Shown: positions 1-57,225 of the stretch, piece by piece | How the letters are laid out: each line of letters starts with the position of its first letter | Position numbering within the stretch: the stretch's first letter is position 1 | NCBI GenBank assembly: GCA_039680175.1 | Contig: JBDKTO010000013.1 | Span: 1 to 57,225, forward strand | From: Veillonellales bacterium | Lineage (GTDB): Bacteria; Bacillota; Negativicutes; JAAYSF01 | DNA length: 57,225 nucleotides | Direction of reading: 5' to 3' | The notes under the pieces: model-generated | The model's database searches: none | What the model was told of the DNA's origin: nothing | The model's input: only the letters and a program-made list of their open reading frames with translations | Translations under genes and position numbers: made by a program

Positions 1-188
1 AGACAGTCGCTCAAATTAAGGAACTGACAAAGCAGATTGAAACATCCATGAATGAGACAGCGGATGCTTCCCAATCCACCTTGGCGGTGACGGAAGAAAC
101 ATCGGCGGCTGTGGAAGAAGTAAACGCAACAATTGAAGAAATGACCGGTATGGCAAATAGTTTATCCGGTATGGCGGCGAACCTATAG
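1..188 (+). CDS. Methyl-accepting chemotaxis protein, C-terminal end only
   Basis: Only the last ~61 residues are in the window, read in the frame starting at base 3 and ending at TAG 186-188. They are rich in Ala, Glu, Ser and Thr with the heptad character of the distal part of an MCP signalling coiled coil (TEETSAAVEEVNATIEEM), where methylation helices lie. The gene is 17 bp upstream of cheW, so the two are probably co-transcribed and act in one receptor-CheW-CheA complex. The sensor domain lies outside the window, so the ligand cannot be guessed. Confidence 0.85.
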   Translation, partial: TVAQIKELTKQIETSMNETADASQSTLAVTEETSAAVEEVNATIEEMTGMANSLSGMAANL

Positions 189-205
189 AAAAGGAGCAGG
201 GAGCA

Positions 206-679
206 ATGGCGAAAGATAGTATCAAACTGGTTGTGTTTACGATGGACACAGATCAGACTGTGTACGAGTACGGTATTCCCATTGAACAAGTGCAGGAAAT
301 TACCCGGCCCAATAAAATTACCAAATTGCCGGGGATGCCTTCCTTTGTCGAAGGAATTATGAATTTGCGCAAAAGCGTGATTCCGGTTGTCGATATCAAA
401 AAAAGATTTGATATTGGCATCACTACGGCGAAGGATACAACCCGGATTATTGTAGTACAGGTAAACGGACAAAAATGCGGGCTCATTGTTGATGATATAT
501 TGGAAATTATTCCTGTGGCAGCGGAAGATATGGAACAAACACCGTCGTTTGCAGGAGGAGTAGGCTCCGAATATATTATTGGTATCGGCAAGGTGGATGA
601 TCGACTGATTATTGCCCTTGATATGGATAAAATTCTAACCGGAAGTGAAGAAAATGAACTAGAGAAAATTGCTAATTAA
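206..679 (+). CDS. cheW: Chemotaxis coupling protein CheW
   Basis: A 157-residue protein with the single CheW-like beta-barrel fold that couples receptors to the CheA kinase in the cytoplasm. The N-terminal part carries the typical start (VVFTMDTDQTVYEYGIPIEQVQEI), followed by PGMPSFVEGIMNLRKSVIPVVDIKKRF, which matches the conserved CheW core (P-x-FV-x-G-x-x-NLRG-type motif, here NLRKS). The C-terminal half has the LIVDDILEI and IALDMDKIL strands. Length is normal for the family. ATG 206 follows an AAGGAGCAGGGAG ribosome-binding site. It directly follows an MCP gene and is ended by a terminator near 798. Confidence 0.95.
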   Translation: MAKDSIKLVVFTMDTDQTVYEYGIPIEQVQEITRPNKITKLPGMPSFVEGIMNLRKSVIPVVDIKKRFDIGITTAKDTTRIIVVQVNGQKCGLIVDDILEIIPVAAEDMEQTPSFAGGVGSEYIIGIGKVDDRLIIALDMDKILTGSEENELEKIAN

Positions 680-797
680 TAATGGTTAGAACAAGAAATA
701 TAGGCTGAAGATTTCGTTATTGCAAATACAGAAGAACGAAATGGGAAGTAGTACATATAGCCAGTGAAAAGAATAGTTTTATAAGGGCACTTAAAGA

Positions 798-833
798 AAA
801 AGACGGCTTGCAATAGTAAAGCCGTCTTTTTTT
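798..833 (+). terminator. Rho-independent terminator after cheW
   Basis: Stem AAAAGACGGCTT (798-809) pairs with AAGCCGTCTTTT (819-830), loop of 9 nt, followed by a T run. It lies about 120 bp after the cheW stop. The stem is flanked by A and T runs and so could work both ways. The rest of 680-972 holds no convincing gene. Confidence 0.85.
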
Positions 834-972
834 AGGTACATTTGTAAGTACAGGAATATTTTTGGATAAACTTGTCTTACCAGGGAGGAAAATAGTGTAA
901 AAAGCGGAACGTGTATGTAGAAGAAAAAACAGATGGATATCATTCTATTTTCCAAGACAGGATGGGGTTTGC

Positions 973-1716
973 TTGCATTTATATATTCAACTGGAAAGTC
1001 CAAGCGGGTTAGAAGTACCGGTTCATTACAATCATATCGTACAGGCGGTTCTTTATCAGACAATTGATGCCGATTTGGCAAAATTTCTTCATGACAGCGG
1101 CTTTGTCAGTCAGGGAAGAACCTTTAAACTGTTTTGCTTTTCCCGGCTTAGGGGCAGCTTTGCTAAAAATGGGGCGGCGAACAATCTCATTTTTCGGGAT
1201 AAAATTCAACTGGTGATTACATCACCGGTCGAAGAATTTTGTCAGTCCCTTGCCAACGGCTTACTGAAAAAGGGAACTCTTTTATTTGGCCGGCAGCCGG
1301 TGGAAGTGAAAGAAATTCAAGTGGAGCAGCCCCGGGCAGAAGACGAAGTAACCCAGCTCCGGACGCTGTCGCCCATTGTTGCTTACAGCACACTGCTGCG
1401 GCCCGACGGCAGAAAGTATACCTGCTATTTCCAACCGGGGGACCCTGACTACAACTCCCTGATTACAGGCAACCTGCGGAAAAAGTTCCAGGCCTGCTAC
1501 GGCCGCGAAGCACCGGCAGGCGAGGTCAGAGTGGACAAGCGGGGCGAATTGCGGCAGAATATTATCCGCTACAAAGAAACGATTATCAAAGGCTATTCCG
1601 GCCGGATTCGGCTGACCGGTCCGAAAGAGCTTCTGCAAATGGCCCTGGACGCAGGCCTTGGCAGCAAAAACAGCCAGGGATTTGGCTGCGTGGAAATGGA
1701 AAAGCCACGCCGCTAG
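973..1716 (+). CDS. cas6: CRISPR-associated endoribonuclease Cas6
   Basis: A 247-residue Cas6, the RNase that cuts the precursor CRISPR RNA within each repeat and in type I-B leaves an 8-nt 5' handle. Seen directly: the N-terminal ferredoxin-like start (LYIQLESPSGLEVPVHYNHI, with two His near residues 18-21), an FCFSRL strand, and the C-terminal glycine-rich loop GLGSKNSQGFGCVE that defines the RAMP/Cas6 family. The start is a TTG at 973, with a GGATGGGG stretch before it; no ATG gives the full N-terminus. It stands apart from the other cas genes: a 190-bp gap with a divergent RNA gene separates it from cas8b, so it probably has its own promoter. Its stop codon sits in the loop of a hairpin used as a terminator by the opposite strand. 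Confidence 0.93.
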   Translation: MHLYIQLESPSGLEVPVHYNHIVQAVLYQTIDADLAKFLHDSGFVSQGRTFKLFCFSRLRGSFAKNGAANNLIFRDKIQLVITSPVEEFCQSLANGLLKKGTLLFGRQPVEVKEIQVEQPRAEDEVTQLRTLSPIVAYSTLLRPDGRKYTCYFQPGDPDYNSLITGNLRKKFQACYGREAPAGEVRVDKRGELRQNIIRYKETIIKGYSGRIRLTGPKELLQMALDAGLGSKNSQGFGCVEMEKPRR

Positions 1717-1723
1717 GGCGTGG
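1698..1723 (-). terminator. Hairpin ending the crRNA-like RNA
   Basis: On the minus strand, CCACGCC (1723-1717), loop CTAGC, GGCGTGG (1711-1705), then CTTTTCC. A 7-bp GC-rich perfect stem with a short U run. It overlaps the 3' end of cas6 on the other strand, with the cas6 stop codon in its loop. Confidence 0.6.
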
Positions 1724-1729
1724 GGTGAG

Positions 1730-1759
1730 GGAAAGATTCCTTGTAGGTAGGCTAATAAA
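1730..1759 (-). repeat. Degenerate CRISPR repeat 2 (downstream of pseudo-spacer)
   Basis: Reading the minus strand from 1759 to 1730, 20 of 30 bases match the array repeat. The kept core is ATTAGCCTACCTA and AGGAAT; the last bases CTTTCC have lost the GAAAC end. The conserved 5' and middle part is what would remain as the 3' tag of a crRNA-like molecule after Cas6 cutting, if this copy is cut at all. Confidence 0.75.
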
Positions 1760-1776
1760 TCAATAGTAAAATACTA

Positions 1777-1806
1777 ATTTCAATTCCTAGTAGGTATATA
1801 AATTTT
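1777..1806 (-). repeat. Degenerate CRISPR repeat 1 (upstream of pseudo-spacer)
   Basis: Reading the minus strand from 1806 to 1777, the last 20 bases TACCTACTAGGAATTGAAAT match the last 20 bases of the array repeat at 17 positions. The first 10 bases have diverged into A/T sequence that overlaps the predicted transcription start. The 3' end that would form the crRNA 5' handle is the best kept part. Confidence 0.8.
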
Positions 1807-1835
1807 ATTATACATTATATTGAGTTTTGTTTCAA
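1807..1835 (-). promoter_or_regulatory. Sigma-A promoter of the crRNA-like RNA
   Basis: On the minus strand, -35 TTGAAA (1835-1830), 17-bp spacer, -10 TATAAT (1812-1807). Five of six and six of six consensus bases with ideal spacing. The predicted start, near 1800-1799, falls inside degenerate repeat 1. It is back to back with the cas8b promoter. Confidence 0.75.
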
Positions 1836-1850
1836 TTTATATAAAATATG

Positions 1851-1879
1851 TTGAATAATTCAATTTAAAATACTATAAT
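1851..1879 (+). promoter_or_regulatory. Sigma-A promoter of the cas8b-cas7-cas5-cas3 operon
   Basis: -35 TTGAAT (1851-1856), 17-bp spacer, -10 TATAAT (1874-1879), with transcription expected to start near 1886. The spacer/-10 border contains TAAAATACTA (1866-1875), an exact copy of pseudo-spacer sequence at 1767-1776. Seen from the minus strand, TTA lies at the PAM position next to it. Confidence 0.8.
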
Positions 1880-1905
1880 AGAAAATGAAAACAGGAGGTG
1901 ATATA

Positions 1906-3948
1906 ATGCTTGCAGAGTCAGTAATAAGAATAGGAAGGCCTATTATGCAAAGTGACTTATCTTTGGAAGAGCGTATTAGACTTTTAACCGATGTCTCCAG
2001 TATTAGTTGTAAAAATTATTTTCAGAATGTAATTGTAGCTGAATTAGGAAAAGATACTGATACTGTCCATTATCTTACCATCGGAATGTTTGATGGAGAT
2101 CAGAAAAGCTTTCAAGTTGATGCAAGAAGAAATGTCTCTTTTCCTATCACCTTTCCTAATGGCGGGAATCCGTTGGTTCCTCAGGGCGTTTATGCATTAC
2201 CTTGCTATTTAATGTGGGAGCCACATTTAAAAAAAATGATGAATGCCGAAGCTTTTGCACAGGAGATATTATTACCTAGGCTAAACAGTACAATTGGATA
2301 TCGAGAATTAATGCAGGAGGAACGTGAAAAGCTTGCGTTACGAATATCTAATTTATTAGCCGAAAATACGCAGCGCTTTTTGCGAGAAGAAAAACAATTG
2401 GGAATACTTCTGGTGTTTGATTCTCGTTTAGCGGTTTATAAAATAAAAGAGCAGCTTGCAAGCGAGCCGTCTGATTTATGGATTGCAGATAGTCTGTGTA
2501 TTTCGGACAGTGCATTATATTTAGATGGCGAAGAATTTTTAAATCAATTTATTACAGCAAAAATGGATGAAGCTGCTAGCTTAGGTAAAGCCCAAAATGC
2601 AGTTTCAACATTTTCTAATCAGGTCAGTACAGAAGTGGTTTCTATTTATAATAAATCCTGGTTATGGTTATCTCCCACATGGGAAATGCCTTGTTCAAAT
2701 GATTGGGGTAAAACAGATTGGATTAAAGGAATTAAAGTCGATGCTGAAAATTATGCGGCTTTTTTGTATGGTAGTCAATTTCTAAAAGAAATTCAAGTCC
2801 CTCTTTCGAATAGTCTTTTGAAAGAGATGTTTGCGCCCATTATGAGCGTAGAAGCAAAAAAACATATGAAGACGACTAGTTTTCAGCCGATATATGGGAT
2901 ACCGCTTGTTGTCCCTTTGTTGGACGGGGACTCAAAACAAAATTTTAAAAAGTATCGCCATATGTTAAAGAATCAACAGCATTTAAGTCAAACCGATTTA
3001 CATATGGAAGTTTTAGCAGGGATGAAAGGAAGCATTATTCCTCAATTCAGCGATGAACATCGACTTACTATTTTATATTATTCAGGCGATTTATCAAGGG
3101 GAGACATGCACATTCGAGCAATAATTGAGGATATTGTACCCAGTATAGCGAGTAAAATTCAATCCATTTTATGGAAAATTAAAAATTATGAATGTGGCAG
3201 TATTCAAGATGAGTTTGGTGTACAACGACAACCGTTATATAAAACAGAAACACTACCGTCTCTATTAGCTAATGCTTTTGGTCCGGGGTACGTCTGGAAT
3301 GTTTTGCAAAAAGTTTTTCATAGGCAATCATTAGAAATGAAGCACTTGTTTCAGGCAACCGAAAAAAAATTAAATGAATTGGTAAATAAAGAAGATTATT
3401 GGGGGATGAAACAAGAGCTGATTTTCTTTTATGTGTTTATGCTTTTTTACAAGCTATATAATGAACAAATTAGAAATGTAAAAGGAGGTGTCAAAGATTT
3501 GGCAGATTGGAAAAAGATTATTGAACAATACTATTCTGGAGAATTAAAGGACGAGGACTTTAATTCATTGGAAAATTTGGGCTTTATAAGTGGTATGCTA
3601 TTAAAACAATTTTCTCATTCCTATTACATGAAAACAAATAAGGATTTTGTTAAACAGCGTGTAATGAAATTTGGCAGTAAGTTAACTCCCGTCATGATTT
3701 GGCAACAAGGTGTACTTAGATGTCAGGAATTGGCCGATCAATGGGACTTGAAACTTGGAGTCAATTTTTGGGGCGTTTTGCCGCTGGTGTTATTAGGATT
3801 TTTATCGGCCAATGAAAAGAAAACTTTAGTATCTGAGAAAAATGTATTTATGACCGCTTTTTGGTCGGGATATTTACTTTACCGTAAACCGAAAAATGAT
3901 AATGATTCAGATGGTACAGAGGAGAGTATAAAAGGAGGTAGTAACTAG
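1906..3948 (+). CDS. cas8b: Type I-B Cascade large subunit Cas8b (Csh1-like)
   Basis: A 680-residue protein in the place of the Cascade large subunit, which recognises the PAM and recruits Cas3. I recognise it by position before cas7-cas5-cas3, by size, and by the general look of Csh1/TM1802-type Cas8b proteins; these are very divergent and I see no short diagnostic motif. The start is taken as ATG 1906 because AGGAGGTGA lies just before it (1894-1902); an ATG at 1885 is in frame but lies at the predicted transcription start. Coding is A/T-rich compared with cas4-cas1-cas2. It ends in an overlap with the GTG of cas7. It is the first gene of the operon predicted to be repressed by the crRNA-like RNA. 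Confidence 0.85.
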   Translation: MLAESVIRIGRPIMQSDLSLEERIRLLTDVSSISCKNYFQNVIVAELGKDTDTVHYLTIGMFDGDQKSFQVDARRNVSFPITFPNGGNPLVPQGVYALPCYLMWEPHLKKMMNAEAFAQEILLPRLNSTIGYRELMQEEREKLALRISNLLAENTQRFLREEKQLGILLVFDSRLAVYKIKEQLASEPSDLWIADSLCISDSALYLDGEEFLNQFITAKMDEAASLGKAQNAVSTFSNQVSTEVVSIYNKSWLWLSPTWEMPCSNDWGKTDWIKGIKVDAENYAAFLYGSQFLKEIQVPLSNSLLKEMFAPIMSVEAKKHMKTTSFQPIYGIPLVVPLLDGDSKQNFKKYRHMLKNQQHLSQTDLHMEVLAGMKGSIIPQFSDEHRLTILYYSGDLSRGDMHIRAIIEDIVPSIASKIQSILWKIKNYECGSIQDEFGVQRQPLYKTETLPSLLANAFGPGYVWNVLQKVFHRQSLEMKHLFQATEKKLNELVNKEDYWGMKQELIFFYVFMLFYKLYNEQIRNVKGGVKDLADWKKIIEQYYSGELKDEDFNSLENLGFISGMLLKQFSHSYYMKTNKDFVKQRVMKFGSKLTPVMIWQQGVLRCQELADQWDLKLGVNFWGVLPLVLLGFLSANEKKTLVSEKNVFMTAFWSGYLLYRKPKNDNDSDGTEESIKGGSN

Positions 3949-4904
3949 TGAAGGTCAATAATGGAGAACTCGTGTTTATAAAAGCGGTAAAAGATGGTAT
4001 TCCAAACAGGGATCCATTAAATGACAGTGATGCAAGAAGATTATTTTCAGAAGAAGATGGACGTATTTCATTAAGTGATGTAAGTATAAAAAGAGATGTT
4101 CGTGATTTTGTAATGGAACTTTATCCAGAGGGAGGTCCAGAACAGTCTAAATTTATTTTTGTACAAGAAAAGAAAAATGAAGCAGGAAAACTTCTGGGAA
4201 GAGGCAGTCTGGCACAATTCATTGCAAAACAAACAGGAAAAGAAAAAGAAAGTAAAACAAATATGAAAGATGTTTTACTTGAAACTTGTTTTGATGTACG
4301 TACTTTTGGTATTGTTTATTCGGTGAAACCAAAATTTAATTTAACTGGTCCAGTTCAATTTGGCTGGGCGCATTCGATGCATCCTGTTGATAGTCAATAT
4401 GTTCAAGGAACTGTCGTCATGCCAAGCGCTGATACTACTGAAGAAGGAGAAGGAAAAACACAGGGAACGATTTGGACAAGCTACATTGTGCCATTTGCAG
4501 TTTTTATTATGCCCGGCGTTATCAACGCTAAAAATGCTGAACATTCGATGATGAGTGAATCTGATCAAGAATTATTATTACAAGGACTTTGGCAGGGGAC
4601 TCAGCATAGACAGGCGAGAGGCAGGGGGCAGCAACAACCTTTATCGCTTGTACATGTAGAATATAAAGATCCGTTTTACCGAATCGGCTACTTAGAAGAT
4701 TTAGTATTCTTGGAACCGGATGCAGAGGAATGGAAAGCTACGGGGAAACAGCCTACATCGGTTAACGAAATTAAGATTAATTTTGAAAGACTACTATCGG
4801 TTTTATCCAATCAACGCGATAAAATAGCTCGTTGTCGGATATGGTGCCATCCATCTTTAGTTATTCGGGGAGATATTAGTCAATATCAGCAGCCCTTATG
4901 GTAA
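3948..4904 (+). CDS. cas7: Type I-B Cascade backbone protein Cas7 (Csh2)
   Basis: A 318-residue Cas7 of the Csh2 group, which polymerises along the crRNA to form the Cascade backbone. The N-terminal signature GIPNRDPLNDSDARRLFSEE followed by GRISLSDVSIKRDVRDFV is characteristic of Csh2. Later VQFGWAHSMHPV and QGTIWTSYIVPFAVFIMPGVINAKNA fit the same family. It starts with GTG 3948 overlapping the cas8b stop codon by one base, behind AAAGGAGG, which indicates translational coupling. The 13-bp gap to cas5 keeps the subunits in one transcript. Confidence 0.94.
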   Translation: MKVNNGELVFIKAVKDGIPNRDPLNDSDARRLFSEEDGRISLSDVSIKRDVRDFVMELYPEGGPEQSKFIFVQEKKNEAGKLLGRGSLAQFIAKQTGKEKESKTNMKDVLLETCFDVRTFGIVYSVKPKFNLTGPVQFGWAHSMHPVDSQYVQGTVVMPSADTTEEGEGKTQGTIWTSYIVPFAVFIMPGVINAKNAEHSMMSESDQELLLQGLWQGTQHRQARGRGQQQPLSLVHVEYKDPFYRIGYLEDLVFLEPDAEEWKATGKQPTSVNEIKINFERLLSVLSNQRDKIARCRIWCHPSLVIRGDISQYQQPLW

Positions 4905-4917
4905 GGGGGAACATGCA

Positions 4918-5610
4918 GTGAAAGGTGTAGTTTTTGACTTAGTAGGGACGCTAGCTCATTTTCGTAAACCAGATACTACAGCGACACAAATGACATATCC
5001 GTTTATTACTCCGACTGCTGTTAAAGGGATGGTAGGCGCTATATTAGGTAAAGAGGATTTTGTTACTCATGATATTGTTGGTATCAGATTAATGAATCCA
5101 GTTCAGATTGTTTCTCAACAAATGTCCATGTTGGGTAAGGATACTGGTAGTTCTTTTAATCGTCCGACTACTATTGAATTGTTGATTAATCCTCATTATC
5201 GTATCTATTATGCGGGAGAAGAAAATGTTGATGAACTAAGCACTTATTTGCAGAAAGAATATTCGGTTTATCCCACCTTTTTAGGTGTTGCTTATGCAGT
5301 GACAAAACCTAAATTAATTAGCGTTTGGAACCAGGTGGCTCTGGCGGTCAATGAAGCTTACGGATATATTGAAACAAAGGCTGTTGTGCCGAGTGCTCTT
5401 GTTGGAGAATTGAAAGTTACACGCGGTCAGCATTATTGCCGGGCTGGTGGCTTTATGTATTGTTATAAAGGGGCTCGTACGTTTGAAAAATCAATTGATT
5501 TTATTTACGAATGGGCAGGTAATATGATTGCGTTTAAACCTGCCAAAAAAAAATTATCTTTGAATTTGCAAATTGCTAAATTTGGAGAGGATGTTGTGTG
5601 TCTATATTGA
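4918..5610 (+). CDS. cas5: Type I-B Cascade subunit Cas5 (Cas5h)
   Basis: A 230-residue Cas5, which caps the 5' handle of the crRNA in Cascade. The start KGVVFDLVGTLAHFRKPDTT and the stretch YPFITPTAVKGMVGAILG match Cas5h, where FRKP and PSPTA-like motifs are conserved. It starts with GTG 4918 behind AAGGGGGAA. Its end overlaps the cas3 start by 13 bp. Size is typical. In type I-B, Cas5 does not cut RNA; a separate Cas6 does, and one is present here. Confidence 0.92.
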   Translation: MKGVVFDLVGTLAHFRKPDTTATQMTYPFITPTAVKGMVGAILGKEDFVTHDIVGIRLMNPVQIVSQQMSMLGKDTGSSFNRPTTIELLINPHYRIYYAGEENVDELSTYLQKEYSVYPTFLGVAYAVTKPKLISVWNQVALAVNEAYGYIETKAVVPSALVGELKVTRGQHYCRAGGFMYCYKGARTFEKSIDFIYEWAGNMIAFKPAKKKLSLNLQIAKFGEDVVCLY

Positions 5611-7976
5611 TTCCATTTAATCAATGTATAGCAAGGCCTTCAGATGAACAATTTGAATATTTTCTATCAGATCATTTGCTCCATGTGAAAAGAAATATTG
5701 AAATCCGTTTAGTTGGGTTGGATTCAACTATTGTAAATTTAGCAGGTGTGGCGGGAATTTGTCATGATTTATTAAAAAGTAATCTTGAATGGCAGTTATA
5801 CATCCAAGGGAAAAAGAAAAAAGGTCCTCCTCATGCACCAGGAGGGGCTTTGCTTTTTTCGTATTTTGCCTATCATTTATTACAATTTTATGAAAAATGG
5901 GATGACTATAGCCTTTATTGGCTTTGGTTTATTCGCGATTTAGCCGATCATCATGGCAATTTGAAAAGTTTAGCAGATACTAATTGGATGATGTATCCCG
6001 AGTGGAATAAGCTGGATTGGGTGGGAATGGGACAGTTTATTAAGTCTTGTTTTTCAACAATAAAAGATTTAGAAATTTCTCCACAAGCCTTAAAACAATG
6101 GATTGGAGATTTACGGGAAATCTACGAAGACGAAAAAGAAAAACTTGATTTAAGCTATCAGCAAATTTCATCAAATATTTTAATGGATAAGCTTCAACTA
6201 TGGCGAGAATGTAGCACTGCATTGATTGCTAGTGATCGATTAGACGTAGTTTCTGTGTCTGATTCTCATTTTAAAAAAGAAGATCATATAACGAATGAAC
6301 AGAATTTACAAAGTTTTTGTGAAAATAATAAGCAACACCCATTATCGTATATTCGTATGAAAGCACAACAGGATATTGTTAATCAAATAAATTTTTATCC
6401 GGACAACATGGTTTATACACTTGAAATGCCAACAGGGTATGGGAAAACGATTACCGCTTTAAAACTAGCTTCAATATTAGGGAGAGAGCAAGGATATGAG
6501 CGGATTGTTTATGTTGCTCCATATTTATCGATTCTAGAACAAACGGCTCAAGTAATTGAAGATGCGATGCATGTTTTAGCTGTAGAGCAGCATTCGCTTG
6601 CAACTTTAGAGGGAAGAGCGTCAGATAAATCGGAATCTGAAGAATATCTATTGGAAACTCAGATGGCAATTGAGACTTGGGCATATCCTGTAATTTGTAC
6701 TAGCTTTCAACAGTGGACCAAAGTTATCTTCCCTGAACGTGCACAGGATTTATTACGTCGGTCGTTTTTAAAAAATGGAATTATTATTATCGATGAACCA
6801 CAAATTTATGCTCCAGAAAGTTGGAATGTATTCTTGTGTGGGTTAGAAGCGCTAGCGAGAAGAAATAATTTGAGGGTGTTTTTTCTTTCTGCAACAATGC
6901 CACCATTTAAATATGGGCTTTCTAAATCTAATGAACCGATACACTTAAGCATAAAAGAGGACACTCCAACTAACAGGTACCAAATTACACGTTGCCCCAG
7001 TATGGATGAAACAAGCTTAGCTGAACTTATACTAAAATATAAAAATTTTCAGCAATGTGCTATTTTAAACACAATTGCCGATGCTTATTTAGTGTATAAA
7101 AACGTTAATACATTTGATAAGAATGCTAATACCCACTTACTTCATGGCATGATGACGCCGATTCATAAAAAAATGGAAATTAATAAAATTCAGCATTATT
7201 TAAATCAAGCAGAACATCATCCAATATGTGTAATTTCTACTCAAATCATGGAGGCAGGTGTTGATCTTAGCTTTCAATATTTAATGCGTGCATTGCCAAT
7301 TTTACCTTCTGTTATTCAAGCTGCTGGGCGTGTTAATCGTCATAATGAAAATGATATTGGGACTTTCTTTCTTATTCCGTTTTTTAGAAACGGGGAAAAA
7401 AATACCCGCAATTCAATTTATGATAAAAAATTACAATATATTACGGATCAATTACTTGAAAAAAAGACAATGTGGTTAGAGTCTGAGATGATGAGTTTAA
7501 TTAAAATTTATTATCAAGAAATGTTTCGTAATAACACCTATGAGGCAGGAAAACAGGCTATTACCAATGCTTATGAAGGAGATTGGCCTGAGTTAGCGAA
7601 TATTCAGCCATTTGGACAGGATTATTTTCGACTTCCCATTTTTATACCTTGGACTCCCAATGAGGCAGAGAAGCAGTGGCTACCTAAAACTTTCGTCAGA
7701 TTACAGAAGAAAATAGGAATAAATACTCCTGAAGAGCTTTATGAAAGATATTCGGATAGAAAATATATGAATAATTTGTCTTTTCAGGCTCGTAAGGAAT
7801 TTATGATTCTTTTTCATTATTACGTGATTAATGTTCCGGGAGCGTTGGCAATTAAACTTGTGAATAAAGAAGATTATCTAATTCATAAAGTTCCATGCAT
7901 TCTAGGAAATGATGTGTATCATCCTGTAATGGGATTAGCGCAACGATATGTTGATGGATTTGACAATATTATATGA
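5598..7976 (+). CDS. cas3: CRISPR-associated nuclease-helicase Cas3 (HD + DExH)
   Basis: A 792-residue Cas3 that unwinds and degrades DNA after Cascade binding. The N-terminal HD nuclease is shown by ICHDLLKSN (HD pair, about residue 55-60), PPHAPGG and a further His pair in DLADHHGN. The helicase part has Walker A PTGYGKT, motif II IIIDEPQIY (DExx-type), motif III LSATMPP, and motifs V/VI in EAGVDLSF and QAAGRVNRH. All key motifs are present, so it looks active. The start GTG 5598 overlaps the cas5 end, arguing for coupling. A decayed gene follows rather than cas4 directly. Confidence 0.95.
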   Translation: MSILIPFNQCIARPSDEQFEYFLSDHLLHVKRNIEIRLVGLDSTIVNLAGVAGICHDLLKSNLEWQLYIQGKKKKGPPHAPGGALLFSYFAYHLLQFYEKWDDYSLYWLWFIRDLADHHGNLKSLADTNWMMYPEWNKLDWVGMGQFIKSCFSTIKDLEISPQALKQWIGDLREIYEDEKEKLDLSYQQISSNILMDKLQLWRECSTALIASDRLDVVSVSDSHFKKEDHITNEQNLQSFCENNKQHPLSYIRMKAQQDIVNQINFYPDNMVYTLEMPTGYGKTITALKLASILGREQGYERIVYVAPYLSILEQTAQVIEDAMHVLAVEQHSLATLEGRASDKSESEEYLLETQMAIETWAYPVICTSFQQWTKVIFPERAQDLLRRSFLKNGIIIIDEPQIYAPESWNVFLCGLEALARRNNLRVFFLSATMPPFKYGLSKSNEPIHLSIKEDTPTNRYQITRCPSMDETSLAELILKYKNFQQCAILNTIADAYLVYKNVNTFDKNANTHLLHGMMTPIHKKMEINKIQHYLNQAEHHPICVISTQIMEAGVDLSFQYLMRALPILPSVIQAAGRVNRHNENDIGTFFLIPFFRNGEKNTRNSIYDKKLQYITDQLLEKKTMWLESEMMSLIKIYYQEMFRNNTYEAGKQAITNAYEGDWPELANIQPFGQDYFRLPIFIPWTPNEAEKQWLPKTFVRLQKKIGINTPEELYERYSDRKYMNNLSFQARKEFMILFHYYVINVPGALAIKLVNKEDYLIHKVPCILGNDVYHPVMGLAQRYVDGFDNII

Positions 7977-8019
7977 TTATAATTACGTGATAAAAAATTT
8001 AATACGAAGGTGCATACAT

Positions 8020-8276
8020 ATGACATTTCCTCAACACATCACTGAATATCTTAATCGCCATGATCAGATAAGCGCGCCTGGCTGTTTGGGTCAGTGGCGC
8101 AGGGAAAGGCGCGGTAGGACAGTGATATTGATATTGCCATTTTGTTTGTGCCCGGATTAGCCGCAGAGGAACGATTTGATTTAAAGCTGACTATCGCTGT
8201 TGAATTGGCCGGGATAGCCGGGCGGGATGTGGATATTGTTGATATGGAGGCAGTTTCTTTTAGAGGAAAGATTTAA
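8020..8276 (+). pseudogene. Decayed MNT-type nucleotidyltransferase (MntA-like antitoxin) inside the cas operon
   Basis: An ATG at 8020 behind a GAAGG opens MTFPQHITEYLNRHDQISA. The reading then shifts frame near 8072-8081 and continues in the frame of 8082 as LFGSVAQGKAR, a TAG stop at 8115-8117, then DSDIDIAILFVPGLAAEERF and on to RDVDIVDMEAV, ending at TAA 8274-8276. GS-x-x-x-G with DSDID is the nucleotidyltransferase metal site of minimal nucleotidyltransferases such as MntA, which pairs with HEPN toxins. One frameshift plus one nonsense codon make it a pseudogene. A second frame continues to about 8298 (LLEERFKRFYDGH), possibly the original C-terminus. No HEPN partner gene remains. Confidence 0.75.
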
Positions 8277-8336
8277 GCGATTTTATGATGGCCATTGACC
8301 AGTTGTTATAATGCCTGTACGGGGGAGAGTGATGGT

Positions 8337-8843
8337 ATGGGTGAACAGGAAGTCACCGTTGGCGGTACTCTTATTTGGTATTATTACATATGTCCGCGGG
8401 AAGTGTGGCTGATCAGTCATCAGATTCAGGCGGACCAGGATAACGACAATATGATGCTGGGCCGGTTTATCGATGAACTGAGCTATTTGCGGGAGAAAAA
8501 ACAATTATCCGTTGGCGGCAGCAAAATTGATGTGTTTCACATGGATAACGGTGAAATGGTGATCGGTGAGGTGAAAAAGAGCTCAAAATACCGGGAGAGC
8601 GCCCGGATGCAGCTGGCATTTTATCTGAGTGAACTGGATCGGCAAGGCATAAAAGCTAAAGGCGAACTGCGTTTCCCCCAGGAAAAGCTGCGGGAAGAAG
8701 TGGTACTGGATACAGAAATGCGAGCCAGGCTGGAAAAAACGACTCAGGAAATCTTGCGCCTTGTTTATTTGGAAAAGCCGCTGGCACCTAAAAAGATTTC
8801 CTTTTGCCGCAATTGTGCTTATGCTGAATTTTGCTGGTCGTAA
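8337..8843 (+). CDS. cas4: CRISPR-associated exonuclease Cas4
   Basis: About 168 residues from ATG 8337, chosen because GGGGGAGAG (8321-8329) sits 7 bp upstream; the reading frame is open from 8295. Cas4 trims prespacers and selects PAMs during adaptation with Cas1-Cas2. Visible: one Cys in YYICPREVWL and three in FCRNCAYAEFC, which together ligate a 4Fe-4S cluster; RecB-like nuclease motifs with DVFHMDNGEMVIGEVKKSSK (Asp, then Glu-x-Lys), and a QLAFYLSEL helix. All cluster and catalytic residues are present. Base composition is more G/C-rich than cas8b-cas3, as for cas1. Confidence 0.94.
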   Translation: MGEQEVTVGGTLIWYYYICPREVWLISHQIQADQDNDNMMLGRFIDELSYLREKKQLSVGGSKIDVFHMDNGEMVIGEVKKSSKYRESARMQLAFYLSELDRQGIKAKGELRFPQEKLREEVVLDTEMRARLEKTTQEILRLVYLEKPLAPKKISFCRNCAYAEFCWS

Positions 8844-8863
8844 TTTGAGACGAGGTGGGATGA

Positions 8864-9856
8864 TTGAAAAAGACGTTATATTTTTTTTCTAGCGGGGAAC
8901 TGCTTCGCAAGGACAATACGCTTTGCTTTGAAGGCGAAAATGGCCGCCGGTATGTGCCGGTAGAGGATGTCAGTGATATTATGGTATTTAGTGAAGTAAA
9001 TATCAATAAAAAGTTACTGGAGTTTTTGTCACAAAAGGAGATTATTCTTCATTATTTTAACTATTACGGCTATTACATGGGAACCTTTTATCCCCGCGAG
9101 CACTTGAATTCTGGGTACGTCATATTAAAACAAGCGGAACATTATTTGGATGAGCATAAACGGCTTGATATTGCCCGAAGGTTTGTTGACGGGGCGGCGC
9201 AAAATATAGGTAAAGTATTAAAATATTATCATAGCCGGGGTAAGAATGTAGCCGAGGAGCTGGTCGGTATCGAAACATTGCAGCAATCGATCGGCGCCAG
9301 CACGGCGATATCGGAATTAATGGCCTTCGAGGGGAATATTCGGGAAAAATACTATAAATCGTTTGACGCCATTCTTGGCAACGAAGATTTTTGTTTTGAA
9401 GAACGCACCCGCCGACCGCCGAAAAACAACTTAAACACCCTAATCAGCTTCGGTAATTCACTGATGTACACGCTTTGCCTGAGTGAAATCTATAAAACCC
9501 ATCTGGATCCGCGCATTGGCTATTTGCATGCCACCAATTTTCGCCGGTTCAGTTTGAATCTTGATGTAGCGGAGATTTTTAAGCCGATTATGATCGACAG
9601 AATTATTTTTACCCTCATTGGCCGTAAAATGCTTGGTAAGAAAGATTTCGAGCATGGCACTGAAGGAATTATGATGAAGGAAAAAGCCAAAAAGATCTTT
9701 ATACAGGAACTGGATTCGAAATTGAATGCTACCATCAAACACCGGGATATTGGCCGACCGGTGTCATACCGGCGGCTTATTCGCTTGGAGCTTTACAAGC
9801 TGGAAAAGCATGTAATGGGTGAAAGCTTATATGAACCTTTCGTTGCCCAATGGTAA
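8864..9856 (+). CDS. cas1: CRISPR integrase Cas1 (type I-B)
   Basis: A 330-residue Cas1, the catalytic part of the Cas1-Cas2 integrase that inserts new spacers at the leader end. Start is TTG 8864 behind GAGGTGGGA. The N-terminal beta domain begins LYFFSSGELLRKDNTLCFE. The metal site is visible as the Glu in MAFEGNIREKYY, the His in GYLHATNFRRFSLNLD and the acidic LDVAEIFKP. EIILHYFNYYGYYMGTFYPRE is typical for the I-B branch. Length is normal and nothing is missing. Confidence 0.96.
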   Translation: MKKTLYFFSSGELLRKDNTLCFEGENGRRYVPVEDVSDIMVFSEVNINKKLLEFLSQKEIILHYFNYYGYYMGTFYPREHLNSGYVILKQAEHYLDEHKRLDIARRFVDGAAQNIGKVLKYYHSRGKNVAEELVGIETLQQSIGASTAISELMAFEGNIREKYYKSFDAILGNEDFCFEERTRRPPKNNLNTLISFGNSLMYTLCLSEIYKTHLDPRIGYLHATNFRRFSLNLDVAEIFKPIMIDRIIFTLIGRKMLGKKDFEHGTEGIMMKEKAKKIFIQELDSKLNATIKHRDIGRPVSYRRLIRLELYKLEKHVMGESLYEPFVAQW

Positions 9857-9876
9857 AGTAATTTGGGAGGTCAGCA

Positions 9877-10140
9877 ATGTTTGTTATTTTGGTCTATGAT
9901 GTGAATCAAAAACGCGTGGGAAAAGTCCTCAAAAAATGCCGGCAATATCTTACGTGGGTGCAAAATTCCGTTCTTGAAGGAGAAATATCCGATGCAAATT
10001 ATACAAAACTGAAGATGGAACTGGCAAGAATCATTGATCGCGAGGAAGATTCCGTGATAACATATAACTTAAGGACAACAAAATATTCAACCCGTGAGAT
10101 TATGGGAGTGGAGCGTGGGCAGACAGGAAATATGATTTGA
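9877..10140 (+). CDS. cas2: CRISPR-associated protein Cas2
   Basis: An 87-residue Cas2 with the ferredoxin-like start FVILVYDVNQKRVGKVLKKC and LTWVQNSVLEGEISDANYTK, matching the usual I-B Cas2. It bridges two Cas1 dimers in the spacer integrase. ATG 9877 follows GGGAGG. It is the last cas gene; the array leader begins right after its stop. Confidence 0.95.
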   Translation: MFVILVYDVNQKRVGKVLKKCRQYLTWVQNSVLEGEISDANYTKLKMELARIIDREEDSVITYNLRTTKYSTREIMGVERGQTGNMI

Positions 10141-10359
10141 ATGGTTCCGTTTCTATAGTACCCCGCTATTGCCGTCAATATAGGATAGCGCAAAAATACC
10201 GGCCGGTCGACGACACTGAAAATGCTGATAACTCAAGGATTCATCGACTTTTGGAAAATAATTTTAAAAAACCATTTAAGGTGTATTAGAAATTTTTGCT
10301 TTTGCGCTGAGCCAGAAAGATACTTGGCTTTTAGTATGTTGCTTTTTGGGAAAATGGGG
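10141..10359 (+). promoter_or_regulatory. CRISPR leader
   Basis: 219 bp between cas2 and the first repeat with no gene. The 100 bp next to the array are A/T-rich with several T runs. The opposite end of the array has the degenerate repeat, which confirms that this side is the leader and that new spacers enter near 10390. I could not fix a clear -35/-10 pair in it. Confidence 0.8.
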
Positions 10360-13300
10360 GTTTTTAGCTTACCTAAGAGGAATTGAAACGCCAGTTCTAA
10401 TAGCCAGGACGGAGATAAGTATCGAGTTTTTAGCTTACCTAAGAGGAATTGAAACAAGCTGGATGACTCATCAATCACAACCATGTCAAACGTTTTTAGC
10501 TTACCTAAGAGGAATTGAAACACATTTTTCATCCGTCCTATAAACGCACCTGTGAGTGTTTTTAGCTTACCTAAGAGGAATTGAAACATCCGGGTTTATT
10601 CCCGGTTCAAGCCTTCAACCTTTGGTTTTTAGCTTACCTAAGAGGAATTGAAACCGACAACGGCTTCGGAAGCTGCAGTCAAAGTGGGAAAGTTTTTAGC
10701 TTACCTAAGAGGAATTGAAACACTATATATTCCGATCCACATAGAGTACAGATGTCGGTTTTTAGCTTACCTAAGAGGAATTGAAACTGACCACCTCAAA
10801 CTTCCCGTACCGCGGCCGATAGTCGTTTTTAGCTTACCTAAGAGGAATTGAAACTCAATAGTAATGCGTACCCATAACATACGTCCTTTTGTTTTTAGCT
10901 TACCTAAGAGGAATTGAAACCTGGTAATGGCTTTTTCCATAGCGGTAATGCCAAATATGTTTTTAGCTTACCTAAGAGGAATTGAAACAAATAGATGTTC
11001 CGTTTGCTGTTCGAGGTGCATAGGGTTTTTAGCTTACCTAAGAGGAATTGAAACACCCCGGAATGGTCATGGTTGCCGGTAATAAATTTCGGTTTTTAGC
11101 TTACCTAAGAGGAATTGAAACTGCGCTCCTGCACCTGATCGGCTGCTGATTGTACTGTGTTTTTAGCTTACCTAAGAGGAATTGAAACTTTTTTTCTGCT
11201 AATGTCAAGTATCCCATCCCCCTCGTTTTTAGCTTACCTAAGAGGAATTGAAACAATTTTCTTCCTCTATCCATTCAACAGGCGTTCCGCGTTTTTAGCT
11301 TACCTAAGAGGAATTGAAACTCAAACACCATGACCGGAGCGGCCTGCAAGCCTCTAGGTTTTTAGCTTACCTAAGAGGAATTGAAACATCTCCATTTGCT
11401 TGTATCGCCGCCATCGTGAACAAGTTTTTAGCTTACCTAAGAGGAATTGAAACTTGTGGCAACCTTGTATCCTGCATCCTGGTATGGTTTGTTTTTAGCT
11501 TACCTAAGAGGAATTGAAACAAAAATCTTCATGCGCTTTGTCTGCATAATCATCAAGTTTTTAGCTTACCTAAGAGGAATTGAAACCTTGCTGGTGATGG
11601 TATCAAGGCTGGTTGTGGTATCGGTTTTTAGCTTACCTAAGAGGAATTGAAACCCCGCAGCGGATGTATATTTATTTAAATATAGTCAATGTTTTTAGCT
11701 TACCTAAGAGGAATTGAAACCATAGACGGCAATTAACTCCTAGCCAGCTAGGCATGGTTTTTAGCTTACCTAAGAGGAATTGAAACCGAGCAAGGCAGAA
11801 GCATTGCCGAAAGATTTCAACCGGGTTTTTAGCTTACCTAAGAGGAATTGAAACCAAGGCCGAACGCAAGGAGAAAAAGAAAGGTTCCTTGGTTTTTAGC
11901 TTACCTAAGAGGAATTGAAACAAGAACAGTCAATTTGCAAACATTGCGGGCATGACAAGTTTTTAGCTTACCTAAGAGGAATTGAAACCAAAGCGATATT
12001 GAATAAATCTGATAATGTGCTTGAGTTTTTAGCTTACCTAAGAGGAATTGAAACACTGGAAAGACAACAAAGAATCCAATACAGGTTACCGTTTTTAGCT
12101 TACCTAAGAGGAATTGAAACTTGTGCAGTCCGGCAAAGGCTTCCGGTTTCTCTTTACGTTTTTAGCTTACCTAAGAGGAATTGAAACGGAGACGGCAAGC
12201 CCCGCTTCTTCATGTCTTTTTTTGGTTTTTAGCTTACCTAAGAGGAATTGAAACACCGACTCTGTCACTAGCTTGCTTGACCATTCCGGCGTTTTTAGCT
12301 TACCTAAGAGGAATTGAAACCTATCCACTGCCCTTGCATAGCTATACACATGATAACGTTTTTAGCTTACCTAAGAGGAATTGAAACTCCTCCATTCCAT
12401 CCAATGTATACTTAATGTTAATCGTTTTTAGCTTACCTAAGAGGAATTGAAACTGTATATTCTCTGAACACCACCAGGACAACCTTCGCCGTTTTTAGCT
12501 TACCTAAGAGGAATTGAAACATTTCGGATATAAGCTGGAAAGTGTCATACTGGAAAGTTTTTAGCTTACCTAAGAGGAATTGAAACTGACAAGTTTTAAA
12601 ACGTGTTCAAGCTTTTCAATGTACGTTTTTAGCTTACCTAAGAGGAATTGAAACTACCTTCAGCAACACCGGTACCGTATTTCTGAATGGTTTTTAGCTT
12701 ACCTAAGAGGAATTGAAACATTACAGCTTCCGATTTTTGGAACGGCGAAACGGAACGTTTTTAGCTTACCTAAGAGGAATTGAAACTTTTTCAAACCGCT
12801 TTTCGTCCGTACGCTAACACGGTTTTTAGCTTACCTAAGAGGAATTGAAACATTTCAATTTTTGCACCTCCTTTAATGTAATTTTAATGTTTTTAGCTTA
12901 CCTAAGAGGAATTGAAACGAGATATCTGTGCGATAAATCGATATTCCAAATGGGGTTTTTAGCTTACCTAAGAGGAATTGAAACCCTTTAGATTTTCAAT
13001 AGCCGCCTTGACTTTTGCAAGTTTTTAGCTTACCTAAGAGGAATTGAAACTAAAACGGCTGTTAGGTTCAGCATATGTCGTTGGTAAGTTTTTAGCTTAC
13101 CTAAGAGGAATTGAAACATGCAATACGCCGGATAACTTCCGGCTCCTATGGTCGGTTTTTAGCTTACCTAAGAGGAATTGAAACTCACTAGCAAGGGATG
13201 CAAGATATTCTTTGTCTTCGTTTTTAGCTTACCTAAGAGGAATTGAAACTTCAGTTTCTTGATTCCTTCCTTGGATACTCCCACAGTTTTTAGCTTACCT

Positions 13301-14846
13301 AAGAGGAATTGAAACGGATTCTATGTATGTCATCGGTTCTTCCCTAGAATCAGTTTTTAGCTTACCTAAGAGGAATTGAAACAAAAAAATATCGGTCTAG
13401 TCAGATATGATTCCGGTTGGGTTTTTAGCTTACCTAAGAGGAATTGAAACTTGGATTGTACTTTTCGCCGCCATTGGCAAAAAACTGTTTTTAGCTTACC
13501 TAAGAGGAATTGAAACTTTTTTGCTGTTCTTTTCTATCCATGTTCTTACCCCGTTTTTAGCTTACCTAAGAGGAATTGAAACCTCGCTGGTTGGGGTATC
13601 AAGGCTGGTGATGGTATCAAGTTTTTAGCTTACCTAAGAGGAATTGAAACTTCTGCAGAAGACATTGGGAATGAACTTGGGATATGCGTTTTTAGCTTAC
13701 CTAAGAGGAATTGAAACTACAAAATGAAAATCCAAAACAATAAAAATCGAATCGTTTTTAGCTTACCTAAGAGGAATTGAAACGTGGGTACGGAATCGGG
13801 GAGTATACGGGCGTTTTAGTTTTTAGCTTACCTAAGAGGAATTGAAACCAATATGGCCAAACACCGTAAAGCGCTTGCGATCCTAGTTTTTAGCTTACCT
13901 AAGAGGAATTGAAACATCGCATTCCGATGCCGCTGAACGACGCTCAATTTGTGTTTTTAGCTTACCTAAGAGGAATTGAAACGGTAAAACAGCAATGCAA
14001 TTAGAGTGGTCAAGACACAGTTTTTAGCTTACCTAAGAGGAATTGAAACATTCAATTCCAATACCCCTGCGTCCCATTTTTACCGCGTTTTTAGCTTACC
14101 TAAGAGGAATTGAAACTTTGCGGCATGAAACACAGCCTAACTTCTGAAAGAGTTTTTAGCTTACCTAAGAGGAATTGAAACGCCGCCGCAATGATGACAG
14201 CAAGGTTGCATGCACAAGTTTTTAGCTTACCTAAGAGGAATTGAAACTCAAGCAAGCTGGACATTGAAACGAACATTCCTCTGCGTTTTTAGCTTACCTA
14301 AGAGGAATTGAAACTATCTAGGTTCAACTTCATTCAAAAACTGGGACAAAGTTTTTAGCTTACCTAAGAGGAATTGAAACGCACACCAGAAATTGAATAC
14401 GCCGCTCTTGCTATGGTTTTTAGCTTACCTAAGAGGAATTGAAACATTTTCATTCCACTGTACTGCATCAGAATAGGCGGCGGTTTTTAGCTTACCTAAG
14501 AGGAATTGAAACAGCAATACTCGCAAGAGTCTGCAGAAGAAATAGCGGCGTTTTTAGCTTACCTAAGAGGAATTGAAACACCAACTTTCCATCTACAACC
14601 TTCAATGTCGTGACAGTTTTTAGCTTACCTAAGAGGAATTGAAACAAATACTCATCGGCGTCAACTTATGCACAAATTACCGGTTTTTAGCTTACCTAAG
14701 AGGAATTGAAACTTTTTATCAATCCTCCTGCTATCAGCTTTTTCTCATCGTTTTTAGCTTACCTAAGAGGAATTGAAACATTACTTGAATCCACCGCAAG
14801 AAATAATCATGCTTTGGTTTTTAGCTTACTTATGAGGATTTCTGAG
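10360..14846 (+). CRISPR. Type I-B CRISPR array, 67 intact repeats plus one degenerate repeat, 67 spacers
   Basis: The repeat is 30 bp: GTTTTTAGCTTACC, TAA, then GAGGAATTGAAAC. I counted 67 copies that I read as intact from 10360-10389 to 14750-14779. A final degenerate copy at 14817-14846 keeps the first half but ends TTATGAGGATTTCTGAGG. Spacers are about 34-39 bp, mostly 36-37. The ATTGAAAC end is the classical 8-nt crRNA handle. The array is transcribed in the plus direction, away from cas2. The repeat can form only a very small hairpin (CTTA/TAAG). Several false open reading frames run through the array on both strands because the repeat is open in them. Confidence 0.99.
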
Positions 14847-14914
14847 GGCTTCTTGTAGTTCTAAATAAAATTAGCATTTAGGGGAATTTATGTGGGAAAT
14901 GGAATGAAAAACTA

Positions 14915-14943
14915 TTGACAAGGCAATAGAGAGAGCGTATTAT
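14915..14943 (+). promoter_or_regulatory. Sigma-A promoter upstream of the IclR-type regulator
   Basis: TTGACA (14915-14920), 17-bp spacer, TATTAT (14938-14943). Near-consensus. Transcription would start near 14950 and give a ~175-nt leader before the regulator start, containing two hairpins. Confidence 0.75.
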
Positions 14944-14960
14944 ATTTGCAATTGAAGACG

Positions 14961-14996
14961 GAGCATTAAATTTCACATCGTGAAATTTAAAATGCT
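14961..14996. promoter_or_regulatory. Palindrome just downstream of the promoter, candidate IclR operator
   Basis: The core is AAATTTCAC-ATC-GTGAAATTT (14968-14988), a perfect 9-bp dyad. It is nested in longer outer arms GAGCATT and AATGCTC with one extra A. It starts about 10 bp after the predicted transcription start, a good place for repression of the regulator's own gene. The binder is inferred from the adjacent IclR gene. Confidence 0.55.
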
Positions 14997-15030
14997 CTGG
15001 CAGCAAGTATAAAAATATGCTTTTGGGCGA

Positions 15031-15073
15031 AGATGCCGTACCAACATTGTTGGTACGGCATCTGTGCTTTTTA
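15031..15073 (+). terminator. Strong hairpin with T run in the leader of the IclR gene
   Basis: AGATGCCGTACCAACA (15031-15046) is perfectly complementary to TGTTGGTACGGCATCT (15048-15063), with a 1-nt centre, followed by GTGCTTTTT. It looks like an intrinsic terminator but lies between a good promoter and the gene at 15127. It may attenuate the operon, end array transcription, or be an operator; the sequence alone cannot decide. Confidence 0.6.
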
Positions 15074-15126
15074 AGACGCCTAACAGTATATCAAAAAACG
15101 TTTTGTACAGTAAGGAGGTGAGTATT

Positions 15127-16011
15127 GTGGCTACTGAGCATATTCAATCATTGGAGAGAGCTTTAACTATTCTGGAATCTTTTACTTATGACAACAGTGA
15201 ACTGAGTATTCGTGAAATCAGTTTGAAGGTAGGATTGCCAGCTCCCACAGTTTGCCGTTTTTTGCATACCTTTGTTAAAACAGGCTACTTAGTCCAAAAT
15301 CCCCAGAATAAAAAATACCGGGTAGGACATAAAGTGCTGCATTTTGCCGCTGCCGCTTATAAGGAAATCAATCTTAGGCGGATTGCCGCCGATGTCACAC
15401 GAAAAGTCCGGGATGCTATCGGGGAAACGGCTTATCTCGATATTGTGGAAAATAACGAACGAGTATGCTTGTTTTCTATTCCCGGCAGGCAGGTGTTGAG
15501 CTTGACTGTACCGGAAGGACAGCGGTCACCTCTTTATGCCGGTGCCGATTCCCGAATGCTTTTGGGGTCCTTTGCCGAAGAAGCCAGCACCCGCTATATT
15601 GATAGCACTCAACTTAAAAAATTTGCCAGCAATACAATATTATCTAAGCAAGATCTCTGTGAAGTCGTGCAGCAATCTTGGGAAGCAAATTTATCGATGA
15701 GTGTAAACGAATTTCGGCAGGGAAGTGCTTGTGTTTCCGTTCCTATCAGGGATTATACCCAGGGCATTATTGCCGTCCTTTCGGTGGCCTTTTCGGCGCA
15801 AAAAGCAGTTTCCAATACGTTAGTTCGCTATACCGAAGTTATACAGGAGGCGGCACAAGCTGTATCGGAAAGCCTTGGATATCAGAGAAAGCCCGGAAGC
15901 AAAGAACAAAACTATGTAAAAAATTGCGAACATATGGAAGAGTTATTAAAAAAGGTGTATCAAAAAAAGGATTTTACGGCAGATACGGCACCGTATTTTA
16001 ACAGGAATTGA
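15127..16011 (+). CDS. IclR-family transcriptional regulator
   Basis: About 294 residues from GTG 15127, chosen because TAAGGAGGTG lies 8 bp before it; the frame is open from 15064 but that extension overlaps the leader hairpin. The N-terminal winged helix-turn-helix is typical (HIQSLERALTILESF, then SIREISLKVGLPAPTVCRFLHTF, then LVQNPQNKKYRVGHKVL). The C-terminal effector domain has RDAIGETAYLDIVENNERVC, SPLYAGADSRMLLGSF and SACVSVPIRDYTQGIIAVLSV, the standard IclR ligand-binding motifs. It heads the pxp/acc cluster and overlaps the open frame of the next gene, so it probably controls that cluster in response to a small organic acid or lactam. Confidence 0.92.
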   Translation: MATEHIQSLERALTILESFTYDNSELSIREISLKVGLPAPTVCRFLHTFVKTGYLVQNPQNKKYRVGHKVLHFAAAAYKEINLRRIAADVTRKVRDAIGETAYLDIVENNERVCLFSIPGRQVLSLTVPEGQRSPLYAGADSRMLLGSFAEEASTRYIDSTQLKKFASNTILSKQDLCEVVQQSWEANLSMSVNEFRQGSACVSVPIRDYTQGIIAVLSVAFSAQKAVSNTLVRYTEVIQEAAQAVSESLGYQRKPGSKEQNYVKNCEHMEELLKKVYQKKDFTADTAPYFNRN

Positions 16012-16055
16012 GTCATTTTCAATATTTCAAGAGTAAAAGAATGGGGGAGAGTAAA

Positions 16056-17450
16056 TTGAGTCATGTAGCATTATCCATGGAAAGTTTAGTAGGGCGCATG
16101 GAAAGGTTGCCTTTTTCGGGGGTTCACAAGAAAGTATTCGGTCTGTCGGCTGCAGGGTATTTATTTGACGCTTATGATATGGCACTGCTCAGTTTTATTA
16201 TGCCGGCGTTGTCCAAAGATTTAAATTTGTCTTCAATTCAAATCGGTCTTGTATTTAGCGTTTCTTTTTTTGGCATGCTGGTAGGGGCATTATTGGGAGG
16301 AACGGTTTCCGATTATTTGGGGCGGTTGAAGGTTTTTAAATATACGTTGCTGATATTCGCGCTGGGGACTGCGGCTACCGGTTTTGTCAACAGTTATGAA
16401 GCGCTGCTGGCACTGCGGTTCATTACCGGATTTGGGCTGGGAGGCGAACAGCCGGTGGTATTTACTTATGTGAGTGAAATGGTGCCGAATCAATACCGGG
16501 GCCGTCTTAACGGACTTACGGAGGCGATGTGGGGCTTCGGTATGCTGGTGGCAGCCGGAATATCGTTCTTATTGGTTCCAGTTTACGGCTGGCGCAGTGC
16601 TTTTTTTGCCGGCATACTTCCTGCCTGTATGATTTGGTTTTTTCGTCTGGGCATTCCCGAGTCTCCCCGCTGGTATATGATTAACGGCCGGCATCAGGAA
16701 GCGGAAGAACAACTGATTTGTATTGAAAAAGAAGTAGAAGCTGAGTTAAAGCATCCTTTGCCGGCACCAAAACCGGTAGAACCGATTTATGTTCAGGAAG
16801 GCAATAAATATTCCATTCTGTTCCGTTCCATATACGGAAAACGTACGATTATGCTGTGGCTGATGTGGTTCTGCTCGTTGTTTGGCTATTGGGGACTCAA
16901 CACCTGGCTGCCTACTCTCTTAAAACAGGCCGGATATTCCATGTATGCTTCCATCGGGTATGTATTTATTATGAATCTCGTCTGGGTGCCAAGCGGTATT
17001 CTTGGGTCCTTCCTTTCCGATAAAATCGGCCGCAAAAAACCTATTGTCTTTTATCTTACCTGTGCGGGAATTACCACCCTGGTTTATGGCTGGGCTCTTG
17101 CCAACAAGCTTCCCCTTGGCGTAATGCTGAGCTGCGGAATTGCAGCGGTATTATTTATGGCGGGTGCTTTTGCTATTATTTATGCGTATACGCCGGAAAA
17201 TTATCCCACAGAGGTTAGGGGAACAGGCACGGGTACGGCGAATTCCTGGGGAAGGATCGGTGGCATTTTAGCTCCTACCGTTGTTGGCGTGCTGTATCCG
17301 ATGATTGGCTTATATCTGACGCTCGCTGTAGTGGCAGCTGCGTTTGTGTTAGCGGGCATTGCCGTAGCGGCCTTGGGTATGGAAACGAAAGGAAAAAATC
17401 TGGAGGCTTTGTCCGACGGGGCGAAAGCTATGGAAAAGAAAGCCGGTTAA
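16056..17450 (+). CDS. MFS transporter, metabolite:H+ symporter type
   Basis: About 465 residues from TTG 16056, behind GGGGGAG; in-frame ATG 16041 and TTG 16008 are possible but overlap the ribosome site or the regulator stop. Twelve hydrophobic segments are visible. The loop 2-3 signature [15 protein letters not shown] and its second-half copy SDKIGRKKP define the major facilitator fold; [14 protein letters not shown] and [19 protein letters not shown] resemble sugar-porter/aromatic-acid symporter groups. By position it should import the substrate of the pxp/acc pathway, perhaps 5-oxoproline or a related acid; the substrate is inferred. Confidence 0.88.
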
Positions 17451-17497
17451 GCGGACAGAGATACTTTGTGGTTATTCTGAAGCAAGTAAAAAAATAT

Positions 17498-17518
17498 CGC
17501 CGGCATATTTCGCCGGCG
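17498..17518 (+). other. GC-rich hairpin between transporter and pxpA
   Basis: CGCCGGC (17498-17504) pairs with GCCGGCG (17512-17518). There is no T run, so it is not a classical terminator; it could stabilise or partly end the upstream message. Confidence 0.4.
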
Positions 17519-17541
17519 GTAATCAAAGAAGGTGTTTGGTT

Positions 17542-18306
17542 ATGTATAGAATTGATCTAAATTGTGATTTGGGAGAAAGCTTTGGCGTTTATAAACTGGG
17601 TATGGATGAAGAGGTTTTGAAAATTGTAACCTCTGCTAATATCGCCTGCGGTTTTCATGCCGGCGATCCGAGTGTAATGCGTAAAACAGTCAAACTGGCT
17701 TTGAACAATCATGTGGCCATTGGTGCTCACCCGGGGTTTCCCGATTTGCTTGGCTTCGGACGGAGAAATATGGCGGTTTCTCCTCAGGAAGCTTATGATA
17801 TGGTTGTTTATCAAATTGGTGCCCTTGACGCTTTTATTAAAGCCGAGGGGGGAACTATGCAGCATGTTAAACCCCATGGCAACCTAAATAATATGTCCGT
17901 CAACAGTAAAGAACTTTCCGAAGCTATTGCAGAAGCTGTATATCAAGTAAATTCGGAATTAATTCTTGTAGGGCAGTCAAATAGTGAATTAATCCGTGCG
18001 GGTAAAAAAATTGGGTTAAAAATCGCACAAGAGGTTTTTGCCGATAGGACATATCAGATGGACGGAACTCTGACGCCGAGAACTCAGACGGACGCCTTAA
18101 TTACCGACAAAGAAAAATCCATATTTCAGGTAGCCCGCATGATTAAGGAAGGGGTTGTTCAATCCCAGCAGGGAAAGGATATTTCGATTACAGCGGATAC
18201 GGTTTGTATTCACGGTGACGGAATCAAGGCGTTGGAATTTGCCGCCCAGACAAGGAGGTTCTTGGAGGAAGCTGGCATTTCTGTAATGGCCATGGGAGAG
18301 AAATAA
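17542..18306 (+). CDS. pxpA: 5-oxoprolinase subunit PxpA (LamB/YcsF family)
   Basis: 254 residues from ATG 17542 behind AAGAAGGTG. The start [15 protein letters not shown], then [39 protein letters not shown] and CIHGDG are the conserved metal-ligand and active-site stretches of LamB/YcsF proteins. PxpA acts with PxpB and PxpC to open 5-oxoproline to glutamate with ATP. Here pxpA is split from pxpBC by the DUF1445 gene. Because biotin carboxylase and carrier genes follow, a carboxylation-linked reaction on a lactam or amide is also possible. Confidence 0.93.
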
Positions 18307-18335
18307 TATCACTTCGTAAGAAGAGGGGATTTTTC

Positions 18336-19127
18336 ATGGGAAAAGTAGCTTTTTCGACTCCTGCCCGGATTCGGGCTGCTATTAGGCGTGGGGAATGGGT
18401 TCACCCTACAGCAGGTCTGGCTCCCGGTTTTGCTCAGGCCAACATGGCGATTTTACCGAAGGAACTGGCTTTTGAATTTTTGCTGTTCTGTCAGCGAAAT
18501 CCAAAGCCCTGTCCGATTCTTGACGTAACGGACCTCGGTTCGCCGGTGCCGAAAAGGATTGCGCCAGATGCGGATATCCGCACGGATTTGCCGAAATATC
18601 GGATTTACCGCTATGGCGAGCTGTCAGAAGAAGTAACCGATATCGTAGAGTACTGGCGGGATGATATGGTAGCGTTTCTCATCGGCTGCAGCTTTACCTT
18701 TGAACATTCGTTATTAAGAAATAGTATTCCCATCCGTCATATTGAAGAAAGTTGTAATGCGGCGATGTATAAGACCAATATTCCTTGCGTTCCTGCCGGA
18801 AGATTTCAGGGACCACTGGTTGTGAGTATGCGGCCGGTACCGGAAAAGGATGTTGTCCGGGCTGTTCAGGTTACTTCCCGTTTTCCTTCCGTGCACGGCG
18901 CCCCGGTTCATGTCGGCAATCCTTCCGGTATCGGAATTAAAGATTTGAGCCAGCCGGATTTTGGCGACCGGGTTACAGTGAAAGACGGAGAAGTTCCTAT
19001 TTTCTGGGCCTGCGGCGTTACGCCCCAGGCCGTCGCGATGGAAGTGAAGCCGGACATTATGATTACTCATGCTCCCGGTTATATGTTTATTACCGATGTA
19101 AAAGATGAGCACTACAGTATTTTATAG
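18336..19127 (+). CDS. Putative hydro-lyase, DUF1445/YcsI family
   Basis: 263 residues, the usual family size. Recognisable: PARIRAAIRRGEWVHPTAGLAPGFAQANMAILP, DIVEYWRDDMVAFLIGCSFTFE and HAPGYMFITDVKD. Family members are found with pxpABC and some act on D-glutamate (cyclase/hydro-lyase), which would link the lactam and open forms. ATG 18336 follows AGAGGGG. Role in this operon (substrate racemic form or a dehydration step) is inferred from neighbours only. Confidence 0.88.
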   Translation: MGKVAFSTPARIRAAIRRGEWVHPTAGLAPGFAQANMAILPKELAFEFLLFCQRNPKPCPILDVTDLGSPVPKRIAPDADIRTDLPKYRIYRYGELSEEVTDIVEYWRDDMVAFLIGCSFTFEHSLLRNSIPIRHIEESCNAAMYKTNIPCVPAGRFQGPLVVSMRPVPEKDVVRAVQVTSRFPSVHGAPVHVGNPSGIGIKDLSQPDFGDRVTVKDGEVPIFWACGVTPQAVAMEVKPDIMITHAPGYMFITDVKDEHYSIL

Positions 19128-19154
19128 AGGGAATAGGAAGCCGGCACGGCGGTT

Positions 19155-19298
19155 ATGAATCCGAAGGGAGACGGGGCTCGGATTGTGTGCGCCGCCGGTT
19201 GTCCCGGCAATGCCATTCAGATAAGAGGGTCTAATCCTATTTATCCCAGTGATTTCAATTGGCATTTTAACAACAGCGGAGGGAAGGGATGGAATTGA
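19155..19298 (+). CDS. Possible 47-residue protein between the hydro-lyase and pxpB
   Basis: ATG 19155 to TGA 19296-19298, overlapping the pxpB start by 10 bp. The product begins MNPKGDGARIVCAAGCPGNA and ends NSGGKGWN. Two Cys and many Gly/Asn are visible; I recognise no family. There is no clear ribosome-binding site within 10 bp. It may be a real small protein, or the C-terminal remnant of a lost gene, filling the only 160-bp gap in this compact operon. Confidence 0.25.
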   Translation: MNPKGDGARIVCAAGCPGNAIQIRGSNPIYPSDFNWHFNNSGGKGWN

Positions 19299-20053
19299 TT
19301 CAAACGGCAGCCATCGGGCCTACAACGGATGTGGAATTGCTTCCCTTTAGTGAAACGGCGGTTTTAGTTGAATTCGGCAAGGGAATTCATCCGGAAACGT
19401 ATCGGAAAGTAAGGGCATTAGCGCAATACCTGGACAGGCATCCTTTTCCGGGAATGCGGGAATATATATCGGCCTATTCCAGCGTAACGGTATTATATGA
19501 TCCGGTTCAGGTGAAGCAGGAGCAGGAGAGAATCCGGGACGACCAACCAGTTTACCAATTTGTAGCCTCTATGTTACAAGAAATGATCGACCATCTGGAC
19601 TGTTCGACTCGAAAGCAGGTCAGAACAGTCCAGATACCGGTTTGCTACGGCGGTGAATTCGGCCCGGATCTGGAATATGTAGCAAGCTCTCATCAGCTTT
19701 TACCGGAAGAAGTGATTGAAATTCATTCCACGGGAAAATATTTGGTGTATATGATTGGGTTTGCTCCAGGATTTCCCTTTTTAGGCGGATTGGATGAAAG
19801 AATTGCCACGCCTCGTCGCTCTTCGCCCCGGCTGAAGATTCCGGTAGGATCGGTGGGGATCGCCGGAATGCAGACCGGGGTGTATCCGCTTGAAACGCCG
19901 GGAGGATGGCAGTTGATAGGCCGTACGCCCCTCGCTCTTTTCCGACCGGCTGAGAATCCGCCCAGCTTTTTGCGGGCAGGGGATATAATCCGGTTTTCTC
20001 CGATTTCTCCGGCTGAATATACAGCCTACAAGGAGGAGAGAACATGCAGATAA
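19289..20053 (+). CDS. pxpB: 5-oxoprolinase subunit PxpB (KipI/AHS1 family)
   Basis: 254 residues. The C-terminal half has the AHS1 signature GFAPGFPFLGGLDE, IATPRRSSPRLKIPVGSVGIAGMQTGVYP and ETPGGWQLIGRTPLALF. AHS1 is one half of the carboxyltransferase-like part of urea carboxylase and of PxpBC. ATG 19289 follows GGAGGGAAGGG. The gene overlaps pxpC by 10 bp, as is usual for this obligate pair. Confidence 0.94.
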   Translation: MELIQTAAIGPTTDVELLPFSETAVLVEFGKGIHPETYRKVRALAQYLDRHPFPGMREYISAYSSVTVLYDPVQVKQEQERIRDDQPVYQFVASMLQEMIDHLDCSTRKQVRTVQIPVCYGGEFGPDLEYVASSHQLLPEEVIEIHSTGKYLVYMIGFAPGFPFLGGLDERIATPRRSSPRLKIPVGSVGIAGMQTGVYPLETPGGWQLIGRTPLALFRPAENPPSFLRAGDIIRFSPISPAEYTAYKEERTCR

Positions 20054-21051
20054 GCGTCCTCCGTCCGGGACTCCTGACAACCTTACAGGACTTGGGAAGA
20101 TACGGATTTCAAAAATACGGAATTATTGTAAGCGGCGGCATGGATTTGTACTCCTTACGGATTGCCAATGTACTGGTTGGCAATGATGAAGCAGAGGCGG
20201 CATTGGAGATTACCCTGATGGGACCTTCCCTTATGCTGGAAAAAGGTACTCTTTTCGCTATCACGGGCGGGGATTTGTCGCCCAAAATTGATGGAATTCC
20301 CGTACCTACGTGGCGGCCTGTTTTTTTGCGGCAAGACAGTGAATTGCAATTCGGACCTTGTACAGCCGGATGCCGAAGTTATCTGGCTGTGGCAGGCGGG
20401 TATGGTTTTTCTCCGGTAATGGGGAGCAAAAGTACCTATCTGCGGGCGGCTATTGGAGGATTCCATGGCCGGGGACTGGAGAAAGGAGATATTTTGCCTT
20501 TAGGAAATCCGGGGAAAAAATCTCGTTTGTTGATTTGCCAATTGGAAAATAAAATGACGAAGCAGCCGTTCAGTACAACACCCTGGCAGGCAAAAGCGTC
20601 TTATATTACAAAACAGGATCGGATTCGGCAGGTACGGGTTACCCGGGGCAGGCACTTTGATTATTTTACAGAAGAAAGTCAATCCCGTTTCTTCCAAGAA
20701 GCATTTGAAATTACAAAAAACTCGGACAGAATGGGGTATCGCCTGTCAGGGCCGACTATGAAGCTGAAAGCTCCGCTGGAAATGGTTTCCGAAGGGATCG
20801 TACTAGGAACGGTTCAGGTACCGCCGGACGGAAATCCTATTGCTTTGGTGGCCGACAGGCATTCCGTAGGCGGCTACCCGAAGATCGCTCAGGTGATTAT
20901 GGCGGATATTCCTGTTCTCGCCCAAATAAAGCCGGGTGAAAAAATTCAGCTGAGAGAAGTTTCTTTAGAAGAAGCAGAAAATATTTATTTAGAAAACGAG
21001 AAAATGATTCAAACGATAAAAACGGCAATCCATCTTCAAATAAGGGGTTGA
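20044..21051 (+). CDS. pxpC: 5-oxoprolinase subunit PxpC (KipA/AHS2 family)
   Basis: 335 residues. Typical AHS2 start ISVLRPGLLTTLQDLGRYGFQ, then GGMDLYSLRIANVLVGNDE, CRSYLAVAGGY, SDRMGYRLSGP and the C-terminal VPPDGNPIALVADRHSVGGYPKIAQV. It pairs with PxpB. ATG 20044 follows AAGGAGGAGA inside the pxpB end. Its stop TGA shares a base with the ATG of accB, so the four genes pxpB-pxpC-accB-accC are tightly coupled. That is unusual for a plain 5-oxoprolinase and points to a joint complex. Confidence 0.94.
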   Translation: MQISVLRPGLLTTLQDLGRYGFQKYGIIVSGGMDLYSLRIANVLVGNDEAEAALEITLMGPSLMLEKGTLFAITGGDLSPKIDGIPVPTWRPVFLRQDSELQFGPCTAGCRSYLAVAGGYGFSPVMGSKSTYLRAAIGGFHGRGLEKGDILPLGNPGKKSRLLICQLENKMTKQPFSTTPWQAKASYITKQDRIRQVRVTRGRHFDYFTEESQSRFFQEAFEITKNSDRMGYRLSGPTMKLKAPLEMVSEGIVLGTVQVPPDGNPIALVADRHSVGGYPKIAQVIMADIPVLAQIKPGEKIQLREVSLEEAENIYLENEKMIQTIKTAIHLQIRG

Positions 21052-21506
21052 TGAAATTGTTTACATTGGCTGAAATAAAAGAAATTATTCAATTGGTTGA
21101 CCAGGCTTCGCTTCAGTATTTTGAGCTGGAGCAATCGGGTTCGAGGATTATTCTTGATAAAGGGCAGAGGACAGAGCAGGCACAAACCGGGGAGAAAAGC
21201 GCAGCAGCTTCACCGGTTTCGGCTGCGAAGGAATCGGTTATCAAGGAAGAGCCGGATAAAGCAACTATTTTTCAGATCACCGCACCGATGGCCGGGACTT
21301 TTTATACCGCAGCCGAGCCGGGAGCGGAAGCTTTTGTAAAAGCAGGTCAAGAAGTTGCGGAGGGGACTGTTGTCTGCATTGTAGAATCGATGAAGCTGTT
21401 TACAGAAGTGGAGGCTGAGGTCAAAGGGAAAATTGTTGAAATCCTAGTAGAAAATGAAGCGACGGTCGGTTATGGGCAGCCTCTGTTTACCGTCAAGCGG
21501 ATTTAA
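21051..21506 (+). CDS. accB: Biotin carboxyl carrier protein
   Basis: 151 residues from ATG 21051, which overlaps the pxpC stop. The N-terminal FTLAEIKEIIQLVDQASLQYFELEQSG is typical of AccB; a variable linker follows, then the biotinyl domain with PMAGTFYTAAEPG and the biotinylation site VESMKLFTEVEAE, Lys being the biotin carrier (ESMKL instead of the more common EAMKM). The domain is complete. It pairs with accC directly downstream. No accA/accD or other carboxyltransferase lies in the window other than the PxpBC-like pair. Confidence 0.94.
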   Translation: MKLFTLAEIKEIIQLVDQASLQYFELEQSGSRIILDKGQRTEQAQTGEKSAAASPVSAAKESVIKEEPDKATIFQITAPMAGTFYTAAEPGAEAFVKAGQEVAEGTVVCIVESMKLFTEVEAEVKGKIVEILVENEATVGYGQPLFTVKRI

Positions 21507-21546
21507 CTTTTGCCTGTAAGGGGTCACAATATAGGGGGACAATAGG

Positions 21547-22902
21547 ATGCTTAAAAAAATTTTAATTGCCAATCGTGGTGAAATTGCCGTTAGAATCATC
21601 CGCACCTGCCGTGAAATGGGAATCAGTACCGTTGCGGTATATTCCGAGCCGGACCGTCAGGGACTGCATGTAAAAATGGCGGATGAAGCATATTGCATCG
21701 GCCCCGCTCCGGCAAAAAACAGCTACTTAAATATTAGCAGTATTCTTAGTATCGCAATGGGAAGCGGCTGTGACGCTATACACCCCGGTTATGGATTTCT
21801 GGCCGAGAATGCGGGTTTTGCCAGGGCCTGCGCCGATTGCGGCATGACCTTTGTCGGGCCTGCGCCGGAGGCGATCGAGCGAATGGGGGCGAAAGCTGCA
21901 GCTCGTGCAACAATGAAGCAGGCCGGTGTTCCTACAGTTCCGGGAAGCGACGGGGTCCTTGGCAAGGCGGAAGATGCTTTGCCGGTGGCAGAGAGAATCG
22001 GTTATCCCGTAATTATTAAAGCAACTGCCGGCGGCGGCGGTAAGGGGATGAGGGTGGCTAATAGCCGGGAAGAATTGATTAAGGCGGTTCGTCAGGCCAG
22101 TAAAGAGGCGGAAACCGCCTTTGGCGATTCCGCCGTGTATATTGAAAAATATCTGCAGGCGCCCCGGCATGTGGAAATTCAGATTATGGCTGACAAACAA
22201 GGGAATGTGGTATATCTTGCGGAGCGGGATTGTTCGATTCAGCGCCGTCATCAAAAATTAATCGAAGAAGCGCCGTCACCTGCTTTAAATCCCAAACTGC
22301 GAAGCAAGATGGGTGAAGCGGCGGTTTTGGCAGCTAAGTCCGTACAGTATCATGGTGCCGGGACCGTGGAGTTTTTATTGGACCCGGCAGGTAACTTTTA
22401 CTTCATGGAAATGAATACCCGGATACAGGTAGAACATCCGGTAACTGAATTGATTACTGGAATCGACTTAATTAGGGAGCAGATTGCAGTAGCGGATGGT
22501 CATTCTCTTTCCTTTGGCCAGCAGGATGTAAAAATTAACGGCTGGGCGCTGGAATGCAGGATTAATGCGGAAAATCCTGCTAAGAATTTTATGCCTTCGC
22601 CAGGAGTGATTACTGCTTATGTGCCCCCGGGAGGTTTTGGCGTGAGAATTGATAGTGCCGCTTACTCCGGTTATGAAATTTCCCCATTTTATGACTCTAT
22701 GATCGCAAAGTTAATCGTGAAGGGAAAAGACAGACAGGACGCAATCTGCCGGATGAAACGGGCGCTCGGCGAATTTGTCATTCAGGGAATTGCCACAACC
22801 ATTCCGTTTCACCGGAGTTTGCTGGAGCAGGAGCAATTTGTCCGGGGAATTTATAATACAGGATTTATGGAAAATGAATTTCCGTTTCAATCTCCGGCAT
22901 AG
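21547..22902 (+). CDS. accC: Biotin carboxylase
   Basis: 451 residues, the exact family size. Start [27 protein letters not shown]-grasp features [13 protein letters not shown] and [37 protein letters not shown]; the [13 protein letters not shown] catalytic stretch; and the C-terminal ECRINAENP. It carboxylates biotin on AccB with ATP and bicarbonate. ATG 21547 has AGGGGG upstream. Place behind pxpBC suggests the carboxyl group is passed to PxpBC or its substrate. Confidence 0.95.
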
Positions 22903-22967
22903 GCGGCAGGAAGAGACCAATTGAAACATTCCTGACAAAAGGCAGGAATATCGGAAGGGGTATCTGT

Positions 22968-24146
22968 ATGACCAGTAAATATGCACGACGGGTTAAGAAT
23001 GCGAAACCATCGGCCATTCGGGAAATTATTAAGTTAACCCAGAAGCCGGAGGTTATTTCTTTTGCCGGGGGATTGCCGGCACCTGAGCTTTTTCCTATAC
23101 AGGAAATGCAAGCAGTTTGCGATAGGGTGCTTAAAGAAAACGGTAGGCAGGCGCTGCAATATGGGACAACCGAAGGGTATATTCCCCTTAGACAATATAT
23201 TGTCGATAAAATGAAAAAGCTTTCGATAGACTGCGGCATCGACAATATTGGGATTATTTCCGGTTCCCAGCAGGGATTGGATCTGACCGGCAAAGTATTT
23301 CTTGACGAAGGAGATGTAGTTCTTTGCGAAAGTCCAACGTATCCGTCGGCGGTTAACTCACTTCAGCCTTACTCCCCACGGTTTATAGAGGTAAGTATGG
23401 ATGATCAGGGGATGGATATGCAGGAGCTTAAGCTGCTGCTGGAGGAGAATCCCCGAACGAAATTAATTTATACAATTCCCGATTTTCAAAATCCCAGCGG
23501 CAGGACGATGAGTTTGGAACGGCGAAAACAATTAATAGAATTGGCGAATCAGTTTAACGTAATTATTGTTGAGGACAGTCCCTATATTGATCTGCGTTTT
23601 CGCGGAGATTTTTTGCCGCCGCTAAAAGCTTTTGATACGGAGGGCCGTGTGGTGTACCAAGGGTCTTTTTCCAAAATCCTTGTTCCGGGGCTGCGGGTGG
23701 GCTGGCTTTGCGCTTCCCGAGAAATTTTAAGGAAATATACGATCTTTAAGCAAGGGGTGGATTTGCATACCAGTACCTTTGCCCAAATGCAAATCGCTAA
23801 TTTTGTAGAGACATTTGATTTACCGGGTCATATCCATAAAGTGATCGAAGTTTATAAAAAACGCTGTGACGTGATGTGTAATAGTATAAAGCGGGAGTTC
23901 CCTGCGGGAATCACATACCGCCGGCCTGACGGCGGCCTTTTTATGTGGCTGGAACTGCCGGAAAGCATGAATGCGGCAGAAATTCTGCAAAGCTGTCTGG
24001 CAAACGATGTTGCATTTGTACCGGGGCATGCCTTTTTCCCTCGCGGCGGGCATTACAATACCTTGCGGTTAAACTTTGCAACGATGCCGGAAGAAAAAAT
24101 AATGGAAGGAATTTCCCGGATGGGGAAGGTCCTGAAAGCGGTGTAG
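22968..24146 (+). CDS. PLP-dependent aminotransferase (class I/II, LysN/2-aminoadipate-type)
   Basis: 392 residues. SFAGGLPAPELFPIQEM, LQYGTTEGYIPLRQY, ISGSQQGLDLTGKVFLDEGD, YTIPDFQNPSGRTMS and the PLP-lysine region YQGSFSKILVPGLRVGW are all typical of the 2-aminoadipate/multi-substrate group. It would convert an amino acid such as glutamate to its 2-oxo acid. The next gene is a 2-hydroxyacid dehydrogenase, so the two together could run amino acid to oxo acid to D-hydroxy acid. The substrate is inferred. Confidence 0.92.
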   Translation: MTSKYARRVKNAKPSAIREIIKLTQKPEVISFAGGLPAPELFPIQEMQAVCDRVLKENGRQALQYGTTEGYIPLRQYIVDKMKKLSIDCGIDNIGIISGSQQGLDLTGKVFLDEGDVVLCESPTYPSAVNSLQPYSPRFIEVSMDDQGMDMQELKLLLEENPRTKLIYTIPDFQNPSGRTMSLERRKQLIELANQFNVIIVEDSPYIDLRFRGDFLPPLKAFDTEGRVVYQGSFSKILVPGLRVGWLCASREILRKYTIFKQGVDLHTSTFAQMQIANFVETFDLPGHIHKVIEVYKKRCDVMCNSIKREFPAGITYRRPDGGLFMWLELPESMNAAEILQSCLANDVAFVPGHAFFPRGGHYNTLRLNFATMPEEKIMEGISRMGKVLKAV

Positions 24147-24154
24147 GAGGAAAA

Positions 24155-25141
24155 ATGAAAATCATTGCCAGTGTTATGCCTAAATGGAGATTTGAAGCGG
24201 CAAATGTAGCCGCCCCGAATGGATGGGATATTCGTTTTATCAGCCCCAAGAAAGATGAAGAATTAATTGAGGCCTGTAAAGAGGCGGAATGTTTGTTGGT
24301 GCCCGCGGGGTTTCAAAATGTAACGGCCAATGTACTGCAGCACTGTCAACATTTAAAACTGGTGCAGACGGCGGGTGCCGGCTTCGACGGGGTGGATTAT
24401 AAGGCGGCCAAAGCAGTAGGCATTCCTGTTGCCAATGTACCGGGACAGAATGCCCATTCGGTAGCGGAATATACGGTCGGACTCATGATCGCCCTGCAGA
24501 GGCAACTGTTCATTGCCGACAGGGAGACAAAAGCGGGACGGTACGTAAAAATTCGGCAAGAATTGTTTCAGCGGGGATTGACGGAGATAGCCGGGAGTTC
24601 AGTCGGTCTAATCGGTTTGGGAGCTATTGGCCAGAAAGTTGCCGTGATTTTAAGCTGTTTAGGGGCAGCGGTGAGCTATTATAGCCTTCCACGAAGTTCT
24701 TCTCAGGTGGAAGCATCCCTGCGGCTTGCTTATAAACCATTGGAACAATTATTGGCGGAAAGCGACATTGTCAGCCTGCATGTGCCATTGACCGACAAGA
24801 CCCGGGGATTGATCGGTGAGAAGGAAATGCTTCGGATGAAGCCAACCGGACTTTTGGTGAATACGGCCCGGGGGGAAATTGTCGACCAGGCTGCCCTGGC
24901 TAAAGTCCTGGAGAAAGGGCGGATAGCCGGAGCAGCCGTTGATGTTTTGTATCCTGAGCCGCCGGAGGAGGATCATCCCCTGCTAACCCTTTCAGCCGCT
25001 GCCAATAACAGGCTTCTTGTTACACCCCATATTGCCGGGGTTACGGTACGCAGTTTCCGGTTGATGCTGACAAAAGCCCTGGAAAATATTGATCGGGTGT
25101 TACGAGGCGAGCATCCGGAGCACGTTGTCAATGGCTTGTAA
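24155..25141 (+). CDS. D-2-hydroxyacid dehydrogenase (NAD-dependent)
   Basis: 328 residues from ATG 24155, 8 bp after the aminotransferase stop and behind TAGGAGGAAAA; the frame is open far upstream but only by chance. The NAD site is GLIGLGAIGQKVA (GxGxxG); catalytic features are LVNTARGEIVDQAALAKVL (Arg), PEPPEEDHPL (Glu region) and TPHIAGVT (His). This is the full Rossmann plus substrate domain pattern of the phosphoglycerate/D-lactate dehydrogenase superfamily. It likely reduces the 2-oxo acid made by the aminotransferase. Confidence 0.93.
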   Translation: MKIIASVMPKWRFEAANVAAPNGWDIRFISPKKDEELIEACKEAECLLVPAGFQNVTANVLQHCQHLKLVQTAGAGFDGVDYKAAKAVGIPVANVPGQNAHSVAEYTVGLMIALQRQLFIADRETKAGRYVKIRQELFQRGLTEIAGSSVGLIGLGAIGQKVAVILSCLGAAVSYYSLPRSSSQVEASLRLAYKPLEQLLAESDIVSLHVPLTDKTRGLIGEKEMLRMKPTGLLVNTARGEIVDQAALAKVLEKGRIAGAAVDVLYPEPPEEDHPLLTLSAAANNRLLVTPHIAGVTVRSFRLMLTKALENIDRVLRGEHPEHVVNGL

Positions 25142-25155
25142 GAGAATCGGCTATT

Positions 25156-26544
25156 TTGTTGGAAAAGGAAACAATATTATTTATGAAAAGTATATGTAGG
25201 TTCGCTATTATTTTTGTAGCTTTGTATCACGTACTCACGATTTTTATGCCGGTAAAAGTGCCGCTACTGCTCTTTTTGCTGACGGCTCTCCTCTTTTGTT
25301 CCGGGATTTGCCTGCAGGAAAGGGGATTCAGAAAAATTACCTTGTTCTTTTTATTGGCAGGCAGCGGGATTCTGGGTTATTACCGGCTTGCGCCGGAGGT
25401 ATGGATGGAGTCCTTTGTTTCCATGACCAATGTGATTTCCATCATTGTTGTAATGCAATTTTTCACTCTTCCCATCGAACTCGGCGGATATGCGGGCAGC
25501 GTTGAATATTGGTTGAAGAAATCCTTTAAAAAGGAAAGTTCTCTGTATTTATTTGCTATGCTGGTGACCCATGCTTTTTCCAGCTTTCTGCTGTTCGGGA
25601 CCGTTCCGGTTATGGTATCCTTGTTCAGCAAAGCGCTAAAGAATAATATTGCCGATCATAAACGGTTTTTAGCTACGGCAATTGTGCGGGGATACGCGCT
25701 GGTCTTGTTTTGGGCGCCGGGAGCGATTATCATGCTGCTTGTCTTGCAGGTGACTCAGGTTTCCTGGTTTGACCTGGTTGTTCCCGGTTTTTTGCTAAGC
25801 TTGATCGGGTTAGCAACGGCCTACGGGTTTGAGCATGTGACTCGGTTAAATAAAATCATTCCGGCAGCAGCGGGACGACCGGAGGACAGGCCGGAGGCTA
25901 AGTCGTTGGCCCATACCCAGGCCGTGCACATTCTACTAGTTGTTGTTGGACTTTTGTTGCTGGTAGCCTTGTTTGATGCCTTTTCCATCGGGTTCGGGAC
26001 CGGAAAAATTTTACTGGCAGGATTGATTGTCGCCGGACTTTGGTTATTTTATTATCGTCGACACGCAAAAATGGGGAGTACGCTAGAGCAGTATTGGCGC
26101 GATGGTGTAATGAAGGCGGCTGATCTCTCCGTGTTCTTCATTTCTATGGGGTTATTCGCCGGAGCTGTTGATAAAAGTGGAATTCTTATGCAAATTCAGC
26201 CGATTTTGCAGCAGGGAGTTAATCAACTTGGTTCTTTTTCCATTATCGCAGTGCCGCTTCTGTTTATATTTTTAGCGATGGCGGGCATACATCCCCTGAT
26301 TCTGGCTGTTATTTTTGGCAAGATACTAACAGGTTTGTCATTACCTTTGCCGCTGGTATCCATCGCCTTGCTGCTAGTCCTTGCTAGTGCCGTATCTTTT
26401 GTCGTTTCCCCTTTTGCTGGGATGGTGCTAATGACGGCTAAGTTTCTAGAGGTCAAACCTATGGAAGTGGCAGTAAAATGGAATGCGGGGTTTTGTGCTC
26501 TTTTTTTAGCCGAGGGAATCCTCTTTGCATACTTTTGGCACTAA
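25156..26544 (+). CDS. Polytopic membrane protein, ion-transporter-superfamily-like carrier
   Basis: Up to 462 residues. TTG 25156 or 25159, or ATG 25183 (behind AAAAGGAAA), could be the start; I favour ATG 25183. About 11-12 hydrophobic segments are visible, in two halves. VTHAFSSFLLFGTVPVMVSLFS and the second-half IIAVPLLFIFLAMAGIHPLILAV with VSFVVSPFAGMVLM look like the paired re-entrant helices of anion carriers (DcuC/CitM/ArsB-like). I cannot name the family with certainty. Last gene of the operon, so a product exporter or second substrate carrier is a reasonable guess. Confidence 0.65.
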   Translation: MLEKETILFMKSICRFAIIFVALYHVLTIFMPVKVPLLLFLLTALLFCSGICLQERGFRKITLFFLLAGSGILGYYRLAPEVWMESFVSMTNVISIIVVMQFFTLPIELGGYAGSVEYWLKKSFKKESSLYLFAMLVTHAFSSFLLFGTVPVMVSLFSKALKNNIADHKRFLATAIVRGYALVLFWAPGAIIMLLVLQVTQVSWFDLVVPGFLLSLIGLATAYGFEHVTRLNKIIPAAAGRPEDRPEAKSLAHTQAVHILLVVVGLLLLVALFDAFSIGFGTGKILLAGLIVAGLWLFYYRRHAKMGSTLEQYWRDGVMKAADLSVFFISMGLFAGAVDKSGILMQIQPILQQGVNQLGSFSIIAVPLLFIFLAMAGIHPLILAVIFGKILTGLSLPLPLVSIALLLVLASAVSFVVSPFAGMVLMTAKFLEVKPMEVAVKWNAGFCALFLAEGILFAYFWH

Positions 26545-26601
26545 CGTTTTGTGGGTGATTCATTGTTATTTTGTAAGCAGCAAAAGATATACTGCGAAAT
26601 T

Positions 26602-26643
26602 AAAAAGAAGAACAAGCCGATGTTGTCGCTTGTTCTTCTTTTT
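26602..26643 (+). terminator. Terminator ending the pxp/acc operon
   Basis: AAAAAGAAGAACAAGC (26602-26617) pairs with GCTTGTTCTTCTTTTT (26628-26643), a 16-bp perfect stem with 10-nt loop. A run on one side and T run on the other; it may also stop minus-strand transcription from the cheX side. Confidence 0.9.
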
Positions 26644-26647
26644 AATG

Positions 26648-26675
26648 GTGCGCCCTGGCATGGGCGCAGTCTATA
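26648..26675 (+). mobile_element. Possible remnant of a group II intron 5' end
   Basis: GTGCGCCCTGGCATGGGC and then GCAGTCTATA resemble, from memory, the 5' end of common bacterial group II introns (GTGCGCC...GGGTGCAGTCTATA). Nothing after it looks like intron domains or a reverse transcriptase, so at best a short scar. The following 26676-26872 holds no gene. Confidence 0.3.
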
Positions 26676-26747
26676 ATTACTGTTAAGAGGAAAAGTTTGG
26701 ATAAAAGTATAGCAGCGGTCGGAGCGTTAGCCCCTATATACGAAGAA

Positions 26748-26792
26748 GCGGTTGCACCGGCATTTTAAAATTTAAAATACTAGTGCAACCGC
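26748..26792. other. Long hairpin downstream of cheX
   Basis: GCGGTTGCAC (26748-26757) pairs with GTGCAACCGC (26783-26792); the inner part ATTTTAAA/TTTAAAAT is also self-complementary. It lies 80 bp past the cheX stop (minus strand). There is no clear T run; it could be the 3' end of the minus-strand message or a small repeat. Confidence 0.45.
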
Positions 26793-26872
26793 CCCTCTTG
26801 AATGATTCCCTCAATACAACGTAATAAACAACTTTTCATGAAGCTGCGGCGAAGGCAATGGCGGGAAGATCA

Positions 26873-27337
26873 TTACTGCATTAACCCGATATAGACATCC
26901 ATATCGATATCGTCAACGGCAAAGGTGACTACGACCACTTTCGCTACGGCAAGCAGTACTTGTCCGTCTTTGCCAATCAGTATAGTCGGTGGTGAAATAT
27001 CAAGTCCGCTAATCTCCGCCTGACTGAAAAAGGTACAGGCATTAGCACACACCATATTTCCCAGCTCGGAAATGGCACTTTGGGCCAAACTGTTAAATTC
27101 GGTAATTTCCATGCCGCCCATCATTTTTCCGGCAACTTTTTTTGCCCCGTCGAGGCTCATGCCGATTAAGATGGACCCCTTCAACGGGCCGACAACGCTG
27201 ATGTTAATTAATACGCCTTTATTCAGCAGTGTGTTGCCGGATAAGGACAGCCCTTTTCTCTCAATTTTGGCAAATCCCAGCTGGGGAATAATATTGGCGA
27301 AGGCATCCAATATGGGATTGATCATTTTTACATCCAT
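26873..27337 (-). CDS. cheX: CheX-type chemotaxis phosphatase
   Basis: 154 residues. INPILDAFANIIPQLG at the N-terminus, then SLSGNTLLNKGVLINISVVGPLKGSILIGMS, and the phosphatase helix SAISELGNMVCANACTFF with the Glu-x-x-Asn pair used by CheC/CheX/FliY to attack phospho-CheY. Only one such helix is seen, as in CheX dimers. It overlaps the receiver gene upstream by 10 bp, so the two are translated together, and it probably dephosphorylates that receiver or another CheY. Confidence 0.85.
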   Translation of the reverse strand: MDVKMINPILDAFANIIPQLGFAKIERKGLSLSGNTLLNKGVLINISVVGPLKGSILIGMSLDGAKKVAGKMMGGMEITEFNSLAQSAISELGNMVCANACTFFSQAEISGLDISPPTILIGKDGQVLLAVAKVVVVTFAVDDIDMDVYIGLMQ

Positions 27338-28191
27338 AGTACCGACTCCTTCTGGAATCCGATTCCCAGATAGATGGGTCCAAAGTTTGTAGCCCCATGG
27401 ATACTTTGAATTTGCAAAGTCGGGCTGACCACTTCTGTTGGTGCACCGTAAAATACGTTGGGCGGTGCCACCCTGAGACCCAGGGCCTTTTCTTTTTTGT
27501 TCAGCATGGAACAGGCCACTCCGGCGACTATATTGGCAAATTCAGCTCCCAGAGCCAGTACTTCATCTAAATTTTTTGCCTCCCGCCGGAGAATGACCTG
27601 AGCCATTTTTTTGGCAGTATCCACCGAAAGATCCAAAATCATTGATCCTGAGTAGCGTCCAATAATCCCGATTACCACGGCAATTCCCTGAGAAGTGAAC
27701 CGGGTCTCCTGGGGTGATTCATCAACAAAAGAGGCAGTCGCTTTGGTCATGCGGGTTACATTTTGCGCTAGGGCTTCTTTAAAAGCAGCGATGCCAAACG
27801 TAGTTAAGCTCTCAAATAAGGAATCCGGAGCGAGAACATTAGTCAATATCCGCCTGAGGACATCGGCATCCACCGGTTTTTGTATATAACCGACAATCCC
27901 AATTCGTTTTGCTTCTGTTTCCGTTTCTTCATCTTTCATGGAACTAACCAATACGATTTTCGCTGCCGGATCGTGCAGAAGCAGGGCCTTACTGCACTCA
28001 AAACCATCAGCGCCGGGCATTGCGATATCCATAGTTACAATATCAGGTTTACAGTTCGGGTATGTTTCCAGCATCGTTTCCAGAGATTCGGCTTCCCCGA
28101 CAACTTCGCAGCCATTTTCCTGTAATGTTTCAGCGAGAAGTGTGCGAGAAAAGGGAGAGTCGTCGACGATCATTACCTTAATAAGCCCCAT
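27328..28191 (-). CDS. Response regulator: CheY-like receiver fused to a CheX-like domain
   Basis: 287 residues. Receiver at 1-120 with VMIVDDSPFSR (acidic pair D10, D11), TMDIAMPG (phospho-acceptor D55), VLVSSMKDEE (Ser) and YIQKPVDADVL (Lys). The C-terminal half (about 130-285) is CheX-like, with TKATASFVDESPQ and helix ALGAEFANIVAGVACSML that again carries Glu-x-x-Asn. No DNA-binding domain. Such a protein could be its own phosphatase or act on CheY. ATG 28191; a weak TATAAT-like promoter lies upstream on the minus strand near 28230. Confidence 0.88.
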   Translation of the reverse strand: MGLIKVMIVDDSPFSRTLLAETLQENGCEVVGEAESLETMLETYPNCKPDIVTMDIAMPGADGFECSKALLLHDPAAKIVLVSSMKDEETETEAKRIGIVGYIQKPVDADVLRRILTNVLAPDSLFESLTTFGIAAFKEALAQNVTRMTKATASFVDESPQETRFTSQGIAVVIGIIGRYSGSMILDLSVDTAKKMAQVILRREAKNLDEVLALGAEFANIVAGVACSMLNKKEKALGLRVAPPNVFYGAPTEVVSPTLQIQSIHGATNFGPIYLGIGFQKESVLWM

Positions 28192-28289
28192 TCGCTATTT
28201 TCCCCCATCCCAAAATTAATTGTTCTATTATATATATTAGCAGCGGTGTTTACATTTTCCTGCAAAAAAACAATTGTTTTTCAAAAACC

Positions 28290-29120
28290 CTATTTCTTTG
28301 TTTCTGCTTTCAGGGAAAATACTCTGCCGCGCAGCCATTTGTGGCCGCCGCGGCTGCGGGGAATCCGGTTACACAATTCTTCCCGAATTTTTTCCACCAT
28401 GTCTCGCCGTATTTTAATATAATTCGTCAAGGCCTGCCGCTCCGCTTCATTGGACAGCCATTCCTCCGGAATTTCCCCTACCAGGCCTTCGATTTGCTCA
28501 TCCCTGAGCCGGGATACTTTTTCCCGATAGGGACGAAAATCCAGCGGAGTCAGATATTTTTTGAGCAATAAACTAAAGAAATAACCATAGTAGACGTTGC
28601 AACTGCTGCGCAGCCTGGCAAGAGATTCAATTGTCCAATTGCCGGAGCGGAACAAATGGGAGTTATCAATGGCATATAGTTTATATCCGGCGGGTTCTTG
28701 GCGCAGCAGGAGGTTTTTCCGGTTATAGGTGCGATCCTTATTATGAAACATATGGTCAAATAAAATGATGCCGGCCATGTCGCTGATATTGATAACCTGA
28801 TTTAGATTATGCTTTTCTACATAACGGCAATTATTCAAATATTTACTGGCAAAGTGAATTCCCGGTTTTGCCCCTGCTTCCGGCAGGCAGGAATTTTTTT
28901 GCAGGAGGTCTTCCGTAATTTGAATAATGCCGCCCGGGGGAAAGCATAAGCCCAGCAGCTCGCCGATCTTTGCTGCCAGGAGCTCGCTGGCCAATACTTT
29001 AGTGCCTAAGCGGTTGTGCTGCATTTTAACGACATAAACATTTCCGTCATTTCCGCGGAAGAACTGGGGCGTTGTCACTCCCACCCCTACATTTTTCAAA
29101 TATTCTACAGCCGTGAGCAT
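28290..29120 (-). CDS. HipA-like kinase-fold protein
   Basis: About 276 residues from the ATG at 29120, chosen because GGAGAGG lies just before it on the minus strand; the frame continues upstream to 29222. The middle part MAGIILFDHMFHNKDRTYNRKNLLL and YKLYAIDNSHLFRSGNW look like the catalytic (D-x-x-x-x-N-x-D-R) and metal-binding (x-I-D-N/H) loops of HipA/PI-kinase-like proteins; VYVVKMQHN with a Lys suits the ATP site. This is the pattern of short stand-alone HipA-like proteins, not the HipBA toxin; there is no HipB gene beside it. Function unknown; it closes the surface/glycosylation island. Confidence 0.65.
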   Translation of the reverse strand: MLTAVEYLKNVGVGVTTPQFFRGNDGNVYVVKMQHNRLGTKVLASELLAAKIGELLGLCFPPGGIIQITEDLLQKNSCLPEAGAKPGIHFASKYLNNCRYVEKHNLNQVINISDMAGIILFDHMFHNKDRTYNRKNLLLRQEPAGYKLYAIDNSHLFRSGNWTIESLARLRSSCNVYYGYFFSLLLKKYLTPLDFRPYREKVSRLRDEQIEGLVGEIPEEWLSNEAERQALTNYIKIRRDMVEKIREELCNRIPRSRGGHKWLRGRVFSLKAETKK

Positions 29121-29148
29121 GCTATCCTCTCCTTCAACTGCCAGGACT

Positions 29149-29185
29149 AAAAAGACCCGGTAAGGAATACTTACACGGGCCTTTC
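29149..29185 (-). terminator. Terminator after the Sm-like gene (minus strand)
   Basis: On the minus strand, GGCCCGTGTAAG and CTTACCGGGTC pair with one bulged T, followed by TTTTT. It lies about 60-90 bp past the stop of the gene at 29241-29828 and just ahead of the HipA-like gene start. Confidence 0.6.
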
Positions 29186-29240
29186 GCACTGCCTGCTTGT
29201 GAATAAGACGCGGGGAAAACACAGGAACTATCAGCCTGAG

Positions 29241-29828
29241 TTAACTGGGGGTGGTCGTGGATGAAGCTACGGAAGTGATTGCTTCCAGGTTGACGACTAC
29301 CGTACTGATATCATCGTCGGAAATGGAAGTGCTGGTGCCTGGTCCGAATATATCCTCAACTGTCAATATCGCCAGCTCATCGTCAATAACGCCGAGGATT
29401 CCTTCAAACAAAAAGCCGCCAAGGGTGGTTATGGTTACCAGGTCTCCCAGCATCCGTTTCAGCTGGCAGATTAACAAGTGGCTTTCCTGACGTCCGGGAG
29501 GGGGTTGAATTCTATTTGGAGGCGGGAACGGCGGTCCTGGCGGGTCAATTGGATCACTGCTGATGGCAGTGCCTTTGCCGACGATAGTCCAAAGATCGAC
29601 CCGGAGAAATTCAGTCGTTCTCAGTTCTCCCCCCGGAGTAAGAATTTCCACATCGGTTGTTTCTGCCGTGACGGCCGGGCCAAGAGCTGCGATACGGCAG
29701 TCTTCGATTCTTTGCAAACGGCCGAAATAGATAAACCCGTCGACGCCAAATAATAATACATCCGTATTGAGCTCGCGCTGCAGTTCTCTAATCAGGGCTT
29801 CATTGCGCAGTTCTTTAAAAATACCCAT
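29241..29828 (-). CDS. Protein with two Sm-like repeats joined by a Pro-rich linker
   Basis: 195 residues, not a family I can name. Residues about 20-60 (TDVLLFGVDGFIYFGRLQRIEDCRIAAL) and 130-165 (GDLVTITTLGGFLFEGILGVIDDELAILTV) look like copies of one small beta-barrel: a strand, a G-x-x-x-x-G turn, then a conserved acidic tail, as in Sm/LSm and spore-surface small beta-barrels. They are joined by DPPGPPFPPPNRIQPPPG. The C-terminus is Ser/Thr-rich (SVASSTTTPS). No signal peptide or membrane segment. Position in a glycosylation island suggests a surface or spore-coat protein; a cytoplasmic nucleic-acid role is not excluded. Confidence 0.5.
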   Translation of the reverse strand: MGIFKELRNEALIRELQRELNTDVLLFGVDGFIYFGRLQRIEDCRIAALGPAVTAETTDVEILTPGGELRTTEFLRVDLWTIVGKGTAISSDPIDPPGPPFPPPNRIQPPPGRQESHLLICQLKRMLGDLVTITTLGGFLFEGILGVIDDELAILTVEDIFGPGTSTSISDDDISTVVVNLEAITSVASSTTTPS

Positions 29829-29949
29829 ATGAATATATACCTCCTTATTGAGATAAGATAGATTATTTGTGGCTTACTATAACGTATGTAGAAGGCGGCA
29901 ATAGTGTTACTTATCCCGGATGCATTTCGTAGACTTTGACAGCGATCTT

Positions 29950-30903
29950 TTATTTGGTTATGCTGCGCAGGTTTTTGTTGTACCAATCAACAGTCAAAGC
30001 CAGCCCCTGATGTAAACTGGTCTTAGGGGTGAAGCCGAATTTCTCTGCCGCCCGGGTTGTGTCAAGAGCCCGGCGGGGCTGGCCGTTTGGTTTAGCGGTA
30101 TCCCAGCATATTTTACCAGTAAAGCCGGTAGCATGGCTGATCAACGCGGCTAATTCTTTTATAGGAACTTCGCGGCCGGTTCCCAGATTTACCGGCGCGC
30201 TGTCGTTATAATGTTCGGCGGCAAGGAGGATTCCTTCGGCAGCATCGCCGGCAAAAAGGAATTCCCGGGATGCGCTGCCGTCGCCCCACAGGGTAATCCT
30301 ATCTTGCCGCCGGTCGATGGCAGCGCAGCATTTTTTGATAAGTGCCGGTATAACATGAGAAGAGTCCAGATTGAAATTATCGCCTGGGCCATACAGATTG
30401 GCAGGCAATAGAAAAATGGAGTTAAAACCGTATTGCTGCCGGTAGGCTTGGCTTTGCACCAGCATCATTTTTTTTGCCAGACCGTAGGGAGCATTTGTTT
30501 CCTCCGGATATCCGTTCCAGATATCGGTTTCATGAAAGGGAACCGGGCAGTACTTGGGATAAGAGCACACCGTTCCAATAGCCACGAACTTTTCTACGGC
30601 ATAACGGCGGGCATATTCAATAAGCTGGGCTCCCATTACCAGGTTATCATAGAAATATTTGCCGGGATTTTTTTGATTTGCTCCTATCCCGCCAACGACG
30701 GCAGCCAAGTGAATCACTATATCCGGCTGGCAGTCTTCGTACATTTGGCGGACTTGATGAGCCTGGGTCAAATCGTAATTTTGGCTGCGGGGGACGAAAA
30801 TATTGGCGGCACCGCGCTCAGCCAGCTGTTTTACGACATAGGTACCCAGGAACCCGGCGCCGCCGGTAACGGCAATCCGGCGCTTCGCAAAAAAGTCGCT
30901 CAT
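29950..30903 (-). CDS. fcl: GDP-L-fucose synthase
   Basis: 317 residues. NADP site [14 protein letters not shown]; catalytic Ser-Tyr-Lys as [14 protein letters not shown] and [25 protein letters not shown] and [12 protein letters not shown] are characteristic for Fcl/WcaG. It converts GDP-4-keto-6-deoxymannose to GDP-L-fucose, the second step after Gmd. It overlaps gmd by 4 bp (ATGA). The sugar would feed the two big glycosyltransferases upstream in the same orientation. Confidence 0.94.
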
Positions 30904-31958
30904 GTGCTTATCCTCCCGACAAGAACCGCTTTCGCCTGTTTAAAATCTTCTTCCACCATGAGACTCACCAGTTCAGCGAAGGAAACAGTCGGCCGCCAGC
31001 CAATTTTCCGGGTGGCTTTGCTGCAATCCGCCAGCAGCAGGCTGACTTCGGTTGGCCGAAATAAGCGGGAATCAACTCGAACCAGCACTTCCCCGGTAGC
31101 TGCATTGACGCCCGTTTCCTCCAGTCCGCTGCCGATCCACTTGATATTAATGCCCACATTTTCAAAAGCCAAAGTAGCAAATTCCCGGACGGTATGGCAT
31201 TCACCGGTGCCAATGACACAATCAGTTGGTTCATCCTGCTGCAGTAAAAGCCATATGGCCTGAACATAGTCACCGGCATAGCCCCAGTCCCGCTTGGCAT
31301 CTAAATTTCCCAAGTAGAGCGTTTTCTGCAGTCCAAGGGTAATCCTGACAACGCCCTGCGTAATTTTTCTGGTCACGAAAGTTTCGCCCCGCAGGGGAGA
31401 TTCGTGGTTGAACAGGATTCCATTACAGGCAAAGATCTGATAGGCTTCCCGGTAGTTAATCGTAATCCAGTAGGCGAACAGTTTGGCGACTGCGTAGGGA
31501 CTTCGTGGGTAAAAGGGGGTTGTTTCGCATTGGGGAACCATTTGAGAATCGCCGAATAATTCGCTGGTCGAAGCTTGATAAAATCTTGTTTTTTTCGTGA
31601 GTCCAAGCATTCGGATTGCTTCCAGCAAACGTAGTGTGCCTATTGCATTTGTATTGGCTGTGTATTCCGGCGTTGCAAAGGATACTTTGACATGGCTTTG
31701 CGCCCCTAAATTATAGATCTCATCCGGTTCTACCTCCGCTACAATCCGGGTAATATTCGCTGAATCGGTGAGATCGCCGTCGTGCAGGAGCAGTCCATCT
31801 TCGCCCGGAGCGGCAGGCCGCAAGTGAGCGATGCGTTCGGTGTTGTCGGTGGAAGCATAGCGCTTTAGTCCGTGAACCCGGTAGCCTTTTTTCAGTAGTA
31901 AATCGGCAAGATATGCACCGTCCTGACCGGTAATTCCGGTGATCAGAGCCGTTTTCAT
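30900..31958 (-). CDS. gmd: GDP-mannose 4,6-dehydratase
   Basis: 352 residues. Start [20 protein letters not shown] is diagnostic of Gmd; [34 protein letters not shown] (Tyr-x-x-x-Lys) and [17 protein letters not shown] are all present. It makes GDP-4-keto-6-deoxy-D-mannose. ATG 31958 lies ~275 bp downstream of the glycosyltransferase end; the gap holds repeats and an inverted repeat. Confidence 0.95.
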
Positions 31959-31996
31959 CTTAGGCAGATACCTCCTGTATGTTTAGGATCGTGGCT

Positions 31997-32239
31997 GTGC
32001 GCCAAGTGTCATGCGCCATGCGCTAAAAAAATCCATATAAGTCGAAAGTGACACCGCCCTTAACCGGGTGTTTGCCAACGCTCCGCCGCCACAGCTTAAC
32101 CTCCGCTTATGGCAAACACCCGACTAAGGCCTCCCCGTCATTTATCTTCTAAGTGCTAAGTGCCAAGTGCCAAGTGCCATGCGCCATGAGCCATGAGCCA
32201 TGCGCCATGCGCCATGCGCCATGCGCCATGCGCTAAAAA
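31997..32239. repeat. Heptamer repeat tract with inner inverted repeat
   Basis: Twelve 7-bp units run from 32151 to 32234: four of type AAGTGCC (first as AAGTGCT), then eight of type ATGCGCC/ATGAGCC, the last ending ATGCGCT. A shorter 4-unit copy is at 31997-32024. Both end with ATGCGCCATGCGCTAAAAA (32011-32029 and 32221-32239), a 19-bp direct repeat 210 bp apart. Between them CGGGTGTTTGCCA (32065-32077) and TGGCAAACACCCG (32110-32122) form a 13-bp inverted repeat. The right copy overlaps the glycosyltransferase stop codon. Confidence 0.9.
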
Positions 32240-35200
32240 CGAATCTCTGTCGCATTATCCCGAATGGTATGAAACAGCAGCTGCTGATACTGGGCCATGG
32301 TTTCCGGCGTGACGGCATAGTCCGTTTCCGCATAACGGGATAGAACAAGTCCCAGCGTCTGCCACGTTTCCTGATTAGGCCGGGGTGTATGACCTACATG
32401 ACAGGCAAGCGGGGACGACAGCAATTTAGCCGGTACATCGTTGGCGATGGCCAGCAGCAGCGCCCAATAGTCCCACCAGGGCAGGCCGAGACAAAAGCTT
32501 TCCATCGGGTAATCCGGGAGGACATGTTTATCAAAGAATAAATAATCAAACGCGCCGCTATGAACGGTGCTTTCAGTTGAGTCCGGGGCGGAAATATCAT
32601 AGCGGGAGCCGAATATAATCGAACCGGCCGCTTCTTTTTGCAGTAAAGTGGCAAGATGGTTGTTCCGAAGAATCAGATCCGATTTTATAATTCCGCCGAT
32701 ATCCGCTGACTGCTCCTGGCAGCAATGGAGCAGATCGCGAAAATAGATATAACGCTGCCCGTAGCGTTCTCTCGCATCCCGGAAGGCAGTGACAAAGTCT
32801 ACGTTCGGAAAGTGAGGCCGGAGAGCAGCAATATCTTCCCGGGAGTTTAGGGCAATAACACGGAATCCGGCTTGCTGCCAGCTTTTAATGGCGATCTGCT
32901 GGTTGGCGATATTGTCAGGCGACAGTGTGGTAACAAGCGGGATGGCTGCAACTGCTGTTTGCGGAACCGAGCGGGAGCGACCATCAATTTGCTGCAGGAA
33001 AAAAGAGCAGAGTTGTCCGGCAAGTTTTAGAGCTGCGGTCTGCGCTTCCTGCTTTGCCTGCTGCTCCGCCGCGTCATTGCCGCCGGGATGACAAGCTGGC
33101 AGCAGGGCCGAAATCTTTTTCGCCAGATCTTCGGGACTGCTTTTTTGGAAAACGGTTCCATATTGATGTTCCAAATGAGCGTCAATGTCACTTACGATAA
33201 TGGGTTTGCCGAGACTCCGGCATTCCAGCACAATCTGGCCCAAGCCCTCGAACAGGGAAGGCTGAACAACGAACAGGCACTGGCGGATGAGCTGAATTTG
33301 ATCTTCCCGGGGAATCATTCCCAGGATCGTAACTTGATCGCTGATCTTTAAATCGGCAATTGCCGACTGCAGTTCACCGAAATAGGCGGGAGCCCGGTAA
33401 TCTTCCGTCGGGCCGGTGCAAACGAGCGGAATGTTTTGTCCCCGCTGTTTTAAAAGCTGGATGGCACGAAATAAGGTCAAATGATTTTTATGCAGCCAGA
33501 ATTGGTTGGAGCATAAAATAAACCGTTCCGGCAGGCTATATTTCCCCCGTACCTGGTTCGGGTCTGGAAGGTACCAGTTTTCATCGGGGTAAGATACCGG
33601 CGTAAACACGACTGCTTCGGCGGTGGATTGGGGATAAAATTTCCGGAAATCTGCAGCGGCGGCCTGGGTGCTGAACATGATCAGCCGCGATTGCTCGGCT
33701 ATTTTTTTGAATTGGGATTCCCGGAACTGATATTCGTAATTGGAGAAAAACTCCGGTAAATACCGGTGCTGAAAATCAGGAATCCAGGACATGGCTTTAG
33801 CTGTCACTAAAGTGTCGCTGTTGACAGGAAAATAGAAATCAACCAGGGAAAAAACTTCCTCCCAGGACTGACAGTGAATAGAAGGGGATCCCAACTTTTT
33901 ATTCAGTAATTCCGGGTTCGGTCCGACAAACATAATTCCGTCAAACAGGTGGGCAAAGGGCTGGTAAAATTCAAAATCAGACTGGGTTTTGTCGGTAACC
34001 ACCAGGTAGAGTTGAGGCCGGTCTTCTTTTGGCAGGGTACATAAACACTGGACAAGGGCTCTTATATGGGAAACGCCGCCATACCAATGCTTGCCGCCGG
34101 TCAGCTGAATTCCGATGCGGGTATCTGCAATCATCCAAGTTTCCTTCTTTCGGGCTATTTCGTAGCCATAAGTTTCAGGAGGCTTTCCCAGAGCTTGCTG
34201 CAGCCCCTTGCGTACCGATTCAATGTAGGCACCGGGGCTGTAACGCTCACGGATTACTTCCAGTGAACGGATGCTTTGTTTGCGTATCCAGTCAGCAGGC
34301 ATCCGGGAGAATCGGTCAACGGTTTCCGCAATACAGTCGATACTGCAGTTCTCGAGAAATTGCCCCTCGTCCTCATTGATGCCGCATTCTTTGCTCAGTA
34401 AGGGAATGAGACCGAAGGACATGGCGGTCAGCGCGCTGCCGGAAATTCCCTCCGAACAGGAAGGTAGAATCATGTAACTGCAGTGCCGGACTATTTCCCT
34501 GAAGATCGGTCCCGAGGTGTCTAAAAAACCAATGGGCTTAATGTTGTGGCAGTGAAATAACTCCTGCCGGTATAAGGTGCAAAAGTCCGGCTCACGCTCA
34601 AACAAGCTGCACACATACAAAGTGGTCTGGGGGCTGCAGGGAAAAACCTCCAGCAAAAGATCCAGCCCTTTTAAAACTTGGGGCTGACTGGCCAGAAATA
34701 AAAAATTGCGGGGCGATTTTAAGGAAAAATCGAGATCGGGTACAATGATACAGCCATTGTTTTTAAGCAAGGATACTTTTGTTTTTTCTACATTTTCAAA
34801 GGTTTCCAGGGTATGCTGATTGCCCATCAGCAGCAGGTGATCGAAGTCGTTGGGATGAGGGTACTCGTATTCCTGTTTTGTCTGTGTTTTTAGTTTCACA
34901 CCGCACCGCTCAAAGAGGGCAGCCTGACGGAGTTTTTCCTGCCGGTACTGCCACTGAGGGGAAGAGCCGGTGGCATACAGAAGCTCACGGCAGTCCGGCC
35001 GGAGGCGGGATTCATATATCTGCCGGTTGTGCGGGGAGATATCGACGACCAAATCATATTCCTTAGTAAAGTCAATCCGGGCTGCAAACCAGTCGATGAC
35101 GTCCACGTTATAACCCCATTCGCCGATTAGACCGGCAAGAGCAGAAACCTGCCAGAGGTTTTGATGCCAGGGACGGCTTGGAACCGGCTGCCGGAAAGGA

Positions 35201-35274
35201 CCGGTGATATACTTCAGCAAACAATTTTTAAAATATCCGGTCTTATTTACATTTTCCACAATAATATCACTCAT
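32233..35274 (-). CDS. Giant glycosyltransferase: two GT4-like modules plus novel C-terminal domain
   Basis: 1013 residues. Module 1 (about 1-375) ends in MILPSCSEGISGSALTAMSFG, and module 2 (about 380-755) has GGKHWYGGVSHIRAL, FILCSNQFWLHKNHLTLFRA and VQPSLFEGLGQIVLECRSLGKPIIVSD; both are the E-x7-E type sugar-nucleotide sites of GT-B family 4. The last ~250 residues (VTTLSPDNIANQQIAIKSW through SFCLGLPWWDYWALLL) are a domain also found at the end of the next glycosyltransferase. It probably decorates surface or spore proteins or polysaccharide. ATG 35274, 21 bp after the neighbour. No signal peptide, so cytoplasmic. Confidence 0.85.
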   Translation of the reverse strand: MSDIIVENVNKTGYFKNCLLKYITGPFRQPVPSRPWHQNLWQVSALAGLIGEWGYNVDVIDWFAARIDFTKEYDLVVDISPHNRQIYESRLRPDCRELLYATGSSPQWQYRQEKLRQAALFERCGVKLKTQTKQEYEYPHPNDFDHLLLMGNQHTLETFENVEKTKVSLLKNNGCIIVPDLDFSLKSPRNFLFLASQPQVLKGLDLLLEVFPCSPQTTLYVCSLFEREPDFCTLYRQELFHCHNIKPIGFLDTSGPIFREIVRHCSYMILPSCSEGISGSALTAMSFGLIPLLSKECGINEDEGQFLENCSIDCIAETVDRFSRMPADWIRKQSIRSLEVIRERYSPGAYIESVRKGLQQALGKPPETYGYEIARKKETWMIADTRIGIQLTGGKHWYGGVSHIRALVQCLCTLPKEDRPQLYLVVTDKTQSDFEFYQPFAHLFDGIMFVGPNPELLNKKLGSPSIHCQSWEEVFSLVDFYFPVNSDTLVTAKAMSWIPDFQHRYLPEFFSNYEYQFRESQFKKIAEQSRLIMFSTQAAAADFRKFYPQSTAEAVVFTPVSYPDENWYLPDPNQVRGKYSLPERFILCSNQFWLHKNHLTLFRAIQLLKQRGQNIPLVCTGPTEDYRAPAYFGELQSAIADLKISDQVTILGMIPREDQIQLIRQCLFVVQPSLFEGLGQIVLECRSLGKPIIVSDIDAHLEHQYGTVFQKSSPEDLAKKISALLPACHPGGNDAAEQQAKQEAQTAALKLAGQLCSFFLQQIDGRSRSVPQTAVAAIPLVTTLSPDNIANQQIAIKSWQQAGFRVIALNSREDIAALRPHFPNVDFVTAFRDARERYGQRYIYFRDLLHCCQEQSADIGGIIKSDLILRNNHLATLLQKEAAGSIIFGSRYDISAPDSTESTVHSGAFDYLFFDKHVLPDYPMESFCLGLPWWDYWALLLAIANDVPAKLLSSPLACHVGHTPRPNQETWQTLGLVLSRYAETDYAVTPETMAQYQQLLFHTIRDNATEIRF

Positions 35275-35295
35275 ATAAATCCTCCGCCGGCAGGC

Positions 35296-38127
35296 TTAAA
35301 ACCAGATATCACTGGCGTCGTTATTAATCTTTTGAGCCAGAGTATGCAGATATTTCAGCATCGTATCGTTCGTCAGAGCAAAGGGACAAGGCACATAATT
35401 CGCCAGCACCGTCCCCAGCGTAAGCCAACTCTCTTTCGTCCAGGCCGTTTGGTGGGAAACATGAACAGCAGCGGGAGTAATCAGCCGCTTTACCGGCCAG
35501 CGTCTCTTTAGCGGCATCAGGGCAGCCCAGTAGTCCCACCAGGGAAGGCCAAGACAAAAGGCTTCCTGGGGAAAAGATTGCAGCAGATCCTGACTGAAGA
35601 AAAAGCAGTCAAAGCCGAGAGGATACCATTTCCCTTCCCGGGATTCAGGGGTGGGTACGTCAATCCGTGATGTGAAGAGAACGGTTTTATCTGACTGAAC
35701 AGCGATAAAATCCAACAGCTTGGGCTCAAGGAGATAAATGTCCGAATTAATAATGCCGCTGATTTTTGTCTGAGTGCGGGCTAAACAAGCGAGAAGATCA
35801 TCGAAATAGATATAGGGATGCTGAAACTGGCGGCGGGCATCCCGGGCTGCTACGCGAAATTCTACATCCGGGAAAGCGGACTGCAATTGTTCGATTTCTT
35901 CCTGCGGATTGAGGGAGATGACTTGAAAGCCTGCGGCAAGCCAGGTAGACAGTGCAGCCTGCTGCAGTGCTTGATTGCGGGGCGCAATAGAGGTGGCTAC
36001 ATATATCCGGTTCGGCAGCAGAATCTCCACGCGGCCCAGTTTTTTGAGCCGTATTTTTTTGCCGGAATCGGCTGGCGGAAGCTGTGGGTGAGAAATGCTT
36101 GGCGGACTTTCCGCGGACAGCAGTTGGAACAGGGTATTTTCAAAAGAAGGCTGGGCCGCCGGTCCGTTGAACAAAGTGTCCATCGCCTTTTTCTTGATTT
36201 TTTGGGAAACCCGCCAGCGAAGCTGGCTGTCTCCGGCGAGACGGACAGCCCAGGCGATATACTCTTCCTCATTGGCGCCGATTCCTTCGCTGATACCCAG
36301 GGCTCGCAGCATACCGGCGCCCCAGCGGCTTCGCGACAGTTCCCCTTCCTGGGTGACAACCGGCAGCCCCAGAAACAGGGCTTCCAGATTAGTGGTCCAG
36401 CCGCCGTAAGGATACGTATCCAACTGAACATCGGCTATCGACAGCAGTCCCAGCACATTGCGGTAGTTCCCCAACGCGGGTAGGATTAACAGCCGTTTGC
36501 CTACACCTGCTTCGTCAGCCAGGGTTCGCAGCCGTTTGGCCATTTTGGCATCAATGCCGTCCCTGGTAGTGTATGGTTTCAGCAATATCCAGGCATTGGG
36601 CGCCTGTTTAAGAATTTCCACATAAACCTCATCCCGCTCCGGGCGCTGCTTAATGCCGTTGGCGCAGGAGATAAAGAGGACCGCATCGTCGGGAATGCCT
36701 AATTCCACCCGGGAGGTAGCGGCGGCGGGACTGTCGGGCAAATATTGGGCGGCACCCAGATTCGGCAGCCGAATCAATTTTTCCCGATACTGGGACTGGG
36801 CGTCGGGGTGTTCGAAGTCCCCGCTGATATAGTAATCGATTGTCGGCAGTCCGGTAGTCGTGCCATGGCCGACCATGGCACATTGGATCGGTGCCATTTT
36901 CAGTCCGGCCAGTATATAAGTTACAACATCCATACCGATGTCGGTAAAAATGAGAATATCCAGCTTGCTGTTGATAACGCTGTTGATAATGGCCGAAAAA
37001 TTTTGCAGATTCGTGAACTGTTCAAAGTGCTCGCTGTTTTTTGCATACATGTCGGTAAATTCATCTTTGTATTCACCCAGGGCATAGACGAATACTTCAA
37101 AACGGCTGCGGTCGTGATAAAGAATGCGGTTGATCATGTAGTAACTGACGGCCTGGCGGAAAAAGTTCCGGGAGATGTAGCCGACTCTTATTTTTTCGCC
37201 GGGATGAATAGTGCGGGACACCATCTTCGGCAGCTGGGGGCAAAAACGGTGGATGGTTGTTGAAATGGTATCGCCGAAGGCGGACAATGCGGTCAGATTA
37301 TTGCCGCCGATATAGGAGGCCCGCCAGAAACCAGTCATGACCTCCTGGACTAACGTGACAAAATAAGCTTGAGATACAATCTCCGGATGGCTTGTTATGG
37401 CCCGGCAGATTTCCGGAACGTAACGCACCAAGCGGTCGCGGTGTTTCATGGTGCCGCTGAAATAAGGAATATATATCATCCAGCGCAGCAGAATAGTTTT
37501 GCATAAAAAGGGCAGGTTTGACGCGAAAAGCTCCATACTGTCGATATTAAAATCATCTGCATCTGCCGGGTAATACATGCTGGCAACAAGAAGGCCGGGG
37601 TAGCCGAACTTCTTCCAGCCGGCAGGCTGGAAGGGGAGGGAGGCTGGTTGTCGGTTCAGCATATGAAGCGGGGAAAACAGGTTTAAAAATACCTGCGGCC
37701 ATAATTCCAGCATGATCTGCTGGTAGTTTTCCGGCAGCTCAGATAGAGAAAGGCAGTTCGGGTGCAGCAAATGTTCCCGCAGTTTTTCCCTGAGTCTCAG
37801 GCAGACGCAAACCGCAGCGGCCTGCTCTTCCTGGGGCAGGGCGGGATAGCGTTCCGGCAGTTTCCGCCAGGTGCGCCACTTGCCGATTAATTCCCAGAGA
37901 ATGAGGCTGCTTTCAGGCGGCACATGGGATAAAAAATAACACATAGACAGATCGATGGTAATGTGCCTTTCCGTTTCACTTTGAAAGGGGTGGTTCTGAC
38001 ATAGTTCCTCGAATTTTTGCCATACCGGCTGCCAGCCGCCGACGGCGGCTGCCTCGACCAGCTGAGCCAGATTGTATTGCTGAAACAGCTGCTGCCAGGA
38101 AGATTCTGCATCGGTGGTTGATTCCAT
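35296..38127 (-). CDS. GT41-like (O-GlcNAc-transferase/SPINDLY type) glycosyltransferase with the same C-terminal domain
   Basis: 943 residues. N-terminal ~300 residues are helical (TPR-like but without clean repeats). Residues about 310-680 match bacterial GT41: KIRVGYISRNFFRQAVSYYM, LDILIFTDIGMDVVTYILAGLKMAPIQ, MVGHGTTTGLPTIDYYISGD and DTYPYGGWTTNLEALFLGLPVVT. Residues about 695-943 are the shared domain, with AALSTWLAAGFQVISLN, GIINSDIYLLE and FCLGLPWWDYWAALM. GT41 enzymes modify Ser/Thr of proteins such as flagellins or adhesins. The repeat protein immediately upstream (38411-40060) is the nearest candidate substrate; this is inference. Confidence 0.88.
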   Translation of the reverse strand: MESTTDAESSWQQLFQQYNLAQLVEAAAVGGWQPVWQKFEELCQNHPFQSETERHITIDLSMCYFLSHVPPESSLILWELIGKWRTWRKLPERYPALPQEEQAAAVCVCLRLREKLREHLLHPNCLSLSELPENYQQIMLELWPQVFLNLFSPLHMLNRQPASLPFQPAGWKKFGYPGLLVASMYYPADADDFNIDSMELFASNLPFLCKTILLRWMIYIPYFSGTMKHRDRLVRYVPEICRAITSHPEIVSQAYFVTLVQEVMTGFWRASYIGGNNLTALSAFGDTISTTIHRFCPQLPKMVSRTIHPGEKIRVGYISRNFFRQAVSYYMINRILYHDRSRFEVFVYALGEYKDEFTDMYAKNSEHFEQFTNLQNFSAIINSVINSKLDILIFTDIGMDVVTYILAGLKMAPIQCAMVGHGTTTGLPTIDYYISGDFEHPDAQSQYREKLIRLPNLGAAQYLPDSPAAATSRVELGIPDDAVLFISCANGIKQRPERDEVYVEILKQAPNAWILLKPYTTRDGIDAKMAKRLRTLADEAGVGKRLLILPALGNYRNVLGLLSIADVQLDTYPYGGWTTNLEALFLGLPVVTQEGELSRSRWGAGMLRALGISEGIGANEEEYIAWAVRLAGDSQLRWRVSQKIKKKAMDTLFNGPAAQPSFENTLFQLLSAESPPSISHPQLPPADSGKKIRLKKLGRVEILLPNRIYVATSIAPRNQALQQAALSTWLAAGFQVISLNPQEEIEQLQSAFPDVEFRVAARDARRQFQHPYIYFDDLLACLARTQTKISGIINSDIYLLEPKLLDFIAVQSDKTVLFTSRIDVPTPESREGKWYPLGFDCFFFSQDLLQSFPQEAFCLGLPWWDYWAALMPLKRRWPVKRLITPAAVHVSHQTAWTKESWLTLGTVLANYVPCPFALTNDTMLKYLHTLAQKINNDASDIWF

Positions 38128-38188
38128 CAGCTATTCACCTCGGGTCTGATATCGGATTATCCTATTCCGAATCAGGGAAAGATGTGAA

Positions 38189-38220
38189 AGAATCCACCCG
38201 CAACTGCGGGTGGATTCTTT
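38189..38220 (-). terminator. Terminator between the repeat protein and the GT41 gene
   Basis: AGAATCCACCCGCA (38189-38202) and TGCGGGTGGATTCT (38205-38218) form a 14-bp perfect stem with a 2-nt centre, flanked by T on the plus and a short T/C stretch on the minus strand. It would end transcription of the repeat-protein gene, and is symmetrical enough to work both ways. Confidence 0.75.
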
Positions 38221-38248
38221 GCTATATCGCTGTTCATCTTTCAAAGCT

Positions 38249-38336
38249 GTCATTGCGAGCGATAGCGAAGCAATCTTTCTATTGCAGATTGTCTTCTCCA
38301 GCGTTGAGAGCGCCCACGGCTAGCGCCTCGCGATGA
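38249..38336. repeat. Dispersed palindromic repeat (TCATTGCGAGCG type)
   Basis: GTCATTGCGAGCGATAGCG followed by AAGCAATCT resembles, from memory, a short repeat family widely seen in bacterial intergenic regions. The far end CTCGCGATGATAG is a rough inverted copy of its start, so the whole is a hairpin-forming element. 38221-38410 holds no gene otherwise. Confidence 0.55.
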
Positions 38337-38410
38337 TAGTTAAGTGGGTGAAGCCATTGTATTTTTTAGAGCGAAAAAAGTCCCAGCCCTGCGGTAGGGC
38401 CTTAATCTTG

Positions 38411-40060
38411 TTATGGAGTAAAAGAACCGAATTTCGGGATAAAATCAACGCTCTTAACATCAGTTCCAGCAATTTGAGCGCCAGTGTTATTCGCCTGTAT
38501 TGCACCGGGATAGAGGCCAGCCACCATGTTAGTGATCAAGATTTCAAATTCACTGGATCCACTGAGGGAAATGTTTCTAAACTCATTGGCACTGAACGCA
38601 TTTATCGGTAATGGTTGATTAAATATTTCAGTAAACGGGCTGGTATCCAGGCTGAAAGCCCTAACCCGTACTGTCTGAGGAGTGCGATTATTGTTCAGAA
38701 CTTTAATAGTTAAAGTTTCGGAATTTGGTACGACGAATATCGGGCCGGAAGTTACATCCGCTGTAGTATGGAGGACGGCATTTTCGAGGAAGCGAACTTC
38801 GTTCTTAATCTCATTGAGACCGAAGGTAGGGCTGTTGACGCTGTTGTTGATAGCAATGACTTCGTTGAAGAGATTGCGTAAGCCGAAGGTGCTGTTGTTA
38901 ACGGTATTGTTAATAAGGGTCACTTGGTTTTCAACGAAGCGAACCTCGTTCTTAATCTCATTGAGGCCGAAAGACGGGCTGTTGACGCTGTTGTTAATAA
39001 GGATCACTTCATTTTCGACAAATCGTATTTCGTTCTTTACTTCGTTTAAACCAATTAACGGATTGTTAAGAATATTGTTGATGTCAACGGCTTCATCGGC
39101 AATTTGATTTAGTATGTTATTAATAAAAATAACTTCATTCCTGATGAAGATTACGGAATTTTCGACAAAACTAACTTCGTTTTTGATTTCATTCAGGCCA
39201 ATTAGCGGGCTATTAATCGTATTGTTAATGAGAACAATTTCATTTTCGATGAACTTTATTTCGTTTTTTATTTCGTTGAGACCAAAAATAGGACTGTTAA
39301 CAGCAGTATTAATCTGTTGGACTTCATTCTCAACAAATCGGACTTCGCATTTAATTTCTTTCAGACCAAAGCACTTGTCGGTCAGCAGTTTTTCGATTTC
39401 CCGGGTTTCACATTTAATTTCTTTCAGGCCAAAGCACTTGTCGGTCAGCAGTTTTTCGATTTTTCGGATGTCGTCCAGGAGAATGCAGGTAAATGTTTGG
39501 AGCTGACGCCTGGTACCGGGAGATACCCTCAGACATTTTGCAACTTCTTCCGCCGTTAGTTTCAATTGCTTAACACAAGCGGCGATGCGTTGAATATCCC
39601 GATCGTGGAGGTGGTTGGCGGCGTGACACTCCTGATGCTTCGGACAAGTATTGCATTCATCCCATTCGTGGTGATGCTCATCGCAGACGCATTCACAAGG
39701 ATCTTGTTTTTTGGGGGGACACTCGTGGTGGTGTTCGTCGCATTCACAAGGATGTTGTTTTTTCCATAGAGGACAATCGTTGTGCTTTGGGCAGGTAGGG
39801 CATTCGTCGTACTCGTGGTGATGCTCATCGCAGACGCATTCACAAGGATCCTGTTTTTGGGGGGGACACTCGTGGTGATGTTCATCGCATTCATAAGGAT
39901 GTTGTTTTTTCCATAGAGGACATTCATTGTGCTTTGGGCAAGTATAGCACTTAAGGAAATCTCCGTTATTCGCCTGAGCCCGACGGTATTGCTCGCAGTT
40001 TTTCTTATCCGTTTCATTGACAGGGGCTGTATATTTGGTTTTATCTATAGGGCGGTCCAC
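38411..40060 (-). CDS. Repeat protein: Cys/His-rich N-terminus, coiled-coil 28-residue repeats, beta C-terminal domain
   Basis: 549 residues from GTG 40060 behind AGGTGATAAG. Residues ~38-165 hold two near-identical ~45-residue repeats and a partial third: CPKHNECPLWKKQHP, CDEHHHECPP, CECVCDEHHHE, very rich in Cys and His and likely metal-binding or cross-linked. Residues ~200-455 are repeats of about 28 residues on GLNEIKNEVRFVENEV plus LINNSVNSPSF, predicted coiled coil. The last ~95 residues (FVVPNSETLTIKVLNNN to VAGLYPGAIQ) look like a beta-sandwich tip. The pattern (anchor, fibre, tip) is that of spore-surface or exosporium fibre proteins; no signal peptide. No known family recognised. 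Confidence 0.7.
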   Translation of the reverse strand: MDRPIDKTKYTAPVNETDKKNCEQYRRAQANNGDFLKCYTCPKHNECPLWKKQHPYECDEHHHECPPQKQDPCECVCDEHHHEYDECPTCPKHNDCPLWKKQHPCECDEHHHECPPKKQDPCECVCDEHHHEWDECNTCPKHQECHAANHLHDRDIQRIAACVKQLKLTAEEVAKCLRVSPGTRRQLQTFTCILLDDIRKIEKLLTDKCFGLKEIKCETREIEKLLTDKCFGLKEIKCEVRFVENEVQQINTAVNSPIFGLNEIKNEIKFIENEIVLINNTINSPLIGLNEIKNEVSFVENSVIFIRNEVIFINNILNQIADEAVDINNILNNPLIGLNEVKNEIRFVENEVILINNSVNSPSFGLNEIKNEVRFVENQVTLINNTVNNSTFGLRNLFNEVIAINNSVNSPTFGLNEIKNEVRFLENAVLHTTADVTSGPIFVVPNSETLTIKVLNNNRTPQTVRVRAFSLDTSPFTEIFNQPLPINAFSANEFRNISLSGSSEFEILITNMVAGLYPGAIQANNTGAQIAGTDVKSVDFIPKFGSFTP

Positions 40061-40228
40061 CTTATCACCTGCTTTATAATTTAGTCATGATATAATATGT
40101 AGTTTTAGCGTAAAGCGTGAGGCGGTGAGAAAGAAAATACCGCTGACGCGGTTTTGGGGAGGACTGATATCCGGTTATGGTTAAACTGTCGGCCGGTCCT
40201 TTACGAGTATACTAACGGGGGTAATACA

Positions 40229-40330
40229 TTGAAGGAGTGGGTAAGCCCTGCGCCTTTTCCTAAGAATGACGTAAGCCGAGCTGATTTTGTACTCAAAATG
40301 GTACAGTTCTACCAGCTTTACGAAGGATAA
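40229..40330 (+). CDS. Possible 33-residue protein upstream of the sigma-54 regulator
   Basis: TTG 40229 to TAA 40328-40330, with GGGGG about 8-12 bp upstream. Product begins KEWVSPAPFPKNDVSRADF and ends VQFYQLYEG. It looks protein-like but overlaps the upstream activator site at 40288-40305. No family recognised; may be chance. Confidence 0.3.
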   Translation: MKEWVSPAPFPKNDVSRADFVLKMVQFYQLYEG

Positions 40331-40385
40331 GTGAATAAAAATGGTACATAAATGAAAAAGTTATCAGGGAACAAAGTAGTAGCAA
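40288..40385 (+). promoter_or_regulatory. Upstream activator sites of the sigma-54 regulator gene
   Basis: Dyad TGTACTCAAAATGGTACA (40288-40305), then ATGGTACATAAA (40341-40352), 20 bp, then AAAGTAGTAGCAA (40373-40385), ending 37 bp before the -24/-12 promoter. The same elements with almost the same spacing lie before the operon at 42260, so the regulator probably binds both. Confidence 0.7.
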
Positions 40386-40421
40386 TGCCTGTTTTACTTG
40401 ATTTTTAAAATTAGAAAATGT

Positions 40422-40437
40422 TGGCATACAATATGCT
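40422..40437 (+). promoter_or_regulatory. Sigma-54 promoter of the regulator gene
   Basis: TGGCATACAATATGCT: GG at 40423-40424 and GC at 40435-40436 with the required 10 bp between them. Matches the -24/-12 consensus TGGCACG-N4-TTGCW except at the second half. Confidence 0.75.
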
Positions 40438-40573
40438 TATATTAGTACATGGCATGAGATGATATCCCATAATATAAATTAATATTCCAATCATTGTGTA
40501 AATTAATGATATATATGGAAGGAATGTACAGATTTCCCGAGAAGGATATCTTGTGGAAGCAGGAGGTGGTTTC

Positions 40574-41989
40574 GTGCAAAGAGCAGCAAAAAGGGTGGAG
40601 CAAAGTTATGAACTTGCTCAAAAAAACTTGAAGCAGATATTTGATAATCTGCCAGATGCGATCTTTGTAACGGATAAGTACGGCAATGTACTGCTCTCGA
40701 ATTCAACGACGGCTTTGACCCTCGATATGTCATTAGATCGATTGCTAAAATCGAATATGGGAGATTTGGTAAAGAAAGGTTTCTATAGTAATTCATATGC
40801 GTTGGAGGCTGCAGAAAGGAAATGCGTTCGGAGCGGAGTGCTAAGAACGAAGCTTAATTTTGTTCAGTATTCAAGCAGTACGCCAATAATCGATGATACC
40901 GGAGAAGTAATTTTGGTTGTAACTCACGCCAGACCTTATCATAAGCACGGAGTTTATGTTAGCCTTGAAGAAAAGGAAGAAAATAGTTGTCGCAGGCGAG
41001 AGATGGAGTATTTAAGAAGTTGTGTTCTAGAGACCGAAACGATTGTGGCTGAAAGCAAGAAAATGAAGCAGGTATTATTAAAGGCCCATAATGTGGCGCA
41101 GGTTGACAGTACAGTCTTACTCACTGGGGAATCGGGAACGGGAAAAGAAATTTTAGCTAAATATATACATCGGCATAGTAAACGATCGGGCGAGGCCTTT
41201 ATTGCAGTTAATTGTGCCAATTTGCCGGAACAGCTTGTTGAATCGGAATTGTTCGGATATGAAAGAGGGGCTTTTACGGGGGCGAATACGGAAGGAAAGG
41301 CGGGATTATTTGAAGCCGCCGATCATGGCACCTTGTTTTTGGATGAAATTGCCGAGCTTCCTTTTTCACTGCAAGCAAAATTGCTTAGAGTGTTAGAAAC
41401 GTGCGAAGTTCGGCGAATCGGAAGCAATATCGATCGGAAGATGGATTTTAGACTCATCACAGCAACGAATAAAGACTTAAAAAAGATGGTGGATGCGGGA
41501 CAGTTTCGAAGTGATTTGTATTATCGTCTTAACGTTATACCTGTAGCGATACCACCGCTGCGGGAGAGGCCGGAAGATGTTCTGGTGCTGGCATTAAAGT
41601 TTTTAGACAGTTTTAATAAAAAGTATGGGTTGGAAGTTGAATTTAGTTCTGAGACCTTTGAAGCCCTTCAGAGTTATAAATGGCCGGGAAACGTGCGCGA
41701 GCTAAGAAGCTTTGTCGAACGAAAGGTGATCAGCAGTTTGCAAGTGGGTCAGGCCTCTTTATTGACACTTGATGCCATTGAAAAAGAAAATGGAAACCAG
41801 TGCAATATTTTTAACCTGTTGGGATTAAATGGAACCCTAAGAGAAGTTTTAAAAGCGGTTGAAAGAAAATATATCGAGTACATAGTAAAAGAATGTGATG
41901 GGAAAATTGGAAAGGCGGCTGAACGCCTAGGCATTTACCGTACGGTTCTGTACCGGAAATTGAAAGAAATAAATGAAAAAACGCTATGA
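40574..41989 (+). CDS. Sigma-54-dependent activator (PAS + AAA+ + Fis HTH)
   Basis: About 471 residues from GTG 40574 behind AGGAGGTGG; an in-frame GTG at 40553 is less likely. PAS sensor near 20-110 (LKQIFDNLPDAIFVTDKYGNVLLSN). AAA+ domain with Walker A LLTGESGTGKE, the sigma-54 contact loop GAFTGA, Walker B GTLFLDEIAELP, and WPGNVRELRSF. C-terminal Fis-type helix-turn-helix (IGKAAERLGIYRTVLYRKLKEI). The intact GAFTGA loop means it activates sigma-54 promoters. It has one of its own, so it probably controls itself as well as the operon at 42260. The PAS ligand is likely the acid or CoA ester processed downstream. Confidence 0.94.
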   Translation: MQRAAKRVEQSYELAQKNLKQIFDNLPDAIFVTDKYGNVLLSNSTTALTLDMSLDRLLKSNMGDLVKKGFYSNSYALEAAERKCVRSGVLRTKLNFVQYSSSTPIIDDTGEVILVVTHARPYHKHGVYVSLEEKEENSCRRREMEYLRSCVLETETIVAESKKMKQVLLKAHNVAQVDSTVLLTGESGTGKEILAKYIHRHSKRSGEAFIAVNCANLPEQLVESELFGYERGAFTGANTEGKAGLFEAADHGTLFLDEIAELPFSLQAKLLRVLETCEVRRIGSNIDRKMDFRLITATNKDLKKMVDAGQFRSDLYYRLNVIPVAIPPLRERPEDVLVLALKFLDSFNKKYGLEVEFSSETFEALQSYKWPGNVRELRSFVERKVISSLQVGQASLLTLDAIEKENGNQCNIFNLLGLNGTLREVLKAVERKYIEYIVKECDGKIGKAAERLGIYRTVLYRKLKEINEKTL

Positions 41990-42003
41990 AAAACTACTGA
42001 ATT

Positions 42004-42039
42004 AAAAGAGGAGTGCATTGTAACGGCACCTCCTCTTTT
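42004..42039 (+). terminator. Terminator after the sigma-54 regulator
   Basis: AAAAGAGGAG(T)GC and (G)CACCTCCTCTTTT pair around ATTGTAACG, followed by T. Clear intrinsic terminator 15 bp past the stop. Confidence 0.85.
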
Positions 42040-42052
42040 ATTACTAAGGAGC

Positions 42053-42090
42053 AACGTCAATGTACCTAAAAAGGTATATTGACGTTTTTT
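42053..42090 (+). terminator. Second terminator-like hairpin containing an activator-site dyad
   Basis: AACGTCAATGTACC (42053-42066) pairs with GGTATATTGACGTT (42073-42086) around TAAAAA, followed by TTTT. It includes the dyad TGTACCTAAAAAGGTATA (42061-42078), so terminator and regulator site overlap. Confidence 0.7.
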
Positions 42091-42157
42091 CTTTCAATAT
42101 AAATTGAAAAAAATGGTACATAAAGCCAACGATACATATGGCACAAAGTAGTTGCAA
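42061..42157 (+). promoter_or_regulatory. Upstream activator sites of the CoA-transferase/fix operon
   Basis: Dyad TGTACCTAAAAAGGTATA (42061-42078), ATGGTACATAAA (42113-42124), 20 bp, AAAGTAGTTGCAA (42145-42157), then 38 bp to the sigma-54 promoter. Elements, order and spacing match those before the regulator gene (dyad-to-box distance 52 against 53 bp). Confidence 0.75.
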
Positions 42158-42195
42158 CCGTTGATATTATTGAACTTTCCGAATTAATAATTTAT

Positions 42196-42211
42196 TGGCA
42201 CGCATTATGCA
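42196..42211 (+). promoter_or_regulatory. Sigma-54 promoter of the CoA-transferase/fix operon
   Basis: TGGCACGCATTATGCA: GG (42197-42198) and GC (42209-42210) separated by 10 bp; TGGCACG is perfect consensus for -24. Transcription would start near 42222, ~38 bp before the first gene. Confidence 0.88.
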
Positions 42212-42259
42212 ATATATTGCAGTGTAACAATAATTCAAATAAAAAGGAGTGCATTAAGT

Positions 42260-43834
42260 ATGTCAAAAGTGATAACCGCTGACCAAGCTGCCGCGCTGAT
42301 TAAAGACAATATGACAATGGCGACTACCGGTTTTGGACTTGCCGGCTGGGCCGAGGAAATCGCGGAAGCTCTCGAAAAAAGATTTACTACAACCGGATCG
42401 CCGAGAAATCTAACGTATGTGCAAGCTTCCGCCACCGGTGATTGGAAAGATCGCGGTACGGTTCGAATCGGCTATGAGGGCTTAATCAAACGATGGATCG
42501 GTGCTCATATCGGATCGTCGGCAACGATGTCAAAGCTGGTATCTGAGAGCAAGATTGAAGGTTATTGTCTGCCGCAAGGTGTACTTGTTCAGCTTTACCG
42601 GGAAACAGCCGCAAAAAGGCCCGGCTTGCTTACCAAGGTGGGGATGGGCACATTTGTTGATCCGCGTCTGGATGGCGGCAAAATGAACGCCAAGACAACG
42701 GAGGATATTGTTAAGGTAGTAGAATTCGCTGGCGACGAGTGGCTTTATTACAAGACCATACCGATTGATATAGCATTTATGCGGGCAACTACCGGCGATG
42801 AAAATGGCAATCTTACTACCGAAAAAGAGTCTGTTATGCTGGAAATGCTGGAGATGGCTCAAGCCGTTAAAAATAACGGCGGCATAGTGGTTGCCCAGGT
42901 TGAGTATCTGGCTAAAGCAGGCTCACTGCATCCGCGGGATGTTAAGGTTCCCGGCGTCTTAGTGGATCACATTGTCGTGGCAACAGACCCAAGATGCTGC
43001 TGGCAGACGGAAGGCCTTTATTTCAATCCGGTTTTTTGCGGCGATATTAAAGTTCCGCTGTCCAGCATTCCCGAATTGCCGTTGACAGAACGCAAGGTGA
43101 TTGCCCGGCGGGCTGCAATGGAACTGGTTCCGGATGCTCTTGTAAATTTAGGGGTAGGTATACCGAGCGATGTTGCTTCCATCGGGGCGGAGGAACGGGT
43201 TTCAAATATGATGACTTTTACTACCGAGGTCGGAGGCTTCGGCGGAGTGCCGGCGAGCTTGCCTCATTTTGGTCAGTCCTATAACGGTGAAGCCGTTGTT
43301 GGACACGCGAATCAGTTTGACTTTTATGATGGCGGCGGGCTTGATGTGGCATTTTTAGGCCTTGCTCAAGTCGATAAGGCCGGCAATGTGAACGTCAGCA
43401 AATTTAAGGGCCGGGCTATGGGCCCCGGAGGCTTTATCAATGTCAGCCAGGGTTCTAAGAAGGTAGTCTTCTGTGGCACTTTTACTGCCAAGGGCCTTGA
43501 TGTCGCCATCGAAGACGGCAAAGTAGTGATCAAGCAGGAAGGAAAAAGCGTAAAATTCATTGACCAAGTTGAACAGGTAACTTTCAGCGGAAAATATGCC
43601 GCAAAAACGAACCAAGCAGTCGTGTATGTTACGGAACGTGCTGTTTTTATTCTGGAAGATGGTCAAGTGACATTGAGCGAAGTTGCCCCTGGTATTGATT
43701 TGGAGAAGGATGTGCTGGCATTGATGGATTTCAAACCAAGGATTTCGCCAAATTTGAAGCAAATGCCGGCTGAGATTTTCCAACCAAAATGGGGACAGCT
43801 AAAGCCGGTTATTGAAGCAAAAACGAAAGGTTGA
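42260..43834 (+). CDS. Acyl-CoA:carboxylate CoA-transferase (family I, propionate CoA-transferase/YdiF-like)
   Basis: 524 residues, the size of fused alpha-beta enzymes. N-terminal half ITADQAAALIKDNMTMATTGFGLAGWAEEIAEAL; FMRATTGDENGNLT; C-terminal half NLGVGIPSDVASI and FTTEVGGFGGVPAS, where the Glu of TEVGG is the catalytic residue that forms the enzyme-CoA link. It moves CoA from acetyl- or propionyl-CoA to the operon's carboxylate without ATP. ATG 42260 follows AAAGGAG. First gene of the sigma-54 operon. A separate CoA ligase lies at 53430, so two activation routes may exist. Confidence 0.93.
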   Translation: MSKVITADQAAALIKDNMTMATTGFGLAGWAEEIAEALEKRFTTTGSPRNLTYVQASATGDWKDRGTVRIGYEGLIKRWIGAHIGSSATMSKLVSESKIEGYCLPQGVLVQLYRETAAKRPGLLTKVGMGTFVDPRLDGGKMNAKTTEDIVKVVEFAGDEWLYYKTIPIDIAFMRATTGDENGNLTTEKESVMLEMLEMAQAVKNNGGIVVAQVEYLAKAGSLHPRDVKVPGVLVDHIVVATDPRCCWQTEGLYFNPVFCGDIKVPLSSIPELPLTERKVIARRAAMELVPDALVNLGVGIPSDVASIGAEERVSNMMTFTTEVGGFGGVPASLPHFGQSYNGEAVVGHANQFDFYDGGGLDVAFLGLAQVDKAGNVNVSKFKGRAMGPGGFINVSQGSKKVVFCGTFTAKGLDVAIEDGKVVIKQEGKSVKFIDQVEQVTFSGKYAAKTNQAVVYVTERAVFILEDGQVTLSEVAPGIDLEKDVLALMDFKPRISPNLKQMPAEIFQPKWGQLKPVIEAKTKG

Positions 43835-43841
43835 TGCGATA

Positions 43842-44987
43842 ATGGTTGATAAATCTCTTACTGCCGAGCAGCAAAGATTACAACAGTTGGCCCGGGATTT
43901 TACAAAAGAACATATTATTCCGGCAGCCAGCGAGTACGACCGTACCGGAGAATTTCCCACGTTTATTCTCGCAGAATCGAAAAAAGCCGGACTGAATTGC
44001 ATGACGGTACCGGCAGAATACGGCGGACCCGGGTATGATTCTGTTGCCCAAGCGGTAGTTGTTGAAGAATGGGCTTATGGTTGTGCGGCATTTGCGACAA
44101 CTCTTAATGGCAACGGACTTAGTGCCTATCCCTTACTTATTGCGGGAAATGAAGAACAAAAAAAATTATATTTTAGCTGTCTTGTTGCCGGCGGGTTGGG
44201 CGGATTTTCCCTGACTGAGCCGGGAGCCGGGTCGGATGCAGGCGCTGTTGCAACGACTGCACAACTAGCTGGCGATGAATGGGTGCTTAACGGCACAAAA
44301 TGTTTCGCCACTACCTGCGGTTATGCCGACATTATGGTCATATTTGCCGCCACTGATCCCAGTAAGGGAGTAAAAGGCCTTAGCGCTTTTATTGTAGAGA
44401 AAGAGCGAGAGGGGCTGTCTGTTGGGGCAGTTGAGCATAAAATGGGTATTCGAAGTTCCAACACGGTGGAGTTGTTGTTAAAGAATGTAAGAATACCCCA
44501 AGATCATCTATTGGGCAAAGAAGGAGAAGGAATGAAAATCGCTATGAAAACGTTGGATTTAGGACGTCCAATGGTAGCGAGTATCGGTGTTGGCATAGCC
44601 CAGCGGGCTTTAGACGAGGCGGTTAAATATGTCAAGGAACGGCTGGATATAAGCGGCAAGCCGTTGGCAGCTCACCAAGGGGTTGGGTTCAAAGTAGCCG
44701 ATATGCAAATTCAGGTTGAGGCGGCCAGACAGCTTGTGCGAAATGTATTTCGTTTGAAAGAAGCCGGATTGCCCTATACGAAGGAGGCGGCGATTGCCAA
44801 AACATTTGCCACGGATACCGCCATGCGGGTTGCGGCGGATGCCGTGGGCCTGATGGGCTCCTTTGGCTATTCCAGGGATTCTATCGTTGAAAAACTCATG
44901 CGTGACGCAAAGGTGACCCAAATTTACGAAGGTACAAATCAAGTTCAGCGGATTGTCATTTCCGGACAGCTGCTTCGTTCTTGCTAA
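43842..44987 (+). CDS. Acyl-CoA dehydrogenase, first copy
   Basis: 381 residues from ATG 43842 (the frame extends to 43812). FGG-type FAD features: FSLTEPGAGSDAGAVATTAQ, KMGIRSSNTVELLLKNVRIP, QGVGFKVADMQIQVEAARQLV and the C-terminal RDAKVTQIYEGTNQVQRIVIS, where Glu of YEGTNQ is the usual catalytic base in this family. It starts 7 bp after the CoA-transferase. With Fix proteins next door it probably reduces or oxidises a C2-C3 bond in a CoA ester. Confidence 0.94.
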   Translation: MVDKSLTAEQQRLQQLARDFTKEHIIPAASEYDRTGEFPTFILAESKKAGLNCMTVPAEYGGPGYDSVAQAVVVEEWAYGCAAFATTLNGNGLSAYPLLIAGNEEQKKLYFSCLVAGGLGGFSLTEPGAGSDAGAVATTAQLAGDEWVLNGTKCFATTCGYADIMVIFAATDPSKGVKGLSAFIVEKEREGLSVGAVEHKMGIRSSNTVELLLKNVRIPQDHLLGKEGEGMKIAMKTLDLGRPMVASIGVGIAQRALDEAVKYVKERLDISGKPLAAHQGVGFKVADMQIQVEAARQLVRNVFRLKEAGLPYTKEAAIAKTFATDTAMRVAADAVGLMGSFGYSRDSIVEKLMRDAKVTQIYEGTNQVQRIVISGQLLRSC

Positions 44988-45018
44988 GCAGAGTATACAT
45001 AAAAGAGGAGGGTAACGC

Positions 45019-46137
45019 ATGAGCTATGCATTGACAGAAGAACAACAACTAATCAAACAGAGTGTCAGGGATTTTGCCCTGGAATTTGTGACGCCAGCCG
45101 CTGCTGAAATCGACAATAGCGGCGATTATCCGGAAGACGTTGTCAGGATGATGGCCGAACATGATTTTCTTGGCCTTTTCCTGCCGGCGGAATTCAACGG
45201 AGCGGAAGCGGGGTATCTCAGCTATATTCTTGCGGTAGAAGAATTGTCCCGTGTAAGCGGAGGGGTAGCCTCGATTTTGATTCAGCATGCGTCTTTTGTC
45301 GCTTACGCAATAAACCGCTGGGGGTCGCCACAACAAAAAGAAAAATATTTGCCGGCTATGTGCCAGGGAGATAAGCTTGGCGCATTTGCTCTGAACGATC
45401 CCGCAGCGGTTATTGCCGGTAAGGAAGGCGACGGGTATGTGCTGAATGGATGTAAATCCTATGTCGCTAACGCCGGTGCAGCCGGGGTTTATATTGTTTT
45501 TGCTTTAACCAATCCGGAGGCCGGTCCCAAAAAAGGAATGAGTGCGTTCCTTGTCGACGCTGAAACCCCTGGCTTGACTGTAGGACGGCAAGTTGAAAAA
45601 ATGGGACTGCGCGGCTGTCAGTCCGCGGAAGTTACTTTTGAAAATGTGAGGCTGTCTCAGGAAAGTTTACTTGGATCAGAAGATGCCGGTCTTGTGATAG
45701 CTACGGAAACGCTTGCTGTTGGAAATATTGCGGCAGGTGCTCAAATGGTAGGAATTGCCCAAGCGGCTATGGAGGATGCGGCAAAGTATGCGAAGCAAAG
45801 AGTCCAGTTTGGCCGGCCAATCGCCAAGTTTCCGGCTATTCAAACTATGCTTGCGGAGATGGCAGCAAATATTCACCTGGCTCGTTTAGCCATCTACAAT
45901 GCAGCTCAACTGATTGAGAAGGGTGAACCGGTTATGACGGAAGCTGCCATTGTCAAGTTCAGTGTTTCTCGCATTGGACAAAACGCCTTAATTGATGCGG
46001 TTCAGATTGAAGGCGGCTACGGGTATAGTGAGGAAATGCCAGTATCCCGGTTTTACCGTGATGTCAAGGGCACAGCGATTATGGACAGTTCTCTGGAATT
46101 TCCGGAAAAAGTAATTGCCGATAGTGTGCTTGAATAG
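45019..46137 (+). CDS. Acyl-CoA dehydrogenase, second copy (divergent)
   Basis: 372 residues behind AGAGGAGGGTAA. LTEEQQLIKQSVRDFALEFV, LGAFALNDPAAVIAGKEGD (instead of LTEPxAGSD), KMGLRGCQSAEVTFENVRL, AKQRVQFGRPIAKFPAIQTMLAEM, and SRFYRDVKGTAIMDSSLEF at the C-terminus, where the usual YEGTxxIQ catalytic Glu region reads MDSSLEF. Both the FAD/substrate loop and the catalytic base region depart from the family, so it may have a different reaction or be a partner of copy one. Same operon, 31-bp gap. Confidence 0.9.
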   Translation: MSYALTEEQQLIKQSVRDFALEFVTPAAAEIDNSGDYPEDVVRMMAEHDFLGLFLPAEFNGAEAGYLSYILAVEELSRVSGGVASILIQHASFVAYAINRWGSPQQKEKYLPAMCQGDKLGAFALNDPAAVIAGKEGDGYVLNGCKSYVANAGAAGVYIVFALTNPEAGPKKGMSAFLVDAETPGLTVGRQVEKMGLRGCQSAEVTFENVRLSQESLLGSEDAGLVIATETLAVGNIAAGAQMVGIAQAAMEDAAKYAKQRVQFGRPIAKFPAIQTMLAEMAANIHLARLAIYNAAQLIEKGEPVMTEAAIVKFSVSRIGQNALIDAVQIEGGYGYSEEMPVSRFYRDVKGTAIMDSSLEFPEKVIADSVLE

Positions 46138-46211
46138 TGAGCGCATTTCAATAGCAAACACAGTTGACGGGAGGGGGGAGTTCCACCCTCCCTGAGGAGG
46201 GAGTAATACAG

Positions 46212-46994
46212 ATGCCAAAAGTTCTTGTCTGTTACAAGTGGGTGTTGGACGAACAAGATATAAAAATCAAAGCGGGGGATTTGTCCCTTGATTCCGGCAG
46301 GGCAAAAGGGAAGATCAGTGATTATGATAAAAATGCTATTGAGGCGGCAGTGCTGCTGGTAGAAAAGTACGGCGGCAGTGCTGCTGCGCTGACCTTTGGC
46401 AATACCAAGGTCAAACAATCCCTTAAAGATGCGCTATCCCGTGGCCCAGGTCAGGCATACTGGATTGGCGATGATGCAATTGCCGATAAAGCAGACGCGT
46501 TTATAACGGCCAATATTCTCGCAGCCGCAATACGCAAAACCGATTCTTATGATTTGATTCTCTGCGGTGAGGGCAGTTCTGATGTTTACAACCAGCAGAT
46601 TGCTCCCCGAATTGCCACTCTTTTGGAAATTCCGATAGTTACCTTTGTTAAGGAAATTGGGATTGAAACTGAGAAGGTTATTGCTACCCGCAAGTTGGGT
46701 GAATGTACGGAAACAATTGAAATAAAAGGACCGGCGGTGATTAGCGTACTGCCCGAAATTAACAAGCCGCGTATACCCAGCTTAAAGCAAGTGATGGCTG
46801 CAGCAAAGAAACCGTCAGCGGAAATAAAGGTGTCTGATTTGGGCTTAGCACGGGACGATCTGGAGGCGAAAGTTGTTGTTTTATCGGATGCCGGGTATGT
46901 CATGAACCGAAAGAACATCTTATTCAAAGAGGCCAGCCAGGCAGATAATGTTGCAAAACTTGTCGCTAATCTTGCCCAAGAGGGTATCAGCTAA
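46212..46994 (+). CDS. fixA: Electron transfer flavoprotein beta subunit, FixA
   Basis: 260 residues from ATG 46212 behind GAGGAGGGAG. VLVCYKWVLDEQDIKIKAG, ISDYDKNAIEAAVLLVEKYGG, LICGEGSSDVYNQQIAPRIATLLEIP and the C-terminal RIPSLKQVMAAAKKP identify an ETF beta of the FixA group. It carries electrons to or from the two acyl-CoA dehydrogenases. Together with FixB, C and X it can bifurcate electrons between NADH, ferredoxin/flavodoxin and quinone, as shown for Fix systems. Confidence 0.94.
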   Translation: MPKVLVCYKWVLDEQDIKIKAGDLSLDSGRAKGKISDYDKNAIEAAVLLVEKYGGSAAALTFGNTKVKQSLKDALSRGPGQAYWIGDDAIADKADAFITANILAAAIRKTDSYDLILCGEGSSDVYNQQIAPRIATLLEIPIVTFVKEIGIETEKVIATRKLGECTETIEIKGPAVISVLPEINKPRIPSLKQVMAAAKKPSAEIKVSDLGLARDDLEAKVVVLSDAGYVMNRKNILFKEASQADNVAKLVANLAQEGIS

Positions 46995-47010
46995 GAGAGG
47001 AGTAAGGAAC

Positions 47011-47946
47011 ATGCCAGGAATTTGGGTTTATTCGGAAGATAATACTCTTGCCAGACAATTGCTTACCGCGGGGCAGAAATTGAAGGAGACGATGGGACAG
47101 CCGCTGGGGGTTATCGCAATTTCCGGTGAGGAGATACACGCTTTTATTGCAGCCGGGGCTGACAAGGTGTATGTCCTGCAGGGAGAAAATTCGTGGCCGG
47201 AAAGTTATGCGGGTGCAGTGGCTGATATTATCAGCAAAGAAGCGGCAAGTGTACTGCTTATTGGCGGTACTTTGCGCGGCAAAGATGTGGCCGCGAAAGT
47301 TGCCGCAAAACGTAAAACGGGTTTGGTAACAGATGCTTTGACTGTAAAATATGCAAACAATCGGATTGAAACAACAAGACTTGTTTACGGCGGTTTGGCA
47401 GTACGGACAGAGGCTGTCTCTCTGCCGGCATTAGTTACCATACCCCCACGGACATATGCTGAAGCTGAACCCGCAGCCGATAGGCAAGGTGAAATCAGTA
47501 CGATTGACGCCGCTAATAAAGACACCCGGCTGGAAATCCGTAATGTATGCCCGATTGTCCGTGAAGCGGTCGATATTTCAACCGCTCAGAGAATTGTCTG
47601 TGTGGGGCGCGGCCTTGCCAAAAAAGAAGATCTTGCAGCGGTTGAAAAACTGGTAAAAGCAATCGGCGCGGAAATCGGCTGCACCAGGGGCCTTTCGGAA
47701 GATTATCATTGGCTGCCCAATGAGCGGTATATCGGAATTTCCGGCCAAAAAGTGAAACCTGAACTGTATATTAGTTTGGGAGTTTCCGGTCAAGTTCAAC
47801 ATGTTGTAGGTATGAGGGATTCGAAGCTTATTGTCGCCGTTGATACCAATGAAAAAGCGCCAATTTTTGCGGCCGCCGATTATGGCATCGTAGGTGATCT
47901 TTACGAGGTACTGCCTTTGCTAACCGAAGCAATGGCAAATAAATAG
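47011..47946 (+). CDS. fixB: Electron transfer flavoprotein alpha subunit, FixB
   Basis: 311 residues from ATG 47011 (the frame extends to 46948 but AGAGAGGAGTAAGGAAC supports 47011). IWVYSEDNTLARQLL at the start; LIGGTLRGKDVAAKVAAKRKTGLVTD; and the C-terminal FAD domain with GRGLAKKEDLAAVEKL, LSEDYHWLPNERYIGISG, KPELYISLGVSGQVQHVVGM, VAVDTNEKAPIFAAADYGIVGDL. The region that is usually G-A-S-R-P-A-V-D reads GCTRGLSED, a mild change. Pair of FixA. Confidence 0.94.
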   Translation: MPGIWVYSEDNTLARQLLTAGQKLKETMGQPLGVIAISGEEIHAFIAAGADKVYVLQGENSWPESYAGAVADIISKEAASVLLIGGTLRGKDVAAKVAAKRKTGLVTDALTVKYANNRIETTRLVYGGLAVRTEAVSLPALVTIPPRTYAEAEPAADRQGEISTIDAANKDTRLEIRNVCPIVREAVDISTAQRIVCVGRGLAKKEDLAAVEKLVKAIGAEIGCTRGLSEDYHWLPNERYIGISGQKVKPELYISLGVSGQVQHVVGMRDSKLIVAVDTNEKAPIFAAADYGIVGDLYEVLPLLTEAMANK

Positions 47947-47975
47947 GCTGTTGCCACGTTGAGGGGGTTATAGAA

Positions 47976-49259
47976 ATGTCGGACGACGAAAAATTTGATG
48001 CCATAATTATCGGCGCCGGACCGGCGGGGGCGGCTTGTGCCTATTTATTAGCCAAAGCGGGGAAAAGTGTAATCCTTATTGAGCGCGGGTCGACCGCCGG
48101 CGAAAAGAATGTTACCGGCGGACGCTTATACACGTATGCATTGGAACTTGTTGAACCGGGCCTTTACCAGCAGGCTCCGCTGCAAAGAAAGGTTATACGC
48201 GAACAAATTGTGATGATGAGTCAACATAGCGCTATGACAATGGATTATGTGGACTATGATTTTGGCGCGGAAGTGCCGCAATCCTTTACTGTTTTGCGAG
48301 CGACCTTTGACGAGTGGTTTGCTGCACAGGCAGAGGAACAAGGCGCCATGCTGGCGATTGGAATTTTAGTGGAGGACTTAATCGAGGAAAGGGGGAGGAT
48401 TATCGGCGTAAGAGCCGGCGATGATGAAATATATGCCAATGTGGTCATTGCCGCTGACGGCGTAAATTCATTTATCGCACAAAAAGCAGGACTTCGCGGC
48501 GATATTACTGCCGATTCCGTAGGAGTATGCGCAAAGGAGGTGATTGAACTTCCACCGGAAGTCATTGAAGCCAGGTTTAATCTGGCGGCAGATGAAGGCG
48601 TGGCCAGAGTCATGTCGGGAGGAACAGACGGAGTCCCGGGAGGAGCTTTTCTTTACACTAACAAAGACAGCATATCCCTTGGCGTTGTCGTAAATCCTGT
48701 AGAAGCTGCCCAGCAGGGGAAAAAGGTTCAAGAAATGCTTCAAGATTTAAAGATGCACCCGGTTGTTTATCCCTTCATTAAGGAAGGAACGACAGTGGAA
48801 TACGGTGCGCATCTGGTTTCGGAGCTGGGAATTAACGCAATGCCGAAAAAGCTGTATCGGGACGGACTGCTTTTGATCGGCGACGCCGCCGGGTTTGTTA
48901 TTAATACCGGTACGATGGTGCGAGGCATTGATTTGGCAATTGTGAGCGGAGTGGCCGCAGCCCGGGCCGTCTTGGCAAATGAAGGTTCCACTAATGTTGG
49001 CACTGCTTATCTTAAAGAACTGGAAGATTTGGCGCTGCTGCCTACTATGCGCCTTTATGCCAAGTGGCACGATATTGTCGGCAATCCCAGGATGGCAGCC
49101 ACGTATCCCAATATGATGAATGAAATGATAAAAAATATGTTTTTCGTTGACGGCAAGCTGCCGAAACGGATTGATAAAGCAATGCTGAGTATTGTAAGAA
49201 AGCATGTCTCAATCGGACAATTAGCAGCCGATGGCTGGAAGGGGTTCAGAGCGATATGA
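47976..49259 (+). CDS. fixC: FixC, ETF-quinone oxidoreductase-like flavoprotein
   Basis: 427 residues. FAD site DAIIIGAGPAGAACAYLLAKAGKSVILIERG, second FAD motif DGLLLIGDAAGFVINTGTMVRGIDLAI. GEKNVTGGRLY and NMFFVDGKLPKRIDKAML are typical of FixC. It passes electrons to the quinone pool at the inner face of the membrane. ATG 47976 follows GAGGGGG. Its stop overlaps the start of fixX. Confidence 0.95.
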   Translation: MSDDEKFDAIIIGAGPAGAACAYLLAKAGKSVILIERGSTAGEKNVTGGRLYTYALELVEPGLYQQAPLQRKVIREQIVMMSQHSAMTMDYVDYDFGAEVPQSFTVLRATFDEWFAAQAEEQGAMLAIGILVEDLIEERGRIIGVRAGDDEIYANVVIAADGVNSFIAQKAGLRGDITADSVGVCAKEVIELPPEVIEARFNLAADEGVARVMSGGTDGVPGGAFLYTNKDSISLGVVVNPVEAAQQGKKVQEMLQDLKMHPVVYPFIKEGTTVEYGAHLVSELGINAMPKKLYRDGLLLIGDAAGFVINTGTMVRGIDLAIVSGVAAARAVLANEGSTNVGTAYLKELEDLALLPTMRLYAKWHDIVGNPRMAATYPNMMNEMIKNMFFVDGKLPKRIDKAMLSIVRKHVSIGQLAADGWKGFRAI

Positions 49260-49546
49260 CGGTAAAAAAACTTTCACCCGAGGAACTTTTGGGGCTGAAT
49301 AAATTCGCTGTCGACGAAGCAGAACCCCATATTGTGCTAGACAAGGCGATTTGTGCTAAGTGTGCAGAAAAGCCGTGCCTGGTTGTTTGTCCCGCCGTTT
49401 TATATTCCTTGAAGGACAACGAAATGAACTTTGATTACGCGGGATGCCTGGAATGCGGCACTTGCCGGGTTGTTTGCAAAAATAAGGGCATTATCAAATG
49501 GAATTATCCTCGGGGACCCTTTGGCGTTGCATTTCGCTGTGGTTAA
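49256..49546 (+). CDS. fixX: FixX, ferredoxin-like protein
   Basis: 96 residues with ATGA overlap with fixC. Cys pattern CAKCAEKPCLVVCPA and CLECGTCRVVCKNKG, in the spacing of a FixX 4Fe-4S protein. The end PRGPFGVAFRCG is standard for FixX. It is the iron-sulfur partner of FixC. The MFS carrier follows after 18 bp. Confidence 0.95.
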   Translation: MTVKKLSPEELLGLNKFAVDEAEPHIVLDKAICAKCAEKPCLVVCPAVLYSLKDNEMNFDYAGCLECGTCRVVCKNKGIIKWNYPRGPFGVAFRCG

Positions 49547-49564
49547 AAATAAGGGGGGAAACAA

Positions 49565-50851
49565 ATGGAAAATAGGCAGAGTTTCTACGGCTGGAAATTG
49601 GTCGGGGCACTGTGGTTTCTGTACTTGCTGAACATGGGCTTTCCACTTTACGGCGGTGCTGTAATTAACACGTATACGATGAAAGAGCTGGCCATGGATC
49701 GGAGCACTTTCGGATTGGGATTCACGCTGCTGAATTTTTTTGTCGGCGTTCCGTCGATGATTATTGCGGCGGCGATCGTTAGGTGGGGGATTAAAGCAAC
49801 TTTTGGCATCGGGTCTACCTTTATCTGCGTCGGTGCATTGTGGATGACTTTCGTCGCGTCACAGCCTTGGCACTATCTGGTAGGGTTTGGCGTTTTAATC
49901 GGCACAGGCATTGGTTTTGGTACCATTGTGCCGTTGTCGACTGCGGTTACCCGCTGGTTTAAGCGTTATAGGGGCAGGGCAATGGCCCTGGCAATGACCG
50001 CGTCAGGGTTTGCCGGTTTCATTGGCGCTCCTTTAATGAACAAAATATTAGCTTCTAATGGGGGCGACTGGCGGCAGGCCTGGTTAATTGTTGCTGGAAT
50101 TGCAGTCGTCGGGGCAATTATTGCTTTCCTGTTTGTAAAAGAACGTCCGGAAGATTCAGGCCAGATTGTCGATGGTGAACCGGAGCCGGCTCCATCTATG
50201 CAAGGTACGTCAAGTGCCTTATCCACTAAATACCCATGGACTCCGGGCGAAGCTTACGGAACGAGAGCGTTCTGGATGATTGTGGTTGGTTCTATTGCCA
50301 GCCAATTCCCCTTTTTCTTCTTTACCGCTCACTGGATCATGCATTTGAAGGGTGTTGGCATTACGGCTGCAGATGCTGCTCTGGCTATGGGCTTGTTCAC
50401 TATGGGTGGAATCGCCGGTCGGTTAATCGGCGGCTGGCTGATGGATAAAATGGCAGCCCGGTTTGCCTTTATGCTGGGTATCTGCTGCTATTTTATCGGC
50501 TCTTTCCTGGCAATTGGCATTACCGCAAGCACTCTTACGGTTGCTTTCGTTGCGGCGATACTGTACGGCGCAGGATTTGGCTGGAGCTTTGTCTGCCTGA
50601 ATACGATGGTCGGCAACTACTACGGGCCGGCAGCATTCCCCAAGGTAAACGGTATGGTGCTTCTGATTTCGGCGATTGCTTGCTCGCCTGCCGGAATAGT
50701 AGGGGGGAAGCTGTTTGATATGTTCAAAAACTACACACCGGCGTTTGAACTCAATGTTGGTATCTGCGTTGTTGGGGTCATAGCTTTAATTTTTGCGACA
50801 ATGCCGCAACAGCCCAAAGACGTAAAAGCTGCGAAAGGGGCTAATGTTTAG
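49565..50851 (+). CDS. MFS carrier, OFA/monocarboxylate-like
   Basis: 428 residues, 12 hydrophobic segments. GWKLVGALWFLYLLNMGFPLYGGA, FTLLNFFVGVPSMIIAA, TAVTRWFKRYRGRAMALAMTASGF and GRLIGGWLMDKMAARFAFML fit the oxalate-formate/monocarboxylate branch. Central loop PEPAPSMQGTSSALS is unconserved. As last gene of the sigma-54 operon it would import the acid consumed by the CoA-transferase and dehydrogenases. Behind AAGGGGGGAAA. Confidence 0.9.
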   Translation: MENRQSFYGWKLVGALWFLYLLNMGFPLYGGAVINTYTMKELAMDRSTFGLGFTLLNFFVGVPSMIIAAAIVRWGIKATFGIGSTFICVGALWMTFVASQPWHYLVGFGVLIGTGIGFGTIVPLSTAVTRWFKRYRGRAMALAMTASGFAGFIGAPLMNKILASNGGDWRQAWLIVAGIAVVGAIIAFLFVKERPEDSGQIVDGEPEPAPSMQGTSSALSTKYPWTPGEAYGTRAFWMIVVGSIASQFPFFFFTAHWIMHLKGVGITAADAALAMGLFTMGGIAGRLIGGWLMDKMAARFAFMLGICCYFIGSFLAIGITASTLTVAFVAAILYGAGFGWSFVCLNTMVGNYYGPAAFPKVNGMVLLISAIACSPAGIVGGKLFDMFKNYTPAFELNVGICVVGVIALIFATMPQQPKDVKAAKGANV

Positions 50852-50987
50852 GCGGCAGTTTTACATTACGCTTAGCTATTGGATTTGGTTGATGGGAAGC
50901 GTATAAAAGGAGGTGATTAAAAAAATATTTCGTATTTGTAAACCGATTTTACCGAGGGCTTGAATCGAATCAATTGGAGGTGCAGCA

Positions 50988-52418
50988 GTGAAGAAATGGT
51001 TTTCGTTTCTCTTGGTCACAGTACTTATTGTTACGTTGACAGGAATTACTTACGCCGCCAGTGCGTCGTTCAGTGATGTCCCGGCTAAGCATTGGGCATA
51101 TGACGCTGTAACCAAACTAGCAGACGCGGGATTAATCGATGGTTACGGGGATGGAACTTTCCGTGGCGATAAGGCCATGAATCGCTACGAATTTGCCGTA
51201 ATGACCCAAAAAGCAATGGAAAAGTATGAACAGGCTGATGACGCCAACAAAAAATTAATTGATAGTCTATCGGCCGAGTTTGCTACCGAATTAAACCGGA
51301 TGGGTGCCCGGATTGCCAAGGTAGAGGCTAAGACCAATACATGGATAGGCGGCGATACGCGGATGCGTATCCTGGGCAATAGCCCTAAAGTCGGTAATAA
51401 GCTGCGCGGAGCGGATAGGTATGATTTTCGTCAGCGAATCAAGTTTTGGGGCACTATTAATGACAACATGATGTGGCAGGGCCGTTTAAGCAGCAACTGG
51501 GGCAATAAATGGGGTAATACCGATAGTTCTTATGGTTCAACAGCCTATTTTGACATTATGAATGTGACGGCAAAAAATGTTCTTGGTCTCGACAGCATTC
51601 GCGCCGGCCGGTCAGCCCTTGATGTGATTGGTTATGGCTTTATTGGCAAGCCAATGGCGGTTGATGGGGTGCTGATTAACAAAAAAATCGGCGATGCGAA
51701 ATTCAGCGCTTATACCGGCAATATAAAATCGGATACGGCACTGGGTACTGGCGTGACTGGTACTGATAGCGGCAATTCCAATCAGCTTACTACCGGTCAG
51801 GTGAGGTTTAATGTTAATAAAAATCTGGACATGGGATTAGGCTACTACTGGGCCGATATTCAGGGTACTAGTACCAAAACCGGACTCGGTACGCTGAATA
51901 CTAATATTGGCAGTTTTACAAGGTCTAAAGGATACGACTTATCAGTCAAGTACAAGATGGGTGATTTAACGCTTCTCGGTGATTATATTGATACTAAGCT
52001 GGTCAACCCGGTAGGGTTGCCTGACAGTCCTAACGGCTGGGTTGTCCAATTAAGCAACGGCAAAGGACCGGGGGCGACCGCCGTATACTATAACGCAGCT
52101 TTGCTGGTAGATCCGGCGAAGAAAGGGTCTGACGCCTGGTCGGTTTCCTATCGCAGCGTTGACCCCGGAACGATCCCAAGTGGCGGCGGTGGTTTTGACA
52201 CTACGGCGGTAGCATATCCGACTCAGCCTTACAACATATTTACCCATAGCACCGATAATGTGAATGCATGGTACTTAACGTATGAAAACGTGTTGGCAAA
52301 GAATGTCGTTCTCTCTTTGGAATATCAGGACTTCAAGGTGAAAAACCGGTCTCTGACCAATCTTACTTCCGACAATTTAGATAAAGCTTATAGGATGCAA
52401 TTTGAATTCTTCTATTAA
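50988..52418 (+). CDS. OmpM-like outer-membrane porin with SLH domain
   Basis: 476 residues from GTG 50988 behind GGAGGTG. Signal peptide 1-23 (KKWFSFLLVTVLIVTLTG, cut after TYA). SLH domain about 25-80 (FSDVPAKHWAYDAVTKLADAG then IDGYGDGTFRGDKAMNRYEFA). Short coiled coil about 85-110. The rest is alternating beta, ending LEYQDFKVKNRS and YRMQFEFFY, with the final aromatic residue typical for outer-membrane barrels. In Negativicutes OmpM binds cell-wall cadaverine through SLH and forms pores. A porin dedicated to the acid taken up by the operon is possible. Confidence 0.93.
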   Translation: MKKWFSFLLVTVLIVTLTGITYAASASFSDVPAKHWAYDAVTKLADAGLIDGYGDGTFRGDKAMNRYEFAVMTQKAMEKYEQADDANKKLIDSLSAEFATELNRMGARIAKVEAKTNTWIGGDTRMRILGNSPKVGNKLRGADRYDFRQRIKFWGTINDNMMWQGRLSSNWGNKWGNTDSSYGSTAYFDIMNVTAKNVLGLDSIRAGRSALDVIGYGFIGKPMAVDGVLINKKIGDAKFSAYTGNIKSDTALGTGVTGTDSGNSNQLTTGQVRFNVNKNLDMGLGYYWADIQGTSTKTGLGTLNTNIGSFTRSKGYDLSVKYKMGDLTLLGDYIDTKLVNPVGLPDSPNGWVVQLSNGKGPGATAVYYNAALLVDPAKKGSDAWSVSYRSVDPGTIPSGGGGFDTTAVAYPTQPYNIFTHSTDNVNAWYLTYENVLAKNVVLSLEYQDFKVKNRSLTNLTSDNLDKAYRMQFEFFY

Positions 52419-52500
52419 ATCTAATAGTTCCAAGAGCAGAAATAGATGTTTTGTATAAGACCATGGTGTTAGTTGCTGAAATGGGATTAACAGTGAAGGT

Positions 52501-52536
52501 AGAAGGGCTTTACCACTTAAGTAAGGCCCTTCTCTT
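52501..52536 (+). terminator. Terminator after the porin gene
   Basis: AGAAGGGCTTTAC (52501-52513) pairs with GTAAGGCCCTTCT (52521-52533) with one T-G pair, then CTTAT. Poor T run but long stem. Confidence 0.65.
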
Positions 52537-52571
52537 ATAACTATGGTTATATATCCGGGGAGATGATGTAA

Positions 52572-53390
52572 ATGAAGAAAGTGGAGGCAATTATAGCTGC
52601 CGCGGAATCCCTTAGGAATGCACTCCCAATTGATTTCGACATCGTAGTCTGCGATGCGGAGGCAAGATTTCTTCATCATGTACAACCGAAAACATTTACT
52701 ACTTCCAACATCAAAATTGGCGAGATCGCTTCAGGCGGAGTGATTAGGCAGTGTATCGATACTCAAAAAATAGTCAAGGGCATGATACCTGAGCATGTTT
52801 ACGGGGTAAAGTTAAACTCAATTATTTGTCCTATTTTTGAGGAAGACGGTGAATTTGCTGGAATCATTGGTACGGCTACCAGTTATAAAACACAGGCGGC
52901 ATTGCAGGAAGCTGCTCAGGCCATAGCGCTCACAACGCAGCAAATAACGGCAACGTTGGAAGGATTAGCAAACTCGGCGAACCAATTGGCCGATTATCTG
53001 GCTAAAGTTAGAAATGACGAGGAGAATGTTCTTGTTTGGATTAATAAAACCCACGATATCTTGCGATTTATCAGTGATGTGGCGGACAATTCCAACTTGT
53101 TGGGACTCAATGCTGCAATTGAGGCGGCACGGGCGGGAGAACAGGGACGCGGGTTTGCTGTCGTTGCTGATGAAATTCGTAAAATGGCTGTGAACAGTGC
53201 ACAATCGGTCAAGCAAATAAAAGTGATTTTGCAAAATGTGCAGAGCGAAACAAAGTCTGTAGTTGATACCATAATGAGCACAGCAGAATTAGGCGAAAAG
53301 CAGGCGACCTCTACGGAAGAATTATCGGCGGCTATGCAGCAGTTAGCAGCAGCAGCAACGGATATTGAAAAAATTTCTATGACACTGTAA
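52572..53390 (+). CDS. Short soluble methyl-accepting chemotaxis protein
   Basis: 272 residues, no membrane segments. N-terminal ~110 residues form a small sensor domain ([51 protein letters not shown]), then the receptor tip [40 protein letters not shown]. Such small cytosolic receptors occur in Sporomusa-type genomes. The E-x-G-RGF-A-V tip is complete, so it can bind CheW/CheA. Placed between the porin and the CoA ligase, it may sense the same substrate or its CoA ester; inferred. ATG 52572 behind GGGGAGATG. Confidence 0.88.
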
Positions 53391-53429
53391 TGTCCGAGCA
53401 AGCAGAAAAATCTTTATTAACGTAATAAA

Positions 53430-55040
53430 ATGAAAGAAGAGCGGATAAAAGTGAGTGGGATTGGATATTGGGTAACGAAGAGAGCTCAATTAAGTAATAA
53501 CAAAGTGGCTGTAATTTTTAAAAATCAAAAACTGACGTATAGTCAATTAAATAGCCGTATCAATTGTTTGGCGAACGGATTAACGCGGAGCGGGGTGGAA
53601 AAAGGAACCCGGGTAGCGGTATTTCTCTTGAATGGGAATGAGATTTTAGAGGCAATGTTTGCTTGCGCCAAAATAGGAGCGATCTTTGTTCCGCTTAACT
53701 TTCGCTTAAGTGTTGAGGAAGTAGTGCATATCTTGAATGATTGCGGTGCTACGGTATTTCTTTATCAAAGTGAATGCGCGCCGTTCGCTTATGAAATTCG
53801 CAACAAAACTTTTGTATCCTATATAATCAATGCTGGAAATCAGACGTTGGATGATAATGCTCAATACGAGGCATTTTTGGCGAGAAACGCTGATACGGAA
53901 CCTGACGTTAACGTAGATGGGGAAGAAGTGCATATGATCATGTATACGTCAGGGACTACCGGGCGTCCTAAAGGTGCAATGCTTACTCATGCTAATATGT
54001 TTTGGAATATTATTCAGGTTCTAATCGCTCATCCCATTTTGGAGACGGATACTACTTTTACGGTGGCTCCCATGTTTCATAGTGGCGCAATGACAATTCT
54101 AACTTTGCCGTTATTATATAAAGGCGGCACGGTTTTTATCGATAATAGGTTTGATCCAATTCGGGTTTTGGCAACCATTGAATATGAGAAAATAACATGT
54201 ATGTTTATGGTGCCTTCGATGTGGCAGGCAGTCACGCAAGTGGCTGATTTTGCTGAATACCAGCTGAGGTCATTGCGCTTAACTATTTCCGCAGGAGCTC
54301 CCTGCCCCGTAACAGTCATAAAATTGCTGCAAGAGAATGGAATATCATTAATTCAACAATTTGGTTTGACGGAGGCAGCACCGGTAACTATCCTGAATAT
54401 TCGAGATGCCGCTCGCAAAATGGGTTCAGTAGGTAAAGCTGCCTTTTATGCTGATGTGCGGATTTTAAATAAAAGCGGCAAGGATGCTTCCAGTGGAGAA
54501 GTTGGCGAGCTAGTGGTTCGCGCTCCCAATGTAATGATCGGATATTGGAAAAAACCGCAAGCAACGCAGGATGTTTTGCAAAACGGGTGGTTTTCTACCG
54601 GAGATTGCGCCCGGTGCGACGAAGAAGGCTACATTTATATTGAAGGCCGGAAAAAAGATGTGATTATCACCGGGGGGGAGAACGTTTATCCGGTCGAAGT
54701 GGAGCAGGTATTATACCGTCATCCCAATATAAAGGAAGCTGCCGTAATCGGAGTGCCTGATGACAAATGGGGTGAAGCCATTAAAGCGGTTATTGTCTTA
54801 AAGGATTCAAGCTGGAAATTGAGTATAGCCGATATTAAAGTTTTTTGTGAAGACAAACTGGCACGCTATAAAATGCCTAAGATACTTGAAATCGTAGCAG
54901 CATTGCCCCGTAATGCCGCAGGGAAAGTAATGAATAATTATCTACGGCGTAACCAAGTGGAACTGCCAAGTGCTACTCAGACTGCCACCCCAATTTTTGC
55001 CAATCCTACTATGCATAGAAAAGAAGCCATGCGAGAATGA
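53430..55040 (+). CDS. AMP-forming acyl-CoA ligase
   Basis: 536 residues. P-loop MYTSGTTGRPKGAMLTH; GLTEAAPVTI; STGDCARCDEEGYIYIEGRKKDVIITGGENVYPVEVEQVL; C-terminal RNAAGKVMNN with the catalytic Lys of PRNAAGK. All ten core motifs seem present. The family makes acyl-CoA from carboxylate, ATP and CoA. Acts alongside the CoA-transferase at 42260, with either different substrates or an ATP-dependent priming step. ATG 53430 has no strong ribosome site; a GTG 53451 is an alternative. Confidence 0.93.
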   Translation: MKEERIKVSGIGYWVTKRAQLSNNKVAVIFKNQKLTYSQLNSRINCLANGLTRSGVEKGTRVAVFLLNGNEILEAMFACAKIGAIFVPLNFRLSVEEVVHILNDCGATVFLYQSECAPFAYEIRNKTFVSYIINAGNQTLDDNAQYEAFLARNADTEPDVNVDGEEVHMIMYTSGTTGRPKGAMLTHANMFWNIIQVLIAHPILETDTTFTVAPMFHSGAMTILTLPLLYKGGTVFIDNRFDPIRVLATIEYEKITCMFMVPSMWQAVTQVADFAEYQLRSLRLTISAGAPCPVTVIKLLQENGISLIQQFGLTEAAPVTILNIRDAARKMGSVGKAAFYADVRILNKSGKDASSGEVGELVVRAPNVMIGYWKKPQATQDVLQNGWFSTGDCARCDEEGYIYIEGRKKDVIITGGENVYPVEVEQVLYRHPNIKEAAVIGVPDDKWGEAIKAVIVLKDSSWKLSIADIKVFCEDKLARYKMPKILEIVAALPRNAAGKVMNNYLRRNQVELPSATQTATPIFANPTMHRKEAMRE

Positions 55041-55058
55041 ATGCATGGCTTCTTTTCT
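55017..55058. terminator. Bidirectional terminator between the ligase and the convergent small gene
   Basis: AGAAAAGAAGCCATGC (55017-55032) and GCATGGCTTCTTTTCT (55043-55058), a 16-bp perfect stem, loop GAGAATGAAT. It overlaps the last codons of the ligase and the stop of the minus-strand gene. Hairpin with A-rich and T-rich flanks serves both strands. Confidence 0.85.
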
Positions 55059-55312
55059 TAAGGATCAATTAACTGTATGCTGTTGTTAAGGCTGGCGATA
55101 CTAGCTGAAACCGCGACAATACCGGTGAGATTGGTCGCTGGGTCCGCTGCCAGCTGCTCCAGAATTTCCTGCAATACCAGCATAGTAAAAAGAGCAATCG
55201 TGTTGCCGTTGGTTGCGGCTGAAACCGAAAATGCGGCTAATTTTCTGGCTCTTTCCTCTAATTCCTCCGGACAGAAGATCCTGCAGCGTTTTGTATATTC
55301 AGTCGTTGTCAC
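55058..55312 (-). CDS. Hypothetical 84-residue protein
   Basis: Starts at GTG 55312 with AGGAGG about 8 bp before it on the minus strand. Sequence begins TTTEYTKRCRIFCPEELEER, then alpha-helical ARKLAAFSVSAATNGNTIAL and LVLQEILEQLAADPATNLTG. Small, Ala-rich, no signal peptide or membrane segment. Good ribosome site and a shared terminator make it a real gene. No family recognised. Confidence 0.6.
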   Translation of the reverse strand: MTTTEYTKRCRIFCPEELEERARKLAAFSVSAATNGNTIALFTMLVLQEILEQLAADPATNLTGIVAVSASIASLNNSIQLIDP

Positions 55313-55456
55313 TTCCCGTTCCTCCTGTGCAGCTTCATCTTTGCCATTATTCTATGAATATAAGCCGCTAGTTGTCAAAGTCGAACAAAAATAAACAGGA
55401 AAATTCGATTCGGTTCAGAATATATACAGGTTAGCTTAAATAATAGAGGTGGAATT

Positions 55457-56653
55457 TTGAACTGGAAAAGAAATTTATGGTCGTTATGGTTAGGCTGTAT
55501 TTTATCAAGCGCAAGCTATACCATGATTATCCCGTTTTTACCCTTATACTTGCTTGATCTGGGGGCAGCAGAGCAGGATGTTACAGTATGGTCGGGACTG
55601 GTTTTTTCCATTACTTTTTTTGTCTGCGCGCTGCTAGCACCTTACTGGGGTCGGCGGGCGGATAAGAAGGGCAAGCGCCGGATGGTGATCCGTGCCGGGT
55701 TTTGTCTGGCAATTGTATATTTTTTAGGCTCGCTGGTGCGGAACCCGCTGGAGCTATTTATTGTCCGGCTGCTGCAGGGGTTTGCCGCCGGTTTTGTTCC
55801 GGCTTCTATGGCGATTGTGGCTTCTTCAGTGCCGGAAGATAAAATGGGGTTTAGCCTGGGTATCATGCAGACGTCCATGCTGACGGGCGGTATTATCGGA
55901 CCGCTGTTTGGCGGGGTATTATCTCATGTCTTCGGTATCCGGGCCTCCTTTGTAGTCGCAGCCGCCAGCATATTTTGCGGTACGGTGGCGGTGAGACTGC
56001 TGGTCACGGAACCAACCCGCAGCGAAATGCCTCAGACCGGCGGCAGCGTGATCAATGATCTGAAAATCGCCTTTCGCAACCGGCTGCTGCGGGAAATGCT
56101 GCTTTTGCTGATCATTGTTCAAATGGCGGTGATGGTATTGCAGCCGCTGATTACTTTATATGTCGCTCAGCTTCAGGGACAGTTGGAGGGTGCCGGGCTG
56201 GCGGCCGGCATTGTTTTCAGCCTGGCCGGCATTGCCGGCGCCATCGCCGCGCCTTTATGGGGGAGAATTGGTCAGAAAAAAGGCTTCTTCACCATTCTCA
56301 GTCTGTCGTTTTTGGGTGCCGGAGTGTTTAATATTTGTCAATATTTTGGGCAGAATATCTGGCAGTTCGGTGCGCTGCAGTTTATTTATGGACTATTTCT
56401 TGCCGGTGTTTTTCCGGCCATCAATACCATTGTGGTCAATAATACGGACGCCGATTTCCGGGGGCGGGCCTTTGGTCTCACGATGAGCGCCAATCAGGTT
56501 GGATCCATGCTGGGGCCGCTGTTTGGCGGGATAGTCAGCGTCTGGCTGGGAATCCGGCCGGTTTTTATTTGTGCCGGCGCCCTCTTGCTCATTACCGGTA
56601 TTGTTGTCCGGAGCCGGTATGACCCTGAGACAGTAAAAAATAAAACGCAATAA
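55457..56653 (+). CDS. MFS efflux transporter (MdtG/YfmO-like)
   Basis: 398 residues from TTG 55457 behind AGAGGTGG. Twelve hydrophobic segments; loop 2-3 motif APYWGRRADKKGKRRMVIR; motif C-like GIMQTSMLTGGIIGPLFGG, typical of drug/H+ antiporters (DHA1); second-half AAPLWGRIGQKKGFF. Likely multidrug or metabolite export. Separate from the sigma-54 operon by the convergent small gene. Confidence 0.9.
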   Translation: MNWKRNLWSLWLGCILSSASYTMIIPFLPLYLLDLGAAEQDVTVWSGLVFSITFFVCALLAPYWGRRADKKGKRRMVIRAGFCLAIVYFLGSLVRNPLELFIVRLLQGFAAGFVPASMAIVASSVPEDKMGFSLGIMQTSMLTGGIIGPLFGGVLSHVFGIRASFVVAAASIFCGTVAVRLLVTEPTRSEMPQTGGSVINDLKIAFRNRLLREMLLLLIIVQMAVMVLQPLITLYVAQLQGQLEGAGLAAGIVFSLAGIAGAIAAPLWGRIGQKKGFFTILSLSFLGAGVFNICQYFGQNIWQFGALQFIYGLFLAGVFPAINTIVVNNTDADFRGRAFGLTMSANQVGSMLGPLFGGIVSVWLGIRPVFICAGALLLITGIVVRSRYDPETVKNKTQ

Positions 56654-56778
56654 AGGATTTATATGAATTTTTCGAGAAATAATCAGAAGAAACAGCCGTT
56701 ACATTTTGCGTTGATTCAAAAGCTGAACGGCCACTTTTAGCAGGGGCAATCTTCTAATTTGGATAAGGGGGCTACAGA

Positions 56779-57141
56779 ATGAGTGATGGTTCGACAGACA
56801 TCCGGGATTCCCGGCCGGTGCCGCTTGCCGACAATAAACCGATCGGCGTCAATGCCAAAGAGAGGGAAGGCGTTTTTATCAACGGCTTTATCTGTCAGTA
56901 TTGCGGACTGCATTTTAACTTGTTTTCATGGAAAGCGGATCGTCACCGCTCGGCCAACACCTACTGCCCGGAATGCGGGCGAAAGGGCTCGTTCCTGCAC
57001 TATCGGAAAATATTAAGTACCAAACAGAAACGGGCTGATAATTCCAAAGAAGAAATTTTCGGTCAGGTTCCCTGGCCGGGCAGCAAGCTGGTGAACGACT
57101 CCGTCATTTTTTCCGACGAGGCAACACCGACGGGAAAATAA
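56779..57141 (+). CDS. Small zinc-ribbon protein
   Basis: 120 residues behind AAGGGGGCTACAGA. A four-Cys zinc ribbon is seen at about 36-66: FICQYCGLHFNLFSWK and NTYCPECGRKGSFLH (C-x2-C, ~25 residues, C-x2-C). The N- and C-terminal tails are low in complexity and probably flexible (PWPGSKLVNDSVIFSDEA). No catalytic domain; possibly a nucleic-acid or protein-binding adaptor. Family not recognised. Confidence 0.65.
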   Translation: MSDGSTDIRDSRPVPLADNKPIGVNAKEREGVFINGFICQYCGLHFNLFSWKADRHRSANTYCPECGRKGSFLHYRKILSTKQKRADNSKEEIFGQVPWPGSKLVNDSVIFSDEATPTGK

Positions 57142-57152
57142 TACTGGAAACT

Positions 57153-57192
57153 AAAAAGGGAAGCGCCCATAATAGGAGCGCCTCCCCTTTTT
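57153..57192 (+). terminator. Terminator after the zinc-ribbon gene
   Basis: AAAAAGGG-AAGCGCC (57153-57167) pairs imperfectly with GGAGCGCCTCCCCTTTTT (57175-57192). T run at the end. An AAAGGAG site at 57201-57207 suggests another gene begins just past the window. Confidence 0.8.
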
Positions 57193-57225
57193 CATATAAG
57201 AAAGGAGTCATTGTTGGGGTTTCCA

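Follow-up and report, generated by a model that had tools for sequence, protein, structure and literature searches.

A predicted CreR-type guide RNA gene between cas6 and cas8b of a type I-B CRISPR-Cas locus in the Negativicutes

The gap between cas6 and cas8b of the type I-B CRISPR-Cas locus analysed here harbours a crRNA-like gene on the minus strand, the pseudo-spacer of which matches the promoter of cas8b itself next to a TTA PAM. An earlier note on this DNA had proposed a complete miniature crRNA-like gene at this place, a prediction from the sequence that remains the best reading; the target of the pseudo-spacer was missing from it. Given the features laid out below, we consider it very likely that the element encodes a guide of the CreR type, by which the system would repress its own cas8b operon via Cascade, and not a CreA antitoxin. 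The cas-regulating RNA CreR was reportedly described by Liu et al. in Cell Host Microbe in 2023.

Results

The window, i.e. the whole stretch of DNA that was analysed, is one entire contig of 57,225 bases from a 4.08-Mb genome of the class Negativicutes, which also includes Sporomusa. It contains a complete type I-B locus consisting of cas6, cas8b, cas7, cas5, cas3, cas4, cas1, cas2 and a CRISPR array (Table 1). Cas8b was recognised by PADLOC (PDLC01483, E = 1.8e-257) and by neither Pfam nor NCBIfam; Cas6b, Cas7b, Cas5b and Cas3b likewise have I-B scores, and the locus belongs to this subtype. Two spacers of the array (11587-11623, CTTGCTGGTGATGGTATCAAGGCTGG...; 13583-13620, CTCGCTGGTTGGGGTATCAAGGCTGG...) are alike and probably derive from a repetitive gene.

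Table 1 Features of the crRNA-like gene, its target and the host locus in the window
Feature	Position	Strand	Remarks
cas6b, processing nuclease	973..1716	+	not under the targeted promoter, which lies downstream
Hairpin CCACGCC-CTAGC-GGCGTGG, then CTTTTCC	1705..1723	-	7 bp, 6 of them G-C
Degenerate repeat 2 (psiR2)	1730..1759	-	20/30 against array repeat; first 22 nt 17/22, last 8 nt 3/8
Pseudo-spacer TAGTATTTTACTATTGA, 17 nt	1760..1776	-	
Degenerate repeat 1 (psiR1)	1777..1806	-	against array repeat: last 20 nt (1777-1796) 17/20, whole 19/30
-10 box TATAAT of crRNA-like gene	1807..1812	-	17-bp spacing from -35 box
-35 box TTGAAA of crRNA-like gene	1830..1835	-	together with -10 box, 11/12 consensus
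-35 box TTGAAT of cas8b promoter	1851..1856	+	
Target (protospacer) seed TAGTATTTTA	1866..1875	-	exact match to pseudo-spacer nt 1-10
-10 box TATAAT of cas8b promoter	1874..1879	+	N17 spacing; overlapped by target and PAM
Target PAM 5'-TTA-3'	1876..1878	-	inside cas8b -10 box
cas8b	1906..3948	+	ATG at 1906 after AGGAGGTG; conserved MLAES start; PADLOC
CRISPR array	10360..14790	+	67 repeats GTTTTTAGCTTACCTAAGAGGAATTGAAAC, spacers of 35-38 nt

Read along the minus strand, the gap contains a promoter, psiR1, the pseudo-spacer, psiR2, a hairpin and the sequence CTTTTCC in this order. Each part named by the earlier note was found where it had been placed: the promoter TTGAAA-N17-TATAAT, a first repeat matching the array repeat at 17 of its last 20 positions, a pseudo-spacer far shorter than the array spacers, a second degenerate repeat with 20 matches of 30, and a GC hairpin with U residues. 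The hairpin, which overlaps the cas6 stop codon, is a weak intrinsic terminator with a poor U tract. Transcription is expected to start near 1800, in the register of psiR1 and upstream of its conserved part. The last eight nucleotides of psiR1 (ATTGAAAT, 1777-1784) agree with the array handle at seven positions. An Rfam search yielded nothing above chance. On the minus strand at 1829-1858, the -35 box of the crRNA-like gene lies inside a 9/9 match to the 3' end of the repeat (AATTGAAAC; 19/30 for the whole repeat), a likeness that is perhaps due to chance.

Pattern searches of the 4.08-Mb genome, allowing up to three mismatches in 20 positions, returned psiR1 as the sole match besides the 67 array repeats, and psiR2 as the sole match once the array with its degenerate terminal repeat is set aside; the reversed pattern, used as a control, gave one match per genome. 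The starts of the two repeats are 47 bp apart. Because both are the only such sites away from the array and stand this close on one strand, the element is real and not a product of chance. In proven CreA genes, psiR1 provides an 8-nt 5' handle and psiR2 a 22-nt 3' handle (PMC8501985). Measured against this division, psiR1 of the window retains 7/8 of the handle and 12/22 of the rest, and psiR2 retains 17/22 of the 3'-handle part and 3/8 of its last eight nucleotides. The corresponding values in two other Negativicutes, Sporomusa acidovorans and genome G011, are 8/8 and 7/8 for the psiR1 handle, 13/22 in both for psiR2, and 3/8 and 4/8 for the unneeded end of psiR2. As in the proven CreA genes, the repeat parts that a mature RNA would need are kept, and the unneeded parts are lost. 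The conserved repeats and full-length spacers of an ordinary mini-array were not found here, with repeat matches of 19/30 and 20/30 and a spacer of 17 nt compared to 35-38 nt in the array.

What, then, would such a guide recognise? The pseudo-spacer begins with TAGTATTTTA and matches the target over 10 contiguous nucleotides, with a mismatch at position 11. TTA followed by TAGTANTTTA occurs once in the 4.08-Mb genome. Shuffling of the promoter region produces the bare seed with P = 0.0036, and the seed with TTA on the same strand as the guide with P = 3e-5. Downstream of the targeted promoter, cas8b follows directly, with no ORF and no room for one between target and cas8b; transcription from this promoter should begin approximately 20 nt before the start codon. 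In haloarchaea, guide nucleotides 1-5 and 7-11 suffice and all of them are needed (PMC8501985); set against this requirement, we regard the mismatch at position 11 as the main quantitative doubt about the guide of the window. Its pseudo-spacer is absent from close relatives, with only three other carriers of this Cas8b among 380 genomes of the class.

Array spacer 2 (10456-10491) agrees at 33/36 positions with a conserved helicase motif of Negativicutes genomes and has near matches in unrelated phages; it is the sole array spacer with prophage-like matches. In phage and class-genome searches its matches are flanked by TTA or TTG, and these flanks support, without proving, TTA as the system's own PAM. 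A viral scan gave zero exact matches to array spacers. The type I-B system of Parageobacillus thermoglucosidasius employs a TTA PAM, with guides of up to 26 nt leading to repression, significantly so even at 11 and 15 nt, and guides of 27 nt to cleavage (PMC10551041).

To look beyond the window, we scanned 47 fetched stretches (some of them overlapping, loci not preselected) in the neighbourhood of I-B Cas8b genes, both related and more distant ones, for a handle-like TGAAA plus ten bases recurring within 400 nt. Three distinct guide-like matches were obtained, namely the window, [Clostridium] ultunense DSM 10521 (L016) and the Negativicutes genome G028 (L132, also L114), each with a pseudo-spacer of its own (17, 21 and 26 nt, the last read by eye; all within the 26-nt repression limit) and with TTA on the guide's strand. 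For TTA plus seed, shuffling of the promoter sequence gives P = 7e-5 in L016 and likewise 7e-5 in L132. In L016 (psiR1 at 3382, psiR2 at 3331) an 11-nt seed was found, and the target adjoins TTGACA-N17-TATACT (hexamers read by eye). The stretch L016:3331-3575 with the crRNA-like gene and the targeted promoter ends in a strong ribosome-binding site that lacks an obvious start codon; cas8b of this locus lies 6.5 kb off, with transposase-like genes between. G028 carries a different Cas8b (PF09484) and again an 11-nt seed, with the target directly upstream of hexamers resembling a promoter, TTGACT/TACAAT (read by eye). There (L132:7650-7918), this promoter reads into a 41-aa ORF (MKVNKRREDIQIVVNIINNNGPTEKTNFFDLILRLWKMFAK) ahead of cas8b. 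The ORF is without a match in Pfam and might be the small toxin of a CreTA-like pair.

The earlier note had named loss of the repeats from related loci as evidence that would speak against the element; instead, other genera retain the repeat pair. In S. acidovorans (L009) and G011 (L005), psiR1, pseudo-spacer (psiS) and psiR2 form a nearly invariant block between diverged flanks, and the block is followed by a long hairpin, the pairing of which is preserved through changes in both arms. An ungapped TTA-flanked seed is not significant in S. acidovorans (P = 0.25) and moderate in G011 (P = 0.003); over its full length, with gaps, the guide is similar to a site nearby that is flanked by TTA. Judged by these comparisons, both loci appear to support the conservation of the element and not the target. 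S. acidovorans has another, perfect TTA-plus-seed site in an apparent coding region. The pseudo-spacer shared by the L009:9509 and L005:1259 regions contains a perfect inverted repeat (GAAATATAT-GTG-ATATATTTC), which would pair handle with guide; a minus-strand frame is open through psiR1 and psiS in both. The scan of the 47 stretches detected no seed-matched guide in the related-Cas8b loci of H. coagulans, Fervidibacillus, Paenibacillus, Brevibacillus and Desulfosporosinus. Four further loci of the class with a PF09484 Cas8b also lacked one. In Desulfosporosinus sp. Tol-M and Peptococcaceae UBA2264 (L010:8967, L017:8967), a lone degenerate repeat ending in GGAATTGAAAT stands upstream of cas6 and is followed by a run of AAAC units.

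In four loci, which represent three distinct pseudo-spacers, the alignment of pseudo-spacer and target continues past the seed: in the window with 10/10 and then 10/12 positions after a 1-nt gap, in S. acidovorans along all 33 nt with small gaps. These alignments suggest the idea, which we put forward tentatively and hold to be somewhat doubtful, that each pseudo-spacer was copied locally from the promoter region it targets instead of being captured elsewhere as a spacer. If true, promoter DNA duplicated locally into a pair of degenerate repeats would be a recurrent source of self-regulating guides. The recurrence of one layout with different guides and the same PAM suggests that such guides do arise repeatedly.

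Discussion

We propose that the minus-strand promoter gives rise to a short RNA, which Cas6 would cut in psiR1 and psiR2 to release an RNA of about 47 nt, with the 17-nt guide between a 5' handle of 8 nt and a 3' handle of 22 nt; these products are deduced from the repeat positions that are kept. Loaded onto the type I-B Cascade, the RNA could direct binding to the cas8b promoter via the TTA PAM and the 10-nt seed, and the complex sitting on the -10 box would block RNA polymerase and reduce expression of the operon that begins with cas8b (cas8b-cas7-cas5-cas3-cas4-cas1-cas2). By analogy with the published I-B system, the guide should be too short for Cas3 cutting, so that repression without cleavage is to be expected. 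As cas6 is located upstream of the targeted promoter, maturation of the guide need not be shut off. Repression might be lifted when array crRNAs are plentiful or when an anti-CRISPR ties up Cascade, as is known for CreR. Points against this autorepression are the mismatch at position 11, the weak terminator, the weak to moderate seed in S. acidovorans and G011, the absence of this pseudo-spacer from close relatives and a PAM that is backed by the matches of a single array spacer.

Could the element instead be a functionless relic, a mini-array decayed from an old CRISPR? Both repeats are degenerate and the terminator is weak, as would be expected of a remnant, but the promoter is near-perfect, seed and PAM lie at a cas promoter, the decay is selective for the psiR2 part unneeded in the RNA, and the layout is conserved across genera and recurs with different pseudo-spacers, so that we regard a relic as improbable. 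About as improbable in our view is a CreA-type antitoxin, in which the guide restrains a toxin gene and the cell becomes dependent on Cascade. The anatomy and the position between cas6 and cas8 are indeed those of haloarchaeal creTA (PMC9458426, PMC8501985), and the related guide of G028 targets the promoter region of the 41-aa ORF before cas8b; in the window, however, transcription should start about 20 nt before the cas8b ATG, too close for a toxin gene to fit in between, and TTA plus seed is found nowhere else in the genome. We thus decided against the antitoxin because a toxin gene is lacking.

The region is AT-rich and has two promoters facing away from each other, and the perfect inverted repeat of the S. 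acidovorans and G011 pseudo-spacer could be a protein-binding site, all of which would suit a mere DNA operator or divergent promoter with a coincidental likeness to the repeat. Two sites resembling the repeat, unique in the genome and only 47 bp from each other on the same strand, together with the seed match make such a coincidence highly improbable. Least probable of all appears a guide that mainly acts in trans on another gene, with cas8b as a side target: although TTATAGTATTTT is present at three further places in the genome, these matches comprise 9 nt of the seed and end at seed position 10, one of them falls within cas1, and no promoter was established at the three. The cas8b site alone has 10 nt of seed. 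Autorepression of the cas8b operon by a CreR-type guide hence remains our preferred explanation. The locus would then offer a readable natural case of a CRISPR effector acting as repressor of its own operon, in which seed, PAM, guide length and repeat decay jointly predict repression over cutting, each of them testable by a single mutation. The biology is already known from CreR; the present example is unusually clean and well marked, and we found no earlier description of such a guide in Negativicutes in the literature.

Comparison with known systems

The earlier note had likened the element to CreA. With the CreA of CreTA it does share the order psiR1-psiS-psiR2, the 8-nt and 22-nt handles, the position between cas6 and cas8 and a seed with PAM at a promoter (PMC8501985, PMC9458426). 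In contrast to CreA, the target is the cas8b promoter, an adjacent repressed creT toxin gene is missing, and guide and target gene are divergent instead of forming one operon. The comparison thus holds for anatomy and position and fails on the toxin gene and on the promoter, which reads into cas8b; CreR is closer. CrePA, a KilA-N toxin with a CreA guide, resembles the predicted system in that a guide RNA represses a promoter through Cascade (PMC12737573), and differs from the window by its toxin gene. The short crRNAs of Parageobacillus thermoglucosidasius have the TTA PAM and repression without cleavage at up to 26 nt in common with it (PMC10551041); the guides there are engineered, and the comparison covers PAM and guide length.

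Autorepression by CreR RNAs, based on partial complementarity to a promoter, is described for type I-B, I-E and V-A systems (PMC13131331, PMC12737573). Compared with CreR as described in these papers, the likeness comprises a gene for a crRNA-like RNA within a type I-B locus, complementarity of limited extent to the locus' own cas promoter and the lack of a toxin; particular to the window are the 17-nt pseudo-spacer, the 10-nt seed and the Negativicutes host. With a degenerate repeat pair at the cas locus, the 8-nt handle in psiR1 and the 22-nt part in psiR2, a seed with PAM in the cognate cas promoter and a targeted promoter without a toxin gene, the element possesses every feature of CreR that can be tested in a sequence.

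Follow-up and report, generated by a model that had tools for sequence, protein, structure and literature searches.

Bacteria have glycosyltransferases in which GT-B and GT-A modules are combined in one multi-domain protein. The GT-A core is recognized by four hallmarks, namely the DxD motif, the glycine of the G-loop, the acidic xED residue in helix alpha-F and a C-terminal His, and a conserved xED-like acid correlates with inverting enzymes (PMC7185993). SPINDLY is a GDP-fucose protein O-fucosyltransferase in which K665, K689, Y744 and E752 contact GDP-fucose (PMC9715652, PMC10027727), and its donor-specificity residues are K689, A731 and Y744 (PMC10027727). Here we analyzed a window of 57 225 nt (the whole stretch of DNA under study) in which two adjacent glycosyltransferase genes end in the same additional domain. 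Judged by its predicted structure, this domain probably belongs to the GT-A class of glycosyltransferases.

Both open reading frames were found where a preliminary description of this DNA had placed them, on the minus strand and with 21 bases between them: a GT41 fusion of 943 aa (38127-35296) and a GT4–GT4 fusion of 1013 aa (35274-32233). The expected contrast of two GT4 modules in one protein against one GT41 part in the other was seen in the Pfam matches (PF00534/PF13692 in two stretches; PF13844). The first GT4 module (about residues 1-363; 34186..35274, minus strand) occurs in locus L048 as a separate gene of 362 aa (L048:2589-3674), with 41% identity over residues 1-363, and the second (about residues 381-760; 32995..34134, minus strand) is matched by PF13692 at residues 586-725 with an E-value of 1.5e-24. 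When we compared the two proteins by BLASTP, residues 778-1013 of the GT4–GT4 protein aligned without gaps to residues 708-943 of the GT41 protein (97 of 236 identical, 41%; 196 bits, E-value 9e-56), and FCLGLPWWDYWA is the same in both copies. The similarity is far beyond chance and covers 236 residues, not the about 250 first proposed; outside this C-terminal segment no significant match was observed, which agrees with the claim that the rest of the two proteins is unrelated. The domain thus extends over 35299..36006 (minus strand) in the GT41 protein, where it is defined by BLASTP, alignments A1-A3, an AlphaFold model and the GT-A fold found with Foldseek and VIA, and over 32236..32943 (minus strand) in the GT4–GT4 protein. 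No third copy was found in the host genome. The linker between the GT41 part and the domain (about residues 671-707; 36007..36117, minus strand) shows pLDDT values of about 26-54 in the full-length AlphaFold model of the GT41 fusion, which has a pLDDT of 69 and a pTM of 0.52, so the relative placing of the two active sites is not readable from it. Scans for promoters and terminators gave results near chance level.

The domain had been described as unrecognized, and our searches place it in a family that is absent from the libraries used; the word uncatalogued here refers to Pfam, NCBIfam, PHROGs and PDB sequences. No Pfam or NCBIfam model covers it in the 44 relatives or in the two window copies, apart from stray matches below cut-off (CUE, LMF1_C and DUF5326 of Pfam, each in one or two members, were dropped), and PF00535 (GT2) matched none of the 44 members over the domain at an E-value of 1. 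PHROGs gave no match for the three members tried, and no PDB chain was matched by sequence, including with a profile of 44 rows, so that the profile search suggested in the preliminary description led to no known family. Searches of the literature for the motif and for such fusions returned nothing on the domain.

Next, we investigated how widely the domain is spread. It occurs in 17 of 300 sampled genomes of the host's class and, within a phylum sample of 398 genomes, in the host only. A scan of genome contigs yielded 27 domain loci from Bacillota, Cyanobacteria, Pseudomonadota (Gamma-, Alpha- and Betaproteobacteria), Planctomycetota, Nitrospirota, Bacteroidota and a Geobacter-like genome, and the 44 aligned members represent at least six phyla. 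Viral contigs and phage records contained no relative, and plasmids contained a single distant relative, part of a TPR protein of Azospirillum. Besides standalone genes (about 240-290 aa), we observed fusions with parts of the types GT41, GT4, GT2, GT9, sulfotransferase, methyltransferase and TPR; from the standalone genes and the many fusion partners we conclude that the domain is an independent module. GT41 is present in 127 of the 300 class genomes compared to 17 for the domain and is thus common without it, which indicates that GT41 does not need the domain. We regard the domain as a new family of the known GT-A superfamily and not as a system of a new kind.

The GT41 catalytic part of the window protein (residues 308-668; 36124..37206, minus strand) matches PF13844 with 122 bits against a cut-off of 25 (E-value 2e-35), which assigns it to GT41. 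Among its PDB matches SPINDLY ranks first (7y4i, phmmer E-value 6e-38); O-GlcNAc transferases of bacteria and animals and HMW1C come after it. The four GDP-fucose contacts of SPINDLY (K665, K689, Y744 and E752) correspond to K493, K517, Y574 and E582 of the window protein and are invariant in eight homologues. At the donor-specificity sites K517 and Y574 match, and the position of A731 is occupied by L561, not by the Arg of OGT. A search with the model for NGT/HMW1C-like N-glucosyltransferases (NF049992) gave 67.7 bits against a cut-off of 1000, so that the protein does not fall into this group.

Upstream of the GT41 fusion lies the gene of an FGLNEIKNEV-repeat protein (38411..40060, minus strand), which consists of a Cys/His-rich N-terminus (HHHEC/CPKH Cys-His repeats), FGLNEIKNEVRFVENEV repeats and a C-terminal domain and has no Pfam match. 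Five other genomes (G002, G037, G048, G068 and G073) encode a homologue immediately upstream of their GT41 fusion; in G063 the homologue has a broken frame and lies on the same strand at a distance of about 2.8 kb upstream, with two opposite-strand ORFs in between. Counting the window, the repeat protein was therefore observed upstream of the fusion in all seven checkable genomes, directly in six of them; G122 was excluded from this count, as its contig ends first. Seven of the nine genomes with the repeat protein in the class sample also hold a GT41 fusion. The repeat protein is also present in G001 (1466 aa) and G102, and no GT41 fusion was found in either. For an excess of NxS/T sequons in the repeat proteins the P values ranged from 0.003 to 0.30, a mixed result in which the repeats are a confounder, and we discarded the sequon count as evidence for N-glycosylation. 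With its position upstream of the homologous fusions in other genomes, the repeat protein is a natural candidate for the glycan acceptor.

Downstream of the two fusions we observed genes for a GDP-mannose 4,6-dehydratase (gmd; 30900..31958, minus strand; TIGR01472 with 539 bits, cut-off 415) and a GDP-L-fucose-synthase-like reductase (fcl-like; 29950..30903, minus strand; NF047922 with 282 bits, below the cut-off of 500). A gmd gene adjoins the GT4 fusion in ten genomes, the window and nine of the class (G001, G002, G007, G025, G036, G055, G060, G065 and G070), some of these neighbours being only distantly related (about 40% identity), and it is absent beside the GT4 fusion in G048, G073, G075 and G122. 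As gmd follows a domain-less GT4 gene in L085/G063, it may serve the GT4 rather than the domain. Next to the sugar-nucleotide genes, a 195-aa protein without family match is encoded at 29241-29828 (minus strand), weak relatives of which (about 26% identity) are located beside the GT41 fusion in L047, and a HipA-like kinase (PF20613; 28290-29222, minus strand) lies between the sugar-nucleotide genes and CheX-type genes (26873-28191). At the start of the window (973-9856 and about 10200-15000), ORFs resemble by eye the genes of a type I CRISPR-Cas system (Cas6-, Cas7-, Cas3- and Cas1-like); after them comes a stretch of about 4.5 kb that lacks long ORFs, where the array may be located.

What these genes build can be read in two ways. 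The final glycan may be carried by the upstream repeat protein, an assignment that we consider plausible but somewhat short of even, and the donor used in the window may be a GDP-6-deoxyhexose such as GDP-L-fucose, which we propose tentatively. Our best guess for the step is hence the addition of a GDP-deoxysugar to a glycan of the repeat protein, and we hold it loosely. Alternatively, the domain could be a genuine GT-A transferase in a set of genes that builds a cell-surface polysaccharide or a lipid-linked glycan instead of a repeat-protein glycan. We regard this as a serious possibility, since loci of the Pelosinus type also hold glycosyltransferase-, sugar-dehydrogenase- and epimerase-like genes around the domain and several members in other phyla are parts of very long multi-GT proteins. 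However, GT41 enzymes of known function modify proteins, and both the constant position of the repeat protein upstream of the GT41 fusion and the co-occurrence of the two in the class sample speak for the repeat protein as carrier. Far more specific, and unlikely in all its parts together, is a cytoplasmic protein-glycosylation machine dedicated to one repeat protein, in which the SPINDLY-like GT41 would fucosylate the repeats, the GT-A domain would add a second sugar and the GT4–GT4–GT-A protein would complete the glycan with GDP-deoxysugars that the genes next to it supply.

In order to gain insight into the domain itself we modelled it with AlphaFold from an alignment of 44 sequences (pLDDT 96.3, pTM 0.92). 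The predicted structure has the GT-A (Rossmann-like) fold that the preliminary description had suspected. Foldseek returned 211 PDB chains at an E-value of at most 1e-3, with GT-A glycosyltransferases leading at about 1e-7 (chondroitin synthase CHSY3, 2e-7; SpsA, 8e-7), and VIA ranked the WrtF fucosyltransferase (Z 14.6; 3.1 Å over 200 residues), CHSY3 (Z 14.3) and GalNAc-T2 (Z 14.1) so closely that they are ties. Because many GT-A enzymes share the place of closest solved fold, the WrtF match speaks only weakly for a fucosyl donor. An hhalign comparison of the domain with eight GT2 domains reached a probability of 1%, yet it put N-S-D on the DxD columns; we do not count it as proof.

We placed the hallmarks by sequence order and predicted secondary structure and found the conserved residues in the published order: N-S-D at domain residues 87-89, G153, D158 and H182/H185. 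The DxD position after beta-4 is occupied in the GT41 copy by N-S-D (35740..35748, minus strand; between the predicted strands 82-85 and 90-92) and in the GT4 copy, according to the motif alignment, by K-S-D (32677..32685, minus strand); the S-D pair noted earlier is thus common to both, but the residue before it differs. Only the last Asp of the motif is kept (D89, 42 of 44 members). Most other members have N-S-D, and K-A-D replaces K-S-D in two of the GT4 fusion type (L020, L023). From N-S-D versus K-S-D it appears that metal use may differ between the GT41 and GT4 copies. At the xED position, W-W-D-Y-W (domain residues 156-160) is present in both copies as described before, at 35527..35541 in the GT41 copy and at 32464..32478 in the GT4 copy (both minus strand; the latter by BLASTP and motif alignment). 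It is located at the start of a predicted helix (157-167), where 42 of 44 members have Asp and one has Glu at residue 158; W160 is found in all 44. G153 takes the place of the G-loop glycine in 39 of 44 members, and the C-terminal His would be H182 or H185, each kept in 42. Altogether, D89, an acid at 158 and H182 are jointly kept in 42 of 44 members, and this conservation at published GT-A motif positions supports, at the level of prediction, the earlier suggestion of a catalytic domain. Because of the conserved xED-like Asp we infer that the domain is inverting, following the published correlation (PMC7185993). The two degenerate members (L018 and L021:2749-3462) are, as read from their sequences, likely inactive. 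The first of them (L018:1408-2199 = L026:5436-6224) is a standalone copy that lost D89, D158, H182 and H185 and is separated by two genes from an intact GT41 fusion.

The same data bear on whether the domain is an enzyme at all. A non-catalytic GT-A relative could bind the glycan or protein acceptor, or could serve its fusion partner as a scaffold in the way that COSMC serves T-synthase. The variety of enzyme types to which the domain is fused would suit such a targeting module, N-S-D and K-S-D are a reduced DxD, and motif residues are missing from 2 of 44 members. However, Asp89, the acid at 158 and His182 are kept in the other 42 across six phyla and standalone genes exist, and we therefore consider this explanation improbable. 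Still more improbable is that the domain supplies the fused glycosyltransferase with its donor as a sugar nucleotidylyltransferase: RmlA and KdsB are among the Foldseek matches (E-value about 1e-6), but their alignments are poor (rmsd 10-20 Å), VIA ranks glycosyltransferases first, and an xED-like Asp at a helix start together with C-terminal histidines are features of GT-A transferases (PMC7185993).

To place the two copies in relation to each other, a maximum-likelihood tree of 52 domains was calculated, the bootstrap of which is not fully settled and leaves several deep branches open. The window GT41 copy joins GT41 fusions of another family (support 100/99) and the window GT4 copy joins GT4 fusions (100/100). 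As each copy groups with its own fusion type, both fusions are older than the split of the families and both have been kept. A tandem duplication that is merely recent and functionally meaningless is hardly credible, since adjacent position and the lack of other common sequence fit it but the copies are not sisters and both retain the motif residues; the window copies are not a recent duplication. In the Pelosinus-type loci L089, L092, L094 and L095 a standalone domain gene lies one gene away from a domain-less GT41 gene (about 1090 aa), the split counterpart of the window fusion. Fusion in one lineage and neighbourhood in another are the usual sign of a shared pathway, which supports the common step proposed in the preliminary description. 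In one metagenome-assembled genome (L023:384-3078 = L088:10452-13146) two overlapping ORFs, one of 703 aa for the GT41 part and one of 200 aa for the domain, take the place of a single GT41 fusion gene; this is a frameshift or assembly error.

Taken together, we propose that the domain is a GT-A glycosyltransferase in its own right, complete and probably both inverting and metal-dependent, from a family outside the libraries searched, and that it is carried as a module on GT-B glycosyltransferases that would work in the same glycan pathway. Asp89 of N-S-D and His182 or His185 would hold the metal and the diphosphate of the nucleotide sugar, and Asp158 of P-W-W-D-Y-W, where helix alpha-F begins, would be the catalytic base for the hydroxyl of the acceptor. 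One sugar would come from the fused GT41 or GT4 module and the next from the tethered GT-A domain. In this scheme homology, predicted fold, motif placement, conservation and the fused and split forms were computed, and from them we infer activity, metal use, inversion and the order of steps.

Compared to known GT-A enzymes (SpsA, K4 chondroitin polymerase, CHSY3 and GalNAc-T2), the domain has the same fold and order of strands and helices, a glycine before alpha-F, an acidic residue starting alpha-F and a C-terminal His, but it shares only 8-14% identity with them, carries N-S-D for DxD and P-W-W-D-Y-W for xED and has no Pfam or NCBIfam match. The domain adds to the GT-A enzymes an uncatalogued family, in which the signature motifs are altered and which automatic annotation does not pick up. 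WrtF (PDB 9omh-9omn), a GDP-fucose enzyme according to the PDB entry titles, is the top VIA match, but at 12% identity and with non-fucosyl enzymes tied within 1 Z. SPINDLY resembles the GT41 part as its best PDB match with equivalents of K665, K689, Y744 and E752 kept; in contrast, its H495 and S496 are replaced by Q325 and A326, and the window protein has the extra GT-A domain. The finding also points to a SPINDLY-like way of glycosylating proteins in bacteria that can be put to the test. A module on unrelated enzymes that also stands alone near GT41 offers a handle on physically coupled steps of glycan assembly in bacteria. Like multi-domain bacterial GT-B/GT-A glycosyltransferases, the window proteins would unite several transferases in one chain for successive steps; unlike them, they carry a module that recurs on GT41, GT4, GT2, GT9 and sulfotransferase partners and whose family is an unlisted one.
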